Part shown: piece after piece, positions 1 to 64,000 of the stretch
Position numbering within the stretch: position 1 is the first letter of the stretch
How the letters are laid out: each line of letters starts with the position of its first letter
Source: an uncultured Opitutia bacterium
GTDB taxonomy: Bacteria > Verrucomicrobiota > Verrucomicrobiia > Opitutales > Opitutaceae
NCBI GenBank assembly: GCA_903825285.1
Contig: CAIJZY010000014.1
Location: 186,001 to 250,000 of the forward strand
DNA: 64,000 nucleotides
Direction: 5' to 3'
The notes under the pieces: generated by a model
What the model was told of the DNA's origin: nothing
The model's database searches: none
Seen by the model: the letters and a program-made list of their open reading frames with translations, nothing else
Program-made: the position numbers and the translations under genes

Positions 1-912
1 GCTGAGGGTTGTCATGAGACCCAACGGGATGAGTGCGGCGACGCCCGTCAGGAGAAAGGCCGTGCCAGCCGCTACGCCACCGCCTGGTGTGCGACCCCGC
101 AGCAGGGCGGGCGAGGCCGACTGGACGATGCCATAACCAATCACCCAGATGGCCATAAAAGCTCCGACCTTTTCGAAGCTCCAGTTCAGCGTGCCTTCCA
201 GGAAAATGGGCACGCCCACGACGAACCAGATGTCGCGCGCCCCGAAGAGAAACAGGCGCGCCGCCGAGAGCACGTTGATGTTCCGGTCCTTGGAAAACAG
301 CTCCTTGAACTTAACCTTGCTCTTGGTCATCCCCATGTCCGGCGGCAGCACCGCCCATGAGCCCAGCGCCACGACGAGCAGCGCCGCCGCCATGATCCAG
401 AGGGCCGGCGCAAAGCCGGCCACGTGCAGCAGAAAGCTGCCCACGAAGAACCCAACGCCCTTGAGCGCGTTCTTGGAGCCGGTGAGGATGGCGACCCATT
501 TGAACAATGCCCCGCTGGCGTCCGGCGGCACCACGACCTTGATCGCGCTCTTTGCGCTCATCTTGGTGAGGTCCTTGGCGATGCCGGACAGCGACTGCAT
601 CACCATCACGTAGGCCACCGACAGTAATTCCGGCCAGGCGGGATTGAGCAAGGCGAGCAACCCGAGCGACACGACTTGCAGCATCAGTCCCCCGATCAGC
701 GTGACCCGCAGCCCCATCTGGCTGCCGAGCCATCCGCCCAAGAGATTGGTGACGATCCCAAAGAACTCATAGAAGAGGAACAGGAATGCGAGTTGCACCG
801 GGCTGTAGCCCAGGTGGAAGAAATGCAGCAGTACGAGCATCCGGAGCGCTCCGTCGGTCAGCGTGAAGCCCCAATAGGCCCCCGTGACGAAGACGTAGTT
901 CCGGAGATTCAC
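1..912 (-). CDS. arsJ: ArsJ-type organoarsenical efflux permease (MFS), partial at window edge
   Basis: Reading the minus strand from a GTG at 912, two bases after the GAPDH stop, gives an unbroken hydrophobic protein (N-terminus MNLRNYVFVTGAYWGFTLTD) that runs off the left edge. It shows MFS-like membrane segments and loops such as GGWLGSQMG and LTKMSAKSAIK. ArsJ exports 1-arseno-3-phosphoglycerate, the unstable product that GAPDH makes when it uses arsenate instead of phosphate, and arsJ is normally paired with a dedicated gapdh, as here. The non-ATG start and missing C-terminus explain why it is easy to overlook. At least 304 residues are visible. Function is assigned from the sequence plus the arsJ-gapdh context; a generic MFS transporter is the alternative. 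Confidence 0.85.
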   Translation of the reverse strand, partial: MNLRNYVFVTGAYWGFTLTDGALRMLVLLHFFHLGYSPVQLAFLFLFYEFFGIVTNLLGGWLGSQMGLRVTLIGGLMLQVVSLGLLALLNPAWPELLSVAYVMVMQSLSGIAKDLTKMSAKSAIKVVVPPDASGALFKWVAILTGSKNALKGVGFFVGSFLLHVAGFAPALWIMAAALLVVALGSWAVLPPDMGMTKSKVKFKELFSKDRNINVLSAARLFLFGARDIWFVVGVPIFLEGTLNWSFEKVGAFMAIWVIGYGIVQSASPALLRGRTPGGGVAAGTAFLLTGVAALIPLGLMTTLS

Positions 913-914
913 GG

Positions 915-1934
915 TCAGAGCGAGGCGGCGACCTTGCGGGCCAGTTCCGCCATGCGGTTGGAATAGCCCCACTCGTTGTCATACCACGCGTAGATTTTCA
1001 CGAGGCGTCGGTTTACCACCATCGTGGAGAGGGCGTCGATGGTGGCTGAGGCGGGGTTGCCCTTGAAGTCGATGGAAACCAAGGGGCGGGTCTCATATGC
1101 CATGATCCCCTTGAGCGGGGCGGTTTCGCTGGCCGCCTTGAGCAGGGCGTTGACCTCCTCGATGGTTGTGTCGCGCTTAACCTGAAAGACGCAGTCGGTC
1201 AGGGAGCCGGTCAAAAGGGGCACGCGAATGGCGTGACCGTTGAGCTTGCCCTGCAGTTCGGGGTAAATGAGGCCGATGGCCGTGGCGCTGCCGGTGGTCG
1301 TCGGAATCAGCGAAAGGCCGGCCGCCCGCGCCCGGCGCAGGTCCTTGTGGGGCGCATCGATGATCGTCTGCGTGTTGGTGGCGTCATGCACGGTCGTGAT
1401 TGCGCCGTGTTCGATCCCGATTCCCTCGTGAATCACCTTCACCACCGGGGCGAGACAGTTGGTGGTACAGGAGGCGTTGGTCAGGAGGCGATGTTTGGCC
1501 GCATCATAGAGGTGGTCGTTCACCCCCATCACGATGTTGAGGGCGTCGGCGCCCTTGACCGGCGCAGCCACGATGACCTTTTTTACGCCACGCTCGAAGT
1601 AGGGCGCCAGCTGCTCCGGGGTGCGGAACTTGCCGCTGCACTCCAGCACGAGGTCCACGCCCTGGGCGGCCCAGTCCACGTCGCCCGGCTTGGCCTGTTC
1701 CGTGAAGGCAAGCCGTTGTTGTCCGATGCGGAGGGTGCCCTTGCCCTCGGCCACCGCCTCCTGCGACCAGCGTCCCTGCACGGAGTCAAACGTGAGCAGG
1801 TGCGCGGCGCACTCGGCGCCGCCCTTGGGGTCGTTGATGACCACCCAGTCGAACTCGGGCCAGTTCCAGGCGGCGCGGAAGGTAAGTCGGCCGATGCGGC
1901 CAAAGCCATTGATGCCGATGCGGGTCTTTTTCAT
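915..1934 (-). CDS. gapdh: Glyceraldehyde-3-phosphate dehydrogenase of the ars operon
   Basis: This is a 339-residue type I phosphorylating GAPDH with an N-terminal Rossmann motif ([10 protein letters not shown]), the catalytic Cys156 in [11 protein letters not shown] and the partner His183 in TVHDATNTQ. The length is typical of the family. The gene lies between an arsenate reductase and arsJ, with 2 bases to arsJ and 7 bases to arsC, so it is almost certainly the arsenate-detoxifying paralogue. It would form 1-arseno-3-phosphoglycerate for export by ArsJ rather than serve central glycolysis. That role comes from known arsJ-gapdh systems and operon context; the active site alone does not distinguish it from a housekeeping GAPDH. 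Confidence 0.93.
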
Positions 1935-1941
1935 GCTGAGG

Positions 1942-2451
1942 TCAGATTGGTTGGGAAAGTTTTTCCTTTTCGCCGATTTCCCGGGTTAATCGTTCACGGC
2001 GCCCCTGATCCAGGGAGGCCAGCGGCAGGCAGCACATCAGTTCGATCCGGCGCTGAATCTGGCCGGCCACAGCCTGGTAGTACCGGAACGTTGCTTCATC
2101 GGTCCCCTGAAACTCCGCCGGATCGGGCGAACTCCAGTGCCCCACGACCGTCTGGTCCGCCCAGGCGGGACAGGTCTCCCGGGCCCGGTCACACACCGTG
2201 ATGACATAGTCGAATGACTGGCCAAGAAACTCCGTAACCGGCTTGGGGCGGACTCCCGCCGGATCGAGTTGATAGACTTCCCGGAGAACCCGCAGGGTGT
2301 AGGGATTCACTTCACGGCGGGGCTGGGCTCCCGCGCTGGAGGTTGCGAATCTACCCCGGCCAACTTTGCGCATGATGAACTCGCCAAAAATGCTCCGGGC
2401 GGAGTTGCCCGTGCAGAGGAAGAGCACCTTGAACGGTTCGATCTCGGTCAT
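1942..2451 (-). CDS. arsC: Arsenate reductase-like low-molecular-weight protein tyrosine phosphatase
   Basis: This 169-residue protein has the LMW-PTP P-loop CTGNSARS near the N-terminus (Cys13, Arg19) and the later DP motif in [11 protein letters not shown]. Enzymes of this fold linked to ars operons reduce arsenate to arsenite using thiols or thioredoxin. It overlaps the upstream arsR by 4 bases and is followed after 7 bases by gapdh, so arsR-arsC-gapdh-arsJ looks like one transcript. A second, similar enzyme is encoded divergently at 2978. The two are clearly paralogous at the P-loop ([14 protein letters not shown] versus [14 protein letters not shown]). Confidence 0.88.
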
Positions 2452-2888
2452 CGAGCGACCGCCTTGGCTGGCGTGGGCTTGGCGCAGCAGGCCAGGCTCG
2501 GATCATCGCCGTTGGTCCGGAGCCGGCGGAGCCGTTCGAGATCGCGCCGGAAACGGGGTTCTTCCCGGGCGCAATCCTGCAGGCAGGCGAGATTGGCCTG
2601 CAATTCCCGGGTGGCGCGCCGGACCAACCGATAGACCCGCCAATTGCCCTCCCGGCGCGCCTCGACCAGGCCGTGCCGCTTGAGGTAGCCGAGGTGCTTT
2701 GAAACCTTGACCTGCGGCTCACCGAGGATGGCCTGGAAATGACAGACGCACAGCGGACCCTGGGTGAGCAGGTGCAGTATGCGCAGACGGGTGGCGTCGC
2801 ACAGGCACTGGTAGATCCGAATCAGCTCCATGCAGGACTGAGAGCATACGACTCCACATGCTTCAAGAGGAATATCCATTTGTGACAT
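2448..2888 (-). CDS. arsR: ArsR-family arsenic-responsive repressor
   Basis: This 146-residue winged-helix protein has the ArsR/SmtB core IYQCLCDATRLRILHLL, the metalloid-sensing PLCVCHF segment and a recognition helix region with KVSKHLGYLKRHGLV. If translation starts at 2888, the N-terminus adds three cysteines (ACGVVCSQSC), which could contribute to As(III) binding. A later ATG at 2831 would remove them. The gene heads the ars operon and overlaps arsC by 4 bases. ArsR proteins repress their own operon and release DNA on binding arsenite. An inverted repeat in the divergent promoter region is a candidate operator. Confidence 0.9.
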   Translation of the reverse strand: MSQMDIPLEACGVVCSQSCMELIRIYQCLCDATRLRILHLLTQGPLCVCHFQAILGEPQVKVSKHLGYLKRHGLVEARREGNWRVYRLVRRATRELQANLACLQDCAREEPRFRRDLERLRRLRTNGDDPSLACCAKPTPAKAVAR

Positions 2889-2927
2889 TTGCGTGCCGGA
2901 GCCCGGGCGGGCTTGATAGATATTCCT
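2868..2927. promoter_or_regulatory. Candidate ArsR operator pair in divergent ars promoter
   Basis: AGGAATATC at 2868-2876 is repeated exactly as its reverse complement, GATATTCCT, at 2919-2927, between divergent arsR and arsC2. This is the only AT-rich stretch in the area. Two opposed copies of one word fit a repressor site serving both directions. The left copy overlaps the 5' end of the longest arsR reading frame, which slightly favours a later arsR start. Confidence 0.45.
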
Positions 2928-2977
2928 CCGGGCGCATATGGCTGGGGACTGCGACCAACCCGCTTTGCCTTCCTTCC

Positions 2978-3493
2978 ATGACCCCGAAACAGCCCTTCAA
3001 GGTTCTCATCCTCTGCACCGGCAATTCCGCCCGCAGCATCATCGCCGAATACCTCTGGCGCCTGCTCGGCAAGGGCCGCTTCGAAACCTACAGCGCTGGA
3101 TCAAACCCCGCCGGCGCGGTCCATCCTCTTGCGCTGTGGGTGCTGCAGGAACGCTACAATATCGACGCCAGCGATGCCCGCAGCAAGTCGTGGGAGGAAT
3201 ACAAGGCGGCGGGCACGCACTTCGATTTTGTGATTACTGTGTGCGACAAGGCCTCCGAGGCCTGCCCGGTCTGGCCCGGCCAGCCGATCGTCGCGCATTG
3301 GGGCTCGCCGGATCCGGCCAGTTTTCAGGGCACGGACGAGCAAAGGAAATATTTCTTCGTGCAGGTGGCGTCCCAGATTTACCAGCGGATCGCCCTGTTC
3401 TGCGCGTTTTCCGACGACAAGCTGGAGCCGATTGCGATCAAGCGGATCGGAGAACAGTTCAAGATTGCAGGGGTAGCGGGAATGCCGCGGTGA
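2978..3493 (+). CDS. arsC: Second arsenate reductase-like LMW protein tyrosine phosphatase
   Basis: ATG at 2978 gives 171 residues starting [20 protein letters not shown], with P-loop Cys13/Arg19 and the DP motif GSPDPASFQGTDEQ. An upstream in-frame extension to 2858 crosses the promoter region and arsR, so it is rejected. The gene is divergent from arsR and presumably under the same operator. Its expected activity is the same as the operon-borne paralogue at 1942. The gene ends 19 bases before the remnant of a serine recombinase, which marks the right edge of the island. Confidence 0.88.
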   Translation: MTPKQPFKVLILCTGNSARSIIAEYLWRLLGKGRFETYSAGSNPAGAVHPLALWVLQERYNIDASDARSKSWEEYKAAGTHFDFVITVCDKASEACPVWPGQPIVAHWGSPDPASFQGTDEQRKYFFVQVASQIYQRIALFCAFSDDKLEPIAIKRIGEQFKIAGVAGMPR

Positions 3494-3511
3494 GCGACGG
3501 ATCGGCCCGGC

Positions 3512-3690
3512 GGCCATCTTGGCACCGGAGTAGGCCTGATCGACGAAACCCCCGGCTTCATGCCACCCGCAGGATGACATCCGCTGGATGTAGTCGCGGC
3601 AGACCAAGGCCTGGTGTTCGCAGGAGTCGAACCGGAAGCCGACTTGGTGGTCAGTCGAGACGCGGGCATAGATGCCGACGGGGATGGGGT
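3512..3690 (-). pseudogene. Serine recombinase N-terminal fragment (decayed mobile element)
   Basis: On the minus strand, residues encoded from about 3685 down to 3512 read VGIYARVSTDHQ, FDSCEHQALVCRDYI and FVDQAYSGAKM. This is the catalytic N-terminal signature of resolvase/large serine recombinases, including the nucleophilic serine in ARVST. Similarity stops abruptly after SGAKM, and the frame then runs antisense through arsC2, so only about 58 residues of the catalytic domain survive. No proper start is visible. It is best read as the scar of an integrase that carried, or sat beside, the ars cluster. Confidence 0.65.
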
Positions 3691-4056
3691 GAAGGTGGAC
3701 GCCTGACTGATAGTCACAGCACATTTCTGGAAGACGCGCGTGACAGGTTTACGCCTCCCGCAACCGGTCAGCCAGTCGTCTATTTTCTTCGCCTGCGATC
3801 AGGCGCAATCTACATCGGTGCTTCGACCGACTTGGCGCAACGGTTGAAGGATCACTCCGCTGGTCAGGCCGGCCGGACCACCGCGCTGGATCCACCCATG
3901 GCGCTGCTTCGAGTCGAAGCCTGCTCGACATTCGCCATCGCGCGCCAGCGCGAAGCCCAACTCAAGCGCCGGTCCCGCGCCAAGAAATCCGCCCTCATCC
4001 ACTCCGACCTCGTCCGCCTGCGAAAGCTCAGCCGCTCGCGTGAGGCCGCACCCTGA
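3574..4056 (+). CDS. GIY-YIG nuclease-domain protein with uncertain 5' end
   Basis: From about 3772 the frame encodes a complete small GIY-YIG domain: VVYFLRL, then AIYIGASTDLAQRLKDH with the conserved Arg, and the catalytic-type Glu in ARQREAQLK, followed by a basic C-terminus. This resembles the UPF0213-like single-domain family. The only in-frame ATG (3574) lies within antisense recombinase sequence, so the first 65 or so residues are unlikely to be real. The native start was probably lost at the island junction, so the gene may be truncated or expressed from a non-standard start. Treat the domain call as firm and the gene boundaries as weak. Confidence 0.5.
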   Translation: MTSAGCSRGRPRPGVRRSRTGSRLGGQSRRGHRCRRGWGEGGRLTDSHSTFLEDARDRFTPPATGQPVVYFLRLRSGAIYIGASTDLAQRLKDHSAGQAGRTTALDPPMALLRVEACSTFAIARQREAQLKRRSRAKKSALIHSDLVRLRKLSRSREAAP

Positions 4057-4143
4057 TAATTTCACACACGGCGTTGGACTCGATGAACCCTTTCTCCCAG
4101 TCAGCACTTGCGGCCGCCGCGCGGTCACCGTTTGCTCCGGGCG

Positions 4144-4980
4144 ATGGAGCCCACCGCTGATCTGCCGCTGCTCGAGGTCGAGGACCTGCGCACGACGTTC
4201 ACCACGGACGACGGCGTCGTGAACGCGGTGGACGGCGTGAGCTTCTCCCTCGCCCGCGGCCGCACCCTGGCCCTCGTGGGCGAGAGCGGCTCGGGCAAGA
4301 GCGCCACCGCCTACTCGCTGCTGCGGCTCATCCAGCCGCCAGGCCGGATCACCGGGGGCCGCATCCTCCTGCACTCCGCCCGCGCCGGCACCATCGACCT
4401 CACCCAGCTCTCCGACCACTCCGACCTGCTCTACAAGGTGCGCGGCGGGATGATCAGCATGATCTTCCAGGAGCCCATGACCGCCCTCTCCCCGGTCCAC
4501 TCCGTCGGCAGCCAGATCGCCGAGGCGATCCTGCTGCACCAGCACGCCACCCGCGCCGAGGCGCGCCAGCGCACGGTCGACATGCTGGCCCGCGTCGGCC
4601 TGAGCCAGCCGGAACAGCGCTACGACCAGTACCCGCACGAGCTTTCCGGCGGCATGCGGCAGCGCGTGATCATCGCCATGGCCCTGGTCTGCCGCCCCGA
4701 GCTGCTCATCGCCGACGAGCCCACCACCGCCCTCGACGTCACCATCCAGGCGCAGATCCTCGGGCTCATCCGCACGCTCCAGCGCGAGATCGGCTGCGCC
4801 GTGCTGCTCATCACCCACGACTTCGGGGTCGTCGCCCAGGTGGCCGACGACGTCGCCGTCATGCACCGCGGGCGCATCGTCGAGCGCGGCCCGGTGCGCA
4901 CCGTCCTGAAAGCCCCGCAGCACGCCTACACGCGCGCGCTGCTCGATGCGCTGCCCAGCCGCCGCGCCCGCGTCGCATGA
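4144..4980 (+). CDS. Oligopeptide/dipeptide ABC transporter ATP-binding protein (OppD/DppD type)
   Basis: This 278-residue ATPase has Walker [10 protein letters not shown]-loop IFQEPM, signature LSGGMRQR, Walker [14 protein letters not shown] and the H-loop THD. Starting at ATG 4144 ([15 protein letters not shown]) is preferred over an upstream TTG at 4108. The C-terminus has the oligopeptide-type [10 protein letters not shown] motif. It overlaps the following OppF-type gene by 4 bases (ATGA). No permease or binding-protein gene lies upstream in this window; instead there is the ars island scar, so the ATPases may have been separated from their permeases. Confidence 0.88.
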
Positions 4981-5891
4981 CCCCCACCGATCCCGGACCC
5001 CTGCTTTCGGTGCGCGGCCTCGCCAAGCACTTTTCCGTCCCCTCGCGCGGCGGACGCCTGGCGCCGGCCAGCGTGGTCAAGGCCGTGGACGACGTGAGCT
5101 TCGACCTCGCCCCGGGCGAGACGCTGGGCCTGGTGGGGGAGAGCGGCTCGGGCAAGACCACCGCCGCGCGCTGCATCCTGCGCGCGCTGGTGCCGACGGC
5201 GGGCGAGGTGCACTACCGCCTGCCCGACGGGCGCACGGTGGATTTGGCGGTCCTGTCGGACCGCGCGCTCAAGCCGATCCGCCAGCACGTGCAGATGGTC
5301 TTCCAGGACCCGTTTTCCTCGCTGAATCCGCGTATGACCGTCGGTGCGATCGTGGGCGAGCCCCTGGTCATCCACGGCCTGGCCCGCGGTTCCGAACTGG
5401 ACGACCGCGTCGCCGAGATCCTCCGGCGCGTCGGCCTGCAGCCCGAGCATGCCCGGCGCTATCCGCACGCCTTCAGCGGCGGTCAACGCCAGCGCATCGG
5501 CATCGCCCGTGCGCTGGTCATGCGCCCGGCGCTGGTCGTGTGCGACGAGGCGACGTCCGCGCTGGACGTCTCGGTGCAGGCGCAGGTGCTCGACCTGCTC
5601 AAGGAACTGCAGGGCGAGTTCCGGCTCACGTACCTCTTCGTCGCCCACAATCTCGACGTGGTGCGCAATTTCTGTGACCGCGTCGCGGTCATGCGCCGGG
5701 GACGCATCGTGGAGCTGGCGCCGGCGCCGCAGATCTTCGCCGCACCGCAGCACCCTTACACCCGCATCCTGCTCTCCGCCGTGCCGTCGCCCGATCCCGA
5801 CGTGCCGATGAATTTCCAGGTCGCCGAGGAGCTGGCGCGACTGGATGCGGCGGCCGCAGCGGTCGCTGCTGCGGCCGCAGTTGAAAGTTGA
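4977..5891 (+). CDS. Oligopeptide/dipeptide ABC transporter ATP-binding protein (OppF/DppF type)
   Basis: This 304-residue ATPase has Walker [10 protein letters not shown], the family-typical [14 protein letters not shown], signature FSGGQRQR, Walker [14 protein letters not shown] and the C-terminal [16 protein letters not shown] segment. It is translationally coupled to the preceding OppD-type gene, and the two would form the nucleotide-binding heterodimer of a peptide importer. The extreme C-terminus is an alanine run ([13 protein letters not shown]) whose last codons and stop lie inside a GTTGAAA repeat array. This suggests the repeat insertion rewrote the gene's end. Confidence 0.88.
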
Positions 5892-5978
5892 GGGTTGAAA
5901 GTTGAAAGCCGCCGAGGCCGGTGCGCGGGCAGCTTTTCGGTCTTTCAACTTTCAACCTTCAACTTTCAACTTTCAACT
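5879..5978. repeat. Inverted repeat built from GTTGAAA words (family B)
   Basis: The left arm at 5879-5908 is made of tandem GTTGAAA/GTTGAGG units. The right arm at 5942-5978 is their reverse complement (TTTCAAC units). The arms are separated by a 33-base unrelated loop. The left arm contains the stop codon of the OppF-type gene and the right arm ends just before the start of the Dabb gene. The same words recur at 33921-33959 and, in variant form, at 34033-34104. Confidence 0.8.
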
Positions 5979-5986
5979 CAGCACCG

Positions 5987-6286
5987 ATGCTTATCCACTC
6001 CGTCTATTTCTGGCTGAAACCCGAGCTGACCGATGCCCAGCGGGCGGATTTCCGCCGCGGGCTTGAATCGCTCGCGGGGGTGAAGTCGCTCGCCTCGGTC
6101 CACATCGGCACGCCGGCCCCGATCCCGCCGCGGCCCGTGGTCGATGCCTCATATTCGTTCGCGCTGACCTGCGTCTTCCCTGACGTGGCGGCGCACAATG
6201 CCTACCAGACCGACCCGCTGCACCTCGCGTTCCTCGAGCGTTTTCGCACGAACTGGACCAAGGTCCAGATCTACGACGCGGTGTGA
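5987..6286 (+). CDS. Dabb (stress-responsive alpha/beta barrel) domain protein
   Basis: This 99-residue single-domain protein starts MLIHSVYFWLKPELT. It has the family pattern of an N-terminal strand with H-x-V-x-F, a helix with SLAGVKSLASVHIG, and a C-terminal HLAFLERFRTNW helix plus KVQIYDAV strand. Dabb proteins form small dimeric ferredoxin-like barrels, some of which are enzymes, but most are of unknown function. The ATG at 5987 is chosen because the longer frame runs back into the GTTGAAA repeat. It follows the peptide-transporter ATPases, but a functional link is not evident. Confidence 0.85.
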   Translation: MLIHSVYFWLKPELTDAQRADFRRGLESLAGVKSLASVHIGTPAPIPPRPVVDASYSFALTCVFPDVAAHNAYQTDPLHLAFLERFRTNWTKVQIYDAV

Positions 6287-6301
6287 GCCGCCGGCGCCGG
6301 T

Positions 6302-6373
6302 TGTAGGGCGGGGTCGCTGACCCCGCCATTCGTCCTTGGGCAAATTCGGCGGGGTCAGCGACCCCGCCCTACA
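6302..6373. repeat. REP-like inverted repeat, family A copy 1
   Basis: The 26-base arm beginning TGTAGGGCGGGGTCGC (6302-6327) is repeated as a perfect reverse complement at 6348-6373, with a 20-base loop. Each arm is itself partly palindromic (GGCGGGGTC/GACCCCGCC). It lies between the convergent Dabb and hflX genes, where it could act as a bidirectional transcription barrier. Other copies are at 24833-24970 and 33994-34019. Confidence 0.85.
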
Positions 6374-6379
6374 TTTCAC

Positions 6380-7666
6380 TCAGTGGCGGACGAATGGGCC
6401 GAAGAAGCCGCTCTGAGAAGGCGGGAAGCGGCCGCGGATCAGGATGCCGTCCTCCTGGTGCTCCTGCTCCTGGATGTGGCCGAGCGTGTGGAGGCGGGCG
6501 ATGACATCGTAGCGGTTGTGCGGCACGAGCAGGACGGACGTGTCAAAGGCGTCGGCGATGAGTTCCACCAGGCGCGTCTCGAGCTGGTCGATGCCCTGCT
6601 TGGTATGGGCGCTGACGAACAGCGCGCCGGGCGAGAGCTGGTGCGCGCGCTGCAGGTCCTCGGGCCGCGCGGCGTCGACCTTGTTGAAGACCGTGATGAT
6701 CGTCTTGTCCGCCGCGCCAAGCTCCGCGAGCACGCTGAGCGTCGTGGCGTGGTGCTTGTCAACGTTCGGGTTGGTGACGTCGAGGACATGGATCAGGAAA
6801 TCGGCCACGATCGTCTCCTCCAGCGTGGCCTTGAAGGCCTCGACCAGGCCGTGCGGCAGGCGGCGGATGAAGCCGACCGTGTCGGTGACGAGCAGCTTCT
6901 GGTTGCCGCGCAGCAGGAGCTGGCGGGTCGTGGGGTCGAGGGTGGCGAACAGCTTGTCCTCGGCGAGGACGTGGGCGCCGGTGAGCGTGTTGAGCAGCGA
7001 GGACTTGCCGGCGTTGGTGTAGCCGACGATGGACGCGGTCGGCACGGGCACGCGCTGGCGCTTGTGGCGCTGCACGCCGCGCTGTTTCTGGACCTCGGCC
7101 AGGTCGCGCTTGAGGCGGACGATGCGGTCGTTGACCAGGCGCCGGTCCTGCTCGAGCTGGGTCTCGCCCTCGCCGCCCATCCCGCCCTTGCCGCGCTGGC
7201 GCGAGAGGTGGGTCCAGGCGCGGGTCAGCCGCGGCAGCGAATACTGCATGCGCGCGAGCGCCACCTGCAGCACCGCCTCGCGCGTCTGCGCGCGCTCGGC
7301 GAAGATGTCGAGGATCACCTCCTCGCGGTCGATGACCGCGAGCTCGGAAAGCTTCTCCCAGTTGCGCTGCTGGGCGGGGGACAGGGAGTCGTCGAAAACG
7401 ATCAGGTCGGCGTCCACTTCCTTGGCGGCGGCGATGACCTCCTCGGTCTTGCCGCTGCCGAGCAGCGTCGCGGAGGTGAACTTGCGGAGGTTGACGAGCT
7501 CCTGGCCGACGACGCCGATGTGGAGGTTCTCCACCAGCTCCTTCAGCTCGACGAGCAGCTCCGCGGCCTCGCCCGCCGGCATGCCGGACGTCTGCACCCC
7601 GACGAGGAAAGCGCGCTCGCAGCGCTTGGATTCAGTGGTGGGGGTCTCGTTGAGGAAGTCGGCCAT
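6380..7666 (-). CDS. hflX: GTPase HflX
   Basis: This protein of about 428 residues has an N-terminal HflX domain (RAFLVGVQ, then LLGSGKTEEV and LIVFDDSLSPAQQRNWE), a glycine-rich linker with RGKGGMGGEGETQLE, and a G domain with G1 GYTNAGKS, G3 DTVGFIRRLPH and G4 NKVD. HflX binds the 50S subunit and rescues or splits stalled and hibernating ribosomes, especially under heat stress. The start at 7666 (MADFLNE) is preferred because homologues usually begin near this motif; an in-frame ATG at 7690 adds 8 residues. It is convergent with the Dabb gene across a REP-like repeat. Confidence 0.92.
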   Translation of the reverse strand: MADFLNETPTTESKRCERAFLVGVQTSGMPAGEAAELLVELKELVENLHIGVVGQELVNLRKFTSATLLGSGKTEEVIAAAKEVDADLIVFDDSLSPAQQRNWEKLSELAVIDREEVILDIFAERAQTREAVLQVALARMQYSLPRLTRAWTHLSRQRGKGGMGGEGETQLEQDRRLVNDRIVRLKRDLAEVQKQRGVQRHKRQRVPVPTASIVGYTNAGKSSLLNTLTGAHVLAEDKLFATLDPTTRQLLLRGNQKLLVTDTVGFIRRLPHGLVEAFKATLEETIVADFLIHVLDVTNPNVDKHHATTLSVLAELGAADKTIITVFNKVDAARPEDLQRAHQLSPGALFVSAHTKQGIDQLETRLVELIADAFDTSVLLVPHNRYDVIARLHTLGHIQEQEHQEDGILIRGRFPPSQSGFFGPFVRH

Positions 7667-7783
7667 GCGGAAGGACCACAGTGTGGCCATTCCCGCGAGG
7701 GAGCAAGGAGAAGGGGCCGGGAGCCGGGATCGGACCGCGGCGGTACGGGAGTTTCGCGCCCGGCCGGCCTCGGCTGCGCCGCG

Positions 7784-8596
7784 TCAGGCGGCATGGTAGA
7801 TGATCGGCGTCATCGTGCCGTTCATCACCTCGCCGACGGCCACGTCGGACGCGAACGCGGCGCGGTCGCCCTCGCGGGACTTGGTGTGCGGCTCGATGAG
7901 ACGGATGTCCTCATCCATGTAGATGATCGTCATGACCGCGCGCGGCTTGGTCGAGGTGTTGCGCCCGGCGCGGTGGAAGGTCCAGCCGTAGTGGAAGCTG
8001 ACCTCGCCGAGGTCGAAGGGCGTGTCGTCGAGCGGATAATTCTGCTCCCGCATCGAGCGGCCGATGCGCTCCTCGCTCTCGTCGCTGATCGCCAGCTCGC
8101 GGCCCGACTCGAAATGGTGGCTGCCCCGCGCGAAGGCGAGCGGGCCCATCTCCATCGGCACGGCCTGCAACGGGATCCAGGCGGTGACCGTGTTCGCGTT
8201 GCTCAGGGGCCAGTAATACTGGTCGGCGTGCCACGGCGTGACGCCGCCGCCCGGCTCCTTGTAGAGCGCCTGGTCATGGTACATGCGCACGCCCCGGACG
8301 CCCAGCAGCTCGGCCGCGAGGCGCGCGAGCCGCTGGCCCCAGCAGAATTCCTTCACCGTCGCGTTCTTCGTCCAGATATTGCCGACCTGGAGGAACGCCT
8401 TGTTGTAGGTGTCCCGCTGCTCGATCGGGATGTGCATCGTGTTCAGCCGGTGCACCTCGGTCGTGATGATCGCCCCGTAGTGCGCGAGGACCTCGGGGGA
8501 GAGCACCTGCTTCAGCTTGATGTAGCCGTCGCGGCGAAACCGCTCCACCTGATCGGCGCTCAGCGGATAATGGGAGTCGAGGTCAAGTTTCGCCAT
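7784..8596 (-). CDS. Phytanoyl-CoA dioxygenase (PhyH) family protein
   Basis: This 270-residue Fe(II)/2-oxoglutarate dioxygenase fold has an N-terminal FRRDGYIKLKQVLSPE, the iron ligands H-x-D in TPWHADQYYWPL, the segment LAFARGSHHFESG, and a distal histidine in SFHYGWTFHRAGRN. PhyH-family members hydroxylate varied small molecules and lipids, and the substrate cannot be read from sequence. It is divergent from the response regulator at 8825 and stands alone as a transcription unit. A second, only distantly similar PhyH protein is at 20470. Confidence 0.87.
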   Translation of the reverse strand: MAKLDLDSHYPLSADQVERFRRDGYIKLKQVLSPEVLAHYGAIITTEVHRLNTMHIPIEQRDTYNKAFLQVGNIWTKNATVKEFCWGQRLARLAAELLGVRGVRMYHDQALYKEPGGGVTPWHADQYYWPLSNANTVTAWIPLQAVPMEMGPLAFARGSHHFESGRELAISDESEERIGRSMREQNYPLDDTPFDLGEVSFHYGWTFHRAGRNTSTKPRAVMTIIYMDEDIRLIEPHTKSREGDRAAFASDVAVGEVMNGTMTPIIYHAA

Positions 8597-8824
8597 GGGG
8601 ATGTCTCGTGAAGGAGAGTCGCGGCCGCGGCAAGCATCCGTGCGCCGCCGCGGATGAATATTTCAGCTCGTCCCGCCGGTATCCGGCCCGCCGGTGGGGC
8701 TTCCTTCGGCCCGGAACCTTTCGTAAAGCGTACGTAAAATCCGCAAATCGGGACATCTTTACATCATTTTAGCAGACGTTGGCTTGTGGGGGCGGCCGAT
8801 GCTGGCAGCGTCGTGACCCCGGCC

Positions 8825-9238
8825 ATGGCAACGCGACTCAAGATTCTCGTGATCGATGACGAGGCAGACATCTGCGACATGACCAAGCTCCTGCTCGAGC
8901 GGGTGGGCCACGAGGTCATCTGCGCGTGCGACGGACGCGTCGCGATGCAGCTGCTGGACTCCCAGATGTTCGACCTGGTGATCACGGACATGTTGATGCC
9001 GAACCGCGATGGCCTGGAGGTGATGGCTGACCTGCGGCGCAAGCATCCCGCCGTTCGCATCATCGCCACGTCGGGCGGCGGCCGCATCTCGAGCGACAGC
9101 TATCTCCAGATTGCCCGCCGGGCCGGCGCCCACGCGCTGCTGCCGAAGCCATTTACGCTGAAAGAACTGCACGCGAGCCTCATCGCGGCGATGCCGGATG
9201 CGGCGGCGGCGGCCCCGGCCGCGCAGCCCCAGGCCTGA
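8825..9238 (+). CDS. Single-domain response regulator (CheY-like receiver)
   Basis: The 137 residues are essentially one receiver domain. It has the acidic pair in LVIDDE, phospho-acceptor Asp55 in LVITDMLMPNRDG, the switch residue in IIATSGGG and the conserved Lys in LLPKPF. There is no output domain, so it likely works by protein-protein contact or phosphotransfer. An alanine-rich tail (AAAAAPAAQPQA) ends the protein. The start at ATG 8825 is preferred over a longer non-ATG frame from 8786. No kinase is adjacent. Confidence 0.88.
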   Translation: MATRLKILVIDDEADICDMTKLLLERVGHEVICACDGRVAMQLLDSQMFDLVITDMLMPNRDGLEVMADLRRKHPAVRIIATSGGGRISSDSYLQIARRAGAHALLPKPFTLKELHASLIAAMPDAAAAAPAAQPQA

Positions 9239-9245
9239 CCGCGCC

Positions 9246-10337
9246 TCAGGGCGCGAACCGCACGCACACCGGCAGCGGCACCGCCGCCGTGGCGGCGGTC
9301 AGCGTCAGCCGGCCGGTCCGCCGGTCCACCTGCAGCACGCTCAGTGAATTGGACTGCTGGTTCGCACAGAGCAGCCAGCGGCCGTCGGGGGAGAGATCAA
9401 AGTTGCGGGGGTTCTTGCCGCCGCACGGGACGATCTCGACCAGCGTGAGCCGGCCCGAGACCTCATCGATCGCGAAGACCGCGAGGCTGTCATGGCCGCG
9501 GTTGGAGCAGTACACGTAGCGGCCGCTGGGGTGGACGCGAATCTCCGCGGCATGCGACACGCCGGGAAAATCCGCGGGCAGCGTGGTGAGTGTCTGCCGC
9601 GGCGCGAGCGCGCCAGTGGCGGGGTCGTAGTCGTAGGCCGTGACGGTGTTGCCCATCTCCGTGAGCGCGTAGGCGTGGCGGCCGTCGCGGCCGAATGCGA
9701 AGTGCCGCGGACCACTGCCGGGCGCGGTGGCGACAAACGCCGGCTCGGCCGGGGTGAGCACGGCCCGGGCGGCGTCGAGGCGGTAGGTGAAGATGCGGTC
9801 GAGGCCGAGGTCGCAGACGATCACGTAGCGACCGTCGGGCGAGAGAGTGACCGAGTGCACATGCGGCGATGACTGGCGCTCGGGATCCACGCTGTGGCCG
9901 GTGTGCGGGATCACGTTGGGCGCGCCCAGCGTGCCATCGGGCCGCAGCGGGATGGCCGCCACGATGCCGGTGTGGTAATTCGCGATCACCAGCGCGTGGT
10001 CGGTCGGGTCCACCGCGATGTGGCACGGTGCGACGCCGCCCGAGGGCTGCGGCGGCTGCAGCGGCTGCAGCTTGCCCGCGGCGAAATCGACGGCGAAGGC
10101 CGCGGCCATCGCGCCCGACTCGCTGGTCGCGTAGAGGCGCCAGTGGTCCGGCGAGAAGGCCAGGAACGACGGGTTGGGCGAAGCGGCGGCCAGGACCGGG
10201 GTGGACAGCGCGCCGGTGGCGGGATCCAGCCGGACGGCGTAGATGCCCTGGCTGGTCGTGCGGGTGTAGGTCCCGATGAAGGCGAGCGGATTGGCCGCGG
10301 CGGGGAGCGTCATAAGCAGGAAAATCAGGGTGCGCAT
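9246..10337 (-). CDS. Lactonase family protein (6-phosphogluconolactonase-like beta-propeller)
   Basis: This protein of about 363 residues has a short signal peptide (MRTLIFLLMTLPAAANP) followed by seven-bladed propeller repeats: AFIGTYTRTTSQGIYAVRLDPATG, then recurring SPDGRYVIVCDLG, HPSGRYVYCSNRG and SPDGRWLLCANQ motifs. This is the YbhE/Pgl lactonase family, which hydrolyses 6-phosphogluconolactone or related lactones. A secreted member more likely acts on external lactones or carboxymuconolactone-like compounds. ATGs at 10340 and 10337 are equivalent choices. It may be co-transcribed with tdk just upstream (14-base gap). Confidence 0.83.
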   Translation of the reverse strand: MRTLIFLLMTLPAAANPLAFIGTYTRTTSQGIYAVRLDPATGALSTPVLAAASPNPSFLAFSPDHWRLYATSESGAMAAAFAVDFAAGKLQPLQPPQPSGGVAPCHIAVDPTDHALVIANYHTGIVAAIPLRPDGTLGAPNVIPHTGHSVDPERQSSPHVHSVTLSPDGRYVIVCDLGLDRIFTYRLDAARAVLTPAEPAFVATAPGSGPRHFAFGRDGRHAYALTEMGNTVTAYDYDPATGALAPRQTLTTLPADFPGVSHAAEIRVHPSGRYVYCSNRGHDSLAVFAIDEVSGRLTLVEIVPCGGKNPRNFDLSPDGRWLLCANQQSNSLSVLQVDRRTGRLTLTAATAAVPLPVCVRFAP

Positions 10338-10350
10338 CAATCGCCGGGGC

Positions 10351-10932
10351 TCAGCGCGCGTTGAGCGCGGACTTGAAGTGCCGCCGGCAGACCGCGACGT
10401 AGCGGTCGTTGCCGCCGATCTCGACCTGGGCGCCTTCCTTCACGGCGCTGCCGTCCTCGGCGATGCGCAGGTTCATCGTCGCCTTGCGGCCGCAGTGGCA
10501 GATGGTCTTCAGCTCGATGAGGTCGTCGGCGAGCGCCAGCAGCTCGGCGCTCCCGGGGAAGAGCTGCGCCTGGAAGTCGGTGCGCAGGCCGTAGCACAGG
10601 ACCGGGATGTTGAGCTGGTCGGCGACGTCCGTCAGCTGCCGGACCTGCGCCGGCGAGAGGAACTGGGCCTCGTCCACGAACACGCAGGCGACCGGGGCCT
10701 CGGCCTGGGCGGCGCGGATCTGCGCAAACAGGTCGTCGTCCGCGCGGAGCGGCAACGCGTCGGACGCCAGCCCGATGCGCGACTGGATCCGCCCGTAGCC
10801 GGCGCGGGTGTCGAGCGTCGGGGCGAACATGAGCGTGCGCATGCCGCGCTCCTGGTAGTTGTAGCTCGACTGGAGGAGCACCGTGCTTTTCCCCGCGTTC
10901 ATCGCCGCGTAGTAGAAATAGAGCTTCGCCAT
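10351..10932 (-). CDS. tdk: Thymidine kinase
   Basis: This 193-residue type II thymidine kinase has [13 protein letters not shown] (P-loop), the [10 protein letters not shown] Walker B/DEAQ motif, the lid-adjacent [13 protein letters not shown], and zinc-binding cysteines in CHCGRKAT and CRRHF. It phosphorylates thymidine to dTMP for salvage. The ATG at 10932 (MAKLYFYYA) aligns with known starts; a frame from 10944 adds MGGV. The gene is followed closely by the lactonase on the same strand. Confidence 0.95.
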
Positions 10933-11040
10933 GACGCCACCCACGGTGGAACCACCGGCGGAAAAAAGCCAGCGCGGGCTGCCGGGGGAGGCCTCGCCAA
11001 GACGAGCGCGAGTCTTGGCCTTAACCCACCCAAGGCATCG

Positions 11041-11193
11041 TCATCCTGAGCGAAGGCGAAGGATCGCAGATCTCTTTGCCCTCGAGCCAAGGTTGAATCC
11101 CCAGACACTCGCGCGGCGCGGCGGGAGTGTCGCTGGACGAACCCGGACTCTGCGGGGAGGTTAACAGCGATCCTTGGCCTTCGCTCAGGATGA
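11041..11193. repeat. Inverted repeat with CATCCTGAGCGAAGG arms (family F)
   Basis: A 27-base arm at 11041-11067 (begins TCATCCTGAGCGAAGG) pairs with 11167-11193 with a single mismatch, across a 99-base loop. It occupies most of the 283-base gap between the unknown gene ending at 11228 and tdk. Related words (CGTCATCCCGAGCATTGTCGAGGGATCGC) occur singly near 32070-32098. Confidence 0.7.
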
Positions 11194-11227
11194 CGTGAAG
11201 GAAAAGATCTGCCGCCCCGCGGCGGCC

Positions 11228-12190
11228 TCACCGCATCGTGGCGACGTTCGCGGCCTCGAAGCTCGACTGGCGGCGCGTGACCTCGGAGGCGAGGCGGTGC
11301 TGCGAGAGCTCGGCGATGACCTCGTCCACGTCGCGCTCGCGCACGTAGTTGGCCTGCGCGTAGGCGCGGAGCTGGCGCCAGTACTGCGCGAGGATGGTCT
11401 GGCCGGCATCATAGCAGGCCTCGCGGACCTCGGCGGACTGCTGGAGGAGGATCTTCAGCCCCTCGCCGCAGAAGCCGCGGGCCTCCGCCTCGCAGCGGAC
11501 GGCTTCAGCCGTGGCCTGGCCGCCGGGCAATCCGGCGAGCCGGTCCACCCACGAGAGCGCGCGGAACTCGGGGAGAACCGGGAGCTGCAGGCCGTCGGCC
11601 TGCTCGTCGCAGAGCTGCGCGAACTGGCCGCGGATTTCCTGCACGTCGGAAAGGCCGGACTGGATGGCGACGATCGTGATGCGCAGGTTGGTGAGGGCGC
11701 GGATGCGGGCCTGCTCGATCAGCGTCGGCGAGGGCGGCGGCGCGTTCGGGAGCGGCAGCGGGTTGATCGCGGCGGCCACGCCGCGGGCGTCGCGGGCCAG
11801 GGCCAGGGCCACGTCGTGCAGCGACTGCACGGCCTGCTCCCACCGGGTGACGACATTCGCGGCCTCGAGGCACGTGCGGAAATCCTGGCTTGAGGCCGGC
11901 AGGAAGCGCCGGAGCGCCTGCTCGATCTCGCCCTTCACCCAGAGGTCGATCTGCGACAGCTGGTCGAGGCGGGTCCGCAGGCCCGCCTCGTTGTCGAGCG
12001 CGGAGCGGAGCGAGGTCTGGAAGATCTGCCGCGTCTGGCTCGAGGCCAGCACGCCGAACGGCGGCCGCGTGCTGAGGATCTCCTCCTTTTCCCGGCTGAT
12101 CCGCGCCAGCGCCTCATTGAGGGACTCCTGACAAAGCACGGTATAGGCTTCGTCCTGGAGCAGGGCGACGATTTCAGTCGGTAGGTTCAT
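11228..12190 (-). CDS. Hypothetical helical protein
   Basis: I do not recognise this 320-residue protein. It is soluble and mostly predicted helical, with leucine/glutamine-rich segments (LRTRLDQLSQIDLWVKGEI, LTNLRITIVAIQSGLSDV) and a proline-rich interruption near residue 150 (NPLPLPNAPPPSP). There is no signal peptide, membrane segment or evident catalytic motif. It is a single gene, divergent from the GH95 gene, with a repeat-filled gap before tdk. Codon use is like its neighbours, so it looks native and translated. Confidence 0.75.
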   Translation of the reverse strand: MNLPTEIVALLQDEAYTVLCQESLNEALARISREKEEILSTRPPFGVLASSQTRQIFQTSLRSALDNEAGLRTRLDQLSQIDLWVKGEIEQALRRFLPASSQDFRTCLEAANVVTRWEQAVQSLHDVALALARDARGVAAAINPLPLPNAPPPSPTLIEQARIRALTNLRITIVAIQSGLSDVQEIRGQFAQLCDEQADGLQLPVLPEFRALSWVDRLAGLPGGQATAEAVRCEAEARGFCGEGLKILLQQSAEVREACYDAGQTILAQYWRQLRAYAQANYVRERDVDEVIAELSQHRLASEVTRRQSSFEAANVATMR

Positions 12191-12403
12191 GATACTGGCG
12201 CGTTTCTTTTAATGGTGCCTAACAGCCGGGCCGTCAACCACCCCATGCATTTTCCGCGGGGTGGCCGCCGCCGGCCTCAAGACACCAAGCGGACCATTAT
12301 CGGCCGGACTGGCGGCAATTGTAGGGGATTCGGCACGGGGACGGGCGAATACGCTTTCCGCGCGGCGGGCGGGCCGCTTTAACCTCCGGATTCCTGCTTG
12401 CCG

Positions 12404-14755
12404 ATGAGAAGACTTGCCCCGTCGCTTGTGCTGCTGGCCCTGTGGCTGCCCGCCACGCCGGGATTTTCCGCGCTGGCGCGGCCTGACACCATGAAGCTTA
12501 CCCTCGCTGCACCGATCACCACGTGGGACGAGGCCGTGCCGCTCGGCAACGGCCTCCTGGGCGGACTCCTCTGGGGCGACGGCGGCACGCTGCGCCTCTC
12601 GCTCGACCGGGGTGATCTCTGGGACGAGCGTCCCGCGCCGGGCCACCCGCTGGCCGGCCTCACCTACGCCCGGCTGCAGCAGCTCGTCGCCGCGAAGAAC
12701 AACGAGGAGATCAAGCGGCTCGTGGACACGCCGTATGCCGCGGATCACCCGACCAAGATCCCGGCCGGCCGGCTCGAGCTCGACCTCGCGCCCGGGCAGG
12801 CGGTGCAGACCTTCGTCCTCGACCTGAAAACTGCGACCGGCCGCGCCGAGCTCGCGCGGGGCGCGGGCGCGGTGGAGGTTTTTTTCAGCGCGGTGGAACC
12901 GGTCGCCCTGCTGCGCCTGCCGGGTCCGGCGCCGCGGGCCCTGCGCCTGCGCGCGCCCGAGTCGGTGCGCAAGCTCGGCTATCCCGAGCCCGTGCGCGGC
13001 CGCAGCGACGCGGCGGAGTGGTTCACGCAGCCGACCGCCGAGGGCCAGGCCACCTGCGTCTACGCCGGCTGGCGGCGCGCGGGGGACGAGACGCTGGTCG
13101 CGACGACCGTGGCGTTCTCGCGGGCCGACGGCCCGGACGTCGTGGCGGTGGCGCGGACCCGCGTGGAGGCGGCCCTCGCCGCGGGCTACACCGCACGACT
13201 GCAGCCGCACCTGGACTGGTGGACCGATTTCTGGGCGAAGTCCTCCGTCACGATTCCCGACGACGAGGTCCTGCGCCACTACCACCTTGTCCAGTATTTC
13301 TACGGCGCGGCCTCGCGCACCGGGGCGCCGCCGATCCCGCTGCAGGGCGTGTGGACCGCGGACGCGGGCGAGCTGCCGCCCTGGAAGGGCGACTATCATC
13401 ACGACCTCAACACCCAGACCACGTACCTCGGCTACCAGGCGGCGGGCCGCATGGCCGAGGGGCGCGTGTTCCTCGACTTCATGTCGTCGCGGCTGCCGGC
13501 GTTCCGGCAGTTTGCCCGGGATTTTCTGCAGCAGCCGGACGGCGCGGCGGTGCCGGCGGTGATGACGCTCGGCGGCTGGGCGCAGTACAGCCTGGCGCCC
13601 GTGCACGGCGCGTGGGTGGGTCACCTGTTCTATCTCCACTGGCGGTACACGCGCGACGAGCGCTTCCTCCGCGACGAGGCCTACCCGTGGTGCCGCGAAA
13701 TCGGCACGACGCTGAGCCGGCTGCTCCGGCCCGATGCGTCCGGCGCGCTCGTGCTGCCGCTGTCCGCCTCGCCCGAGGCGTGGAACAACAGCCAGCGCTC
13801 GTGGGTGAAACCGAACTCCAACTACGACATCGCCTGCCTGCGCATGCTCTTCCTCGGCAACCAGGAGATGGCCGCGGCGCTCGGCGAGGCCGCGGCGGCG
13901 CGCGAGTGGGGCCGGCTCGCGGCGGCGCTCGGGCCGCTGCACGTCAATGCGCGCCACGAGCTGATGATCTCCGCGGACGAGGACCTCACCTTCAGCCACC
14001 GGCACCTCGCGACGGTGATGGGCGTGTATCCGTTCAACCTCCTCACGATCGAGGGCAGCGACGCCGACCGCGCAGTGATCCAGGCGAGCGTGCGCGAGCT
14101 GGACCGGCTCGGCGTGCGGGAATGGTGCGGCTACTCCTACACGTGGATGGCGGCCCTGCGCGCACGCATCGGCGAGCCCGAGCCGGCGCTGTGGCACCTC
14201 AAGGCGTACCTGCACGCGTTCATCCTCCGCAATGGCTTCCACGCGAATGGCGACCAGACCAAGTCGGGTTTTTCAATCTTCGACTACCGGCCGTTCACCC
14301 TCGAGGGCAACTTCCTCGCGGCGGCGGCGGTGCACGAGCTGCTGCTGCAGAGCTGGTCCGCGCGGCCCGGCTCCGGCGAGGAGGGCCCGATCCGGATCTT
14401 CCCCGCGATGCCCTGGCGCTGGCACGAGGCCGCATTCGCCAACCTCATCGCCGAGGGCGGCCACCGCGTCTCGGCCACCCGGGAAAACAACGCGACCACC
14501 TGGCTGCAGGTCGTCGCCGCCCACGACGGCGAGGTCCGCATCCGCGACAACTTCGGCGGCCGCACGCCACAATGGAACCGCGCCAAGGTGCGGCGCGACG
14601 GCGCGGACTTCGTCTTCCCCGTGAAGACGCGCGACATCATCTCCGCCACGCTGCCGAAGCCCGCGGCCGTGCCACCCGCGCCGGCCGACGCCTTCCTCGA
14701 CGATGTGCCCAAGGCGCCAGCGAATCTTGGCGTCCCGATGGGAGCAGAGAATTAG
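12404..14755 (+). CDS. Secreted GH95-like glycoside hydrolase (alpha-L-fucosidase/galactosidase type)
   Basis: This 783-residue protein has a signal peptide (MRRLAPSLVLLALWLPATPG) and the family-typical opening WDEAVPLGNGLLGGLLWGDG with SLDRGDLWDERP. The (alpha/alpha)6 catalytic barrel carries IPLQGVW, DYHHDLNTQTTYLGYQAAG, a WNNSQRSW segment and SHRHLATVMGVYPFNL. A C-terminal beta domain includes IRIFPAMPWRW and DNFGGRTPQWN. GH95 enzymes invert alpha-1,2-L-fucosidic or alpha-L-galactosidic bonds in plant and algal glycans. The TTG at 12398 is a poorer start. A secreted hydrolase follows downstream, suggesting a small polysaccharide-degrading pair. Confidence 0.82.
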   Translation: MRRLAPSLVLLALWLPATPGFSALARPDTMKLTLAAPITTWDEAVPLGNGLLGGLLWGDGGTLRLSLDRGDLWDERPAPGHPLAGLTYARLQQLVAAKNNEEIKRLVDTPYAADHPTKIPAGRLELDLAPGQAVQTFVLDLKTATGRAELARGAGAVEVFFSAVEPVALLRLPGPAPRALRLRAPESVRKLGYPEPVRGRSDAAEWFTQPTAEGQATCVYAGWRRAGDETLVATTVAFSRADGPDVVAVARTRVEAALAAGYTARLQPHLDWWTDFWAKSSVTIPDDEVLRHYHLVQYFYGAASRTGAPPIPLQGVWTADAGELPPWKGDYHHDLNTQTTYLGYQAAGRMAEGRVFLDFMSSRLPAFRQFARDFLQQPDGAAVPAVMTLGGWAQYSLAPVHGAWVGHLFYLHWRYTRDERFLRDEAYPWCREIGTTLSRLLRPDASGALVLPLSASPEAWNNSQRSWVKPNSNYDIACLRMLFLGNQEMAAALGEAAAAREWGRLAAALGPLHVNARHELMISADEDLTFSHRHLATVMGVYPFNLLTIEGSDADRAVIQASVRELDRLGVREWCGYSYTWMAALRARIGEPEPALWHLKAYLHAFILRNGFHANGDQTKSGFSIFDYRPFTLEGNFLAAAAVHELLLQSWSARPGSGEEGPIRIFPAMPWRWHEAAFANLIAEGGHRVSATRENNATTWLQVVAAHDGEVRIRDNFGGRTPQWNRAKVRRDGADFVFPVKTRDIISATLPKPAAVPPAPADAFLDDVPKAPANLGVPMGAEN

Positions 14756-14771
14756 GCCTTTTGTTAAACTT

Positions 14772-14913
14772 CAAACGCCAAGGGCCAAACGCCAAACCTG
14801 TTTCAGGGAGCAGGATTTAGGGGCCAAGGAAACTAGAGATCAGTTGGACGCCCATTGGATCTTTGGCGGATTTGGTCCTCCGATTTTCGTTGGCGTTTGA
14901 AAACTGGCGTTTG
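14772..14913. repeat. Inverted repeat of CAAACGCCAA words (family D)
   Basis: Two CAAACGCCAA-type units at 14772-14797 are matched by reverse-complement units TTGGCGTTTG (14890-14899) and CTGGCGTTTG (14904-14913). The loop between is unrelated. It lies between the GH95 gene and the hydrolase. Its architecture is the same as families B and C: a reiterated short word plus an inverted copy. Confidence 0.65.
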
Positions 14914-14977
14914 CCGTTTTCATCCCATCCCTCATTTACATTCCCAAACCTACTCCGTCCTCCTAATCGTTCCGCCC

Positions 14978-15796
14978 ATGCGCATGCTCCGCTGGCTGTT
15001 CCCATTGTTCCTAACCTCCCTCTTTACGGCGCATGGGGCGGCTCCCACCGTCACCGAGTCCACCTGGCACGGCTTTCGCCGGATTGATTTCACCTTCGAG
15101 GGACACCCGGCGGTGCTGGTGTTCCCGCCGCACGCGGCGCCGGGCAAGCCCTGGGTCTGGCGGGCGGAGTGGTTCGGCGACGCGCATGCGCCGCAGGCCT
15201 CGCTCGCGCTGGTGGCGCGCGGCTGGCACCTCGCCTACCTGCAGGCCTCGGACCTCTATGGCGCGCCGGTGGCGATGAAGCTGTTCGACGCCTTTCACCG
15301 GCGGCTCACGTCGGAGTACGGGCTCTCGCCCAAGGTGGTCCTCGAGGGCGTCAGCCGCGGCGGACTCTATGCCTTCAACTTTGCCGCGGACTATCCCGAG
15401 CACGTCGCGGCGCTCTACCTCGACGCGCCGGCACTCGACATCCGCAGCTGGCCCGGTCCGAAGAGCCCGCTGTGGCCAGAGTGCCTGCGGTGCTACGGCC
15501 TCACGCCGGCCGAGGCGGCGACGGCAAAAGTCAGTCCGCTGGACCGCATCGAGCCCGTGGCGCGGGCGGGCATCCCCATCATCGGCGTGAGCGGTGACGC
15601 CGACGAAACCGTGTCGTACCCTGCGAACCTCGGCCGGCTCGCCGAGCTCTACCGCGCTGCCGGCGGCACGATCCAGGTGATCATCAAGCCCGGCGGCAAA
15701 CACCACCCGCACAGCCTGACGGATCCGACGCCGATCGTGGATTTCATCCTGAAGGCCGCGGGGCGGCCAAGGGACAAGGGACTGGGGACCAAGTAG
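14978..15796 (+). CDS. Secreted alpha/beta hydrolase
   Basis: This 272-residue protein has a signal peptide (MRMLRWLFPLFLTSLFTAHG). An alpha/beta-hydrolase triad is readable: nucleophile Ser in LEGVSRGGLYAFN, Asp in GVSGDADETV and His in KPGGKHHPHS. The fold resembles acetyl-xylan or sugar esterases and prolyl-oligopeptidase-like hydrolases; substrate unknown. It lies downstream of the GH95-like gene, so removal of glycan ester groups is plausible. The last residues (RPRDKGLGTK) are encoded inside an AAGGGAC-type repeat, hinting that the original C-terminus was altered. Confidence 0.8.
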   Translation: MRMLRWLFPLFLTSLFTAHGAAPTVTESTWHGFRRIDFTFEGHPAVLVFPPHAAPGKPWVWRAEWFGDAHAPQASLALVARGWHLAYLQASDLYGAPVAMKLFDAFHRRLTSEYGLSPKVVLEGVSRGGLYAFNFAADYPEHVAALYLDAPALDIRSWPGPKSPLWPECLRCYGLTPAEAATAKVSPLDRIEPVARAGIPIIGVSGDADETVSYPANLGRLAELYRAAGGTIQVIIKPGGKHHPHSLTDPTPIVDFILKAAGRPRDKGLGTK

Positions 15797-15879
15797 CAAG
15801 GGACAGCGGCTCAAGTGACAACAACAAGGGGCAAGTGACAAGGGGCCGGCACTTGCCGTCCTCCTGTCACTTGCCCCTT
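15771..15879. repeat. Inverted repeat of AAGGGGCAAGTGACA words (family E), possible bidirectional terminator
   Basis: AAGGGGCAAGTGACA (15826-15840) pairs perfectly with 15865-15879 across a 24-base loop. Related AAGGGAC/CAAGTGAC words extend left into the 3' end of the hydrolase gene. It sits between convergent genes (hydrolase and korB), so the stem could stop transcription in both directions. Confidence 0.65.
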
Positions 15880-15893
15880 GGTCCTTAATCCTT

Positions 15894-15915
15894 GCTGCGG
15901 CCGAAGGGCCGCAGC
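15894..15915 (-). terminator. Strong GC hairpin just after korB
   Basis: GCTGCGGCC (15894-15902) and GGCCGCAGC (15907-15915) form a 9-bp stem with a 4-base loop, directly downstream of the korB stop on the minus strand. There is no U-run, so it would need Rho or act as an RNA 3'-end stabiliser. Confidence 0.5.
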
Positions 15916-15916
15916 C

Positions 15917-16861
15917 TCACCTCATCCGCGCGAACGTCTTCTGCAGCAGATCAAGGTCGCTCGCGTTCTTGGTCTTCTCGCGGGTGTTGGCGATGAGCTT
16001 CGCCTCGAGGGCGTTCTTCGTCGGGCGCTTCTTGTTCTCGTAGTAGACGCCGAACTTGCCCGGCCAGGCCTCGAGGGCCAGCTGAAAGGCCGCGAGCTCG
16101 TCCGTCGGGTCGTGCCGCTGGGCGTCCTCCGGCGTGCCGTCGTGCTTCTTCTCCTCGATCATCGTGAACGCGCCGCCCTTGCGCGGGTTCGCGGCGTCGA
16201 ACGCGCCCTCGAAGAACTCGACGCACTCCGAAAGGATCTCGACGACGGAGAAGCCGTCGTGCTGCGCGGCGCGGTACATCATCTCCACCATGTGGTTCAC
16301 CTGGGTGGCATGGCTGCGGGCGACAAAGGTGGCGCCGCTGTTGATCAGCGTGCGCATCGGGTTGATCGGCTGGTCGAAGGCGCCCCACGGGTCCGTCTTC
16401 GACTTGAAGCCGAGCGGCGAAGTGGGCGAGGTCTGCTTCTTCGTCAGGCCGTACACCGAGTTGTCCATGATGACGTACGTCATGCGCGGGTTCTTGCGCG
16501 CGGTGTGGACGAGGTGGTTGCCGCCGATGGAGAAGCCGTCGCCGTCGCCGCCGAAGGCGAAGACGTGCAGGTCATCGCGGCCCAGGCTGATGCCGGCCGC
16601 GAAGGGCAGCGAGCGGCCGTGGATGTAGTGGCCGCCGTGCGAATTGACGAAGTAGGGGAAGCGCGACGAGCAGCCGATGCCGGCGAACGTCACGATCTTC
16701 TCCTGCGGGTAGTTGAGCTTCTCGAGGACCTTGTAGAAGGCGGCGAGCACGGCGAAGTCGCCGCAGCCGGGGCACCACGTGGGGTGGTCGGCGGCCAGGA
16801 CCTTCTTGTTGAGCGGCGCGCGCGGGGCGCTGGTGGCGGGAGCGGTGGAAGGGGCGGACAT
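15917..16861 (-). CDS. korB: 2-oxoacid:ferredoxin oxidoreductase, beta subunit
   Basis: This 314-residue thiamine-diphosphate-binding subunit has WCPGCGDFAVLAAF, GIGCSSRFPYF, HGRSLPFAAGISLG and the TPP/Mg motif GGDGDGFSIGGNHLVH through MDNSVYGLTKKQTSPTS. With the alpha subunit encoded upstream it forms a two-subunit KorAB-type enzyme that decarboxylates 2-oxoglutarate (or pyruvate) to the acyl-CoA, reducing ferredoxin. It is the second gene of a korA-korB operon with a short gap. Discriminating 2-oxoglutarate from pyruvate specificity needs comparison to characterised enzymes. Confidence 0.9.
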   Translation of the reverse strand: MSAPSTAPATSAPRAPLNKKVLAADHPTWCPGCGDFAVLAAFYKVLEKLNYPQEKIVTFAGIGCSSRFPYFVNSHGGHYIHGRSLPFAAGISLGRDDLHVFAFGGDGDGFSIGGNHLVHTARKNPRMTYVIMDNSVYGLTKKQTSPTSPLGFKSKTDPWGAFDQPINPMRTLINSGATFVARSHATQVNHMVEMMYRAAQHDGFSVVEILSECVEFFEGAFDAANPRKGGAFTMIEEKKHDGTPEDAQRHDPTDELAAFQLALEAWPGKFGVYYENKKRPTKNALEAKLIANTREKTKNASDLDLLQKTFARMR

Positions 16862-16898
16862 CTTGGGTGAAGAGTTGAGTGCTAAGGTGCGGAAGGGG

Positions 16899-18776
16899 TT
16901 ACTGGCGGTCCGGGCCGGCGAGGACGCTGAACTTGCGGGCGCCGGTCTTGATGCTGGAGATGCCGAGGTTCTTGGCGACGAGCTCGACGATCTCGCTGAC
17001 GCGGAACGTGAGGCCGTCCGTCTTGGTGATGCTCCCGATGGCCGGGTTGCAGTACCGCGCGCGGAGCAGGGTGGCGAGCTGGCCGTAGCCGTAGAGGCCC
17101 TCGTCGTTGATCTCGATCACCCGGATCTGCTTGTAGCGGGCGAAGATCGCCTCGAGGCCCGGGTTGAGGGGATGGATGTGGCGGACGTGCACGTGGCCGA
17201 CCTTGAGGCCGGACGCCTGCAGGCGCTCAACCGCCTCGTGGATCGGGCCGTAGGTGCAGCCCCAACCGACCAGGAGGAGGTCGCCCGTCTGGTCGCCGAA
17301 GACCTCCGGCGCCGGGTAGGTGGCGGCGACGGCCTTCACCTTCTCGCGGCGCTTCGCGGTCATCTTCGAGTGCAGCGCCGGGTTGGCGGTCGGGTGGCCG
17401 AGCTCGTCGTGCTCCAGGCCGCTCACGGTCGGATATTTGCCGGAACCCATCACGGAGCCCGGGGGCGCGTGGCGGGTCATGCCGTCGAGCGGATAGGGCT
17501 TGAAGGAGGCGTCGCGGGGCGAGAGGTCGGGCTTGGCCTCGATCATCAGCTTCGGCAGGTCGGGCTCGTCAAACGCCTCGATGCGCGTCGCGAGGGCCTG
17601 GTCGGTGAGGATGATCACCAGCGTGCTGAACTCGCGGGCGATCTTCGCGGCCTCGATCGCGGTGTAGTAGCAGTCCTCGACGGTCTTGGGCGCCAGCACG
17701 ACGCGGGGCGCGTCGCCGTGGCTGCCGTAGATGGCCTGCATCAGGTCGCTCTGCTCGATGTTGGTCGGGAGGCCGGTCGAGGGACCGCCGCGCTGGACGT
17801 TGACGACGATGAGGGGGATCTCGGCCATGACGGCCCAGCCAAGCGCCTCGGCCTTCAGGGAGAGGCCGGGGCCGGACGAGCCGGTGATCGCGAGGTTGCC
17901 GGCGTAGGAGAAGCCGAGCGCGGTCGAGACCGCGGCGATCTCATCCTCGCACTGCACGAAGATGCCGCCGTACTTCGGCAGCTCGGTGCGCAGGGTCTCC
18001 ATGATGGAGGACCAGGGCGTGATCGGGTAGCCGGCGCCGTAGCGGACGCCCGCGGTGATCAGGCCGTAGGTGAGCGCGGTGTTGCCGTCGGTCGTGACCT
18101 GCGGGCGGGCGTCCGGCGCCGGCGCGGGCTGGTCGAGGCGATAAAGACAGTTGCGGAGATTCTCCGACGGGTAGGCGTAGCCGGCGTCGAAGGCCAGCAG
18201 GGCGTTGCGGACGATGTCCTCGTTCTTGCCGCCGAAGCGCTCCTTGATGAGCGTCGTGAGCTTCGGGACGTTGAGGTCGAACATGCGGGCCAGCAGGCCG
18301 AGCACGTAGATGTTCTTGCCCTTCTCCTTGCTCGAGCCGCCGACGGCCTCGACCGTGGCACTCGTCATGGGCACGCCGACCGCGGTCACTTCCTTGTCGT
18401 CGGGATTCGGCTGCACGTGGTCCGAATCATAGAGCAGGATGCCGCCCGGCCGCAGCGCGGCGCGGTGGCTCTCGTAGCTGTGCTGGTAGAACGCCACCAG
18501 CACGTCGGCGCGGTCGCCGGCCGAGAGGATGTCGCCCGTGCCCATGCGGACCTGGAAGATGGACGGGCCACCGGAGATGGTGGACGGTATGGTCATGTAC
18601 GTCATGACCTCCTGCGCGGACCGGCCGGCGAGCCGGGCCAGGAAACCGCCGACGGCCTGGATGCCGTCCTGGGAATTGCCAGCCAGTCGGATGACAACGT
18701 CGTTGAGAGTACGGGAGGGGGCGGCTTTCGCCGGGGTGCCTTCGGGGTTGTTGGAGGATGAATTCAGGCTGACCAT
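16899..18776 (-). CDS. korA: 2-oxoacid:ferredoxin oxidoreductase, fused gamma-alpha subunit
   Basis: The N-terminal gamma domain (LAGNSQDGIQAVGGFLARLAG, then SGGPSIFQVRMGTGDI) is fused to the alpha pyrimidine-binding domain (GYPITPWSSIMETL, GSSGPGLSLKAEALGWA, RGGPSTGLPTNIEQSDL). A transketolase C-like domain follows (LLLVGWGCTYGPIHEAV). This gamma-alpha fusion is characteristic of KorA. Start 18776 (MVSLNSSSN) gives 625 residues; a longer frame from 18860 starts MAPIHEQSF and looks like non-coding leader. The gene is the first of a korAB operon. Oxygen-tolerant or anaerobic 2-oxoacid oxidation fits a fermentative or reductive-TCA-capable metabolism. Confidence 0.9.
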   Translation of the reverse strand: MVSLNSSSNNPEGTPAKAAPSRTLNDVVIRLAGNSQDGIQAVGGFLARLAGRSAQEVMTYMTIPSTISGGPSIFQVRMGTGDILSAGDRADVLVAFYQHSYESHRAALRPGGILLYDSDHVQPNPDDKEVTAVGVPMTSATVEAVGGSSKEKGKNIYVLGLLARMFDLNVPKLTTLIKERFGGKNEDIVRNALLAFDAGYAYPSENLRNCLYRLDQPAPAPDARPQVTTDGNTALTYGLITAGVRYGAGYPITPWSSIMETLRTELPKYGGIFVQCEDEIAAVSTALGFSYAGNLAITGSSGPGLSLKAEALGWAVMAEIPLIVVNVQRGGPSTGLPTNIEQSDLMQAIYGSHGDAPRVVLAPKTVEDCYYTAIEAAKIAREFSTLVIILTDQALATRIEAFDEPDLPKLMIEAKPDLSPRDASFKPYPLDGMTRHAPPGSVMGSGKYPTVSGLEHDELGHPTANPALHSKMTAKRREKVKAVAATYPAPEVFGDQTGDLLLVGWGCTYGPIHEAVERLQASGLKVGHVHVRHIHPLNPGLEAIFARYKQIRVIEINDEGLYGYGQLATLLRARYCNPAIGSITKTDGLTFRVSEIVELVAKNLGISSIKTGARKFSVLAGPDRQ

Positions 18777-19047
18777 AAAAGTGGAGGGATCACCTTGCGA
18801 CCCGGGCCTCACGCCGTCAACCCGGGGATAGTAGAAAGACTGCTCATGGATTGGCGCCAATTACTGCGCAGGGGTGTTATCGGCACATTCGAAACGCAGT
18901 TCACCGCATCTGGTAAATGACTTCCAAATAGTCACATAAGCCGGATACGAATGAACATCGCTGAACAACCCCTCCTGATCCCGGGGGTCTGGCGAATAAG
19001 GCCTGCTTAAACCTCGATCCGGGCTGCCCAGCGGGCCGGGCCCGGGC

Positions 19048-20337
19048 TCAAAGCGCCTCGTTCTCGTGCGTCCGCTCCGGGAGCCACCATGACCAAGCCA
19101 TGGCGGCGAGCGCCAGTCCGCTGGAGGCCAGCAGGGCGAGGCGGAAATCCCCGACCGGGGCCAGCCAGCCGAAGATCAGCGACGCCACCGCGGCGGCGAG
19201 GCGCCCGATGTTGTAGCAGAACCCGGCCCCGGTGGTGCGCAGGAGCGTGGGAAAGAGCGGCGGCAGGTACATCGTGAACAGGCCGAACACGCCGGAGAAG
19301 AACCCGGTCAGCGGCACCCAGAACCATCCGAGCGCGGCGAACCCGCGGGGCACGATGAACGCCCCGGCCATGCTCGCGAACAGGCCGGCGAACATGAGGA
19401 TGATCGCGCGGCGGTTGCCGATGCGCCGCGCGAGCAGGCCCGCCGCGAAATTTCCCGCGATCGCCAGCACGTTGACCGCGAAGAACGCGGCCGACACGAG
19501 GCGCGTGATCTCGCCCGGCGCCACGCCCTCCGCCGCCAGCAGGCGCCGCAGGTGCTGCGGGTGCCAGAAAGCGAACAGCCACCATGCCGACAGCCCCAGC
19601 GCGCACACCGCGGTCGTGATCCCCGTCGTGCGCGCGACGTCCCCGCGGAACAGGTCGCGCAGGCCGGGCTTCACCGCGACGTCGTGCTCGGCCTGCTGCC
19701 ACGCCGCGGGCTCCGGCACCTGGCGGCGGATCCAGAACACGAGCAGCGCCGGCGCCACGCCGACGAGGAACACCATGCGCTCGGAGGGCGGATGCGGCAG
19801 CAGCGTGAAGAGCCCGACAATCAGCGCCGCGGCGAGGATGCCGAGGTTGACCCCGGTCTGGAGCACCGCGGCGAGCCACGGCCGCCACGCCTTCGGCCAG
19901 GTCTCGGTGAGCAGCGACGCGCCGACCGCCCACTCGCCGCCGATGCCGAGCGCCGCGACGAACCGGAACAGCATCAGCTGCCACCAGGTCTGGGAAAGCG
20001 CGCAGAGCCCGGTGCACAGCGCGTAGGTCAGCACGGTCAGCGACAGCGCATGACTCCGGCCGATGCGGTCGCCGAGCCAGCCGAAGCAGGCCCCGCCCAG
20101 CGCCCAGCCGATCAGAAAAGCCGCCTGGATGTACGCGCTCTTCTCCTTCACGCCGGGATCGGCGCCGTCGGCGGCCCCGACGAGCTGGATGACCAGCGGC
20201 AGCGCCACGAGCGTGTAGAGGTGCAGCTCGAGCCCGTCGAACAGCCAGCCCAGCCACGCGGCCGCGCCGGTCTTCCATTGCTGGGGCGTCAACTCGCTCA
20301 GGCGCGTCGCTTCGCGTTCGGGGGCGGGCAGGCTCAT
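19048..20337 (-). CDS. MFS transporter (sugar/acid symporter type)
   Basis: This protein of about 429 residues has twelve hydrophobic segments. It shows MFS signatures: GWLGDRIGRS between TM2 and TM3, FRFVAALGIGGEWAVGASLL in the fourth-segment region, and PPLFPTLLRTTGAGFCYN in the second half. This places it among the sugar/metabolite-H+ symporters such as ShiA/aromatic-acid or SV2-like carriers. Substrate is not readable. The ATG at 20337 (MSLPAPE) is likelier than 20346. Immediately upstream on the same strand is a PhyH dioxygenase, so uptake and oxidation of one compound is a possibility. Confidence 0.82.
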   Translation of the reverse strand: MSLPAPEREATRLSELTPQQWKTGAAAWLGWLFDGLELHLYTLVALPLVIQLVGAADGADPGVKEKSAYIQAAFLIGWALGGACFGWLGDRIGRSHALSLTVLTYALCTGLCALSQTWWQLMLFRFVAALGIGGEWAVGASLLTETWPKAWRPWLAAVLQTGVNLGILAAALIVGLFTLLPHPPSERMVFLVGVAPALLVFWIRRQVPEPAAWQQAEHDVAVKPGLRDLFRGDVARTTGITTAVCALGLSAWWLFAFWHPQHLRRLLAAEGVAPGEITRLVSAAFFAVNVLAIAGNFAAGLLARRIGNRRAIILMFAGLFASMAGAFIVPRGFAALGWFWVPLTGFFSGVFGLFTMYLPPLFPTLLRTTGAGFCYNIGRLAAAVASLIFGWLAPVGDFRLALLASSGLALAAMAWSWWLPERTHENEAL

Positions 20338-20469
20338 GCGGGGCACGCGAGCCGTACACGCGGCGCGGGGACGCTCAAGTCAAATGGCGGGGGCGGGCCG
20401 GAGAACGGAGATCGATAGCCGAGAGGCTTTCCTTGCTCCCTGCTCCATCCGCCGCGCGGCAACGCCGCG

Positions 20470-21387
20470 CTAGCAGACTCGGCCGCGCTTGCCCGCGAGC
20501 GTGTTGGCGATCGGATTCTCGCCGACCCAGCGCTCGTCGACGGGCTGGCTGGCGCGCTGGTAGCGCGTGTCGGATGAAAACCGGAAGCGGTGCGTCTGGT
20601 TGTCGAGCCCGCCATGCACGATCGTCATGCCAAAGGTGAGGAGATCGCCGACGCGCCACTCGGGCGAGGTCAGCCAGCGGCCGCCGAGCTTGGCACGGAT
20701 GGACGCGGGCATCTTGCTCAGGTAGCCGGGATGGCTCCAGCCGCCGCGTCCCCGGACACGCTCAACCTGCGCCGGACGGTTCTCGCAGTACGCGTCCACG
20801 TCCCATGCGAGATACGACCGCAGCCGCTCGGTCTGGCGGTGCGAGCCCTCGAGCAGCATCACGCCGCCCATCTCGAGCGGAATGTCACCATACGGGATCC
20901 AGGCGGTGAGCAGCTGGTGCGTGCCGCGGCCCATGTAGACGAGGTCGCAGTGCGGCGGTGTGCCCTGGCCGTGGCTCACGGCGCGGAACCAGGTGTGGTC
21001 GTAGTGCCGCACCGGCTCGCCGAACAGCCGTTGGTAAAATCCCAGGAGCTCCGGGCCGTAGACGACGCGGGAGACGGCCGCGTTGTCGCGCGCGAGGTCG
21101 CCGCGATAGGAAAAGGCTCGGTCGGGACGCGCCACCGCCTCCATCGTCGGCGCCGCCGGATCCAGCGAGCCCTCGGCCGCGAGCCGGTCCGTGACGGCGC
21201 GCCGCGCGGCGAGGATGAGGTCGGAGTCGAAGAATCCCGGGAGGTACAGGTAGCCGTCGTCCTCCAGCCGCCGGTTCAGCTCCGCGGGGTCCGCGAGGGC
21301 GTCGGCGGAGCTGCGGACAAAGCCGAACGCCTCGGGCGAGGGATCGAGCGGCTGGCCGGAGGCGAGGAGCGGTCGCGTGGCGAGCAT
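20470..21387 (-). CDS. Phytanoyl-CoA dioxygenase (PhyH) family protein
   Basis: This 305-residue protein has N-terminal RRLEDDGYLYLPGFFDS, iron ligands H-x-D in TPPHCDLVYMGRG, LEMGGVMLLEGSH, and a distal His in MTIVHGGLDNQTHRFRFSSDTRYQ with the 2-oxoglutarate-binding Arg close behind. It is a non-haem Fe(II)/2-oxoglutarate oxygenase of unknown substrate. It differs from the PhyH protein at 7784 in both length and motif context. It precedes the MFS gene at 19048 on the same strand with a gap of about 130 bases. Confidence 0.86.
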   Translation of the reverse strand: MLATRPLLASGQPLDPSPEAFGFVRSSADALADPAELNRRLEDDGYLYLPGFFDSDLILAARRAVTDRLAAEGSLDPAAPTMEAVARPDRAFSYRGDLARDNAAVSRVVYGPELLGFYQRLFGEPVRHYDHTWFRAVSHGQGTPPHCDLVYMGRGTHQLLTAWIPYGDIPLEMGGVMLLEGSHRQTERLRSYLAWDVDAYCENRPAQVERVRGRGGWSHPGYLSKMPASIRAKLGGRWLTSPEWRVGDLLTFGMTIVHGGLDNQTHRFRFSSDTRYQRASQPVDERWVGENPIANTLAGKRGRVC

Positions 21388-21620
21388 GGGGTGGCGGGCG
21401 GGACCGTGGAGCGAAGCCCGGGGCGAGGCGAGGAGGAACCGCGGCGGGGCCGCGAAAATTCAGCCGACGATGCGCCCGCCAAAGGAGTTGATTAATGCCG
21501 GAGCGCTCGCGAATACTCGCGCCAGGCTCCCCCGCGGCGCCTGATCCGTGTGATTTTTTTGCTCCGCCAACTTCCTGATCCTCTTCCTCTCTCGCCGGCG
21601 ACCCTTCGGCGGCGCCGGTC

Positions 21621-22814
21621 ATGAACCAGCCCATCGACCAGGATGCGGTGCGGACCTTTCAGCTGCTGCAGCGCGCCAAGACGGACGCGCTGACGGCCGA
21701 GCAGCAGAACCAGCTGGAGCGCGCGCGGACCGACTCGTCCGGCGCCCAGGCGGCGATCCTCGTGGCCGACGACTCCGAGGCGGTGCGCGCGATCATCGTG
21801 CTCATGCTCCACTCGCTCGGCTACCGCAACGTGGCCGAGGCCGTGGACGGACAGGACGCGCTCGAGCAGCTGCACCAGCGGGAGTTCGACCTGCTCGTGC
21901 TGGACATCGAGATGCCGCGACTCGACGGCTACAAGGTGCTGGAGGCGATGAAGGAGGATCCCGTGCTGCGCCACCTGCCGGTGATCGTGGCCTCGGGCCT
22001 CAACGAGATCGAGGCCGTGGTGAAGTGCATCGAGCTTGGCGCCGAGGATTTCCTGCCCAAGCCGGTCAACGCCGTCATCATGCGCGCCCGCGTCGCCGCC
22101 TCGCTGGAGCGGAAGCGCCTGCGCGACCTCGAGCAGATCCGGCTGATCGAGCTGCACTGGGAAAAGCAGCTGCTGGCCACCGAGCAGGAAAAATCCGAGC
22201 GCCTGCTGCTGAACATCCTGCCGGCGTCCGTCGCGGGCCGGCTCAAGCAGGGCGAGCAGAACATCGCCGAGCGCTACGCCGACGTCTCCGTCCTCTTCGC
22301 CGACCTCGTGGGCTTCACCGCGCTGGTCAAGCGCACCGACCCCGTGGAGCTGGTGGGCCTGCTCAACGACCTCTTCTCGCGCTACGACCGCATCGCCAGC
22401 CGGCTCGGCCTGGAGAAGATCAAGACGATCGGCGACTGCTACCTCGTCGTGGGCGGGCTGCCCGAGCCGCGGTCGGACCATCCCGAGGCCGTGGCCGGCA
22501 TGGCGCTCGAGATGCTCGACGCGCTGGAAACCTTCAACCAGGAGCGCGGCATCAAGCTGCGCCTGCGCCTCGGCCTGCACACCGGCCCGGTGGTCGCGGG
22601 CGTGATCGGCCACCAGAAGTTCGCCTACGACCTCTGGGGTGCGACGGTGAACCTCGCGAGCCGCCTGCAGTCGGCCGGTGTGCCCAACCGCGTGCACGTC
22701 TCCGAGCACACCGCGCTGCGCCTCCGCTCGAAATTCCGCCTCACTGACCGCGGCGCCATCATGTGCAAAGGCATCGGCCGCGTCAGAACCTGCCTCATTG
22801 AGGGTCGGATTTGA
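21621..22814 (+). CDS. Response regulator-class III adenylate cyclase
   Basis: This 397-residue protein has a receiver domain (about residues 45-160; phospho-acceptor Asp95 in LLVLDIEMPRLDG, Lys in LPKPVN), a helical linker (RLRDLEQIRLIELHWEKQLL) and a class III cyclase domain from about 215. Metal ligands are Asp228 (LFADLVGF) and Asp272 (IGDCY). Lys268 (EKIKT) and Asp337 (YDLWG) give the adenine-specifying pair. Asn344 and Arg348 are the transition-state residues. All catalytic positions are intact, so it should make cAMP in response to phosphorylation. No cognate kinase is adjacent. Confidence 0.9.
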   Translation: MNQPIDQDAVRTFQLLQRAKTDALTAEQQNQLERARTDSSGAQAAILVADDSEAVRAIIVLMLHSLGYRNVAEAVDGQDALEQLHQREFDLLVLDIEMPRLDGYKVLEAMKEDPVLRHLPVIVASGLNEIEAVVKCIELGAEDFLPKPVNAVIMRARVAASLERKRLRDLEQIRLIELHWEKQLLATEQEKSERLLLNILPASVAGRLKQGEQNIAERYADVSVLFADLVGFTALVKRTDPVELVGLLNDLFSRYDRIASRLGLEKIKTIGDCYLVVGGLPEPRSDHPEAVAGMALEMLDALETFNQERGIKLRLRLGLHTGPVVAGVIGHQKFAYDLWGATVNLASRLQSAGVPNRVHVSEHTALRLRSKFRLTDRGAIMCKGIGRVRTCLIEGRI

Positions 22815-22840
22815 GGGAGACAGGGGCGGGGAGGACGTCG

Positions 22841-22993
22841 GGCGAACGCCCAACATCGGACGCCGACCGCCGGACGCCGAAGTTTTTCTAGAGGTGGAGT
22901 TGGAGGGGTAACCAGACCCACGCCCTCGCGGCTTCAGCCGCTGCACTCTCCTTCGGCGTTGGGCGTTCGGCGTCCGATGTTCGGCGTTCGCCC
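22841..22993. repeat. Inverted repeat of GACGCCGAAC words (family C copy 1)
   Basis: The left arm 22841-22882 is made of imperfect units such as CGAACGCCCAACATCGGACG and CCGGACGCCGAAG. The right arm 22951-22993 is their reverse complement (CTTCGGCGTTGGGCGTTCGG and so on). The 68-base loop is unrelated. It fills the gap between the cyclase and the MFS gene. Further copies are at 29350-29389 and 38701-38817. Confidence 0.8.
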
Positions 22994-23061
22994 GGGCAAT
23001 CCGCGCAGCGGATTGAATTGAGCTTCGTGCTCTGCGCGCTCTTCGTGGTGAACTTCTTCCG

Positions 23062-24291
23062 ATGAGTTCATCCGTCGAGCCCGCGCAGACCGACTCCATC
23101 ACTCCTCCCGAGGTCTTGGCGCACCTCCGCCGGGTCATCCTCGTGATGGGCGCCGTGACCGCCTTCGCGCCGGTCGCGATCGACATGTACCTGCCGGCCT
23201 TCCCGAGCATCGGACGCGACCTGCACGCCGACATGGGCTCGGTGGAGCTCACCGTTTCCCTCTTCCTCGTCGGCATGGGGGTGGGGCAGGCGCTCTACGG
23301 ACCCCTCTCGGACCGCTGGGGCCGGCGCGGGCCGCTGCTGGTCGGCGGACTGGTGTACGCGGTCGCGGCGATCGGCTGCGCGCTGACTCACTCCATCGGT
23401 TTCCTGCTGGCGGGACGCCTGCTGATGGCGCTGGGCGGGGCGGCCGGCTCGGTGATCACGCGCGCCATGGTGCGCGACTGGTTCGAGCCGCGGGCGTCGG
23501 CCCAGGTGTTTTCGCTGCTGATGCTGGTGATGGGCGCGGCGCCCATCCTGGCTCCCATCCTCGGCAGCCAAGTGCTGCTGGTCACGAGCTGGCGCGGGAT
23601 CTTCGTGGTCTTTGCCGCCTTTGGCGTGGCTTGCACGGTGGCGGTCGCCGCCTGGCTGCCCGAGTCGCTGCCGCCCGCCCGCCGGTCCCAGGGCGGAATC
23701 GGGACCGCCTTCGCCAGCTACGGCCACCTCCTGCGCGACGGACGCTTCACCGCCTTCGCCCTGGCGTCGGGCTTCGCCTCGGGGCTGCTGTTCAGCTACA
23801 TCACTGGCTCCTCGGCGGTGCTCATGGGCATCCACGGCGTCTCCGCCCAGCAGTTCGCCCTCTTCTTCGGCGGCAACGCCCTGGGCATGGTCGCCTGCTC
23901 CCAGCTGAACCGCCGCCTGCTGAAAATCTATTCCCCCGCCCAGATCCTGCGCGCCGTCTACCACCTCATGGCGGCCGCCTCTGTGCTCCTGCTCGTGCAC
24001 GGCTGGACAGGGTGGGGCGGCCTCCCTGTGCTGGCCACACTGCTGCTCGTGCTGCTGAGCTCCCTGGGGTTCGTGATGCCCAACCTCTCCGCCCTCACCA
24101 TGGCGCCCTACGCCACCCAGGCCGGCAGCGCCTCGGCGCTGATGGGCACCGCCCAGTACGCCGTCGGCTCCTCCGCCGGGGCCCTGGTCAGCCTGTTTCA
24201 CAACGGCACTGCGCGCCCCATGGCCACCTTGATGGGCGGCTGCGGCCTGGTCGGTTGGGTTTTGGCCCATCGGGCCCTGCGTCGAACCTAG
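23062..24291 (+). CDS. Multidrug resistance MFS transporter, Bcr/CflA type
   Basis: This 409-residue protein has twelve membrane segments and Bcr/CflA hallmarks: an opening PVAIDMYLPAFPSIGRDL, the loop YGPLSDRWGRRGPLL, the antiporter motif region GGAAGSVITRAMVRDWF and late PNLSALTMAPYATQAGSASALMG. This family exports drugs such as bicyclomycin and sulfonamides, and also cysteine. It is a plus-strand monocistron preceded by a family C repeat and followed by a winged-helix regulator gene, which may or may not control it. Confidence 0.87.
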   Translation: MSSSVEPAQTDSITPPEVLAHLRRVILVMGAVTAFAPVAIDMYLPAFPSIGRDLHADMGSVELTVSLFLVGMGVGQALYGPLSDRWGRRGPLLVGGLVYAVAAIGCALTHSIGFLLAGRLLMALGGAAGSVITRAMVRDWFEPRASAQVFSLLMLVMGAAPILAPILGSQVLLVTSWRGIFVVFAAFGVACTVAVAAWLPESLPPARRSQGGIGTAFASYGHLLRDGRFTAFALASGFASGLLFSYITGSSAVLMGIHGVSAQQFALFFGGNALGMVACSQLNRRLLKIYSPAQILRAVYHLMAAASVLLLVHGWTGWGGLPVLATLLLVLLSSLGFVMPNLSALTMAPYATQAGSASALMGTAQYAVGSSAGALVSLFHNGTARPMATLMGGCGLVGWVLAHRALRRT

Positions 24292-24377
24292 TCGGCACCC
24301 TGTTTGGGTAACTGCTGGTTTCCAAGCCATTGCAGGCCGAGATTGAAGGATAATATCTTTGGGCTTGAAACCAAAGT

Positions 24378-24412
24378 CCGGTAATACCATGTAAACACCC
24401 GGTAATACCGGG
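24378..24412 (+). promoter_or_regulatory. Two-site operator GGTAATACC in front of winged-helix gene
   Basis: CCGGTAATACC occurs at 24378-24388 and again at 24399-24409, exactly 21 bp apart (two helical turns). The second copy extends to a perfect 15-bp palindrome, CCCGGTAATACCGGG (24398-24412), ending 4 bases before the ATG at 24417. Same-face tandem palindromes over a start codon fit autorepression by the encoded winged-helix protein. Confidence 0.6.
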
Positions 24413-24416
24413 CAAC

Positions 24417-24812
24417 ATGAAAGACCTTTCACTCCTGTTTCATTCCGAGGTGCGGGCGGCGGTGTTTCGCCTCCTGTTTGGGGCTGAAACGGGGCGCCGG
24501 TATCGGGCGGAGATCATCGCGCAGACGGATTTCGCGGCGGCCTCGGTGGAGGAGGAACTGGAGAAGCTCGTGCACCTGGGGCTGCTGGTGTCCTCGCGGG
24601 ATGGAAACCGCCGCTACTTTACCGCGAACCGCGAGCATCTGCTCTTCCCTGAGATTCAGGGCATCGTCCAGAAGTCCACCGGCCAGCAAAAGCCCCGCCG
24701 CCGCCCCGCGACACCCGCGGCCACCCGCCCGGTCCGTCCTGCCACCGAGCCGCCCAAGAACGTCATCCACACCGAGGAACCCAACCCCGAGACGGACCTG
24801 TATCTGCGGTAG
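24417..24812 (+). CDS. Winged-helix transcriptional regulator, probably autoregulated
   Basis: This 131-residue protein has an N-terminal winged helix-turn-helix of about 80 residues (LFHSEVRAAVFRLLFGAETG, AASVEEELEKLVHLGLLVSS, DGNRRYFTANREH), similar to the ArsR/MarR-like regulators that often sit next to a nucleotidyltransferase. It has a disordered basic, proline-rich tail (KPRRRPATPAATRPVRP). The tail is long for the size and may bind DNA non-specifically. Directly upstream are two GGTAATACC sites with the spacing expected for dimers on the same face of DNA. Target genes other than itself are not evident. Confidence 0.78.
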   Translation: MKDLSLLFHSEVRAAVFRLLFGAETGRRYRAEIIAQTDFAAASVEEELEKLVHLGLLVSSRDGNRRYFTANREHLLFPEIQGIVQKSTGQQKPRRRPATPAATRPVRPATEPPKNVIHTEEPNPETDLYLR

Positions 24813-24832
24813 GTTGTGTTGCTGCCATGTCA

Positions 24833-24970
24833 TGTAGGGCGGGGTCGCCGACCCCGCCTTTTTAAGCCCCGCCTTTTTCCTCTCAGTTTGCCCTGAGCCC
24901 GTCGAATGGGCCGACCCCGCATTTCCTAACTTGGAACGACTGCAGGCGGGGTCAGCGACCCCGCCCTACA
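24833..24970. repeat. REP-like inverted repeat, family A copy 2
   Basis: The arm beginning TGTAGGGCGGGGTCGC at 24833-24858 and its reverse complement at 24945-24970 (one transition different) flank an 86-base loop. The right arm is identical to the right arm of the copy at 6348-6373. A partial extra unit (CCCCGCCTTTTT) lies in the loop. It occupies the gap between the winged-helix gene and the epimerase. Confidence 0.82.
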
Positions 24971-25017
24971 ACACCCGCAGGCTTGCCTGCATCCGTCCGG
25001 GTTGGACACTTCCCTTC

Positions 25018-25968
25018 ATGCGACTCGACGATTTGCCGGTGCTGGTCACCGGAGGCAGCGGGTTTGTCGGCAGCCACCTGGCCTCCGCCTTCGCCGCGGC
25101 GGGGGCGTCGGTGCGGGCGCTCGTGCGCCGCGTGGGCGACCACCCCGAACTCGACTCGCCGCGCATCACACAGGTCGCGGGTGACTTTGTGGACCCCGCC
25201 ACGGTCCGCCACGCGGTGGCCGGACAGGCGCTGGTGATCCATGCCGCGGCCACGGCCAGCCCGGATCTGGCAGACTCGATGCGCGTGAACGTCGCCGGCA
25301 CCGCCGGACTCGCCGCGGCGGCCCGCGCCGCCGGCTGCCGGCGATTCATCCACATTTCCACGCTTTCGGTCTATGATTTCCAGACCGGCGCCACCCTCTT
25401 CGACGAGGACTCGCCGCTGCGCGTGCTCGGCGGACACTACGCGCATTCGCCGGCCGCGTCGCCCTGCTACGGCACGACGAAGGCCGAGGCGGAGCGCGCG
25501 CTCGGCGCGGAGATGGCCCGCGGGCTGCCCGCCACGATCTTCCGGCTCGCAGCGGTGTTCGGCCTGCATCCGTCCTCCTCGTGGATCACCAAGGTGCCGG
25601 CCAAGGTCCGCGACGGCCAGCTGGCGCTGCGCGGCGAGGGGTTGGACGTCCTGCCCTGGACGCACATCGACAACATCGCCCACGCCGTCGCGCTGGCCCT
25701 GGAGCAGCCCGAGTCGATCGGCCGCGCCTACAATGTCGTGGATGGTCATGTCACGTGGCGCGACTACGCGGGCGACATGCACTCCTGGTTTCCCGGCGCG
25801 CCGCCGCTGCCCGTGATCCCCGCCGCGCAGGTGAAGCCGACCGACATCTTCATCCGCCCCTGCGCAGGACGCCGCCTCCGCGACGAACTCGGCTACGCAC
25901 CGCTCCGCTCCTATGCGGAAGCCATGGCGGAAGCTGCGGCGTGGTGGCAGCGGGGCGGGCTAGCCTAA
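25018..25968 (+). CDS. NAD-dependent epimerase/dehydratase family protein (extended SDR)
   Basis: This 316-residue extended short-chain dehydrogenase has the NAD-binding motif VTGGSGFVGSHLASAF, VIHAAATASP, HISTLSVYDF and the catalytic Tyr-x-x-x-Lys in CYGTTKAEAE, then FRLAAVFGLHPSSSW and WTHIDNIAHAV. It resembles 3-beta-hydroxysteroid dehydrogenase/isomerase-type and sugar epimerase members. The exact substrate is not readable. Start 25018 (MRLDDLPVLVTGG) is chosen because the upstream extension runs into the REP-like repeat. It ends at a strong terminator shared with ppdK. Confidence 0.85.
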   Translation: MRLDDLPVLVTGGSGFVGSHLASAFAAAGASVRALVRRVGDHPELDSPRITQVAGDFVDPATVRHAVAGQALVIHAAATASPDLADSMRVNVAGTAGLAAAARAAGCRRFIHISTLSVYDFQTGATLFDEDSPLRVLGGHYAHSPAASPCYGTTKAEAERALGAEMARGLPATIFRLAAVFGLHPSSSWITKVPAKVRDGQLALRGEGLDVLPWTHIDNIAHAVALALEQPESIGRAYNVVDGHVTWRDYAGDMHSWFPGAPPLPVIPAAQVKPTDIFIRPCAGRRLRDELGYAPLRSYAEAMAEAAAWWQRGGLA

Positions 25969-25985
25969 GTCATCACCCAACAAAA

Positions 25986-26012
25986 AGCCCCGGACCATCG
26001 CGGTCCGGGGCT
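25986..26012. terminator. Bidirectional intrinsic terminator
   Basis: AGCCCCGGACC (25986-25996) pairs with GGTCCGGGGCT (26002-26012) around a 5-base loop. GAGTTTT follows on the plus strand and, on the minus strand, TTTTTG. It lies between the convergent epimerase and ppdK genes and can serve both. Confidence 0.85.
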
Positions 26013-26034
26013 GAGTTTTAGAACGGTCAGGCCG

Positions 26035-28818
26035 TCACTTCTTCGCTTCCGCGATCGCGGCCTGGGCGGCGGCGAGGCGGGCGACGGGGACGCGGTAGGG
26101 CGAGCAGGACACGTACGAGAGGCCCAGCTTGTGGCAGAACTTCACCGAGTCCGGGTCGCCGCCGTGCTCGCCGCAGATGCCGAGCTTGATGTTCGGGCGG
26201 GTCTGGCGGCCCTTCACGATGGCGATCTCCATCAGCTTGCCCACGCCGGTCTGGTCGATGCTGGCGAACGGGTTCTTCTTGAAGATCTCGGCCTCCTGGT
26301 AGGCGCCGAGGAAGGAACCGGAGTCGTCGCGGGACATGCCGAGGCAGGTCTGCGTGAGGTCGTTCGTGCCGAAGCTGAAGAACTCCGCGGTCTGCGCGAT
26401 CTCGTCGGCCGTGAGCGCGCCGCGCGGGATCTCGATCATGGTGCCGACGGCGTAGCTGAACTTCACCTTCTTCTCGGCCTGGACCTTCGCCGCGACCTCG
26501 TGGACGAGCGCGACCTGGAGATCGAGCTCCTTCTTGAAGCCGACGAGCGGGATCATGATCTCCGGCACGGCCTTCACGCCGGCGGCCTTCGCCTCGGCGG
26601 CCGCCTCGAACACGGCGCGGGCCTGCATGGCGGTGATCTCCGGGTACTTGATGCCGAGCCGGCAGCCGCGGAAGCCGAGCATGGGGTTGAACTCATGCAG
26701 CTCGTGGACGCGGTGCTCGATGCGCTCGACCGGGATGCCGAGCTTCTTCGCCAGGTCGGCCTGCTGCTCCTTCGAGTTCGGGAGGAACTCGTGCAGCGGC
26801 GGGTCGAGGAAGCGGATCGTCGCCGGGAAGCCCTTCAGGGCCTTGAAGATCCCGAGGAAGTCCTCGCGCTGGTACGGGAGGAGCTTGGCCAGCGCGGCCT
26901 CGCGGCCGGCCAGCGTGTCGGCGAGGATCATCTCGCGCATCGCGTCGATGCGGTTGCCCTCGAAGAACATGTGCTCCGTGCGGGTCAGGCCGATGCCGAT
27001 GGCGCCGAAGGCGACCGCGATGCGGGCCTGCTCGGGGGTGTCGGCGTTGGTGCGGACCGACAGGCGGGTGGCCTGCGCGCACCACTTCATGAGCTGGGTG
27101 TAGCTCTTGAACTTCTCGGTCGCCTGCGCGGCCACGTCGCCATGCACCAGGCCGGCGATGATCTCGGACGGCGCGGTCTTGATCTGGCCCGCGTACACGA
27201 TGCCGGACGTGCCGTCGATCGAGAGGTAGTCCCCCTCGGCGAAGGTCTGGCCGGAGATCGTCGCGAGCTTCTTGTCGTAGTCGATGTTGACGCCGGCGGC
27301 GCCGCAGACGCAGACCTTGCCCATCTGGCGGGCGACGAGTGCCGCGTGCGACGAGACGCCGCCGCGCGCGGTGAGGATGCCCTCGGCCGCGATCATGCCG
27401 CGGAGGTCCTCGGGGGAGGTCTCGACGCGGACGAGCAGCACCTTCTCGCCCTTTTCCGCGGCCTGGACGGCGCGGTCGGCGTTGAAGTAGATGCGGCCGG
27501 TGGCGGCGCCGGGGCCGGCGGGGAGGCCGGAGGCGATGGCCGCGGCCTTCTTCACCTCGGCGACGTCGAAGATCGGCGCGAGGAGCTGCTCGAGCTGGTC
27601 GGCCGGGTTGCGGAGCACCGCGGTCTTCCAGTCGATGAGCTTCTCCTTGACCATGTCCATGGAGAACTTGAGCGCGGCGGCGGCCGTGCGCTTGCCGTTG
27701 CGCGTCTGGAGCATGAACAGCTTGCCGTCCTGGATCGTGAACTCGACGTCCTGCACGTCCTTGAAGTGCTGCTCGAGCGTCGCGCGGACCTTGAGGAGCT
27801 GCGCGTAGGCCTCGGGGAGGTGGTTCTTGAGCTGGAGGACGGGCTCGGGCGTGCGGACGCCGGCGACGACATCCTCGCCCTGGGCGTTGATCAGGAACTC
27901 GCCGTAGAACTCGTTCGTGCCGTTGGCGGGGTTGCGGGTGAACGCGACGCCGGAGCCGGAGTTGTCACCGGTGTTGCCGAACACCATGGCCTGGACGTTG
28001 ACGGCGGTGCCCCACTCGGTGGGGATGTTGTACTTGCGGCGGTAGACGATGGCGCGGTCGTTCATCCACGAGCCGAAGACGGCGCCGGCGGCGCCGCGGA
28101 GCTGGTCCCACGGGTCGTTGGGGAACACGTGGCCGGTGCGCTCCTTGACGAGCGCCTTGAAGCGGACGACGAGCTCCTGCTGGTCGGCGGCGGTGAGCTC
28201 GGAGTCGACGATGTCCTTGTGGTACTTCTCGTGCTTGAAGTTGTGGATGACCGTCTCGAACGGCTCATGGTCCTCGTTCTCGCGCTTCTGCACGCCGAGC
28301 ACGACGTCGCCGTACATCTGGATGAAGCGGCGGTAGCAGTCCCACGCGAAGCGGGCGTTGCCCGTGGCCTTCTCGAGGGCGATGACGCTCTGGTCGTTGA
28401 GGCCGAGGTTGAGGATGGTGTCCATCATGCCTGGCATGGAGTCGCGGGCGCCGGAGCGCACGGCGACGAGGAGCGGCATGCCGTCGGTGGCGCCGAACTT
28501 CGTGCCCATGATCTTCTCCATGTTCGCGATGCCGGCCTCCATCTGGCCCTGCAGCTCCTTCGGGTAGGTCTTCTTGTGGGCGTAGAAATAGGTGCAGACC
28601 TCGGTGGTGGCCGTGAAGCCCGGGGGCACCGGGAGCCCGATGCGCGTCATCTCGGCGAGATTCGCGCCCTTGCCGCCGAGCAGCGGCTTCATCCCGCCGT
28701 GGCCGTCGGCCTTGCCGGCGCCCCACGCGTAGACGTATTTGTGCGCCTTGGCGGCGGGTTTCTTGGCGGAGGACTTCGCCTTCGCAGCGGTCTTTTTCAC
28801 TTTGGATTTAGCGGCCAT
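26035..28818 (-). CDS. ppdK: Pyruvate, phosphate dikinase
   Basis: This 927-residue enzyme interconverts pyruvate + ATP + phosphate with phosphoenolpyruvate + AMP + pyrophosphate. It has an ATP-grasp region ([50 protein letters not shown]), the phosphohistidine swivel domain ([15 protein letters not shown], about His491) and a C-terminal PEP domain ending near the active-site Cys882 in [10 protein letters not shown]. Start 28818 is chosen. It begins with an unusual lysine/alanine-rich stretch ([20 protein letters not shown]) of about 27 residues before the normal PPDK N-terminus. The gene is monocistronic and ends at the shared terminator. Confidence 0.95.
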
Positions 28819-28976
28819 GGATGGATGGGTTTCGGAGTTGAAAACAGAACGGGCGCGCGGACGCGCAGAAAGCCATTGGATAGAATGGCCGCCGGACCTG
28901 TCAACCGTGCAGCCTCGGACAGACCGCCCCGCACCGCCGCGCAGGGCCGCGAACATTCAGGAATGCCCAGCAAAAC

Positions 28977-29000
28977 GGCCGGCCCCGGGGAGGGCCGGCC
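28977..29000 (-). terminator. Intrinsic terminator after the small membrane-protein gene
   Basis: On the minus strand GGCCGGCCC, a 6-base loop and GGGCCGGCC form a 9-bp stem (arms 28992-29000 and 28977-28985), followed by GTTTTGC. It lies 34 bases after the stop at 29034 and upstream of ppdK, insulating the two. Confidence 0.7.
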
Positions 29001-29033
29001 GATAAGTTGGGCCGATGAGGGTGGTCCGGACGC

Positions 29034-29309
29034 TTATTTCTTCGCCGCGGCGCGCTGCGCGCGGAACACCACGCGAAACATCTGTAGTGCCAGCCAGAAG
29101 ACACCGGTCAGGCAGGAGGTCGCCAGCGCGCCCCACAGGTTGATCATGCGCGGGTCGGAGGACGGCACATGCGGCTTCAGGATGCCGAACATGAACGCAA
29201 AAAAGGCGACCACGAGCACCAGGTCGACGACCAGGCTGACGGGAGTGACGTGCTTTTCTTCGGACGGAACCATGACTTTAGGGAGAGCAGGAACAGGGCG
29301 GTTGTCCAT
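29034..29309 (-). CDS. Small two-TM membrane protein of unknown function
   Basis: From ATG 29309 the protein has 91 residues. There is a short soluble start (MDNRPVPALPKVMVPSEEK), then TM1 (VVDLVLVVAFFAFMFGIL), a short loop with PHVPSSDPRM, TM2 (LWGALATSCLTGVFWLALQ) and a basic tail (FRAQRAAAKK). No family is recognised. It is on the same strand as, and downstream of, the aminopeptidase gene, separated by a family C repeat, and has its own terminator. A longer frame from 29363 is encoded by the repeat and unlikely. Confidence 0.65.
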   Translation of the reverse strand: MDNRPVPALPKVMVPSEEKHVTPVSLVVDLVLVVAFFAFMFGILKPHVPSSDPRMINLWGALATSCLTGVFWLALQMFRVVFRAQRAAAKK

Positions 29310-29349
29310 GGAAAAACTAGGCGGCGGCTGGTTGGCGGTGGGGGAATGG

Positions 29350-29389
29350 CGAACGCCGAACATCGGACGCCCAACGCCGGACGCCGAAG
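29350..29389. repeat. Single arm of GACGCCGAAC repeat (family C copy 2)
   Basis: Forty bases of reiterated CGAACGCCGAACATCGGACG- and CCGGACGCCGAAGG-type words precede the aminopeptidase stop at 29391. Only one orientation is present here, unlike the paired copies at 22841 and 38701. As at 22882, it is followed within 10 bases by TTCTAG. Confidence 0.7.
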
Positions 29390-29390
29390 G

Positions 29391-30671
29391 CTATTCTAGC
29401 TTCTTCGGGATGGCGGCGGTGAGGTTTTCGGGGGCACCCGCGGTCACCACGACGTTGTCCTCGATGCGGACGCCGCCGATGTGGAGGTGCTGGTCGGCGA
29501 GCTCCCAATTCACGCACGCCTTGTAGCGCTCGCGGCGGACCGGGTCCTGGAGCAGCGCCGGAATGAAATACAGCCCGGGCTCGACCGTGACCACATACCC
29601 CGCCGCGAGTGGCAGGTCCATGCGCAGCGTGGCGAGGCTCTCGCGCGTGGACTTGGCGCGCCAGGGGAACAGCCCGCTGCCATCGCGCACACCCAAGCCG
29701 ACCATGTGGCCGAGGCCGTGGGGGAAAAACAGCGTGTGCGCGTCCTGCTCCACGAGCGCCTCGGGCGTCCCGCGCATCACGCCCATGTGGACGAGCCCGC
29801 CGACGAGATCCACCGCCGCCGCAAGATGCACCTCGCGCCACTCCGCGCCCACCACGCAGCGCGCGATCGCCCGCTCCTCCGCGTGCAGCACCGCCTGGTA
29901 GAGGTCGCGCTGGAACGCCGAGGGCCGGCCGACGACATAGGTGCGCGTGACATCTGTCATGTAGCGGTCGATCTCCGCGCCGGCATCCACGAGCACGAAC
30001 TCGCCCTCGCGGGCTGCCCGCGCGGTGGGGGAGAAGTGCAGCACGGCCGCGTTGGGTCCCGAGCCGACGATTGTGTCGTAGCCGGGACGCGTCGCACCGT
30101 GCCGGAAAAACTCGGCCTCAAGCTCGATCTGGAGCGCCCGCTCGGTGACGCCCGGCTTCAGCCCGGCGTGCAGCCGGGCAAAGCCGGCCGCCGTGGCCAC
30201 CGCCGTGCGGCGGAGCAGCGCGAGCTCGCCCTCGTCCTTCGGGCGGCGGGCGTGCTGGAACAGGACATGGGTGCGGAACACCTGGCCGGCGTCGGGACGC
30301 ACGCCGCGCAGGGGCGAGCCGAGCGTCGCGACGGGACGGCCGCGGCGCTGCGACAGCCAGGCCTCCAGCCCGGCGACGGACCGGCCGGGCGGCTGTTCGC
30401 GTCCCTCCCAGATCTTCTCGGCCTCGGTCACGTCGGGCACGAACGACACCCAACCGTCACGGTCGCCGTCCTTCGGGTCGAAGGCCACGACGCCGCCGGG
30501 GGCGTCCAGTCCCGCGAGGTAGTAATAGTCCGCGTGGGCCCGGAAGGGGTAGGTCTGGTCGGAGCGTTCGGGCAGTCGCACGCGCTCGCCGGCACCGACG
30601 AGCAGGATGGCGGAGTCGAGGTGGAGGGCTTCCGCGACGCGGGCGCGGCGGTCGGCGAGGGTGGTGGGCAT
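29391..30671 (-). CDS. pepP: Xaa-Pro aminopeptidase (M24 family)
   Basis: This 426-residue peptidase has an N-terminal aminopeptidase P domain (LPERSDQTYPFRAHADYYYL, ending in the linker SQRRGRP) and a pita-bread catalytic domain. The five dinuclear metal ligands are readable: Asp in LVDAGAEID and Asp in YMTDVTRTY, His in HGLGHMVGLGVRD, Glu in VTVEPGLYF and Glu in GGVRIEDNVVV. It removes N-terminal residues next to proline. Start 30671 (MPTTLADRR) is chosen; the upstream extension to 30872 looks like leader. Confidence 0.92.
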   Translation of the reverse strand: MPTTLADRRARVAEALHLDSAILLVGAGERVRLPERSDQTYPFRAHADYYYLAGLDAPGGVVAFDPKDGDRDGWVSFVPDVTEAEKIWEGREQPPGRSVAGLEAWLSQRRGRPVATLGSPLRGVRPDAGQVFRTHVLFQHARRPKDEGELALLRRTAVATAAGFARLHAGLKPGVTERALQIELEAEFFRHGATRPGYDTIVGSGPNAAVLHFSPTARAAREGEFVLVDAGAEIDRYMTDVTRTYVVGRPSAFQRDLYQAVLHAEERAIARCVVGAEWREVHLAAAVDLVGGLVHMGVMRGTPEALVEQDAHTLFFPHGLGHMVGLGVRDGSGLFPWRAKSTRESLATLRMDLPLAAGYVVTVEPGLYFIPALLQDPVRRERYKACVNWELADQHLHIGGVRIEDNVVVTAGAPENLTAAIPKKLE

Positions 30672-30963
30672 GGTGGGGATGGGCGGAAGGTGGACGCGGT
30701 CGGCGGCGCAGGCAAAAGCGAAAACGCCCAGCGCGGGCGCCCCGGCCGCGGCTGAATTTTCTTTCCGGCGCGTGCGAAACTCCAACTCCGTTCTTGGCGG
30801 CGCGGGAGCGTTGGGGCCATTGTGCGGTTCACTGCTTTCGCCCCGGGGTGACTCCTCCCCGCCATGACCCACCCAACCCCCCGCCTTCCGCAGCGCCCGC
30901 CCGGCCGCCGGGCCGCGGCGCGTCCACTCCGGACCGCGGCGAGTTGAGTCTCACGCTTTCTCC

Positions 30964-32037
30964 ATGAAAAAAATCCGCCTTGGTTTCATCGGCACCGGCA
31001 ACATGGGCCAGATGGCGCACCTGCGCAATTATCTGACCCTGCCCGACTGCGAGGTCGTGGCCCTCGCGGAGCTGCGGCCGCAGCTCGCGGCGATGGTCGC
31101 GCAGCGGTTCGGCATCCCGGAGGTCTATCACGACCACCACGAGCTGCTGGCGAAGGCCCAGGTGGACGCCTACGTGATGATCCAGCCGTTCTGGATCCAC
31201 GGCGGCCTGCTGCCGGCGGTGCTCGCGAAGGGCAAGCCGGTGATGATCGAGAAGCCGCTGGCCCACAGCGTGGAGATCGCCGAGCAGATGGCGCAGCTCT
31301 CCGCCAAGCACCACGCGCCGATCTACGTCGCCTACCACAAGCGCAGCGACCTCGCCTCGGTCGCGGCCGCGGAGAAGATCCGCGAGTGGAAGGCCTCGGG
31401 CCAGTTCGGCGCGCTGCGCTACGTGCGGGTGACGATGCCGCCGGGCAAGTGGGACGCCGAGGGCTTCGCGAGCCGGCTCACGACCGACGAGAAGTATCCC
31501 GACATCCAGAACGACCCGCCGCCGGCCGGCTTCGACAAGGAGGGCGCGTACCAGAATTTCCTCCTGGTCAATTTCTACATCCACCAGATCAACCTCCTCC
31601 GCTACCTGCTGGGCGAGGACTACGCGCTCACCGCGGCCGACGCCAACGGCCAGTACCTCGGCGTCCGCTCCACCAGCGGCGTGTCGGGCATCCTGGAGAT
31701 GGCCCCGTACCACACCACGCTCGACTGGCAGGAGTCGGCCCTCGTCGGCTTCGACAAGGGCTACCTGAAGCTCGACCTCCCCGCGCCGATGGTGCTCGAC
31801 CGTCCCGGCCAGCTCACCGTGTTCGAGGACCTCGGCGGCACCGAGACGCCGAAGGCGATCACGCCGGTGCTCGCCCCGTGGCACGCGATGCGCTCGCAGG
31901 CGGCGAACTTCCTCAAGGCCGTCGCCGGCGAGGCGACGCCGCTCTGCACCGCAGCCGACGCGGCCAAAGACCTCGCGATCGCCCGCGATTTCCTCCAGCT
32001 CCAGCTCAAGGCCGGTGGCATCAAGCTGAGCTTTTGA
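30964..32037 (+). CDS. Gfo/Idh/MocA family oxidoreductase
   Basis: This 357-residue NAD(P)-dependent dehydrogenase has the Rossmann start RLGFIGTGNMGQMAHLRNY, the conserved EKPLAHSVEIAEQM segment (Lys of EKP), AYHKRS, and a C-terminal beta-sheet domain with FLLVNFYIHQINLLRYLLG. Members oxidise sugars, inositols or sugar acids. It heads a plus-strand cluster with two sugar isomerase/epimerase-like genes, a typical catabolic arrangement for inositol-like or keto-sugar substrates. The intergenic region before it (30672-30963) holds no obvious operator. Confidence 0.88.
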   Translation: MKKIRLGFIGTGNMGQMAHLRNYLTLPDCEVVALAELRPQLAAMVAQRFGIPEVYHDHHELLAKAQVDAYVMIQPFWIHGGLLPAVLAKGKPVMIEKPLAHSVEIAEQMAQLSAKHHAPIYVAYHKRSDLASVAAAEKIREWKASGQFGALRYVRVTMPPGKWDAEGFASRLTTDEKYPDIQNDPPPAGFDKEGAYQNFLLVNFYIHQINLLRYLLGEDYALTAADANGQYLGVRSTSGVSGILEMAPYHTTLDWQESALVGFDKGYLKLDLPAPMVLDRPGQLTVFEDLGGTETPKAITPVLAPWHAMRSQAANFLKAVAGEATPLCTAADAAKDLAIARDFLQLQLKAGGIKLSF

Positions 32038-32185
32038 CGCACCAAATTAACTCCCACCTCGTCCCCGCGTCATCCCGAGCATTGTCGAGGGATCGCGCCA
32101 GCGGGGCGAGGGCGCCCCGACTCCATCCTGCCTCCGACCTGCCTTACCCCTTACGCTCCTACGCCCATACGCGCTTATTCTCCCC

Positions 32186-33028
32186 ATGAATATCAACCGT
32201 CTCGGTCTCAACACCGTCTCCCTCAAGTTCACGAATCTCGAGGAAGTCGCCGCCGGCTGCGCCGCGGCCGGCTTTCGCACCATTGAGTGCCCGCTCGACC
32301 AGATCCGCGGGGAGCTGAAGAAGGGCCTGACCCCCGCGCAGGCCCGCGCCATCGTCGAGGGCCACCAGCTCCGCGTCACCGGCGGCTTCAACCAGAACCT
32401 GATCGGCCTCGGCACCCCGGCCGAGATCGCCACGAGCCACGACCAGCACGTGCAGAACGCCGAGCTGATCGCGGCCCTCGGCGGCACGACCATGGTGGTC
32501 GGCACCGACTACATCAACTGGCCCGGCGAGAAGGACGTGCCCGATGTCATGGGCAAGATGGCCGCCTCCGCCCGCGCGGTGGCCGACCGGATCCGCCCGC
32601 TCGGCGTCACGCTCGCGATCGAGTTCAACTGGGGCATGGTCAAGACCCTCCTCGCCACCGTCGAGATCGCCCAGCGCTCCGGCGCCGCGAACGTCGGCGT
32701 GCTCTTCGACCCGGCGCATTTCCACTCCACGCCGACGAAGACCGAGCACATCACGGCCGACACGATCGGCTGGATCAAGCACGTGCACGTGGACAACATG
32801 CCGGCGACGCCGGCCGAGACCACCGACTGCAACACGGCGCGCGTGCTGCCCGGCGACCCGCGCGGCTGCTACGACCTCGTGGAGCTGTTCGGCCGGTTCG
32901 AGCGCCTCGGCTACCGCGGCAACTACGCGATCGAGATGTTCAACGCCGAGTTGTGGGCGCTGCCGCCGGCCGAGGCCGCGAAGCGCATGTTCGACGCGAT
33001 GCAGAAGGTCTTTTCGAAACTCCCATGA
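32186..33028 (+). CDS. Sugar phosphate isomerase/epimerase (TIM barrel, AP endonuclease 2 superfamily)
   Basis: This 280-residue protein begins MNINRLGLNTVSLKFTNLEE. It has metal-site segments typical of IolE/hydroxypyruvate-isomerase-like barrels: LAIEFNWGMVK (Glu), VGVLFDPAHFHSTP (Asp-x-x-His), IKHVHVDNMP (His) and NYAIEMFN (Glu). The exact sugar is unknown. It overlaps the next barrel gene by 4 bases and follows the Gfo/Idh/MocA gene, from which it is separated by 148 bases of low-complexity repeat (TACGC words). Confidence 0.86.
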   Translation: MNINRLGLNTVSLKFTNLEEVAAGCAAAGFRTIECPLDQIRGELKKGLTPAQARAIVEGHQLRVTGGFNQNLIGLGTPAEIATSHDQHVQNAELIAALGGTTMVVGTDYINWPGEKDVPDVMGKMAASARAVADRIRPLGVTLAIEFNWGMVKTLLATVEIAQRSGAANVGVLFDPAHFHSTPTKTEHITADTIGWIKHVHVDNMPATPAETTDCNTARVLPGDPRGCYDLVELFGRFERLGYRGNYAIEMFNAELWALPPAEAAKRMFDAMQKVFSKLP

Positions 33029-33912
33029 GCACCCCCGCCCGTACCCGCACCGGTGGATTTCCCATCGGCCTCCGCCTCACCGGCGAATTTGCCAAGGCCC
33101 CCGTCGCCGACACCGCGACCTGGGCCGCGGCCCACGGCTTCGGCTGCGTCGACATCTGGGCCAGCCACCTCGCCGCCGTGCCCGCCTGGCGCGCGGGCGG
33201 CCTGGCCGTCGGCACGATGGACCTCTTTGGCCCGGAGTGGACCGGCATGCTGTCCGCCGACGCCGGCCGCCGCCGCGCGACGGCCGCGCTCGGCGTGCAG
33301 AACATCCGCGCCGCCGCCGCGGCCGGGGTGAAGCTGTTCTTCATCGTGATGCTGGCCGAGGACGAGAAGCTGCCGCGCAAGGAGACGTTCGGCTACATGG
33401 TCGAGACCTACGGCGCGCTCCGCGACGTGCTCGCGGCCACCGGCACCAAGCTCTCGATCGAGGGCTGGCCGGGCTGCAACGCCCAGTGCTGCAATCCCGA
33501 GTCGTACCGCGCGTTCCTCAAGGAGATGAACTCCCCGCAGTACGGCATCAACTTCGACCCCTCGCACCTGATCCGCATGGGCATCGACCCGCTGCGGTTC
33601 GTCAACGAGTTCGCGCCGCACGTCGTGCACGTGCACGGCAAGGACACGTTCATCGACCCGGAGCGCCTCTACAACATCGGCACCGAGCAGGCGGGCGTGT
33701 TCGCCGAGGGCCTGCCGTGGGGCGGCTACTTCTGGCGCTACACGATTCCCGGCGCCGGCCAGGCGCCGTGGACGAAGCTGCTCACGACGCTGCAGTCCGC
33801 CGGCTTCCGCGGCCATGTGTCCATCGAGCTCGAGGACGTGAACTACAACGGCACCCTCGAGGGCGAGCGCCGCGGATTCATCGCCTCGCGGGACTTCCTG
33901 AAGTCGGTGTAG
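33025..33912 (+). CDS. Sugar phosphate isomerase/epimerase (second TIM barrel)
   Basis: This 295-residue paralogue-like barrel has KLSIEGWPGCN (Glu), YGINFDPSHLIRMGIDP (Asp/His), HVVHVHGKDTF (His) and HVSIELEDVNYNG (Glu), the usual divalent-metal set of the family. It is translationally coupled (ATGA) to the preceding isomerase. The two have limited similarity, so they probably carry out different steps of one pathway with the upstream dehydrogenase. A hairpin 48 bases downstream likely ends the transcript. Confidence 0.86.
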   Translation: MSTPARTRTGGFPIGLRLTGEFAKAPVADTATWAAAHGFGCVDIWASHLAAVPAWRAGGLAVGTMDLFGPEWTGMLSADAGRRRATAALGVQNIRAAAAAGVKLFFIVMLAEDEKLPRKETFGYMVETYGALRDVLAATGTKLSIEGWPGCNAQCCNPESYRAFLKEMNSPQYGINFDPSHLIRMGIDPLRFVNEFAPHVVHVHGKDTFIDPERLYNIGTEQAGVFAEGLPWGGYFWRYTIPGAGQAPWTKLLTTLQSAGFRGHVSIELEDVNYNGTLEGERRGFIASRDFLKSV

Positions 33913-33920
33913 ACTGGGCC

Positions 33921-33959
33921 AGTTGAGGCGAGTTGAAAGGTCAGGGTTGAAAGTTGAAC
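33921..33959. repeat. GTTGAAA word array (family B copy 2)
   Basis: Repeats of GTTGA(A/G)(A/G)G words (AGTTGAGGCG, AGTTGAAAGG, GGTTGAAAGTTGAAC) start 8 bases after the isomerase stop. The same words as at 5879 occur here without a clear inverted partner. Confidence 0.65.
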
Positions 33960-33960
33960 A

Positions 33961-33990
33961 CTGGGTGCCCGGCCGTTCACCGGCACCCAG
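33961..33990 (+). terminator. Hairpin after the isomerase operon
   Basis: CTGGGTGCC (33961-33969) pairs with GGCACCCAG (33982-33990), extendable inward by a GG/CC pair with one bulge. There is no U-run. It lies between a GTTGAAA array and a single REP-like arm. Confidence 0.5.
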
Positions 33991-33993
33991 CCA

Positions 33994-34019
33994 TGTAGGG
34001 CGGGGTCGCCGACCCCGCC
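33994..34019. repeat. REP-like element, family A copy 3 (single arm)
   Basis: The same 26-base sequence as at 24833-24858, starting TGTAGGGCGGGGTCGC, but without a reverse-complement partner nearby. The internal GGCGGGGTC/GACCCCGCC palindrome can still fold alone. Confidence 0.8.
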
Positions 34020-34032
34020 ACGCTCGCTCCCC

Positions 34033-34104
34033 TTGAACGTTGAGCGTTGAATGTTGAGCGCCTGCCCTCCGAAGCCGTGGCGAAGGAGGGTTGAGCGTTC
34101 GCCC
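34033..34104. repeat. GTTGAGCG/GTTGAATG word array (family G)
   Basis: TTGAACGTTGAGCGTTGAAT and following GTTGAGCG units (34033-34060), with a further TTGAGCGTTCGCCC at 34091-34104, flank a CCTCCGAAGCCGTGG stem-like sequence. The array precedes the GTG start of the TPR-like gene at 34149. Confidence 0.6.
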
Positions 34105-34148
34105 GCCTCCGTGCTTGTCGCCCATCCTCATTCCTTCACGCTCCGACC

Positions 34149-34952
34149 GTGCCCCGCGCCCCTCTGTCCGTGATGCTCGGCCTGCTGCTGCCTTGGTGCG
34201 GCGCGACCCTGCGCGCGGCCGGCGACGCCGACGTGGCGGCGGCGTGGGAGCTCGTGGCGCGACACCTTCCGACCGACGCGCAGGCGCGGCTCGGTGCCAC
34301 GACCGGCGGCGGGCGCGAGGCCGCGTTCGCGGCGGCGGTGGTGCTGCTGGACCGTCCCCCGGTCACCGACGCCAAGCTCACGACGGCCGCCGCACAGCTG
34401 GCCGACCTGGCGCGCGGCGACGACGAGATCGCGGCGGCCGCGGGCTACCTCGAGGCCCGGCTCTACCAGGCGCATTTTTTCTCGCCCGATCCCGCGCGCG
34501 CGGCGCGCGCCTACGCCGCGCTGGCGGCGCGGCAGCCGCATAGCCCCTGGGCCCAGCTCGGGCTCGTGAAGCTGGCGCTCCTCCGGCTCTACGTCCTGCC
34601 GGAACCCGCGTCGCCCGCGGCGCGCGTGGCGGCGGCGGAGGCGCTGCTGGCACAGGTGGAGATCCCCGCGCTGCAGCGCGACCTGCACCTCGTGCTCGGA
34701 CGCGGCCGGCTGTTCTTCCAGCTGCCCGGCGTGCTGCCGCACCTGCTGGCGGCCGACCGCATCGGCGGGCTCGCGGGCACGGTTCGCTCGGACCTGCAGC
34801 TGCAGATCGCCGAGCTCTCGCGGCGTGCCGGCGAACCGGCGCAGGCCCGGCGCTACTTCAAGGCGTTCCTCGCGGAGAATGAAGTCGACCCGCGCGTCTA
34901 CACCGTGCGCGCCCGCCTCGCGGAGATGGCGGGAAAGGAAGGCACCCCATGA
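34149..34952 (+). CDS. Exported TPR-like helical protein
   Basis: This 267-residue protein starts at GTG 34149 with a signal-like N-terminus (VPRAPLSVMLGLLLPWCGAT). Helical repeats resembling TPR/alpha-solenoid units follow (YLEARLYQAHFFSPDPARAA, LQLQIAELSRRAGEPAQARR, YFKAFLAENEVDP). No enzymatic motif is seen. It overlaps the next gene, an exported solute-binding protein, by 4 bases (ATGA). The two probably act together at the cell envelope, perhaps as a ligand-sensing or scaffold pair. Confidence 0.75.
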   Translation: MPRAPLSVMLGLLLPWCGATLRAAGDADVAAAWELVARHLPTDAQARLGATTGGGREAAFAAAVVLLDRPPVTDAKLTTAAAQLADLARGDDEIAAAAGYLEARLYQAHFFSPDPARAARAYAALAARQPHSPWAQLGLVKLALLRLYVLPEPASPAARVAAAEALLAQVEIPALQRDLHLVLGRGRLFFQLPGVLPHLLAADRIGGLAGTVRSDLQLQIAELSRRAGEPAQARRYFKAFLAENEVDPRVYTVRARLAEMAGKEGTP

Positions 34953-36559
34953 GACGCCATCCGCTGCGCCGGGGCCTGCTCCTGCTCTTCGTCGCCTATC
35001 TCGGCGCGACTTACTGGGTGTTCACCCGCTCGGCGCCGCTGGTGGCGTCGCGGCCCGTGACCCTCCGCCTGGCGCACTGGCAGATTGAAAAGGGCCCGCC
35101 CGACGGACTCGCCGCGGTGATCCGGCGCTATGAGGAGCTCAATCCGCGCGTCCGGGTCGAGACGGTGGCCGTGCCGTCGTCCATCTACCGGCAGTGGCTG
35201 CGGACGAACCTCACCGGGGGCACCGCGACGGATCTCATCGAGTTCGCGTACTGGGTCGGCGGGGTGGACGACGTGCCCGTGCGGTACTTCGAGCCGCTGA
35301 CGCGCGCCATGGATGCGCCCAATCCCTACAACCGCGGCACGTCCCTCGAGCGCGTGCCGTGGCGGCACACATTCTCCGACAGCCTGTACACCATGCTCAG
35401 CCAGAGTCCCGAGGTCGGCCAGATCTACGGCGTGACCCTCTCGCAGGGCAGCAGCCGCCTGTTCTGCAACCGCGAGCTGCTGCGGGCGATCACCGGGTCC
35501 GTTGAGCCGCCGCGCACCTTCATCGAGTTCCGCCGGCTCTGCGCGCAGGCCGCCGAGTACGCGCAGCGGACCGGCCGCCCGCTGCACCCGCTCGCGGGCT
35601 CGCGCAGCAACGCGCGGTGGCTGATGGAAATGCTCATGCAGGGCTGCGTCACGGGCCTGAACCTCGAGCTGGACCGCGACGGCTTCCTCGACCGCAACGC
35701 GTACCAGGTGCTCGGGGATTACCTGCAGGGCCGCTGGGATTCCCGCCGGCCGGAGCTGCGGGCCGCGTACGCGCTGCTGCGCGAGGTCAGCCAGCAGATG
35801 CGCCCGGGCTTCACCCAGCTCGGGCGCGACGACGCGATCCAGGAGTTCGTGCGCGGCGAGGCGCTGTTCATCTTCTCGGGCACCTATGACGCCACCAGCC
35901 TCCGGCGCCTGGCGGCGTTTCCCGTCGAGGTGATGCACGTGCCGCAGCTGACCCAGGACGACCCCGTGGTCGGCCCGTACATCCGCGGGCCGTTCCTCGA
36001 GGGGCTGCTCGGCACGAGCCTGGAGATCTATCTCAACAAGGACAGCCGGCACAAGGAGGAGGCCCTGGATTTCCTGCGCTTCCTCACGAGCGTCGAGGGC
36101 GGGACGCTCTTCACGGCCCACAGCGGGTGGCTGTCGGCCATCCGCGATGTCCCCGCCGCGCCGGAAATCGAGGTGCAGCGCGCCACGGCCAACGGCTACT
36201 ACACCGGCATCTTCTACATGGGGATCGGCCCGAACACCCTGCAGTCCTTCAACCAGAACCTCCACCTGCTCGTGGGCCCGCAGGGCAGCGTGGACCGGTT
36301 TGTCGAGGCCCTCGAGGCCGGACAGCGGCAGCAGGTCAGCGACGACCTGCGCCTCGACATTCACAACCGGCTCACCGGCGAGCGCGGCGTGGATGCCGAA
36401 ATCGCCGCGCTGGGCGGGCTCGACCGGCTGCGCGGGTCCAACCCGGAACGATCCGACCGGCTCCTGGCCCTGGCCTCCAACCAGACGATCGCCGAGATCA
36501 AGGTCTACGAGTCCGAGTGGATCCTCCTGCGTCACGGCGTCCGCTCGGACGGACCGTGA
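34949..36559 (+). CDS. Extracellular solute-binding protein (family 1-like)
   Basis: This 536-residue protein has an N-terminal signal anchor (RGLLLLFVAYLGATYWVF) and the periplasmic sugar-binding fold: VTLRLAHWQIEKGPP, AVIRRYEELNPRVRVETVAV, IYGVTLSQGSSRLFCNRELL and FLRFLTSVEGG. It is longer than usual for family 1. No transporter permease or ATPase genes are nearby; instead it is paired with a TPR-like exported protein and followed by a sensor kinase gene. It could be a ligand-binding co-sensor or part of an orphan ABC importer. Confidence 0.82.
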   Translation: MRRHPLRRGLLLLFVAYLGATYWVFTRSAPLVASRPVTLRLAHWQIEKGPPDGLAAVIRRYEELNPRVRVETVAVPSSIYRQWLRTNLTGGTATDLIEFAYWVGGVDDVPVRYFEPLTRAMDAPNPYNRGTSLERVPWRHTFSDSLYTMLSQSPEVGQIYGVTLSQGSSRLFCNRELLRAITGSVEPPRTFIEFRRLCAQAAEYAQRTGRPLHPLAGSRSNARWLMEMLMQGCVTGLNLELDRDGFLDRNAYQVLGDYLQGRWDSRRPELRAAYALLREVSQQMRPGFTQLGRDDAIQEFVRGEALFIFSGTYDATSLRRLAAFPVEVMHVPQLTQDDPVVGPYIRGPFLEGLLGTSLEIYLNKDSRHKEEALDFLRFLTSVEGGTLFTAHSGWLSAIRDVPAAPEIEVQRATANGYYTGIFYMGIGPNTLQSFNQNLHLLVGPQGSVDRFVEALEAGQRQQVSDDLRLDIHNRLTGERGVDAEIAALGGLDRLRGSNPERSDRLLALASNQTIAEIKVYESEWILLRHGVRSDGP

Positions 36560-36608
36560 CGCCGGCCCCGCCCGCTCACTAAGCGAGGCCCGGCGCGGGG
36601 GTTAGCAT

Positions 36609-36626
36609 CTACCGGAATTCCGGTAG
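36609..36626. promoter_or_regulatory. Perfect 18-bp palindrome CTACCGGAATTCCGGTAG
   Basis: An uninterrupted 9+9 palindrome lies 50 bases after the solute-binding-protein stop and 116 bases before the kinase ATG at 36742. It could be an operator for a dimeric regulator or fold as a short hairpin at the end of the upstream transcript. It shares CCGGTA/TACCGG halves with the operator at 24398. Confidence 0.45.
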
Positions 36627-36741
36627 TCAGGGCCTTCGTAAATAATATGCGAATGTCACAGGCTTCCGGACGCCCAAGTGATGGGCGCCCGCTTTCACTG
36701 ACAAGCCCGTCCGTCCCAGGCCTTAACCACCCAGCTAAACC

Positions 36742-38667
36742 ATGAAAGTCCTGCATATTGAGGACAATCCTCAGGACGCCGAGCTGGTGCAGCAGTTGGT
36801 GATGGCGGAGTGGCCGGATTGCCAGTTTGCGGTGGTGGAAAGCGAGGCGGCCCTTCGGCACGAGCTGCACCGCGGGGGTCATGACATGATCCTGTCGGAT
36901 TTCTCGCTGCCGGGCTTCAGCGGCATGGATGCGCTGCGCGTGGCGCAGGAGCTGGCGCCGGGGGTGCCCTTCATCTTTGTCTCCGGCACGATGGGCGAGG
37001 ACCGGGCCATCGCGGCGGTGAAGTCCGGCGCGCGCGACTATGTGCTCAAGGACCGGATGAAGCGCCTCGTGCTCTCGATGCGCGACGCCCTGCGCGAGTG
37101 CGAGGAGCGGCAGGTGCGGGTGGAGGCCGAGAAGATGGTGGCCCAGCAGTCGAACATCCTGAACCGCGCGCGGGAGGGCATCATCATCACCGACATGGAG
37201 GGCCGCATCCTCTACTGGAATGCCGGCGCGGAGCGGATCTTCGGCTGGCGCGCGGATGAGGTGATGGGCCGGAAGTCGACCGACCTGCTGCTCGACGCGG
37301 AGGAGCGGGCGCAGCTGCTGGCGTCGCGCGAAGCCACCGCGGCGAAGGGCGAATGGCAGGGCGAGCTGCGGCTGCACAATCACCAGGGCAGGCTGGTCTT
37401 TCTTGAGCTGCGGCGGTCGCTGGTCTGCGACAGCGAGGGCCGGGCCACCGCGCAGCTCGTGCTCGCGAGCGACATCAGCGAGCGCAAGAGCCTCGAGGAG
37501 CAGGTCCAGCGCGCGCAGCGCCTGGAGAACATCGGCCTGCTGGCGGCGGGCATCGCCCATGACCTGAACAACATGCTCGCCCCCGTGCTGCTGGCCGTGC
37601 CGATGCTGCGCCTGTCGGCGATCGACGACACCAGCCGCCGGCTCCTCGCCACGCTGGAGTATAGCGCCGAGCGCGGGACGGCGCTCGTGCGGCAGATCCT
37701 CGGCTTCGCGCGCGGTGTCGGCGGCGAGCCCCAGCTGGTGCAGATCCGGCACCTGCTCAAGGAAACCGCCAAGTTCATGACGGGCACGTTTCCGCCGAAC
37801 ATCGTCCTCGAGTCGGACTTCGCCGCCGACCTCTGGACCGTCCGGATCAACCCGACCCAGATCAACCAGGTCCTGCTCAACCTCTGCGTGAACGCCCGCG
37901 ACGCCATGCCGCAGGGCGGCACGCTGCGCCTGCGGGCGGAGAACTGCCGGGTGGGCGACGAGGCCGCGATGGCGATCGAGGGCGGCCGGCCCGGCGCCTT
38001 CCTCGTGCTCGAGGTCGCGGACACCGGCACCGGCATCGCGCCCGAGGTGATGGAGCACATGTGGGAGCCGTTCGTGACGACCAAGGGGGCGGGGCAGGGC
38101 ACCGGCCTCGGCCTGTCCACGGTGCGCGGCATCGTGAAGAACCATTTTGGGTTCATCGAGCTCCGCACCGCGGTCGGGCAGGGCACGTCGTTCCGCGTCT
38201 ACCTGCCCGCGGCGGAGGGCACCATCGAGGAGCCGATCCGGCCCACCACGCCGCCGCTGCCGCGCGGCCGGGGCGAGCACATCCTCGTGGTGGATGATGA
38301 GGAGCCGATCCGCGACGTGATCGCGGCGATCCTCCGCCAGCACGGCTACCGCGTGACCACGGCGGCGGACGGCGCGGAGGCCACGGCCTGCTTTGCGCGG
38401 CTGGCGAGCGAGATCCATCTTGTCGTGCTCGACTACCACATGCCCAACCTCAGCGGGGCGGTGCTGGCCAAGGTGCTGCAGCACATCAACGCGGAGGTGC
38501 GCATCCTGATGGTGAGCGGGCTGACCCGGACCGGCGAGCCGGGCCGGGCCGCAAAGCCGGACGACTACGCGGGATCGTTCCTGCTCAAGCCCTTCAAGCC
38601 CGAGACGCTGCTGCGCCGCGTGCAGGAGCTGCTGATGTCGCGGCAGACGGCGGTTTTCCCGCCGTAA
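36742..38667 (+). CDS. Hybrid sensor kinase: REC-PAS-HisKA-HATPase-REC
   Basis: This 641-residue soluble protein has an N-terminal receiver (about 1-120; phospho-Asp in MILSDFSLPGFSG), a PAS domain (about 135-250; GIIITDMEGRILYWNAGAE) and HisKA with His in GIAHDLNNMLAPV. An HATPase_c domain follows (N box [37 protein letters not shown]). A C-terminal receiver spans about 515-630 (HILVVDDEEPIRDV, LVVLDYHMPNLSG). There is no membrane segment, so the input is cytoplasmic. Upstream is a 182-base gap with an 18-bp palindrome and no sigma-28-like site. Confidence 0.9.
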   Translation: MKVLHIEDNPQDAELVQQLVMAEWPDCQFAVVESEAALRHELHRGGHDMILSDFSLPGFSGMDALRVAQELAPGVPFIFVSGTMGEDRAIAAVKSGARDYVLKDRMKRLVLSMRDALRECEERQVRVEAEKMVAQQSNILNRAREGIIITDMEGRILYWNAGAERIFGWRADEVMGRKSTDLLLDAEERAQLLASREATAAKGEWQGELRLHNHQGRLVFLELRRSLVCDSEGRATAQLVLASDISERKSLEEQVQRAQRLENIGLLAAGIAHDLNNMLAPVLLAVPMLRLSAIDDTSRRLLATLEYSAERGTALVRQILGFARGVGGEPQLVQIRHLLKETAKFMTGTFPPNIVLESDFAADLWTVRINPTQINQVLLNLCVNARDAMPQGGTLRLRAENCRVGDEAAMAIEGGRPGAFLVLEVADTGTGIAPEVMEHMWEPFVTTKGAGQGTGLGLSTVRGIVKNHFGFIELRTAVGQGTSFRVYLPAAEGTIEEPIRPTTPPLPRGRGEHILVVDDEEPIRDVIAAILRQHGYRVTTAADGAEATACFARLASEIHLVVLDYHMPNLSGAVLAKVLQHINAEVRILMVSGLTRTGEPGRAAKPDDYAGSFLLKPFKPETLLRRVQELLMSRQTAVFPP

Positions 38668-38700
38668 TTTTTCCCCTTACTGCGCCGGGGTGGGGGCGGA

Positions 38701-38817
38701 CGAACGCCAAACGCCCAACGCCGAACATTGCACGCCGAAGTTCATTCCGGCGCGCGGCCAGGCCGCGGACGATTCTTCGGCGTTGGACGTCCGGCGTTGG
38801 ACGTTCGGCGTTCGCCC
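38701..38817. repeat. Inverted repeat of GACGCCGAAC words (family C copy 3)
   Basis: The left arm 38701-38740 (CGAACGCCAAACGCCCAACG and following) and the right arm 38775-38817 (CTTCGGCGTTGGACGTCCGG and following) are imperfect reverse complements around a 34-base loop. It lies between the convergent ends of two kinase genes and could act as a two-way barrier. Confidence 0.8.
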
Positions 38818-38825
38818 GACGGCCT

Positions 38826-41819
<2,994 letters not shown>

Positions 41820-41855
41820 GGGCGGGTACGTGGCGGGAGGTCGGGCCATGTCCAC

Positions 41856-41882
41856 CTATCGGCTCAGGGCTCCAGCGCTTTA
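41856..41882 (-). promoter_or_regulatory. Sigma-28-like promoter for hybrid kinase
   Basis: On the minus strand TAAAGCGC (41882-41875), an 11-base spacer and GCCGATAG (41863-41856) match the FliA consensus TAAAGTTT-N11-GCCGATAA at 12 of 16 positions, with the exact enteric spacing. Confidence 0.72.
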
Positions 41883-41930
41883 GGTGCATTGCCGGCGGTC
41901 GGGGCGGGGCGAGAAATCGTCAAAAACTGC

Positions 41931-41957
41931 GAAAGTTCGCCGGATCCGCGCCGATGG
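41931..41957 (+). promoter_or_regulatory. Sigma-28-like promoter for HDOD protein
   Basis: GAAAGTTC-N11-GCCGATGG on the plus strand, back to back with the kinase promoter 48 bases away. The -10 box contains the ATG at 41954, implying that translation starts further downstream, probably at 41990. Confidence 0.66.
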
Positions 41958-41989
41958 AACGCGTGCATCCCATGATTGCGGACTCCACC

Positions 41990-42901
41990 ATGCCGAGTTT
42001 GAGCGCGTTCACCCCCGAGGACATCGTGCGGGAGGTGCGGCACCTGCCGTCGGCCCCCAAGGTGCTGCCGCGGCTCAAGCAGCTCCTGACGGATGGCAAC
42101 TCCGCGATGCACGAGATCGTGGCCCTGATCCGCCTCGACCCCGGCATCGCCGCGCGGGTCCTCCAGGTGGGCAACAGCGCCTTCTTCAGCAAGGGCGTAC
42201 GCTGCTTCACGGTCGAGGAGGCCGTGCAGCGGGTGGGGTACGACGAGATTTACGAGCTGGTCGCCTACGCGGTGGCCTCGCAGGTGCTGGTCCGGCCGCT
42301 CGCGGTCTACGGGGTGGAGGCGGACACGCTCTGGACGAACTCCGTGGCGTGCGCGCTGGCGGCGGAGACGCTCGCGATGCGCACGAACCAGGACCGCAAC
42401 GTCGCGTACACGATCGGCCTGCTCCATGCCGTCGGCATGGTGGCGATCGACGAGTGGGCGCTGCACCACGCGCCGGCGCTCGTGCTGCGCCACGCGGGCT
42501 TCCCGCGCGAGGCGACCGAGGCCGAGCGGGCCGTCTTCGGCTTCACGCAGGCGGAGGCCGGCTCGGCGCTGCTGCGCCACTGGAATTTTCCCGCGGCCAT
42601 GTCGGACCCGCTCCGCTGGCAGTACACGCCGCGCGCGTCGCCCGGCCAGGCCCGCATGGCGAGCCTCCTGCTCGCCGCGAAGTGGCTGCGCTCCGCGGTC
42701 TGCTGCGAACCCCGGCAGCGGCCGGCGCTCCCGGACCCGGCGCAGCTCCAGCCGCTCGGGATCAACCCGCTTTCCCTCCAGGGCGTCGTGCCCGAGATCG
42801 AGCTGCGGCTCGCGGACGTGAGCTCCCTGCTCGACGTCGACTCGGGGTCCAAAGGCAGCCGGCCGCAGTTTCCCACGCCGGACTGGACCTGGCGGGGTTG
42901 A
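41990..42901 (+). CDS. HDOD domain protein
   Basis: From ATG 41990 (MPSLSAFTPEDIV) the protein has 303 residues, most of it one HDOD domain: LPSAPKVLPRLKQLL, IRLDPGIAARVLQVGNSAFF, VEEAVQRVGYDEIYELV, VAYTIGLLHAVGMVAID. HDOD proteins are signalling or scaffold relatives of HD phosphohydrolases that usually lack catalytic metal residues; many regulate motility or chemotaxis. An alternative ATG at 41954 adds 12 residues but overlaps the sigma-28-like -10 box. It is divergent from the hybrid kinase, each with its own FliA-like promoter. Confidence 0.85.
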   Translation: MPSLSAFTPEDIVREVRHLPSAPKVLPRLKQLLTDGNSAMHEIVALIRLDPGIAARVLQVGNSAFFSKGVRCFTVEEAVQRVGYDEIYELVAYAVASQVLVRPLAVYGVEADTLWTNSVACALAAETLAMRTNQDRNVAYTIGLLHAVGMVAIDEWALHHAPALVLRHAGFPREATEAERAVFGFTQAEAGSALLRHWNFPAAMSDPLRWQYTPRASPGQARMASLLLAAKWLRSAVCCEPRQRPALPDPAQLQPLGINPLSLQGVVPEIELRLADVSSLLDVDSGSKGSRPQFPTPDWTWRG

Positions 42902-42962
42902 GCAATTCGGCGGGAATTTCCCGCGGGCATCCCAGGCTGGCCCAGGACCAGCCGCGCCCGGC

Positions 42963-43352
42963 CTACGAGCAGCGCGAGTAGATCTTCTGCAGCATCGCGG
43001 CGGCCGGCACCACGGGCGTGGCGGGCGCGCCCGCCTCGGTGGCGGGACGGCTGAGGCTGCAGCGGAGCAGGAGCTGCTCGTTTTCCTTGTCGAGCTGGAG
43101 AATCTGGAGGATCCGGGCGCGGGTCTTCTCGAGGCCGGCCTGGAGGGAGGTGTCGCGGGCCGACGTGGCGGGCAGGGCGCGCAGCGCGGCGAGGGACTGG
43201 TCGAGCTTGTCCAGGAGCGCCCGCTTGCGCGCGAGGAGGGCCTCGTCGGGCGAGCGCTGGTGCTGGCGGAGGAAGCGGTTCTCATCGAGCACGCACTGGT
43301 GGATCTCGTCGCACAGCTGCTGGTGCTGCTGGAGGATGGTCGTCTGGTTCAT
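42963..43352 (-). CDS. Helical protein, possible FlgN-type flagellar chaperone
   Basis: This 129-residue, mostly helical protein (ILQQHQQLCDEIHQCVLDEN, ALLARKRALLDKLDQSLAAL, RARILQILQLDKENEQLLL) has a short Ala/Pro-rich tail. Size, the leucine/glutamine helix pattern and the ALL-x-x-K-x-x-LL heptad resemble FlgN/FliT-like export chaperones, but the match is by shape only. It is the last gene of a three-gene operon with 4-base overlaps, preceded by a sigma-28-like promoter (45235-45261), which supports a flagellar role. Alternative: an unknown coiled-coil protein. Confidence 0.7.
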   Translation of the reverse strand: MNQTTILQQHQQLCDEIHQCVLDENRFLRQHQRSPDEALLARKRALLDKLDQSLAALRALPATSARDTSLQAGLEKTRARILQILQLDKENEQLLLRCSLSRPATEAGAPATPVVPAAAMLQKIYSRCS

Positions 43353-44593
43353 GGGTGGGAGGCCGGGGTGGCGGTGGCCATGGGAACCGGCTGCCGGCCG
43401 GTGGTGGTTTCGAAGATGCTGGCAACCTGGCGGTGGAGCGAGTCATTCCAGTCGAGATGGCCCATGCGCCAGGCGGCCATGCGGCCGAGCTCGGCGAGCT
43501 CCGGGGCGGCGTTCGCCTTGGTGGCGTCGACGATGCTCTGGTAGGTGGCGTGGGCGCGCTCCACATTGCCCAGCCGCTCGTGGCAGAGGGCGATCTGGTA
43601 GGTCACCGGCAGCCGCCAGGCCGGGTCGTCCGACACGGCGGCCAGGCCGGCGTAGATGGCCAGGGCGTTCAGGGTGTCGCCGTGCTCGAAGAAGTCGTTC
43701 GCGAGCTGGTTGCCCGTGCGCCGCTGCCAGTAGGCCCAGCGCCGCGGGTCGCCGGTCATGCGCGACCGCTCCGTGCGGAGCAGGTCGAGGGTGGCGGCCA
43801 GCGCCTCCTGCGGGCGGTTCAGCGTGCGCAGGCTCACGGCCAGCAGGTAGCGCGCCTCGGGAATGTTGTCGTCGTCCGGCGACTGCGCGAGGAACGCGCG
43901 CAGCGTCTCGACGGCGCCCTCGTGGTCGCCCTGCAGGCTGAGCGAGTAGGCGGCCTTGAACTGGGCGCGGGCCCGGTCCGCCGGCGCGAGGTCGAGCAGG
44001 CGCAGCCGCGAGAAGAACTTCCCGGCCTCGGCGAACTCGCCCGCCTGGAAGTGCGTCTCGGCGATCTCGAACTGCGCGGTCTTCGCCAGCTGCTGGTAGC
44101 GGTCGAAGCCCTCGGACGGCAGCTTGAGCGTGGAGTTGATCACGCTGTAGAAGCGCGCGATCGCCAGGTGGTAGGAGCCCATCGAGCGCAGCGTGCGGCC
44201 GAGTTCCAGCAGCGCGTCGGGCGTGCGCTCGTCGCCGGGATACTCCTGCAGGTACTTCTCGTAGATCGCGGCGGCCTTGGTCAGCGCGCCCTGGCGGCGG
44301 TGCATGCGCGCCAGCCCGAGCAGGGCCGACTTGGTCGCGTACGGCACCGCGGGTCGCGCGGCGAGGACCTGGCGGAAGGCGATCTCCGCCGAGTCGTAGT
44401 CGCCGCGGTCGGTCAGGCGCGTGCCGAGGTTCAGCAGGCCGTGGATCTCATCCTCCGCGTGCGCCTTGGCCGGATGGCCGGGGACCGCCGCCGGCTCCCC
44501 GGCGGCCAGCCACCCTCCGCCCACCGGACCGGTGAGCAGAAGGCAGGCGAACAGGCGGAGGCATCCGGACGTCGGGCGGCGGGGAGGGATCAT
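43349..44593 (-). CDS. Exported TPR protein
   Basis: This 414-residue protein has a signal peptide (CLRLFACLLLTGPVGGGWLA). Successive TPR/YbgF-like units follow: RGDYDSAEIAFRQVLAARP, QGALTKAAAIYEKYLQEYPG, MGSYHLAIARFYSVI, AGEFAEAGKFFSRLRLLD, QGDHEGAVETLRAFLAQSP and GNVERAHATYQSIVDATK. Such proteins scaffold envelope or appendage complexes. It is coupled by 4-base overlaps to the secreted Pro/Ala-rich protein upstream and the FlgN-like protein downstream, and is probably transcribed from the sigma-28-like site. A flagellar-assembly or motor-associated function is inference. Confidence 0.82.
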   Translation of the reverse strand: MIPPRRPTSGCLRLFACLLLTGPVGGGWLAAGEPAAVPGHPAKAHAEDEIHGLLNLGTRLTDRGDYDSAEIAFRQVLAARPAVPYATKSALLGLARMHRRQGALTKAAAIYEKYLQEYPGDERTPDALLELGRTLRSMGSYHLAIARFYSVINSTLKLPSEGFDRYQQLAKTAQFEIAETHFQAGEFAEAGKFFSRLRLLDLAPADRARAQFKAAYSLSLQGDHEGAVETLRAFLAQSPDDDNIPEARYLLAVSLRTLNRPQEALAATLDLLRTERSRMTGDPRRWAYWQRRTGNQLANDFFEHGDTLNALAIYAGLAAVSDDPAWRLPVTYQIALCHERLGNVERAHATYQSIVDATKANAAPELAELGRMAAWRMGHLDWNDSLHRQVASIFETTTGRQPVPMATATPASHP

Positions 44594-45183
44594 TGCTGGG
44601 TTTCGGTGTAGGTGGCGGAGCTGGGGGCCAGCGTCGCCGGCGCGGCCGGCGTGCGCGGGACGGGCACCACGACGGTCACGTCGCGGGGCCCGGTCGCGGA
44701 GCCGGGGATCTGGAAGAACGGCAGGAAGTCCTCGGGTCGGACCTGCGGGTGGATTTCATCGGGCAGGATGGGCGTGGGCGCCGGCTTGTCCGATTTGTCC
44801 GGGCTGGCCGACTCCCCGCGCGCCGAATTCGGCGCGAACGGCGGGGCGCTGTGCACCACCGTGGACTGCGCGGCGGCGGCGTTGGCAAGGGCCACGGAGG
44901 ATTCCGTCATGCTCAGCGCCGGCTGCGGCGGGGCCGCGGCCGGGGGCCGGGACACCAGGTCGGGCGGCGGCGCCACCTCGGCGAAGCGCAGGGGCGGGGC
45001 GCCGAGGACCGGCAGGTAGGCGTTGGGTTCGTGTTCGGGGCAACCCGAGGGCAGGCCCAGGCCGTCCTGCAGCCTGAGGGCGGCAGAAAGGGGCTTGGGC
45101 GCAAGGAACGGCAGGATGAGCGCCAGGCAGTGCAATGCCCGGCGTCCGCCCGTCGACCCATGCGATGGTTCGCGGTGATTCAT
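44590..45183 (-). CDS. Exported Pro/Ala-rich protein of unknown function
   Basis: From ATG 45183 (MNHREPSHGSTGG) the protein has 197 residues. A signal-like hydrophobic stretch (ALHCLALILPFLAPKPLSA) is followed by a proline-, alanine- and serine-rich, probably disordered region (PPAAAPPQPALS, PPFAPNSARGESA) with a short conserved-looking core (EIHPQVRPEDFLPFFQIPG) near the C-terminus. No family is recognised. It is the first gene of the operon with the TPR and FlgN-like genes. The next gene upstream (kinase ending at 45284) is separate, with the promoter extending into its 3' side of the gap. Confidence 0.7.
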   Translation of the reverse strand: MNHREPSHGSTGGRRALHCLALILPFLAPKPLSAALRLQDGLGLPSGCPEHEPNAYLPVLGAPPLRFAEVAPPPDLVSRPPAAAPPQPALSMTESSVALANAAAAQSTVVHSAPPFAPNSARGESASPDKSDKPAPTPILPDEIHPQVRPEDFLPFFQIPGSATGPRDVTVVVPVPRTPAAPATLAPSSATYTETQQ

Positions 45184-45234
45184 TTCGTGGAAGACATTCC
45201 ATGTTAATGGATGGTCATGATTCGGCCCGGAGCC

Positions 45235-45261
45235 ATATCGGCTCAGCCGGACCGGATCTGA
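45235..45261 (-). promoter_or_regulatory. Sigma-28-like promoter for exported/TPR/FlgN-like operon
   Basis: On the minus strand TCAGATCC (45261-45254), N11 and GCCGATAT (45242-45235), 52 bases upstream of ATG 45183. The -10 half and spacing are exact; the -35 uses the TCAG form also seen before the second flagellin. Like the kinase promoter, its -10 is preceded by CTGA. Confidence 0.6.
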
Positions 45262-45283
45262 AACGGAATCTCCCGCCGGAACC

Positions 45284-47200
45284 TTACGCCGCGCCGGGTG
45301 GAGGGGCGTCGAGGATCGCACGCAGCCGGCGGCCCAACTCGTCGAGCGTGTAGGGCTTCTGGAGGAAGTCGCGCTGGCCCAGGTGCTGGAAATCGGCCCG
45401 GGTCTCCGGGGTGATGTGGCCGCTGATGACGAGCACCTTGGTGCGCGGCCGGCAGAGGCGGATGACCTTCATGACCTGCAGGCCGGACGCGCCGGGCATG
45501 TTGAGGTCGAGCAGGACCATGTCGAAGGCGCGCGTCTGGTCGCTGATGATGTCGATGGCCTCGTGGCCGGTGGCGGCCGTGGCGGCCTGGTACCCCTTGC
45601 GCCGGAAGGTCCGGACCAGCAGGTCGCGGAGGGAGTCCTCGTCGTCCACGATCAGCAGCGACTCGGTGCCGGTGGGGAAGTCGCCGTTGACGGACGCGGC
45701 CGGCGCCACGGTGGCGCTGACGGCCAGGGGCAGGAAGACGCTGAAGGTGCTGCCGGCGCCCGGGGCGCTGTCGACCTCGATCGCCCCCTGGTGGCTCTCG
45801 ACGATCCCGTAGACGACGGCGAGGCCGAGGCCCGTGCCCTGGTTGCCCTGCTTGGTGGTGAAGAACGGCTCGAAGATCCGCGCCCGCACCTCGGGGCTCA
45901 TGCCCGTGCCGGTGTCGCTGATCCGCAGGCAGGCGTAGCTGCGGCCGGCGACCGCGTGGTGGCTCCGGAGCTCCCCGACGTGCACCGTGGTGGCCAGGGT
46001 GATGACGCCGCCGGTCGGCATGGCGTCGCGGGCGTTCACGCACAGGTTCAGGATGATCTGCTGGAGCTGGTTCTGGTCGGCCAGCAGCGGCGGCAGCCCG
46101 GCCAGCAGTTCCAGGTTGAAGGTGACCGTGCGGGGGAAGGTCTCGGCGAGCAGCTTGACCAGGTCGCGCACGAGCTGGTTGAGGTCCACGGCGGCGAACC
46201 GGACCTCGGCCTTGCGGCTGAAGGTGAGGATCTGCCGGACCAGCCCGCCCGCCCGCTGCGCGGCCGTGCGGATCTCGCGCAGGCTCTTCTGGAGCACGGC
46301 GGCGTCGGCGCTGCCCTGCAGGCAGAACTCGGCATAGCCGTTGATGATCGCCAGCAGGTTGTTGAAGTCGTGCGCGATGCCGCCGGCCAGCGTGCCGAGG
46401 CTCTCCATCTTGTGCGCCTGCCGCAGGTCGTGCTCGAGCTTCTTGCGCTCCGTGATGTCCTCCCGGAGGCAGAGGTAATTGGTGATCTCGCCGGCCGGGC
46501 TGCGGAGGCAGGAGACCTTCACGGACTCCCACACGGTTCCGCCGTCGCCGCGCCGCGTGGCCAGCTCGCCGCGCCACTCGCCGCCCGAGCGCACCGCCTG
46601 CCAGAACTGCTCGTAAGAGGCCTGGTCCGGATGGCCGTCGCGCAGCACCTCGATCCGCCGGTCGAGCAGGTCCTCCAGCGTGTGGCCGCTCACGGCCGTG
46701 AACTTCGGATTCACATACTGCGGGTGGCCCTCGAGATCCGTGATCACGATCGCCACCGGCGACTGCTCGACGGCGCTGGACAGCCGGTGGAACTGCTCCT
46801 CGGCCAGCCGCTGCCGCGTGATGTCGCGGCCCGTGGCGCGGATGGCTGTCAGCTGCCCCGCGGGGTCGCGCAGCGCGACCTCCTCCCAGGCATACCACCG
46901 GATGCCGCGTGGCGTGACCCAGCGGTGCTCGCAGGTCGCGCGGTGCGGCGGGAGCCGGAGCTCCGCGAGCGTGCCGGGCAGCGCCGCGGCGTCGTCGGGA
47001 TGGAGAAAGTCGGTGACGAGCGCCCCGGGGAGCTGCTCGACCGGCCGGCCGAACTTGCGCGCGAAGGCCGCGTTGGCGGCGAGGATGCGCCCCACCGCGT
47101 CGCGGCAGTACACCGGGTCGGCGCTGGCCTCCCACGGCCCGAGCCAGGAGTCGGTCGCGCCGGCGGCGTCGCTGAGGGTGGCGGGCATCGGGGTGGGCAT
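45284..47200 (-). CDS. Hybrid histidine kinase: PAS-PAS-HisKA-HATPase-REC
   Basis: This 638-residue cytoplasmic kinase starts at ATG 47200 ([15 protein letters not shown]). PAS domains (about 20-140: [20 protein letters not shown]; about 145-265: [18 protein letters not shown]-like) precede HisKA with His in [20 protein letters not shown] and HATPase_c ([37 protein letters not shown]). A C-terminal receiver ends it ([28 protein letters not shown]). It lies 19 bases after the HDOD gene at 47220 on the same strand, so the two are probably co-transcribed from the sigma-28-like promoter at 48198. Longer frames upstream overlap the HDOD gene out of frame. Confidence 0.88.
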
Positions 47201-47219
47201 GGGCGGGCGGGCGCCGGGC

Positions 47220-48146
47220 TCAGAGCAGGCCCTGCAGCACGTTGGGCAGGCGCTGGAGCGAGTTGGCGATCGACGCGCGGGCGAGCATGTTCTCGGGGCC
47301 GTCAGCGCCGTAGAGGATGTTCCAGCCGTCGAGCTCGAGCCAGGCGTCGGCGACCACGGGCTCGATCTGCTCGAAGCCGCCGCCGATGCCGGTGTGGCGC
47401 ACAAGGTAGTCGGCCACCTGCACACCGGCCGCGAACAGCCGGTGGCGCGGCGCGCGCGCCGGCTCGTGGTGGTACCGCACGGCCATGATGATCTCCTCGG
47501 CGAGCTGGTGGCGCTCCAGGTAGTGCGCGCCGATGCGGCCGTGGTCCCAGCCGATGAGCTCGCGCTCGAGGCGGCACACCGCCGCGGGATCGCGCGCCGG
47601 CGTGGCCAGCAGCACGGCCAGCTCCTGGGGGAAGGCGTACGCCATCACGACCTTGCCGACGTTGTGGAGCAGGCCGACCAGGTAGTCCGTGTCGTCGTCG
47701 GTCGGCAGCGCGGTCGAGGCCAGGATCTCGCGGCAGAGGATCGCGGTGCCGATGCTGTGCGTCCACAGCTCCTTCCACGGCAGCCCGGGCGACGCGTTCG
47801 ACTGGAACTGCTCAAGCTCCTCCAGCACGGGCGTCGCGATGGACAGCTCGCGAATCTGCCGCAGGCCGAGGAAGAACACGGCCTCCTCGATGTTGTTCAC
47901 GCGCGCGGACAGGCCGAAGAAGACCGAGTTCACCAGCCGCAGCAGCCGCGCCGACAGCGACGGGTCGCGCCGGATGATCTCCGCGATCTGCGAGTTCAGG
48001 CTGCTCTCGGAGTGGATCAGCTCGCTCAGCGCGCGGTTGATGCTCTGGAGCGAGGCCAGTTTTGGGCACGCGTCGATCCGACGCTTGATTTCGGATTCGG
48101 CGTAGGGCGCGGCGGGGGCGGTGGGAGTGGGAAGGGCGACGGGCAT
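47220..48146 (-). CDS. HDOD domain protein
   Basis: This 308-residue protein is dominated by an HDOD domain (about 20-225): CPKLASLQSINRALSELI, IIRRDPSLSARLLRLVNSVF, NIEEAVFFLGLRQIRELSI, DYLVGLLHNVGKVVMAYAF and GWDHGRIGAHYLERHQL. The HN in LLHNVGK is close to the HD of true phosphohydrolases, but the full metal set is incomplete. It lies upstream of, and probably in one operon with, the PAS kinase at 45284, suggesting the HDOD protein and kinase form one signalling unit. Confidence 0.87.
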   Translation of the reverse strand: MPVALPTPTAPAAPYAESEIKRRIDACPKLASLQSINRALSELIHSESSLNSQIAEIIRRDPSLSARLLRLVNSVFFGLSARVNNIEEAVFFLGLRQIRELSIATPVLEELEQFQSNASPGLPWKELWTHSIGTAILCREILASTALPTDDDTDYLVGLLHNVGKVVMAYAFPQELAVLLATPARDPAAVCRLERELIGWDHGRIGAHYLERHQLAEEIIMAVRYHHEPARAPRHRLFAAGVQVADYLVRHTGIGGGFEQIEPVVADAWLELDGWNILYGADGPENMLARASIANSLQRLPNVLQGLL

Positions 48147-48197
48147 GCGGAAAGATCGGACCCGGCCGCATGGATGAGGCGGAGCCGGGCGTTTCCC

Positions 48198-48224
48198 TAA
48201 TCGGACGCCCCGGGAGGGGCTTGA
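48198..48224 (-). promoter_or_regulatory. Sigma-28-like promoter for HDOD-kinase operon
   Basis: On the minus strand TCAAGCCC (48224-48217), N11 and TCCGATTA (48205-48198), 52 bases before the HDOD ATG. The -35 is the TCAAG form used by many non-enteric FliA sigmas; the -10 has one mismatch in its core. Confidence 0.5.
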
Positions 48225-48304
48225 GGACGATTACTTACGGAAACCCCCTGCGGCCGCGCGGACTCGCCGTCGGCGTTTTTACGACACTTTGGCCGTTTAA
48301 CCCT

Positions 48305-48331
48305 TAAGCGCCCGCGCGGTTGCGCCGACTG
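48305..48331 (+). promoter_or_regulatory. Weak sigma-28-like promoter for glycosyltransferase 1
   Basis: TAAGCGCC-N11-GCCGACTG, 21 bases upstream of the GTG start at 48352. The spacing is exact and GCCGA is present, but both halves are degenerate. It is listed because it fits the pattern of the neighbouring genes. Confidence 0.35.
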
Positions 48332-48351
48332 CTCTGGGGAGAATCCTTCAC

Positions 48352-50229
48352 GTGCAGCCCGTCAAACTCCAGCGTCTCCTCCATGAGACGGCGACCCATC
48401 TCCAAGCCGGCCGGCTGGAGGCCGCCGCGCGGCTGTGCGCGCAGGCGCGGACCCAGGCGCCGCGGGACGCCGGCGTCCTCGGCCTGTCCGGCCTCGTCGC
48501 CCTCCAGCAGGAGAAATTCGCCGACGCGGCCACCTGGCTGGGCAGCGCCGCCCGGCTGCAGCCGCGCTCCTCCGCGGTGCACCTGCGGCTCGGGTTCGCG
48601 CTGGCCAAGCTCGGCCGCCACGAGGACGCCGAGCCCGCCCTGCGCGCCGCGCTCGCGCTCGCGCCGGGCGACGCCGAGGTCTGGGACACGCTCGGCTATG
48701 TGCTGAAGGCCCGCGGCCAGCTGGACGAGGCCATCCGCGCCCACCGCTGCGCGGTCGAGCTCAAGCCGGGCCGCGCGCACAGCTGGTACAATCTCGGGCA
48801 TGCGCTCCTTTTCGCCGGCCGGGCCACCGAGGCGCTGGCCTGCCACGAGCGCGCCTTGGCCGCCGAGCCGGCCTTCGCCAAGGCCCATTACGGCCGGGCG
48901 CTCGCCCTGCAGCAGAGCCACCGCCTGCCCGAGGCCGTGGCCGCGTTCGCCGAGGCGCTGCGCGCCGAGCCGGGCAACCACGCCGCCCGCAGCTACCGGC
49001 TCCTCGCCCTCAACTATCTCGACGGCTGCCCGCGCGAGGGCCTCTTCGCCGAGCACGCCAACTTCGGCGCGGCCGTCGGCGCGCCCGCCGCCGAGCCGGT
49101 GCTGTCGCACGCACCCAAGCCCGGCCGGCGCCTGCGCGTCGCCTTCCTCTCGCCCGACCTGCGCGAGCACTCCGTCGCCTATTTCCTCGAGCCGCTGCTG
49201 GCCCACCTCGATCCCGGCCGCTTCGAGACGGTGCTTTACCACGACCACTTCATCACCGACGCCACCTCGGAGCGGCTGCGCGCGCACGCCACGCTGTGGC
49301 GCAACTTCGTCGGCCAGCCCGCCGCCGCGGTCGAGGCCGTCATCCGGGCCGACGCCCCGGACGTGCTCGTCGACCTCGCCGGCCACACCGGGCTCAACCG
49401 CCTGCCGCTCTTCGCCCGCCGGCTCGCGCCCGTGCAGATCAGCTATCTCGGCTACCCGAACACCACGGGGCTGCGGGCAATGGACTACCGCCTGGTCGAC
49501 GCCGTGACCGATCCCGTGGTGGATGGTGACAGCGGCCACACGGAGAAGCTGGTGCGCTTCGCCCCGACGGCCTGGGCCTACCAGCCCCCGGCGGCGGCGC
49601 CCGAGCCCGCGTCCCGGCCCGCCGCGGCCGGCGCCCCCGTGACGTTCGGCTGCTTCAACAATTTCGCCAAGGTCACTGACACCACGCTGGCCGCCTGGGG
49701 CCGGCTCCTCGCCACGGTGCCCGGCTCCCGGCTCCGGCTCAAGGCCACCGGGCTGGGCGAGCCCGCCATTGCCACGGACGTCCGCGCGCGGCTCCAGCGC
49801 GCCGGCCTCGTGCCCGACCGGGTCGACCTGATCGAGCGCACGGAGACCGTGGCCGAGCACCTGGCCCTGTACCACGGGGTCGATGTCGCCCTCGACACCT
49901 TCCCGTACCACGGCACGACCACGACCTGCGAGGCCCTGTGGATGGGCGTGCCGGTCGTGACGCTGGCCGGCGACCGTCACGCGGCGCGGGTCGGCGCGAG
50001 CCTGCTGCGCGCGGTGGGGCATCCCGAGTGGATTGCCGCGACATGGGACGACTATCTCCACATTGCCGCGGACCTCGCGCGCGATCCCGCCCGCCTGGCG
50101 GCGGCGAGCCGCGATCTCCGCGCCGACCTGCGCGCCTCGCCGCTGCTGGACCATGCCGCCCAGGGCAGCCGGTTCGCCGCGGCGCTGCGCGCGTGCTGGG
50201 TGGAGTGGTGCGGCCGGACCGCCGCCTGA
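48352..50229 (+). CDS. SPINDLY/OGT-type O-linked N-acetylglucosaminyltransferase-like protein 1 (TPR-GT41)
   Basis: The GTG start at 48352 gives 625 residues. An N-terminal TPR superhelix (about 1-215; LRLGFALAKLGRHEDAEPAL, LGYVLKARGQLDEAIRAHR) precedes a GT41 catalytic region from about 260. This has LRVAFLSPDLREHSVAYFL, DLAGHTGLNRLPLFARRLAP, TFGCFNNFAKVTD and the nucleotide-sugar segment PYHGTTTTCEALWMGVPVV with LAGDRHAARVGASLL. This family transfers GlcNAc or related sugars to Ser/Thr. It lies 8 kb before two Ser/Thr-rich flagellins and is followed after 4 bases by a paralogue. Flagellin glycosylation is the likely job. Confidence 0.9.
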   Translation: MQPVKLQRLLHETATHLQAGRLEAAARLCAQARTQAPRDAGVLGLSGLVALQQEKFADAATWLGSAARLQPRSSAVHLRLGFALAKLGRHEDAEPALRAALALAPGDAEVWDTLGYVLKARGQLDEAIRAHRCAVELKPGRAHSWYNLGHALLFAGRATEALACHERALAAEPAFAKAHYGRALALQQSHRLPEAVAAFAEALRAEPGNHAARSYRLLALNYLDGCPREGLFAEHANFGAAVGAPAAEPVLSHAPKPGRRLRVAFLSPDLREHSVAYFLEPLLAHLDPGRFETVLYHDHFITDATSERLRAHATLWRNFVGQPAAAVEAVIRADAPDVLVDLAGHTGLNRLPLFARRLAPVQISYLGYPNTTGLRAMDYRLVDAVTDPVVDGDSGHTEKLVRFAPTAWAYQPPAAAPEPASRPAAAGAPVTFGCFNNFAKVTDTTLAAWGRLLATVPGSRLRLKATGLGEPAIATDVRARLQRAGLVPDRVDLIERTETVAEHLALYHGVDVALDTFPYHGTTTTCEALWMGVPVVTLAGDRHAARVGASLLRAVGHPEWIAATWDDYLHIAADLARDPARLAAASRDLRADLRASPLLDHAAQGSRFAAALRACWVEWCGRTAA

Positions 50230-50233
50230 ACCG

Positions 50234-52216
50234 ATGCCGCCCGCCAAGCTCCAGTCGCTCCTGCAGACGGCGGTGGCCCACCACCGTGGCGGCCGCCTGG
50301 CCGAGGCCGAGCAGCTCTACGCCCGCGTGCGGGCCGCGGCCCCGGCGAATTTTGACGCGCTGCACCTGTCCGGCCTCCTCGCGGTCCAGCAGGGCCGCTG
50401 GACGGATGGGGCGGGCCTGCTGCGGCGCGCACTCAAGCTCAACCCGCGATCGGCCCTGGCCGAAATGCGGCTCGGGCTGGCGTGCGCGGGCGCGGGTGAC
50501 GCGGCCGCGGCCGCGTCACACCTGCAGGCCGCCGTGGACCGCGAACCCACGCTCGCCGAAGGCTGGTGTCACCTCGGCGTGGCCCTGCGCTCCCTCAGCC
50601 GGCCCGCGGACGCCCGCGCCGCCTACGCCCGCGCGCTGGCGCTCAAGCCCGACTACGCCGAGGCGCACGACCGCCTCGGCGCGCTCGTGAGCGAGACGGA
50701 GGGTTTCGCCGCCGCGGTGCCGCACTTCCGGCGGGCGGTCGAGCTGCAGCCGGACCATCTGACGGGCTGGGCCAACCTCGGCGCCGCGCTCGCCCAGGCC
50801 GGCGCGCCCGCGGAGGCGCTGGCCTGCTTTGAGCGGGTGCTCGCGGCGGAGCCCGGCCACGCGCTCGCCCTCACCGGCCGCGCGCTGGTGCATCAGGAGG
50901 CCGGCCGCGTGGCCGCAGCCGTCGCGGATTACACGACGGTCCTGGCCGCCCATCCCCGCCACCATGAGGCCCGCAGCGGCCGGCTGCTCGCGCTGCATTA
51001 CCTCGACGGCGTGAGCCGCGAGGACCTGTTTGCCGATCATGCCGCCTTTGGCACGGTGGTGGGGCTGCAGCCCGCGCCGACGCTGCCGAACCGCCCGGAG
51101 CCCGGCCGGCGGCTGCGGGTGGGATTCCTTTCGCCGGACCTCCGCGCGCATTCCGTCGCCTATTTTCTCGAGCCCCTGCTCGCGCACCTCGATCCCGCGC
51201 AGTTTGAGCTCTGCCTTTATCATGATCACCCGCGGGTGGATGCCATGTCCGCCAAGCTGCGGCAGCACGCCGCGGTGTGGCGGCACTTCGCCGGCAGCTC
51301 CCACGCGGCGGTCGAGTCGGCGATCCGGGCCGATGCGCCGGATGTGCTCTTCGATCTCGCCGGGCACACCGGGCTCAACCGCCTGCCGCTCTTCGCCCGC
51401 CGGCTGGCGCCGGTCCAGATCACCTACCTGGGCTACCCCGACACCACCGGCCTGCGCGCGATGGACTACCGCTTCGTTGACGCCATCACGGATCCCGTTG
51501 GCGAGGCCGAGGCCGGCCACACCGAGCAACTCGTGCGCTTCGCGCCCACCGCGTGGAGCTACGCCCCGCCAGCCGACGCGCCCGAACCGGCGCCCCCGCC
51601 GTGCGTGGCCGGCGCGCCGGTGACGTTCGGGTGCTTCAACAACTTCGCGAAGATCACCGACGTCACCCTCGGCGCCTGGGCCCGCGTCCTGGCCGCCGTG
51701 CCGGGCTCCCGGCTGCTCCTCAAGGGGCACGGACTGGACGCCCCGGACTTCGCCGCCGCGCTGCGGCCGCGCCTCGCCGCGGCGGGACTCGACCCCGCCC
51801 GCGTCGAGCTCCTCGGCCGCACGTCCGGCCTTGCGGCGCACCTCGCGCTGTATGCGCGCGTGGATGTCGCCCTCGACTCGTCTCCCTACCACGGCACGAC
51901 CACCACCTGCGAGGCGCTGTGGATGGGCCGGCCGGTTGTCACCCTGCCCGGCGACCGGCACGCGTCGCGCGTCGGTGCCAGCCTGCTCACCGCCGCCGGC
52001 CATCCCGAGTGGATCGCGGCGGACTGGGACGACTACGTCCGCCGCGCGGCGGACCTGGCCCGCGATCCCGCCCGGCTGGCGGAGTTGAGCCGGGGGTTGC
52101 GCGCCGAGCTCCGGGCCTCGCCGCTGCTGGACCATGCGGGGCAGGGCGCCCGGTTCGGCGCGGCCATCCGGGACTGCTGGACGGTCTGGTGCACGCGGGC
52201 GGTGGCGGTGCCATAG
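50234..52216 (+). CDS. SPINDLY/OGT-type glycosyltransferase-like protein 2 (TPR-GT41)
   Basis: This 660-residue paralogue of the preceding gene has one additional TPR region: TPR units at about 1-245 (LQTAVAHHRGGRLAEAEQLY, LGVALRSLSRPADARAAY, LGAALAQAGAPAEALACFE) and GT41 from about 293 (LRVGFLSPDLRAHSVAYFL, DLAGHTGLNRLPLFARRLAP, TFGCFNNFAKITDVTL, PYHGTTTTCEALWMGRPVV). The catalytic halves are very similar across both genes, pointing to tandem duplication. Divergence is mostly in the TPR region, which selects the protein substrate. The ATG at 50234 is 4 bases after the previous stop, so the pair is one transcript. Confidence 0.9.
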   Translation: MPPAKLQSLLQTAVAHHRGGRLAEAEQLYARVRAAAPANFDALHLSGLLAVQQGRWTDGAGLLRRALKLNPRSALAEMRLGLACAGAGDAAAAASHLQAAVDREPTLAEGWCHLGVALRSLSRPADARAAYARALALKPDYAEAHDRLGALVSETEGFAAAVPHFRRAVELQPDHLTGWANLGAALAQAGAPAEALACFERVLAAEPGHALALTGRALVHQEAGRVAAAVADYTTVLAAHPRHHEARSGRLLALHYLDGVSREDLFADHAAFGTVVGLQPAPTLPNRPEPGRRLRVGFLSPDLRAHSVAYFLEPLLAHLDPAQFELCLYHDHPRVDAMSAKLRQHAAVWRHFAGSSHAAVESAIRADAPDVLFDLAGHTGLNRLPLFARRLAPVQITYLGYPDTTGLRAMDYRFVDAITDPVGEAEAGHTEQLVRFAPTAWSYAPPADAPEPAPPPCVAGAPVTFGCFNNFAKITDVTLGAWARVLAAVPGSRLLLKGHGLDAPDFAAALRPRLAAAGLDPARVELLGRTSGLAAHLALYARVDVALDSSPYHGTTTTCEALWMGRPVVTLPGDRHASRVGASLLTAAGHPEWIAADWDDYVRRAADLARDPARLAELSRGLRAELRASPLLDHAGQGARFGAAIRDCWTVWCTRAVAVP

Positions 52217-52227
52217 CATGATTGGGG

Positions 52228-52254
52228 TTCAGTTTCCCTCCGCTGCGCCGATCA
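52228..52254 (+). promoter_or_regulatory. Sigma-28-like promoter for HDOD protein 3
   Basis: TTCAGTTT-N11-GCCGATCA, 19 bases before the ATG at 52274. Twelve of 16 positions match the enteric FliA consensus with exact spacing. Confidence 0.62.
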
Positions 52255-52273
52255 ACTTCCTGATTCACCGCCT

Positions 52274-53110
52274 ATGATCGCCACCCCCGTCTCGCGCGAG
52301 ATGCTGCTGCACGTCGTCAAAGTCCTGCCGGCGGCGCCGCAGATTCTGGCCCATTTGGGCCGGCTCCTGCTGGACATGAATTCCGGCCTGTCCGACGTCA
52401 CGGACCTCCTGCGGCGGGACGCCGGCCTCACCGCGCGCATCATCCGCGTGGCCAACAGCCCGGTCTACAACTCGGCCGAGCCGTCCACGTCGCTGATTGA
52501 CGCGCTGGCCCGGGTGGGCTTTCGCGAGGTTTACCGTCTGACCGGCTTTGCGGCCGTCGCCCAGATCGCGGACCAGCGCCTGCCGCTGTACGGCCTGTCC
52601 GGCGCCCAGTTCCGCGAGAACGCGCTCCTCACCGCGCTGGTGATGGAGTCGCTGGCCCCCGCGGCCGGCGTGGACCCGCGACTGGCCTACACGGCGGGGC
52701 TGCTGCGCTCGACCGGCAAGATCGCGCTCGACCGGATGCTGCGCGACGACGCGCGGGTGGGATCGCTCGGCGAGGTGGCGGATCTGGCCGAGGGGGAGAC
52801 CCGCGCGGCGGGCTTGGACAATTGCGCGGCCGCCGCGATCATTCTGCACGAGTGGCGCTTTCATGAGGACATGATCGCCGCGATCCGGGATCACTATGCG
52901 CCCAAGGCCGGCTCGATTCGCCTGGCCTACCTGCTGAACCTCGCCGCCGGCGAGGCGGAACGGTACGGCCATGGCCTGCACGGCGAGGCCGGTTACTGGG
53001 AAATCACGCCGGCCCGGCTGGCCGCCGCCGGGGTGGGGCGGGAGGAACTCCGCCAGGCCACGAAGCGCGCGGGCGTGTCGTTCGAGGCCCTGCGCGCGGT
53101 GGTCGCCTGA
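52274..53110 (+). CDS. HDOD domain protein
   Basis: This 278-residue protein is almost entirely HDOD: LPAAPQILAHLGRLLLDMNS, LLRRDAGLTARIIRVANSPV, LIDALARVGFREVYRLTGF, LAYTAGLLRSTGKIALDRM. The HD/HN metal dyad of catalytic HD domains is replaced (LLRSTGK), so it is likely a non-enzymatic signalling protein. It is closest in layout to the HDOD protein at 41990. It sits between glycosyltransferase genes and has its own sigma-28-like promoter. Confidence 0.86.
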   Translation: MIATPVSREMLLHVVKVLPAAPQILAHLGRLLLDMNSGLSDVTDLLRRDAGLTARIIRVANSPVYNSAEPSTSLIDALARVGFREVYRLTGFAAVAQIADQRLPLYGLSGAQFRENALLTALVMESLAPAAGVDPRLAYTAGLLRSTGKIALDRMLRDDARVGSLGEVADLAEGETRAAGLDNCAAAAIILHEWRFHEDMIAAIRDHYAPKAGSIRLAYLLNLAAGEAERYGHGLHGEAGYWEITPARLAAAGVGREELRQATKRAGVSFEALRAVVA

Positions 53111-53126
53111 CCCGCGGGCTTTTCCC

Positions 53127-53154
53127 TCAAGTCGCGCGCGAACCGCGCCGATGA
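53127..53154 (+). promoter_or_regulatory. Sigma-28-like promoter for the fused glycosyltransferase
   Basis: TCAAGTCG-N12-GCCGATGA, following the HDOD stop at 53110. The TCAAG -35 and GCCGAT -10 are both present with 12-base spacing, as for the first flagellin. Confidence 0.58.
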
Positions 53155-53328
53155 GAAACGCGGTGCAAGCACCGATCTGCCAAAGTGAACCCGTTCGCCG
53201 CGTCCCGCCCGGGGCCGCGAAGGCTTGCTGGCGGCTGCGCGAAGGACTCCGCGCTCCGCAGGATGGCCGCGCCATGCAGGCGCGCCGCAAATCTCATCTC
53301 GACGGAGCGAGCGACCCCCTGGCCGCTC

Positions 53329-56300
53329 ATGCCGGCTGACGTCCTGCCGCCCCCGCCGGGAATTCTGCCGCCGTCATTCGCCCACGCGAAGTCGGCGCTC
53401 GCCGCCGCGCAGGAACATCCCTCCGCCCCGGCCGTCGCCGCCGCGCTGTCCGCCGCGCTCCGCGCCGCCGCCGCCGACCTCGCGGCCCTTCCGGCCGCGG
53501 ACCCCCGCACTCCGGCCGTGGGCCCCGCCCGCGAGCTGCTGCGCGCCGTCGCCGCCGCCGGGGTGCACGATGCCGCCGTCCCGCCCGAGGATCTGGCGAC
53601 CGCCGGCCGCACCGCCCCTCGCGGCTGGCCCGGCCTGCTGGCCGCGATGCTGCTGACGCCCGCCTGGCAATGGCCGGAGGCGCCGACGCTGTCGGCCGTG
53701 CCCCACTGGCTCTGGGGCGACTACACGGCGTGGATGTTCTCCCCCGTGCAGGGTTTTGCCGCCACGGGCGACGCCGACCGCTTTGCGGCGCACACGCTGC
53801 GCCGGCTGGAGGAATGGACGCTGACGCTGGAGCGCAACCACCGGGCGCCCGCCGCCCGGGCCGCGCTGGAGGCGTACGCGCGCCACGGCTCCGGCATCCC
53901 GCTCTATTTCCACGCCGGGAACCTGCGCCGGCATGCGGAGCTGCGGGGCCGGCTGCTGGCCCTGATGCTGGACCGCGACGCCCGCGGCGCCGAACTGGTC
54001 GCGGCCCCGCGCGCCGAGCAGCGCCTGCGCGTCGGCTTCGTGAACCGGCATTTCGGGTCACAGACCGAGACCTACACGACGCTCCCCACCTTCGAGCAGC
54101 TCGACCCGGCGCGCTTCGAGGTCGTGCTCTTTGCCTGCCACCGCAACGGCTCCCCGCTGGAGGACTACTGCCGCTCGCGGGCCCAGGAATTCAACGTGCT
54201 GCCGCGCGACCTCACCGGCCAGCTGGCGGCGCTCCGCGCGGCGCGGCTCGACGTCGTGGTCTTCGGCACCAACGTCACCGCCGTCTGCCACGAGGTCACC
54301 TGGCTCGCGCTGCACCGCGTGGCCCCGCTCCAGGTTGTCAACAACTCGTCCTGCATCACGACCGGCTTTGCCACCGTCGACCTGTACGTGTCGGGCGCCC
54401 TAACCGAGACAGCGGAGGCGGCGGAGCAGTTCACCGAGCGCCTCGGGCTGCTGCCCGGTCCGGCGCACGCGTTCAACTACGAGGCCGACCAGCAGCCGCC
54501 GGCGGGGACGTGGACCCGCGCGGCGCTCAACCTGCCGGAGGACGCGACGGTGTTCGTGAGCGCGGCCAACTATTTCAAGGTCATCCCCGAGATGCAGGAG
54601 GCCTGGGCCCGCCTGCTGGCGGCGGTGCCCGGCTCGCGGCTGCTGCTGCACCCGTTCAACCCGAACTGGTCGTCGAGCTACCCGATTCACCGCTTCTGCG
54701 CGGGCTTCGCCCGCGTGCTCGAGGCGCATGGCGTCGACCGCAGCCGGCTGGTGGTGTCCAGCGCGCGGCTGCCCTCGCGCAGCGACGTGAAGGAGCTGCT
54801 GCGGGTCGGCGACATCTACCTCGACAGTTTTCCGTTCGGCGGCGTGAACTCGCTGGTCGACCCGCTCGAGCTTGGCCTGCCGGTCGTGGCCTGGGAGGGC
54901 GACAGCTTCCGCTCCCGCATGGGCGGGGCGCTGCTGCGGACCCTCGGCCGGCCCGAGCTCATCGCCACCGACGAGGCCGGCTACCGCGCCATCGCCGCGG
55001 GCCTGGCCACGGATCCCGCGCGCCGCGCCGCGCTGGGGGCGGACCTTCGGGCCCGGATGGAGCGCATGCCCCTGTTTCTCGACACGCTCGCGGCGAGCGA
55101 CGCCTTCGGGTCGCTGCTCGAGGCCGCCTACGACGAGCTCGCGACCGTGGGCCGCGCCGTGTTCCGCCGCCACCGCACGCCCGTCGTGGCGGCCGGCGCC
55201 GCGGATCCCGCCTCACCGGAGGAGCGGCACGAGCTGGGCCGGCAACTCCTCACGCTGGGCCGGGCGGATCGCGCCTTGCCCTACCTGCTGGCCGCGGTGC
55301 AGCACCGCGGCGATGACGCCGCGCTGTGGCACGACCTGGCGCGGGCGTTCCAGGCGACGCAGCAGCTGCCGCAGGCGCTGCAGGCCGCGGAAGCCTGCCT
55401 GAAACTGGACGCGGGCAACGTCGAGTGCTGGCTGTTCGTCGCCGAGCTGGCCGCGGCGGCCGGCCATGCGGAATTTTACGCCGAGGCCCGGGCCACGCTC
55501 CGCGAGCTGGCGCCCGGGGACCCGCGCGTCGAGGCGTTGGACCGGCGGCCGGCGGACACGACCATGACCACGGTTCCGCCCCCGGCGGCACCGCCGCACA
55601 TCCTGCTGTACACCGACGACCCCGAATTCGGCGGCGTCGCCCAGTACAACCACAACCTCCTGCTCGCGCTGGCCCGCCAGGGCTACCGCGTCTCCTGCGT
55701 CCAGTCGCGCAGCGACAGCCCCCTGATCCGCGAGCAGCAGGCGCAGGGCATCCGCCATCACTGGCTCGACTACCACACCGGCCGCGAGTTTGCGCGGACC
55801 GTGACGGACCCCGCGGACGCCGAGCGCATTTTCCGCGCGGAGCACCCGGACCTCATCGTGTTCAGCGACTGCTGCCCCGTGTCGAACCTCGCGGCGCGGC
55901 AGGTGGCGCTGGCGCGCGGGTTGCCCTACGTCGTCGTGGTCGGCTTCGTGGGCGCGTACCTGGCGAAGAACTTTGCGGCGCGGCTCCCGCAGCTGGCGGC
56001 CCAGTATGCGCACGCCCGGCAGGTGATCGCCGTCTCGCAGGAAAACCTGGCGCTGCTCCACCGGAGCTTCGGCCTCGGTTCGAGCCGCGGCGAGGTGATC
56101 CACTACGGCCGGCCGGAGCGCTTCTTCGCGCCCCGCGACCCGGCGGTGCGGGCCCGGCTGCGCGCCGAGCAGAATCTCCCGGACGACGCGGTGGTCTGCT
56201 TCACGGCCGCGCGCCTGACCGCGATCAAGGGCTTCGTGCACCAGCTGCAGGCCGCCCAGCAGCTGCGGGCGGCCCCGGCCGGCCCGCGCATCTGCTTCGT

Positions 56301-56757
56301 GTGGGCGGGCGAGGGCGACCAGCGTCCCGAGCTCGAGCGCGAGATCGCCCGCCTGCGCCTCGGGGCCGACGTGCGGCTCCTCGGGCAGCGCTGGGACATC
56401 GCCGACTGGTACGACGCCGCGGACATCTTTGTGCTGCCCTCGCACCTCGAGGGCATGCCGCTCGCGATCATGGAGGCCATGGCCAAGGGCCTGCCGGTGA
56501 TCGCCACGGCCGTCAGCGGCATTCCCGAGGAGCTCGGCGACACGGGCCAGCTGCTGCCCGACCCGGCGACCGATGCGCCCGGCGTGGTGCGCGGGCTCGT
56601 CACCACGATCGCGGCCTGGGCCGCGGATCCCGCCCTGCGGCTCGAGGCCGGCCGCCGCGGCCAGGAGCGGGCCCGCGAACTGTTCCGGGAGGAACGGATG
56701 CTCGCGCACTCGCTCGCGCTGCTGCAGCGCTGCCTGCCGGTTCCCGCCGTCCGCTGA
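53329..56757 (+). CDS. Giant fusion glycosyltransferase: GT41-like, TPR linker, GT4
   Basis: From ATG 53329 the protein has 1142 residues. An Ala-rich N-terminal region precedes a GT41/SPINDLY-like domain from about 232 (LRVGFVNRHFGSQTETYTTL, LQVVNNSSCITTGFATVDLY, LDSFPFGGVNSLVDPLELG, VVAWEGDSFRSRMGG), TPR-like units at about 630-735 (LLTLGRADRALPYLLAAVQ, FQATQQLPQALQAAEACLKL) and a GT4 domain from about 757 (DDPEFGGVAQYNHNLLLALA, HLEGMPLAIMEAMAKGLPVI with the E-x7-E motif). Start codons further upstream (GTG 53185) give leader-like sequence. Two catalytic modules on one chain would allow sequential sugar addition. The next gene overlaps by one base. Confidence 0.87.
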   Translation: MPADVLPPPPGILPPSFAHAKSALAAAQEHPSAPAVAAALSAALRAAAADLAALPAADPRTPAVGPARELLRAVAAAGVHDAAVPPEDLATAGRTAPRGWPGLLAAMLLTPAWQWPEAPTLSAVPHWLWGDYTAWMFSPVQGFAATGDADRFAAHTLRRLEEWTLTLERNHRAPAARAALEAYARHGSGIPLYFHAGNLRRHAELRGRLLALMLDRDARGAELVAAPRAEQRLRVGFVNRHFGSQTETYTTLPTFEQLDPARFEVVLFACHRNGSPLEDYCRSRAQEFNVLPRDLTGQLAALRAARLDVVVFGTNVTAVCHEVTWLALHRVAPLQVVNNSSCITTGFATVDLYVSGALTETAEAAEQFTERLGLLPGPAHAFNYEADQQPPAGTWTRAALNLPEDATVFVSAANYFKVIPEMQEAWARLLAAVPGSRLLLHPFNPNWSSSYPIHRFCAGFARVLEAHGVDRSRLVVSSARLPSRSDVKELLRVGDIYLDSFPFGGVNSLVDPLELGLPVVAWEGDSFRSRMGGALLRTLGRPELIATDEAGYRAIAAGLATDPARRAALGADLRARMERMPLFLDTLAASDAFGSLLEAAYDELATVGRAVFRRHRTPVVAAGAADPASPEERHELGRQLLTLGRADRALPYLLAAVQHRGDDAALWHDLARAFQATQQLPQALQAAEACLKLDAGNVECWLFVAELAAAAGHAEFYAEARATLRELAPGDPRVEALDRRPADTTMTTVPPPAAPPHILLYTDDPEFGGVAQYNHNLLLALARQGYRVSCVQSRSDSPLIREQQAQGIRHHWLDYHTGREFARTVTDPADAERIFRAEHPDLIVFSDCCPVSNLAARQVALARGLPYVVVVGFVGAYLAKNFAARLPQLAAQYAHARQVIAVSQENLALLHRSFGLGSSRGEVIHYGRPERFFAPRDPAVRARLRAEQNLPDDAVVCFTAARLTAIKGFVHQLQAAQQLRAAPAGPRICFVWAGEGDQRPELEREIARLRLGADVRLLGQRWDIADWYDAADIFVLPSHLEGMPLAIMEAMAKGLPVIATAVSGIPEELGDTGQLLPDPATDAPGVVRGLVTTIAAWAADPALRLEAGRRGQERARELFREERMLAHSLALLQRCLPVPAVR

Positions 56758-58259
56758 TGAACCCCGCCGCCCCCATCATGGTCCTCGCGGACAACCCGCA
56801 GCACCCGCTGTTCAGCAGCTGGCTCGGCGGGATGAGCCGGCCGGTGACGGGCCTGACCCACGCGGCGATCGACCACGCCTTTGACCCGGAGACGGGCCTC
56901 ATCGTCACGGCCGACTGCTACCACGAGCCGCGGGTGACGCTCCTGCGCCGCGCGATGGAGCAGGGCATCCCGACGCTCGTGCTGGCCGACGGCATCCTGG
57001 AGTACCGCAACACCTGGGAGCATCCGCAGCTGCCGCCGGGCTCGCTGTTCCAGCCGGTGCTCGGGCACAAGATCGCGTGCCTCGGGCGTTCGCAGGCCCG
57101 CGTGCTCGAGTCGTGGCACAACGCCGGCCGCTGCGAAGTCACGGGCTCGCCCCGCTTCGACCGCTACGCCGGCCGCCCGCGCCGCGTGCGCCCCGCGGGG
57201 GCGCCGTGCCGCATCCTCATCATGACGGCGCTCACGCCGTATTTCACGCCGGAGCACGAGGCGAAGGTGAAGCGTTCCCTGGCCGACCTGAAGGCGGCGC
57301 TGGCGCGCAAGCCGGCCCCAGGCGCCGCGCCGATCGAGCCCGTGTGGCGGCTCACGCAGGGGCTCGACCGCGAGCTCGGCGTGGCGGCCCGCCAGGCGGA
57401 GTGGGCCGGGCGCGACCTGGCCGACGTGCTCCAGGAAGTGGACGCGGTCATCACCACGCCCTCGACCACCATGCTCGAGGCCATGCTGCTCGGGCTGCCG
57501 GTGGCCTCGCTCGACTACAGCAATTCGCCGCCGTACGTGACCCCCGCGTGGCGGATCACCGCGGCGGAGCACCTCGCGCCGACGCTCGCCGAGCTGGCGA
57601 ACCCGCCCGCGCCCAAGCTCCTGTTCCAGGACGCCGTGCTGCACGACGCGCTCGAGTGCGCGACGCCCGCGGCGCCGCGCCTGCAGGCGCTCGCGGAGGA
57701 CATGATTCGCCTCGGACAGGAGGCGCGCCGGGCGGGCCAGCCCCTGCAGCTGCCCGGCCGCATGGTTGGCGGACCCGGTCCCGCCGTGGCGGAGGAGAGC
57801 TTTCGGCTGGCGGAACTGTATCCCGGCCACCCGCAGTTCGCGACGGACGACGTCCGCGCGCTGCAGGTCGAGGTCGGCCACCTGCGCCACCATGCGGCGG
57901 AGATGGAGCGCCGCGCGGCGGCGATCCGCGCCGCCAGCCTGCAGCACGCGCAGCTGGCGGTGGCGTGGCGGGCCCCGTTCGAGGCGGCGCGGATTTTGCG
58001 CGGCCTGGGGCAGGGGGCGGCGGCGCGGCAGCAGCTGCTCGCCGGCGTGAAGGCGGTGGAGAGCTGCCAGAATCCCCCGGTGATCCTCGAGGCGCTGCTG
58101 GCGATCACGCCCGAGCTGGCGCGGCTCGACGCGGGCCGCGCGCGTTATCTTCTCGACGTGGCCCTGCAGCTGGCGACCGGCCTGCGCAACGCGCCCGCGC
58201 GCGCGCAGGCGGAGCGGCTGCTCGCGGAGATTTCGTCGCCCGTCGCCGGCGTCGCGTGA
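56757..58259 (+). CDS. GT-B-like putative glycosyltransferase of surface polymer type
   Basis: This 500-residue protein starts in the TGATG overlap with the fused glycosyltransferase. The first 330 or so residues look like a GT-B fold related to CDP-glycerol/surface-carbohydrate transferases: LFSSWLGGMSRPVTGLTHAA, TLVLADGILEYRNTWEH, LIMTALTPYFTPEHEAKV and the sugar-nucleotide-type ITTPSTTMLEAMLLGLPVAS. The last 160 are helical and Ala/Arg-rich. The family assignment is weaker than for its neighbours. Operon position with a GT4/GT41 fusion and directly before fliC argues for filament glycan synthesis. Confidence 0.75.
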   Translation: MNPAAPIMVLADNPQHPLFSSWLGGMSRPVTGLTHAAIDHAFDPETGLIVTADCYHEPRVTLLRRAMEQGIPTLVLADGILEYRNTWEHPQLPPGSLFQPVLGHKIACLGRSQARVLESWHNAGRCEVTGSPRFDRYAGRPRRVRPAGAPCRILIMTALTPYFTPEHEAKVKRSLADLKAALARKPAPGAAPIEPVWRLTQGLDRELGVAARQAEWAGRDLADVLQEVDAVITTPSTTMLEAMLLGLPVASLDYSNSPPYVTPAWRITAAEHLAPTLAELANPPAPKLLFQDAVLHDALECATPAAPRLQALAEDMIRLGQEARRAGQPLQLPGRMVGGPGPAVAEESFRLAELYPGHPQFATDDVRALQVEVGHLRHHAAEMERRAAAIRAASLQHAQLAVAWRAPFEAARILRGLGQGAAARQQLLAGVKAVESCQNPPVILEALLAITPELARLDAGRARYLLDVALQLATGLRNAPARAQAERLLAEISSPVAGVA

Positions 58260-58353
58260 GGCGCGCGCCGGGCGCCACGCCCGGGGCTGCACGTTCCGGA
58301 AATTCTGAAGGGGAAATTTTCGGTTGGGGAAAAATTTCGCCGCCACTTTCGCA

Positions 58354-58381
58354 TAAAGCTTTTCGCGGGGCGGGCCGATAG
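58354..58381 (+). promoter_or_regulatory. Sigma-28 promoter of flagellin 1
   Basis: TAAAGCTT-N12-GCCGATAG, 103 bases upstream of the flagellin ATG at 58484. This is the reference site in this window because the downstream gene is an unambiguous FliA-class gene. The remaining leader is a long 5' UTR with an AAGGA ribosome-binding site. Confidence 0.82.
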
Positions 58382-58483
58382 CTCCCCACGTCAAGGCAAG
58401 TGCCGAGACCGGCGCGATCCAGAGCCGATTCCACTGGATCCGACTGCGACCCGGACGTCGCGCTTAGCATCAAGGAAGATCCC

Positions 58484-59302
58484 ATGTCTGTTGTCATTAA
58501 TACCAATTACGCGGCGACCGTCGCCGCGAACAACCTCGCCCGCTCCAACGAAATGTTGCAGAAGAGCCTTAACCGGCTCTCCAGCGGTTCCAAGATTGTC
58601 AGCCCCGCCGACGACGCGGGTGGCCTGGCCGTCTCCATGAAACTGTCCGCCTCGGCCCGTCGCCAGGGTGCGGTCTCCCAGAACATCGGCAACTCGGTCT
58701 CGTTCCTGCAGACGCAGGACGGCGTGCTCGCGGTCACCGGCAAGGTGCTCGACCGCATGGGCGAGCTGAAGACGCTCTACAACGACCCGACCAAGAACAC
58801 GAACGACCAGGCGAACTACGACGCCGAGTTCACCGAGCTGAAAAACCAGCTCACCTCCCTCACCGGCGAGAAGTTCAACGGCGTCGACCTGTTCGGCACG
58901 ACCGGCATGACGGTCTCCGCCACCGAGGACGGCAGCACATCCACGGCCATCAGCATCGCAGGCCGCGACCTCTCGAGCACCGCCACGGGCGTCGGCACGC
59001 TGACCGCCACGGGCGCCACCGATCTCGGGGCGATCACGCTGGCCGACATCACGGACGCGATCCAGAACGTCGCGACCTTCCGCGCCCAGAACGGCGCCGA
59101 GCAGAGCCGCCTCGGTTTCGCCGGCGAGCTGCTCACGGTCAACAAGGCCAACCTCGAGGCCGCCGCCAGCCGCATCACCGATGTCGACGTCGCGCAGGAG
59201 TCCACCTCCCTCGCGCGCTACAACATCCTGGTGCAGTCCGGCACGGCCATGCTCGCCCAGGCCAACCAGAGCGCCCAGGTCGCGCTCAAGCTGCTGCAGT
59301 AA
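58484..59302 (+). CDS. fliC: Flagellin 1
   Basis: This short 272-residue flagellin has a D0/D1 N-terminus (VVINTNYAATVAANNLARSN, LNRLSSGSKIVSPADDAGGL) and C-terminus (NVATFRAQNGAEQSRLGFAG, ASRITDVDVAQESTSLARYN, ILVQSGTAMLAQANQSAQVA), with only a small variable centre (about 135-195) rich in Ser/Thr (ATEDGSTSTAISIAGRDLSS). The centre is a likely O-glycosylation target for the nearby glycosyltransferases. The ATG at 58484 is preceded by an AAGGA site. A near-duplicate flagellin follows at 59532. Confidence 0.96.
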   Translation: MSVVINTNYAATVAANNLARSNEMLQKSLNRLSSGSKIVSPADDAGGLAVSMKLSASARRQGAVSQNIGNSVSFLQTQDGVLAVTGKVLDRMGELKTLYNDPTKNTNDQANYDAEFTELKNQLTSLTGEKFNGVDLFGTTGMTVSATEDGSTSTAISIAGRDLSSTATGVGTLTATGATDLGAITLADITDAIQNVATFRAQNGAEQSRLGFAGELLTVNKANLEAAASRITDVDVAQESTSLARYNILVQSGTAMLAQANQSAQVALKLLQ

Positions 59303-59324
59303 GCCTGAGGCTCCTGCTCCCCCC

Positions 59325-59357
59325 GCGCGGGGCCGGGCTAGTCCCCCGGTCCCGCGC
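59325..59357 (+). terminator. Long GC hairpin between the two flagellin genes
   Basis: GCGCGGGGCCGGG (59325-59337) pairs with CCCGGTCCCGCGC (59345-59357), 13 bp with one G-T wobble and a 7-base loop. It starts 23 bases after the flagellin stop. No U-run, so it is either a Rho-assisted terminator or an mRNA 3' stabiliser. Confidence 0.6.
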
Positions 59358-59454
59358 CCCGACTCTCGCGGTTGTCTGTCTCGGGTGGGGCCGGGTTCCT
59401 TAACATCCTCCCTTTCCGCCGCTCACCCGGCGGATTCCCTTTGAGGCTCTCGCC

Positions 59455-59481
59455 TCAGACGGTGCGGTCCGGCGCCGATTT
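59455..59481 (+). promoter_or_regulatory. Sigma-28-like promoter of flagellin 2
   Basis: TCAGACGG-N11-GCCGATTT, 50 bases before the ATG at 59532. The -10 is good and spacing exact, but the -35 has only the TCAG form shared with the site at 45254. It may be weaker than the promoter of flagellin 1. Confidence 0.5.
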
Positions 59482-59531
59482 CCCGGACACGTGGCGACGA
59501 CGGATAGTCGCATAAGATCAAGGATAGAACC

Positions 59532-60350
59532 ATGTCAGTCGTGATTAACACTAACTACTCGGCGACGATTGCTGCAAACAATCTCGCCGCTTCGAACACC
59601 ATGCTCCAGAGAAGCCTGAACCGCCTCTCGAGCGGGTCCAAGATCGTCGGCCCTGCGGATGACGCGGGTGGCTTGGCGGTCTCGATGAAACTGTCCGCCG
59701 CGGCCAAGCGCCAAGGTGCGGTTTCGAGCAACATCGGCAACGCCGTTTCGTACCTGCAGACGCAGGACGGCGCCCTGCAGGTGGCGGGCAAGGTCCTCGA
59801 CCGCATCAGCGAGTTGAAGACCCTGTACACGGACCCGACCAAGAACAGCAACGACAAGGCCAACTACGATGCTGAGTTCACCGAACTCAAGTCGCAGCTG
59901 ACCTCCGTCTCCGGTGAGAAGTTCAACGGCGTCAGCCTCTTCGGCTCCAGCGGCCTCACGGTCGCCGTGACTGAGGATGGCAGCACGTCGTCCGCCGTGA
60001 CCATCGCTGGTCGCGACCTGAACGGCACCACCGCCGGCGTTGCGGCGCTGACCAGCACGAGCGCGACCGATCTCGGCGCGATCACGCTGGCCGACGTCAC
60101 GGATGCGATCCAGAACGTTGCGACGTTCCGCGCCAGCAACGGTGCGGAGCAGAGCCGTCTCGGCTTCGCTTCGGAGCTGCTCACGGTCAACAAGGCCAAC
60201 CTCGAGGCCGCCTCGAGCCGCATCACCGATGTGGACGTGGCCTCGGAGTCCACGCAGCTCGCCCGTTGGAACATCCTGGTTCAGTCCGGTACCGCCATGC
60301 TCGCTCAGGCCAACCAGAGCGCGCAGAGCGCCCTCAAGCTGATCCAGTAA
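59532..60350 (+). CDS. fliC: Flagellin 2
   Basis: This 272-residue paralogue of flagellin 1 has the same length and nearly identical ends (VVINTNYSATIAANNLAASN, LNRLSSGSKIVGPADDAGGL; ASRITDVDVASESTQLARWN). Differences concentrate in the central Ser/Thr-rich stretch (EDGSTSSAVTIAGRDLNGTT, ALTSTSATDL). Codon use is visibly less GC3-biased (for example GTT, GCT and CGT codons) than in flagellin 1, so it is not a very recent copy; it may be tuned for different expression. It is separated from flagellin 1 by a hairpin and its own promoter. Confidence 0.96.
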   Translation: MSVVINTNYSATIAANNLAASNTMLQRSLNRLSSGSKIVGPADDAGGLAVSMKLSAAAKRQGAVSSNIGNAVSYLQTQDGALQVAGKVLDRISELKTLYTDPTKNSNDKANYDAEFTELKSQLTSVSGEKFNGVSLFGSSGLTVAVTEDGSTSSAVTIAGRDLNGTTAGVAALTSTSATDLGAITLADVTDAIQNVATFRASNGAEQSRLGFASELLTVNKANLEAASSRITDVDVASESTQLARWNILVQSGTAMLAQANQSAQSALKLIQ

Positions 60351-60490
60351 CCACCACGCACGAGATTGTCATGATTCGCCCAGTCCTGGCCGCCGCGTGA
60401 GCGGCGGCCAGGCTACCGGATCACTCCAATCCCCTGCGGAGGCCCCGACGGGTCGCTGGCTTCCCGCCAGTTCCCCCAGGTCAGGCAGTC

Positions 60491-60508
60491 GCACTGGTCA
60501 CCCAGTGC
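60491..60508 (+). other. Small hairpin after flagellin 2
   Basis: GCACTGG (60491-60497) and CCAGTGC (60502-60508) form a perfect 7-bp stem with a 4-base loop, just before the main terminator hairpin. Confidence 0.45.
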
Positions 60509-60512
60509 AAAC

Positions 60513-60538
60513 AAGGCCCCGGCTTCGTCCGGGGCCTT
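60513..60538 (+). terminator. Intrinsic-type terminator of flagellin 2
   Basis: AAGGCCCCGG (60513-60522) pairs with CCGGGGCCTT (60529-60538) around a 6-base loop, followed by CGCCTGTTTAC. It separates flagellin transcripts from fliD. Confidence 0.75.
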
Positions 60539-60577
60539 CGCCTGTTTACAAATCACCCCTCCGGCCGGAAAACACCC

Positions 60578-60605
60578 TAAAGTGGCGCCCCCCCGGTGAC
60601 GATAG
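60578..60605 (+). promoter_or_regulatory. Sigma-28 promoter of fliD
   Basis: TAAAGTGG-N12-GACGATAG, 32 bases upstream of the fliD ATG. One mismatch in the -10 core; otherwise the same layout as the flagellin 1 promoter. Confidence 0.66.
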
Positions 60606-60637
60606 GCGAGGTTGGATCACACCACCTCTCTCGCACC

Positions 60638-62578
60638 ATGTCCGGCATCCAAATCTCGGGACTCCTGTCCAATTCCGCGTTCGATTGGAAGTCGGTCGTT
60701 GACCAGCTGATTACGGCCGACAGCACGCCGATCACCAATCTCAACGCGCAGAAGACGAAGAATTCCGACCAGGTGACGGCGCTGGCCAGCCTCGGCACCT
60801 CGATGACGGCGCTGCAGGACTCGCTCCAGTCCATCCGCGCGAACGACCTCTTTTCCGCGCGCAACGTCAATTCCGACACCGCCAACACGACGTGGAAGTC
60901 GAATTCCGCCAGCGGCGCCACCGTCGGCGACTACACCTTTGCCGTCCAGCAGCTGGCCACCGCCACCCGCATCCAGGGCGCGGCGGACATCGGCAGCGGC
61001 CTCGCGCCGACGAGCGCCGTGTCCGGCCTCACGTTGGCCAACCTGAACACGGCCACCGCCGTGACCGCGGGCAACATCACGGTGAACGGCAAGACCGTCA
61101 CCGTCGCGCTCACCGACTCGCTGCAGGACGTCTTCAGCAAGATTGCCACGGCGACGGGGAACGACGTGACCGCCAGCTACGACCCGACCTCCGACGGGAT
61201 CTCGCTCACCAGCGCGAGCGGCCCGATCGTCCTCGGCGCGGCCAACGACACGAGCAACTTTCTCTCGGTGATGAAGCTCGCCAACAACGGCACCGCCACC
61301 GTGGCGAGCTCGGCCACCCTGGGCACGGTCAAGCTGGCGAGCCCGCTCGCGAGCGCCGGCCTCAAGGGCAGCGTGACGGCGGTGGACGGCTCCGGCAACG
61401 GCTCGTTCGCCATCAACGGCGTCAGCATCTCCTTCAACCTGAACACCGACTCGCTGAGCGCGGTCCTCGCCCGCATCAACCAGGCCGGCGCGGGCGTGAG
61501 CGCCAGCTACGACTCCACGGCGGACCGCGTGACCCTGACCAACACCCTGACCGGCGACACCGGCATGGGGCTGACGGACGTGGCCGGCGGCCTGCTCGGC
61601 GCGCTGGGGCTGACCAGCCCCGGCGGCACGCTGCAGCGCGGGCAGAACGCGCTTTTCACGGTGAACGGCGGCGCGACGCTGGCCAGCGCGAGCAACACGC
61701 TCGACTCCTCGATCCACGGCGTCACGGGCCTCAGCGTGACAGTCAACAGCAAGACGACCCAGACCGTCTCCGTGCAGAGCGACACGGCGTCGATGCAGAC
61801 CGCCATCCAGGACGTCATCGACAAGTTCAACGCGCTGCAGGACGCCATCGACACGAACACCAAGACCAGCGTGAGCGGCTCGACGGTCACGACCTCGGTG
61901 CTGTCCAACAACCGCGAGGTGCAGAGCTGGGCGAGCCATCTCCGCTCGCTGGCGTTCGACGCCGTCTCCGGCGTGACCGGCACGGTGCAGCGGCTCGACA
62001 ATCTCGGCATCGACTTCGACTCGACGACCGGTCACCTCGCGATCAAGAGCCAGGACAAGCTGTCGAGCGCGCTGGCGGATCATCCCGACGACGTGAAGGC
62101 GTTTTTCCTGACGCCGGGCACCGGCCTCGTGTCGAAGGGCTACACCTACCTGACCTCGCTGCTCACCAACGAGAACGACCAGCAGAGCCGGCTGAACCAG
62201 GCCTCGTCCGACATCGACACGCAGATCACCACGCTGCAGGCGCGGCTCGACAATGAGCGCACGACGCTGACCAACGCCTTCATCAAGATGCTCGATGCCC
62301 AGTCGACGGCGCAGAGCCAGAACACCTACCTGACGAACACGTTCTTCAACAACAACAGCAACAGTTCCTGCTGGGTGGCGCGCGCGGTCTACGGCGCGGG
62401 CAACCCGCGCTGGCTGGTGTTCCGCGGCTGGCTGCTCCACCGCGCGCCGGCATGGTTCCGCTGGCTCTACCTCCGTCATGGCGCGCGCTTCGCGGTCTGG
62501 CTCGGCGACAAGCCGCGGCTGCAGGCGGTCATCCGCCGCTGGATGGACGCGCGCATTGCCGGCCTCGCGGCCGCCTGA
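60638..62578 (+). CDS. fliD: Flagellar hook-associated protein 2 (filament cap) with extra C-terminal CFI-box-like module
   Basis: This 646-residue protein has FliD N-terminal (MSGIQISGLLSNSAFDWKSV) and C-terminal domains (NLGIDFDSTTGHLAIKSQDK, TYLTSLLTNENDQQSRLNQA, ERTTLTNAFIKMLDAQSTAQ) around a repetitive Ser/Thr-rich centre. FliD caps the growing filament and folds incoming flagellin. Unusually, after an Asn/Ser linker (FFNNNSNSS) it carries about 69 extra residues from 578: CWVARAVYG, WLVFRGWLLHRAPAWFRWLY, RHGARFAVWL and AVIRRWMDARI. These are very Trp/Arg-rich and resemble the CFI-box (CFIATAAYG) type C-terminal modules. The linker-tail reading frame is continuous, so this is a true fusion. 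Confidence 0.9.
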   Translation: MSGIQISGLLSNSAFDWKSVVDQLITADSTPITNLNAQKTKNSDQVTALASLGTSMTALQDSLQSIRANDLFSARNVNSDTANTTWKSNSASGATVGDYTFAVQQLATATRIQGAADIGSGLAPTSAVSGLTLANLNTATAVTAGNITVNGKTVTVALTDSLQDVFSKIATATGNDVTASYDPTSDGISLTSASGPIVLGAANDTSNFLSVMKLANNGTATVASSATLGTVKLASPLASAGLKGSVTAVDGSGNGSFAINGVSISFNLNTDSLSAVLARINQAGAGVSASYDSTADRVTLTNTLTGDTGMGLTDVAGGLLGALGLTSPGGTLQRGQNALFTVNGGATLASASNTLDSSIHGVTGLSVTVNSKTTQTVSVQSDTASMQTAIQDVIDKFNALQDAIDTNTKTSVSGSTVTTSVLSNNREVQSWASHLRSLAFDAVSGVTGTVQRLDNLGIDFDSTTGHLAIKSQDKLSSALADHPDDVKAFFLTPGTGLVSKGYTYLTSLLTNENDQQSRLNQASSDIDTQITTLQARLDNERTTLTNAFIKMLDAQSTAQSQNTYLTNTFFNNNSNSSCWVARAVYGAGNPRWLVFRGWLLHRAPAWFRWLYLRHGARFAVWLGDKPRLQAVIRRWMDARIAGLAAA

Positions 62579-62614
62579 TTGATTGGCCGACGCTCCGCCG
62601 GCCCCGACTTTCCC

Positions 62615-63367
62615 ATGCTTCCCTTTTTCCGCTCCCGCCCCGCCTTCGCCGCCGGCTTCCGCCCGTGGCTTCCCGTCGCCGGGCCGGCCCTGCTGGCGCT
62701 CGGCCTGCTGGCCGGCTGCATGAACCCGCCCGCCAACGATGCGTCGCGCATCGGGCCCTTTTTCACTCCCACCAATCATCTGGGCGACCCGGTCCAGCCG
62801 GCCGGCCTGCGCCGCGTGGTGCTGATGCCCCTTGCCGGGGAGGCGGTCGCCCCGGCCGCCAGCCTGGGCAACCTGGATCCCGTGGTGTCGGCCGCGCTGC
62901 TGCGCCAGAACCGCTTCGAGGTCATCGCACTCTCGCGCGAAGCCTGCCTCCACCTCTTTGGCGCCGAGGAGTTCTCGTCGGTCGAGGCCCTGCCGGCCAA
63001 CTTCATGGCCGTGCTGCGCCGCGAATACGCCGCGGACGGCGTGCTGCTGGTGGACGTGACGGCCTTTCAGGGCTTCCGCCCGCTGATGATCGGGCTGCGC
63101 GCCAAGCTGGCGACCCTGCAGGACGTGCGCCTGGTCTGGTCCTTTGACACCCTGTTCTCGGCGGCCGACGCCACCGTGGCCAACAGCGCCCGCCGCCATG
63201 CGCTGGACGGCAGCCGCAGCGACGTGCCGGCGGATTTCACCCCGGCGGCGCTGCAGTCGCCCTCGCAGTTCATGGCCTACGCGGCCGACGCCATGTTCGC
63301 GACCCTGCCGCCGCTGTCGGCCCCCCCGTCCGGGGCAAAGCCGGCCGGTCACCCGGCGACCCATTGA
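62615..63367 (+). CDS. Putative lipoprotein of unknown function
   Basis: From ATG 62615 the protein has 250 residues with a lipoprotein signal ending LALGLLAGC (lipobox Cys about residue 36). The mature part (PAGLRRVVLMPLAGEAVAPA, LRQNRFEVIALSREACLHLF, YAADGVLLVDVTAFQGFRPL, RLVWSFDTLFSAADATVAN) has the alternating strand-helix pattern of CsgG/TolB-N-like or flagellar-assembly lipoproteins of the LpoB kind. It lies 36 bases after fliD, so it may be co-transcribed with it. Role unproven. Confidence 0.75.
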   Translation: MLPFFRSRPAFAAGFRPWLPVAGPALLALGLLAGCMNPPANDASRIGPFFTPTNHLGDPVQPAGLRRVVLMPLAGEAVAPAASLGNLDPVVSAALLRQNRFEVIALSREACLHLFGAEEFSSVEALPANFMAVLRREYAADGVLLVDVTAFQGFRPLMIGLRAKLATLQDVRLVWSFDTLFSAADATVANSARRHALDGSRSDVPADFTPAALQSPSQFMAYAADAMFATLPPLSAPPSGAKPAGHPATH

Positions 63368-63403
63368 GATGCGCATGACTGCCGCCCGGCCCTCCAATCC
63401 TGC

Positions 63404-63430
63404 TAAAGTTCCCGGCGTTTTGGCCGATCT
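63404..63430 (+). promoter_or_regulatory. Sigma-28 promoter of flgM-like/fliS operon
   Basis: TAAAGTTC-N11-GCCGATCT, the best match in the window to TAAAGTTT-N11-GCCGATAA. It lies 37 bases after the lipoprotein stop and 76 bases before ATG 63506. An inverted repeat GTTTCG-TAACT-CGAAAC (63483-63499) sits in the leader just before the start codon. Confidence 0.75.
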
Positions 63431-63505
63431 CCCCCATATCATTCAACGGCGTTCCCTGTACCCGAACTATCAGTGGCAGACCGTTTCGTAACTCGAAACA
63501 ACCCA

Positions 63506-63790
63506 ATGATACCCTCCACGTCCTCTTCTGATCGGACTGCCCGCACGGACGCCGTTTCGGCCCTTGGCCAGCCGGTGAACCGCATCAAGGCCCCCCGGGC
63601 CGACCAACTTTCCACCGAAAGCGCCGCCCTCCTGCGGACGGCGCTGGCGAAGGATCCCGAGGTTCGCCCGGCCGTCGTGGCCCGCGCCCGGGCCCTGGCC
63701 GCGGATCCCAGCTATCCGCCCATGACGGTGCTGCGGAGCGTGGCCCGTCAGATTCTGGCGACCCCGGACCTGAGCGAAGACCAATCCTGA
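63506..63790 (+). CDS. Possible FlgM-like anti-sigma-28 factor
   Basis: From ATG 63506 the protein has 94 residues: a Ser/Thr-rich disordered N-terminal half and a helical C-terminal half (ALAKDPEVRPAVVARARALA, ADPSYPPMTVLRSVARQILA). The pattern R-x-x-x-V-x-x-x-x-x-x-I/L-A-x-x-x-Y-x-x-x-x-x-x-x-A-x-x-I-L matches the sigma-28-binding C-terminus of FlgM in shape. It is transcribed from the strongest FliA-like site here and lies 7 bases before fliS, as expected for a late gene that feeds back on FliA. The assignment is tentative; a small export chaperone is the alternative. Confidence 0.6.
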   Translation: MIPSTSSSDRTARTDAVSALGQPVNRIKAPRADQLSTESAALLRTALAKDPEVRPAVVARARALAADPSYPPMTVLRSVARQILATPDLSEDQS

Positions 63791-63797
63791 CGCGACC

Positions 63798-64000
63798 ATG
63801 GTCACCCACGGTTACGCGCAGACCTATCGCGCCAATGCGGTCCTGACGGCGAGTCCGGGCCAGCTTGTCCTCATGCTCTATGACGGGGTCCTAAAATCCC
63901 TCGCCATCGCGCGCGACGCCTTCTCCCGGCCGGTGGAGGATCCCCGCCGCATCGAGCTGATCAACACGCAGCTGCTCAAGGCGCAGACCATCATTGCCGA
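63798..64000 (+). CDS. fliS: Flagellar export chaperone FliS, partial at window edge
   Basis: ATG at 63798, 7 bases after the FlgM-like gene. The visible 67 residues begin MVTHGYAQTYRANAVLTASP and continue with GQLVLMLYDGVLKSLAIARD, the FliS hallmark (Y-x-x-N-x-V-x-T-A-S-P then L-x-x-M-L-Y-D-G). FliS binds the C-terminus of flagellin and prevents premature polymerisation before export. The frame is open at the right edge, consistent with a full-length protein of about 130 residues. Confidence 0.93.
   Translation, partial: MVTHGYAQTYRANAVLTASPGQLVLMLYDGVLKSLAIARDAFSRPVEDPRRIELINTQLLKAQTIIA

Follow-up and report, generated by a model that had tools for sequence, protein, structure and literature searches.

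Background

Islands in which glycosyltransferases of family GT41 lie beside flagellin genes are already known in Enterobacteriaceae, and the locus described here is a variant of them. According to the enterobacterial report (PMC4875605), GT41 genes of the SPINDLY family (COG3914) neighbour the flagellin genes, with one to three glycosyltransferases per island, as is likewise the case here. Most of the enterobacterial GT41 proteins, in the same account, carry methyltransferase domains and are read as N-acetylglucosamine-type enzymes, whereas Pfam gave no methyltransferase match in any of the four enzymes of our locus (gtA to gtD). By description, our locus is further set apart by a GT41-GT4 fusion, a donor signature of the SPINDLY type and its occurrence in another phylum.

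Other described systems share single traits with it. FlmG of Caulobacter crescentus, presented in PMC7591256 as a cytosolic protein with TPR and glycosyltransferase parts that is dedicated to flagellins, is alike in design but uses pseudaminic acid; compared by description, our genome differs in that NeuB was not found. Arabidopsis SPINDLY (SPY), a GT41 protein O-fucosyltransferase in PMC10027727 and PMC9715652, has a TPR-GT41 architecture that aligns to gtB in one stretch. Human OGT (hOGT), fly OGT, XcOGT and TtOGT have the GT41 fold in common with the island enzymes. Among the matches listed from the open-licence PMC literature, no paper linked flagellin of Verrucomicrobiota to GT41 enzymes or to O-fucose. 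Prokaryotic SPY-like proteins are little characterised, and the reading developed below, if true, would give them flagellin as a dedicated, export-linked substrate and bring a kind of enzyme familiar from plants into a flagellar pathway of bacteria.

Organisation of the locus

The locus lies in a stretch of 64,000 nucleotides (the window) from an uncultured Opitutia bacterium, with all the features described here on the plus strand. The initial annotation had placed two tandem TPR-GT41 genes, a GT41-TPR-GT4 fusion and a further GT-B-like gene directly upstream of two flagellin genes, and the reading frames and Pfam domains bear this out. The TPR-GT41 proteins gtA (48352-50229; 625 aa, GTG start) and gtB (50234-52216; 660 aa) and the fusion protein gtC (53329-56757; 1142 aa) belong to CAZy family GT41, scoring 128, 122 and 69 bits against PF13844, whose Pfam gathering cut-off is 25 bits; in a genome search, these were all three GT41 proteins found. 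A gene for a single-domain HDOD protein (52274-53110; PF08668, 111.5 bits) separates gtB from gtC, and its position between the two is kept in G066 and L062, which represent two other species. The putative GT-B protein gtD (56757-58259; 500 aa, with a helical C-terminal part) is followed by fliC1 (58484-59302) and fliC2 (59532-60350), each encoding a flagellin of 272 aa that matches Flagellin_N and Flagellin_C (PF00669, PF00700), and by fliD (60638-62578) for a filament cap protein of 646 aa (PF02465, PF07195). Glycosyltransferases thus adjoin flagellin genes, the arrangement of a glycosylation island.

We consider it somewhat probable that this cluster is indeed a flagellin glycosylation island, in which gtA and gtB would use a GDP-sugar, most likely GDP-L-fucose, and gtC and gtD would extend or diversify the glycan. 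We infer the donor, the acceptor, the order of steps and any effect on motility. Both gtA and gtB would act in the cytosol before flagellin export; by analogy with FlmG and SPY, their TPR solenoid would dock the flagellin, and the GT41 domain would move the sugar from its GDP carrier to Ser/Thr residues, presumably those in the centre of FliC1 and FliC2. Subsequently, gtC may add a second kind of sugar or extend the first, and gtD may add or modify a further one.

The donor site of gtA and gtB

Three different GT41 enzymes with divergent TPR regions had initially been proposed; gtC alone is strongly divergent, while gtA and gtB are 60% identical and look like a duplication. The nearest solved relative of whole gtB is Arabidopsis SPINDLY (E 1.4e-111), as it is for the catalytic part of gtA (E 2.2e-78). 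Both proteins are identical to SPY at S496, V497, N662, K665, K689, H728, Y744, T747, T748 and E752, have Leu at the I592 position, and differ from it in a shorter region before the catalytic domain, as well as in being bacterial and flagellin-linked. By alignment, they keep nearly all SPY contacts to GDP-fucose, including Lys689 and Tyr744. Of the three published discriminating residues, two match (K689 and Y744); the third, Ala731, is Leu in gtA, gtB and gtC, and we therefore suggest that gtA and gtB work like SPY while claiming no membership of the SPINDLY-like clan. The residues of the OGT/SEC-like clan (equivalents of Leu866, Arg904 and Cys917) are absent, with Lys/Leu/Tyr in gtA and gtB and His/Leu/Phe in gtC. 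An intermediate prokaryotic group with mixed donor-site residues is described in PMC10027727.

This resemblance to a plant fucose-attaching enzyme suggests that fucose, and not GlcNAc as had been expected, may be the sugar attached, and the HexNAc chemistry of the initial annotation finds no support for gtA and gtB, given their SPINDLY-like donor pocket. A conventional O-GlcNAc (HexNAc) island, where every GT41 enzyme would use UDP-GlcNAc as OGT does, agrees with the family membership of gtA, gtB and gtC and with the reading of the enterobacterial islands, for which PMC4875605 leaves a wider specificity open. We nevertheless regard it as quite unlikely, because gtA and gtB carry Lys/Leu/Tyr where hOGT has Leu866/Arg904/Cys917, and because Lys689 and Tyr744 are argued to disfavour UDP-GlcNAc in PMC10027727. 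In our alignments, hOGT, fly OGT and TtOGT (solved as a K341M mutant) also differ from the island enzymes in their donor-site residues. Transfer of a non-fucose sugar by gtA and gtB from another GDP-sugar, of the GDP-mannose or GDP-rhamnose type, is also unlikely, if less so: K689 reads the guanine base and not the sugar, and residue 731 differs from SPY, but the fucose contacts S496, Y744, T747 and V497 are kept in both enzymes.

The K689/Y744 pair recurs in 31 of 45 GT41 domains (the three of the window and 42 from loci L061-L087), the remaining 14 being gtC-type by best hit, and it is present in every GT41 found in the flagellin stretches L073-L087. It also occurs in GT41 proteins of two genomes without a Flagellin_N match, G008 (L007, L021) and G014 (L022), and is thus not specific to flagellin-linked enzymes. 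There is variation at the other positions: one flagellin-linked relative (L074:8400-11078) has Arg at 731, like hOGT, and three order-level GT41 proteins (L025, L030, L032) have Cys at 744. GT41 enzymes in flagellin islands should not be read by default as GlcNAc transferases, since the sequence reveals the donor residues. As an abundant, secreted and easily purified neighbour, flagellin would make both donor and acceptor directly testable.

Regarding donor supply, the genome encodes gmd, which scores 548 bits against a cut-off of 415, and, about 130 nt further downstream, an fcl-like gene. A gmd match over the cut-off is found in 15/16 GT41 genomes of the order and in 50/87 others (p 0.005), yet with 65 of 103 order genomes positive the gene is too widespread to be specific support and merely permits a GDP-fucose donor. 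A pseudaminic or legionaminic acid donor of the FlmG type was considered and set aside: NeuB, the nonulosonate synthase of that class, had no match in our genome (about 96% complete; the control matched in 9/14) or in the eight genomes of the family within the order sample, and across the order it does not track GT41 (7/16 GT41 genomes versus 31/87 others, p 0.58).

The gtC fusion and gtD

gtC matches the GT41, TPR and GT4 families of Pfam, and its AlphaFold2 model (mean pLDDT 86.5) begins with a helical domain, followed by a GT-B domain (about residues 230-605), TPR-like helices (about 630-740) and a second GT-B domain (about 757-1135). In fold comparisons of the model, for which a Foldseek search was also run, OGT/SPY structures are the counterparts of the first GT-B part (best Z 40.6, 5djs), and GT4 structures those of the second (best Z 36.6, BshA). 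For the GT41 part, scores to SPY and to TtOGT are about the same. This part departs from SPY at H495, S496, K689, H728, Y744, T747 and T748, with H/L/F at the K689/A731/Y744 positions, and judged by these residues has a donor site unlike that of gtA and gtB; K665 is kept. Several gtC-type paralogues (L036:4013-6394, L039:3-1835, L071, L072) have lost K665, and together with the departures from SPY this raises the possibility that some gtC-type domains are scaffolds.

The Phe at the Y744 position is shared with ApHMW1C, as given in PMC9715652, and invites comparison with HMW1C-like N-glucosyltransferases. The corresponding family NF049992 scored only 39.9 and 31.5 of 1000 bits for gtA and gtB and was not among the best 25 of 34 families for gtC. 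N-X-S/T sequons are few (one in FliC1, three in FliC2), and on this ground we rejected N-glycosylation by gtC.

The fusion of GT41 and GT4 is present in the window, G066 (L034, the same as L061), L062, L064 and L067; in L065 the gtC-type GT41 and the GT4 are separate neighbouring genes, and in G050 (L039) a separate GT4 directly precedes gtD. This recurrence, together with the retained K665, would suit a bifunctional gtC whose GT41 part adds a first sugar and whose GT4 part adds the second, independently of gtA and gtB. Such a primer-extender is possible but rather doubtful, as gtC is unlike SPY at the seven positions above and the K665-deficient paralogues may be scaffolds. A broader proposal, that bacterial SPINDLY-type enzymes are flagellin O-fucosyltransferases and that a bifunctional GT41-GT4 protein both starts and elongates a second glycan on that same filament, is one we offer tentatively. 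Several protein targets or sites, as initially suggested, are one way to account for multiple GT41 proteins, but the different donor site of gtC and its fused GT4 make it no less likely that the enzymes add different sugars or extend a chain.

For gtD, matches to DUF6716, BFO_1060 and TIGR04396 all stayed below the cut-off, and a fold search with its low-confidence model (pLDDT 58.6) returned weak GT-B matches; the GT-B-like assignment is plausible, and we claim no functional identity for it.

Co-occurrence with flagella

In the family, Flagellin_N was matched in 79/84 genomes with GT41 and 33/116 without (200 genomes; GT41 in 84, Flagellin_N in 112 and the two together in 79; Fisher p 2e-22 without kinship correction), and in the order in 13/16 GT41 genomes versus 21/87 others. 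Within the window's genus, three of the 11 genomes listed have both and eight have neither, with none mixed. All 12 genomes with a gtC-type GT41, some of which are also among the 200, have Flagellin_N. The adjacency of GT41 and flagellin genes is repeated in different families of the order, and the two lie within 20 kb in at least 17 of the 84 GT41 family genomes (read by eye). The flagellar link therefore exceeds mere proximity. GT41 is absent from 33/112 flagellated family genomes, and Flagellin_N from 3/16 (order) and 5/84 (family) GT41 genomes.

The five GT41 genomes of the family that lack a Flagellin_N match, with some GT41 loci lying far from flagellin, could indicate that the glycosyltransferases modify other proteins or a cell-surface polysaccharide and neighbour flagellin by chance. 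We judge this improbable, considering the family contrast, the joint presence or absence within the genus, the recurrent adjacency and the fact that SPY and OGT act on proteins; action on lipopolysaccharide only, once named as a potential refutation, fits poorly with the family co-occurrence. Adjacency and co-occurrence support the flagellin glycosylation of the first annotation, with another filament protein as an alternative acceptor, but not the HexNAc chemistry for gtA and gtB. In 8/12 of the loci L061-L072 neither fliC nor fliD was seen in the part of the locus covered, at least three of them (L061, L064, L066) being cut by contig ends.

Flagellins, strand and promoter-like sites

The Ser/Thr-rich centre noted initially in both flagellins is present: between residues 121 and 180, Ser/Thr makes up 33-40% per 40-residue step. 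Mean Ser/Thr in the centre is 31% in 42 flagellins of GT41-positive genomes and 27% in 31 of GT41-negative ones (Mann-Whitney p 0.003, without kinship correction). The set comprised BLAST matches to FliC1/FliC2 at E 1e-15 from 23 loci or window entries with GT41 and 20 without, included at least one distant member (L078_34) and dropped centres under 30 residues. With so small a difference, the trait is weakly informative, and we discarded it as proof of glycosylation.

The shared strand holds here, but homologues of fliC and fliD are on opposite strands in 15/15 loci showing both (L035, L037, L039, L041, L062, L065, L068, L075, L077, L079-L083, L085). In the alignment to L062, the fliC1-fliC2 block is in reverse and its flanks are in forward orientation, which indicates that a local inversion of the two flagellin genes gave rise to the arrangement with everything on the plus strand. 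An active invertible switch is unsupported: in the window and in L062 no inverted stretch of 10 identical bases is shared between the flanks, and none of 11 inverted-repeat pairs brackets the two genes.

The fliD product has an unusual C-terminal tail of 70 aa. It may resemble a 'CFI-box' C-terminal motif, but it had no convincing match in Pfam or NCBIfam (best E 7.6 and 5.4), and its assignment to a known C-terminal domain was dropped. Promoter-like sites were sought with the flagellar-sigma (FliA-type) consensus. They precede fliC1 (TAAA-N16-GCCGATAG, 58354-58381, one mismatch) and fliD (60578-60605, two mismatches, with a counterpart in L062), and a gapped scan placed another 5' of gtC (53127-53154, two mismatches), which is kept at the same place in three species (the window, G066 and L062) and lends further support to glycosylation of flagellin or another filament protein.

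Gene layout of the cluster

The cluster lies in a 3.74-Mb draft genome (window, C14:186001-250000), with all of its genes on the plus strand. The tandem TPR-GT41 genes gtA (48352-50229) and gtB (50234-52216) are followed by an HDOD gene (52274-53110), the GT41-TPR-GT4 fusion gene gtC (53329-56757) and the putative GT-B gene gtD (56757-58259). Next come the flagellin genes fliC1 (58484-59302) and fliC2 (59532-60350) and the filament cap gene fliD (60638-62578). A genome search found no GT41 proteins beyond those of gtA, gtB and gtC. Judged from sequence, the cluster is most likely a flagellin glycosylation island, each chemical step of which is putative. It is of the same kind as the GT41-containing flagellin glycosylation islands already described in Enterobacteriaceae (PMC4875605); in Caulobacter, a TPR-GT has been described functionally (PMC7591256). 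As far as searches of the open-licence PMC literature show, three things are new: bacterial GT41s linked to flagellins bear a SPINDLY-type donor signature, GT41 and flagellin genes strongly co-occur in this family of Verrucomicrobiota, and GT41, TPR and GT4 are fused in one protein.

There are three HDOD proteins in or near the cluster (the one after gtB and those at 47220-48146 and 41954-42901), and two of the three genes keep their position beside the GT genes in the relatives G066 and L062. Several PAS/hybrid histidine kinases are also encoded nearby in the window.

GT41 enzymes and flagella across genomes

Since the Flagellin_N family also matches FlgL, we took it as a marker of flagella. 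It was found in 34/103 genomes of the order sample and GT41 in 16, 13 of which had both (Fisher p 2e-5), while the family sample had GT41 in 84/200, Flagellin_N in 112/200 and both in 79, with Flagellin_N in 33/116 GT41-negative genomes; both tests ignore kinship. In the 11 genomes listed for the window's genus the two go together, being both present in 3 and both absent from 8. Flagellin_N also accompanies gtC-type GT41 domains (those nearest gtC) in 12/12 genomes, some of them also within the family sample, and the 12 named gtC relatives from one two-pattern scan are recorded under Opitutaceae, Opitutae/Opitutia or Verrucomicrobia, from which we take the source to be an Opitutaceae-like verrucomicrobium. 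By eye, among the matches listed, GT41 and Flagellin_N lie no more than 20 kb apart in at least 17 of the 84 family genomes, and the 15 of these that were fetched (L073-L087) each have a GT41 gene and a fliC homologue. In the order sample, less than 0.4 kb separates the two in G003, G030 and G062, and at most 4 kb does so in G018, G054, G072 and G095.

Two genes (L049:10010-14008, from G040, and L052:2561-6577, from G070) encode two GT41 domains per polypeptide (~1335 aa), both with the K689/Y744 pair, ~14-15 kb from Flagellin_N genes. In two draft genomes, gtA-type genes are broken across at least two frames (L070:5592-7619 and L072:6168-8063), being either pseudogenes or assembly errors.

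Donor sugar of gtA and gtB

Among proteins of solved structure, Arabidopsis SPINDLY (SPY) is nearest to gtB and to the catalytic part of gtA (E 1.4e-111 and 2.2e-78, respectively). K689, A731 and Y744 of SPY are reported to distinguish GDP-fucose from UDP-GlcNAc, the equivalents in human OGT being L866, R904 and C917; the same source gives further contacts and reports an intermediate prokaryotic group (PMC10027727). In our alignment, gtA and gtB are identical to SPY at H495, S496, V497, N661, N662, K665, K689, H728, Y744, T747, T748 and E752, and differ in having Leu at I592 and A731. The genome encodes gmd (548 bits, cut-off 415) and, ~130 bases downstream, a gene with a Pfam Epimerase match that we take to be GDP-fucose synthase (fcl); a profile search of the genome gave no match for the nonulosonate synthase NeuB. 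Because of the SPINDLY likeness, the donor residues, the gmd and fcl-like genes and the lack of a NeuB match, we favour a GDP-sugar, most likely GDP-L-fucose, as the donor, with confidence kept moderate by Leu at 731 and the published intermediate group.

K689 and Y744 occur together in 22/34 domains of the order-level alignment (K with Cys in 3, neither in 9) and in 31/45 of the family-level one (12 gtC-type with H/L/F, 2 degenerate), each alignment containing the window's three GT41s and L061 being a repeat of G066. The pair is therefore a general feature of this GT41 group and is also present in G008 and G014, two genomes without a Flagellin_N match, so it is informative on the donor, not on the acceptor.

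The gtC fusion and gtD

The confident model of gtC (pLDDT 86.5) predicts TPR-like helices between two GT-B domains and, at the N-terminus, a further helical domain; Pfam finds no TPR in the latter. Fold comparison of the model matches residues ~66-608 to TtOGT, SPY and XcOGT, and ~754-1139 to BshA-like GT4 enzymes. In the GT41 donor site K665 is kept and the K689/Y744 pair is absent. The fusion is present in the window, G066 (= L061), L062, L064 and L067; in L065, a stretch that also has gtD, a gtA-type gene, fliC and fliD, the gtC-type GT41 and the GT4 are separate adjoining genes. This arrangement, fused in some loci and split but adjoining in another, suggests that both activities act on one product. 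The putative GT-B protein gtD is conserved, at 54-70% to that of the window across four relatives.

Some gtC-type GT41s have no lysine at K665 (L036:4013-6394, L039:3-1835, L071:9947-12343 and L072:9153-11519) and are possibly scaffolds.

Inverted flagellin pair and promoter-like sites

The gene order recurs on one contig in L062, where the pair between gtD and fliD reads fliC2-fliC1 on the minus strand. In an alignment to L062, window block 58347-60547 is reversed and both its flanks are forward; fliC and fliD homologues are on opposite strands in 15/15 fetched loci having both. The flagellin pair of the window is therefore inverted and has a putative promoter of its own, and it probably does not form a single operon with the GT genes. 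A search of the block's two flanks for shared inverted runs of 10 identical bases found none.

For site scans we used what we take to be the sigma-28 (flagellar) promoter consensus. A gapped scan, run without a shuffle control, gave sigma-28-like sites for fliC1 (58354-58381, 1 mismatch), fliD (60578-60605, 2 mismatches) and gtC (53127-53154, ~175 bases upstream, 2 mismatches); in a fixed-spacing scan allowing up to 3 mismatches, the whole window had 24 matches where 8.6 were expected. The gtC site has a counterpart at the same place in G066 and L062, with a different spacer, and this kept position fits co-expression of gtC with the filament genes. Upstream of gtA, a sigma-28-like site is clear in G066 and poor in the window.

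Between its site and start, gtC has a leader of ~175 bases (53155-53328) in which short stretches seem kept in G066 and L062, possibly a structured leader or an upstream start.

The FliD protein ends in a 70-residue tail (~62360-62575, starting SSCWVARAVYG) without a convincing Pfam or NCBIfam match. FliD of G066 and L062 lacks it, and a search of the order sample at E 0.001 matched the source genome only (1/103). A similar tail occurs on FliD of L065 and L085, that of L065 being 79% identical vs 61% for FliD overall.

Finally, a sigma-28-like site (63404-63430) precedes a 105-aa ORF (63473-63790) without a Pfam match, whose homologues in L035 and L062 are also preceded by similar sites; the next ORF looks FliS-like.
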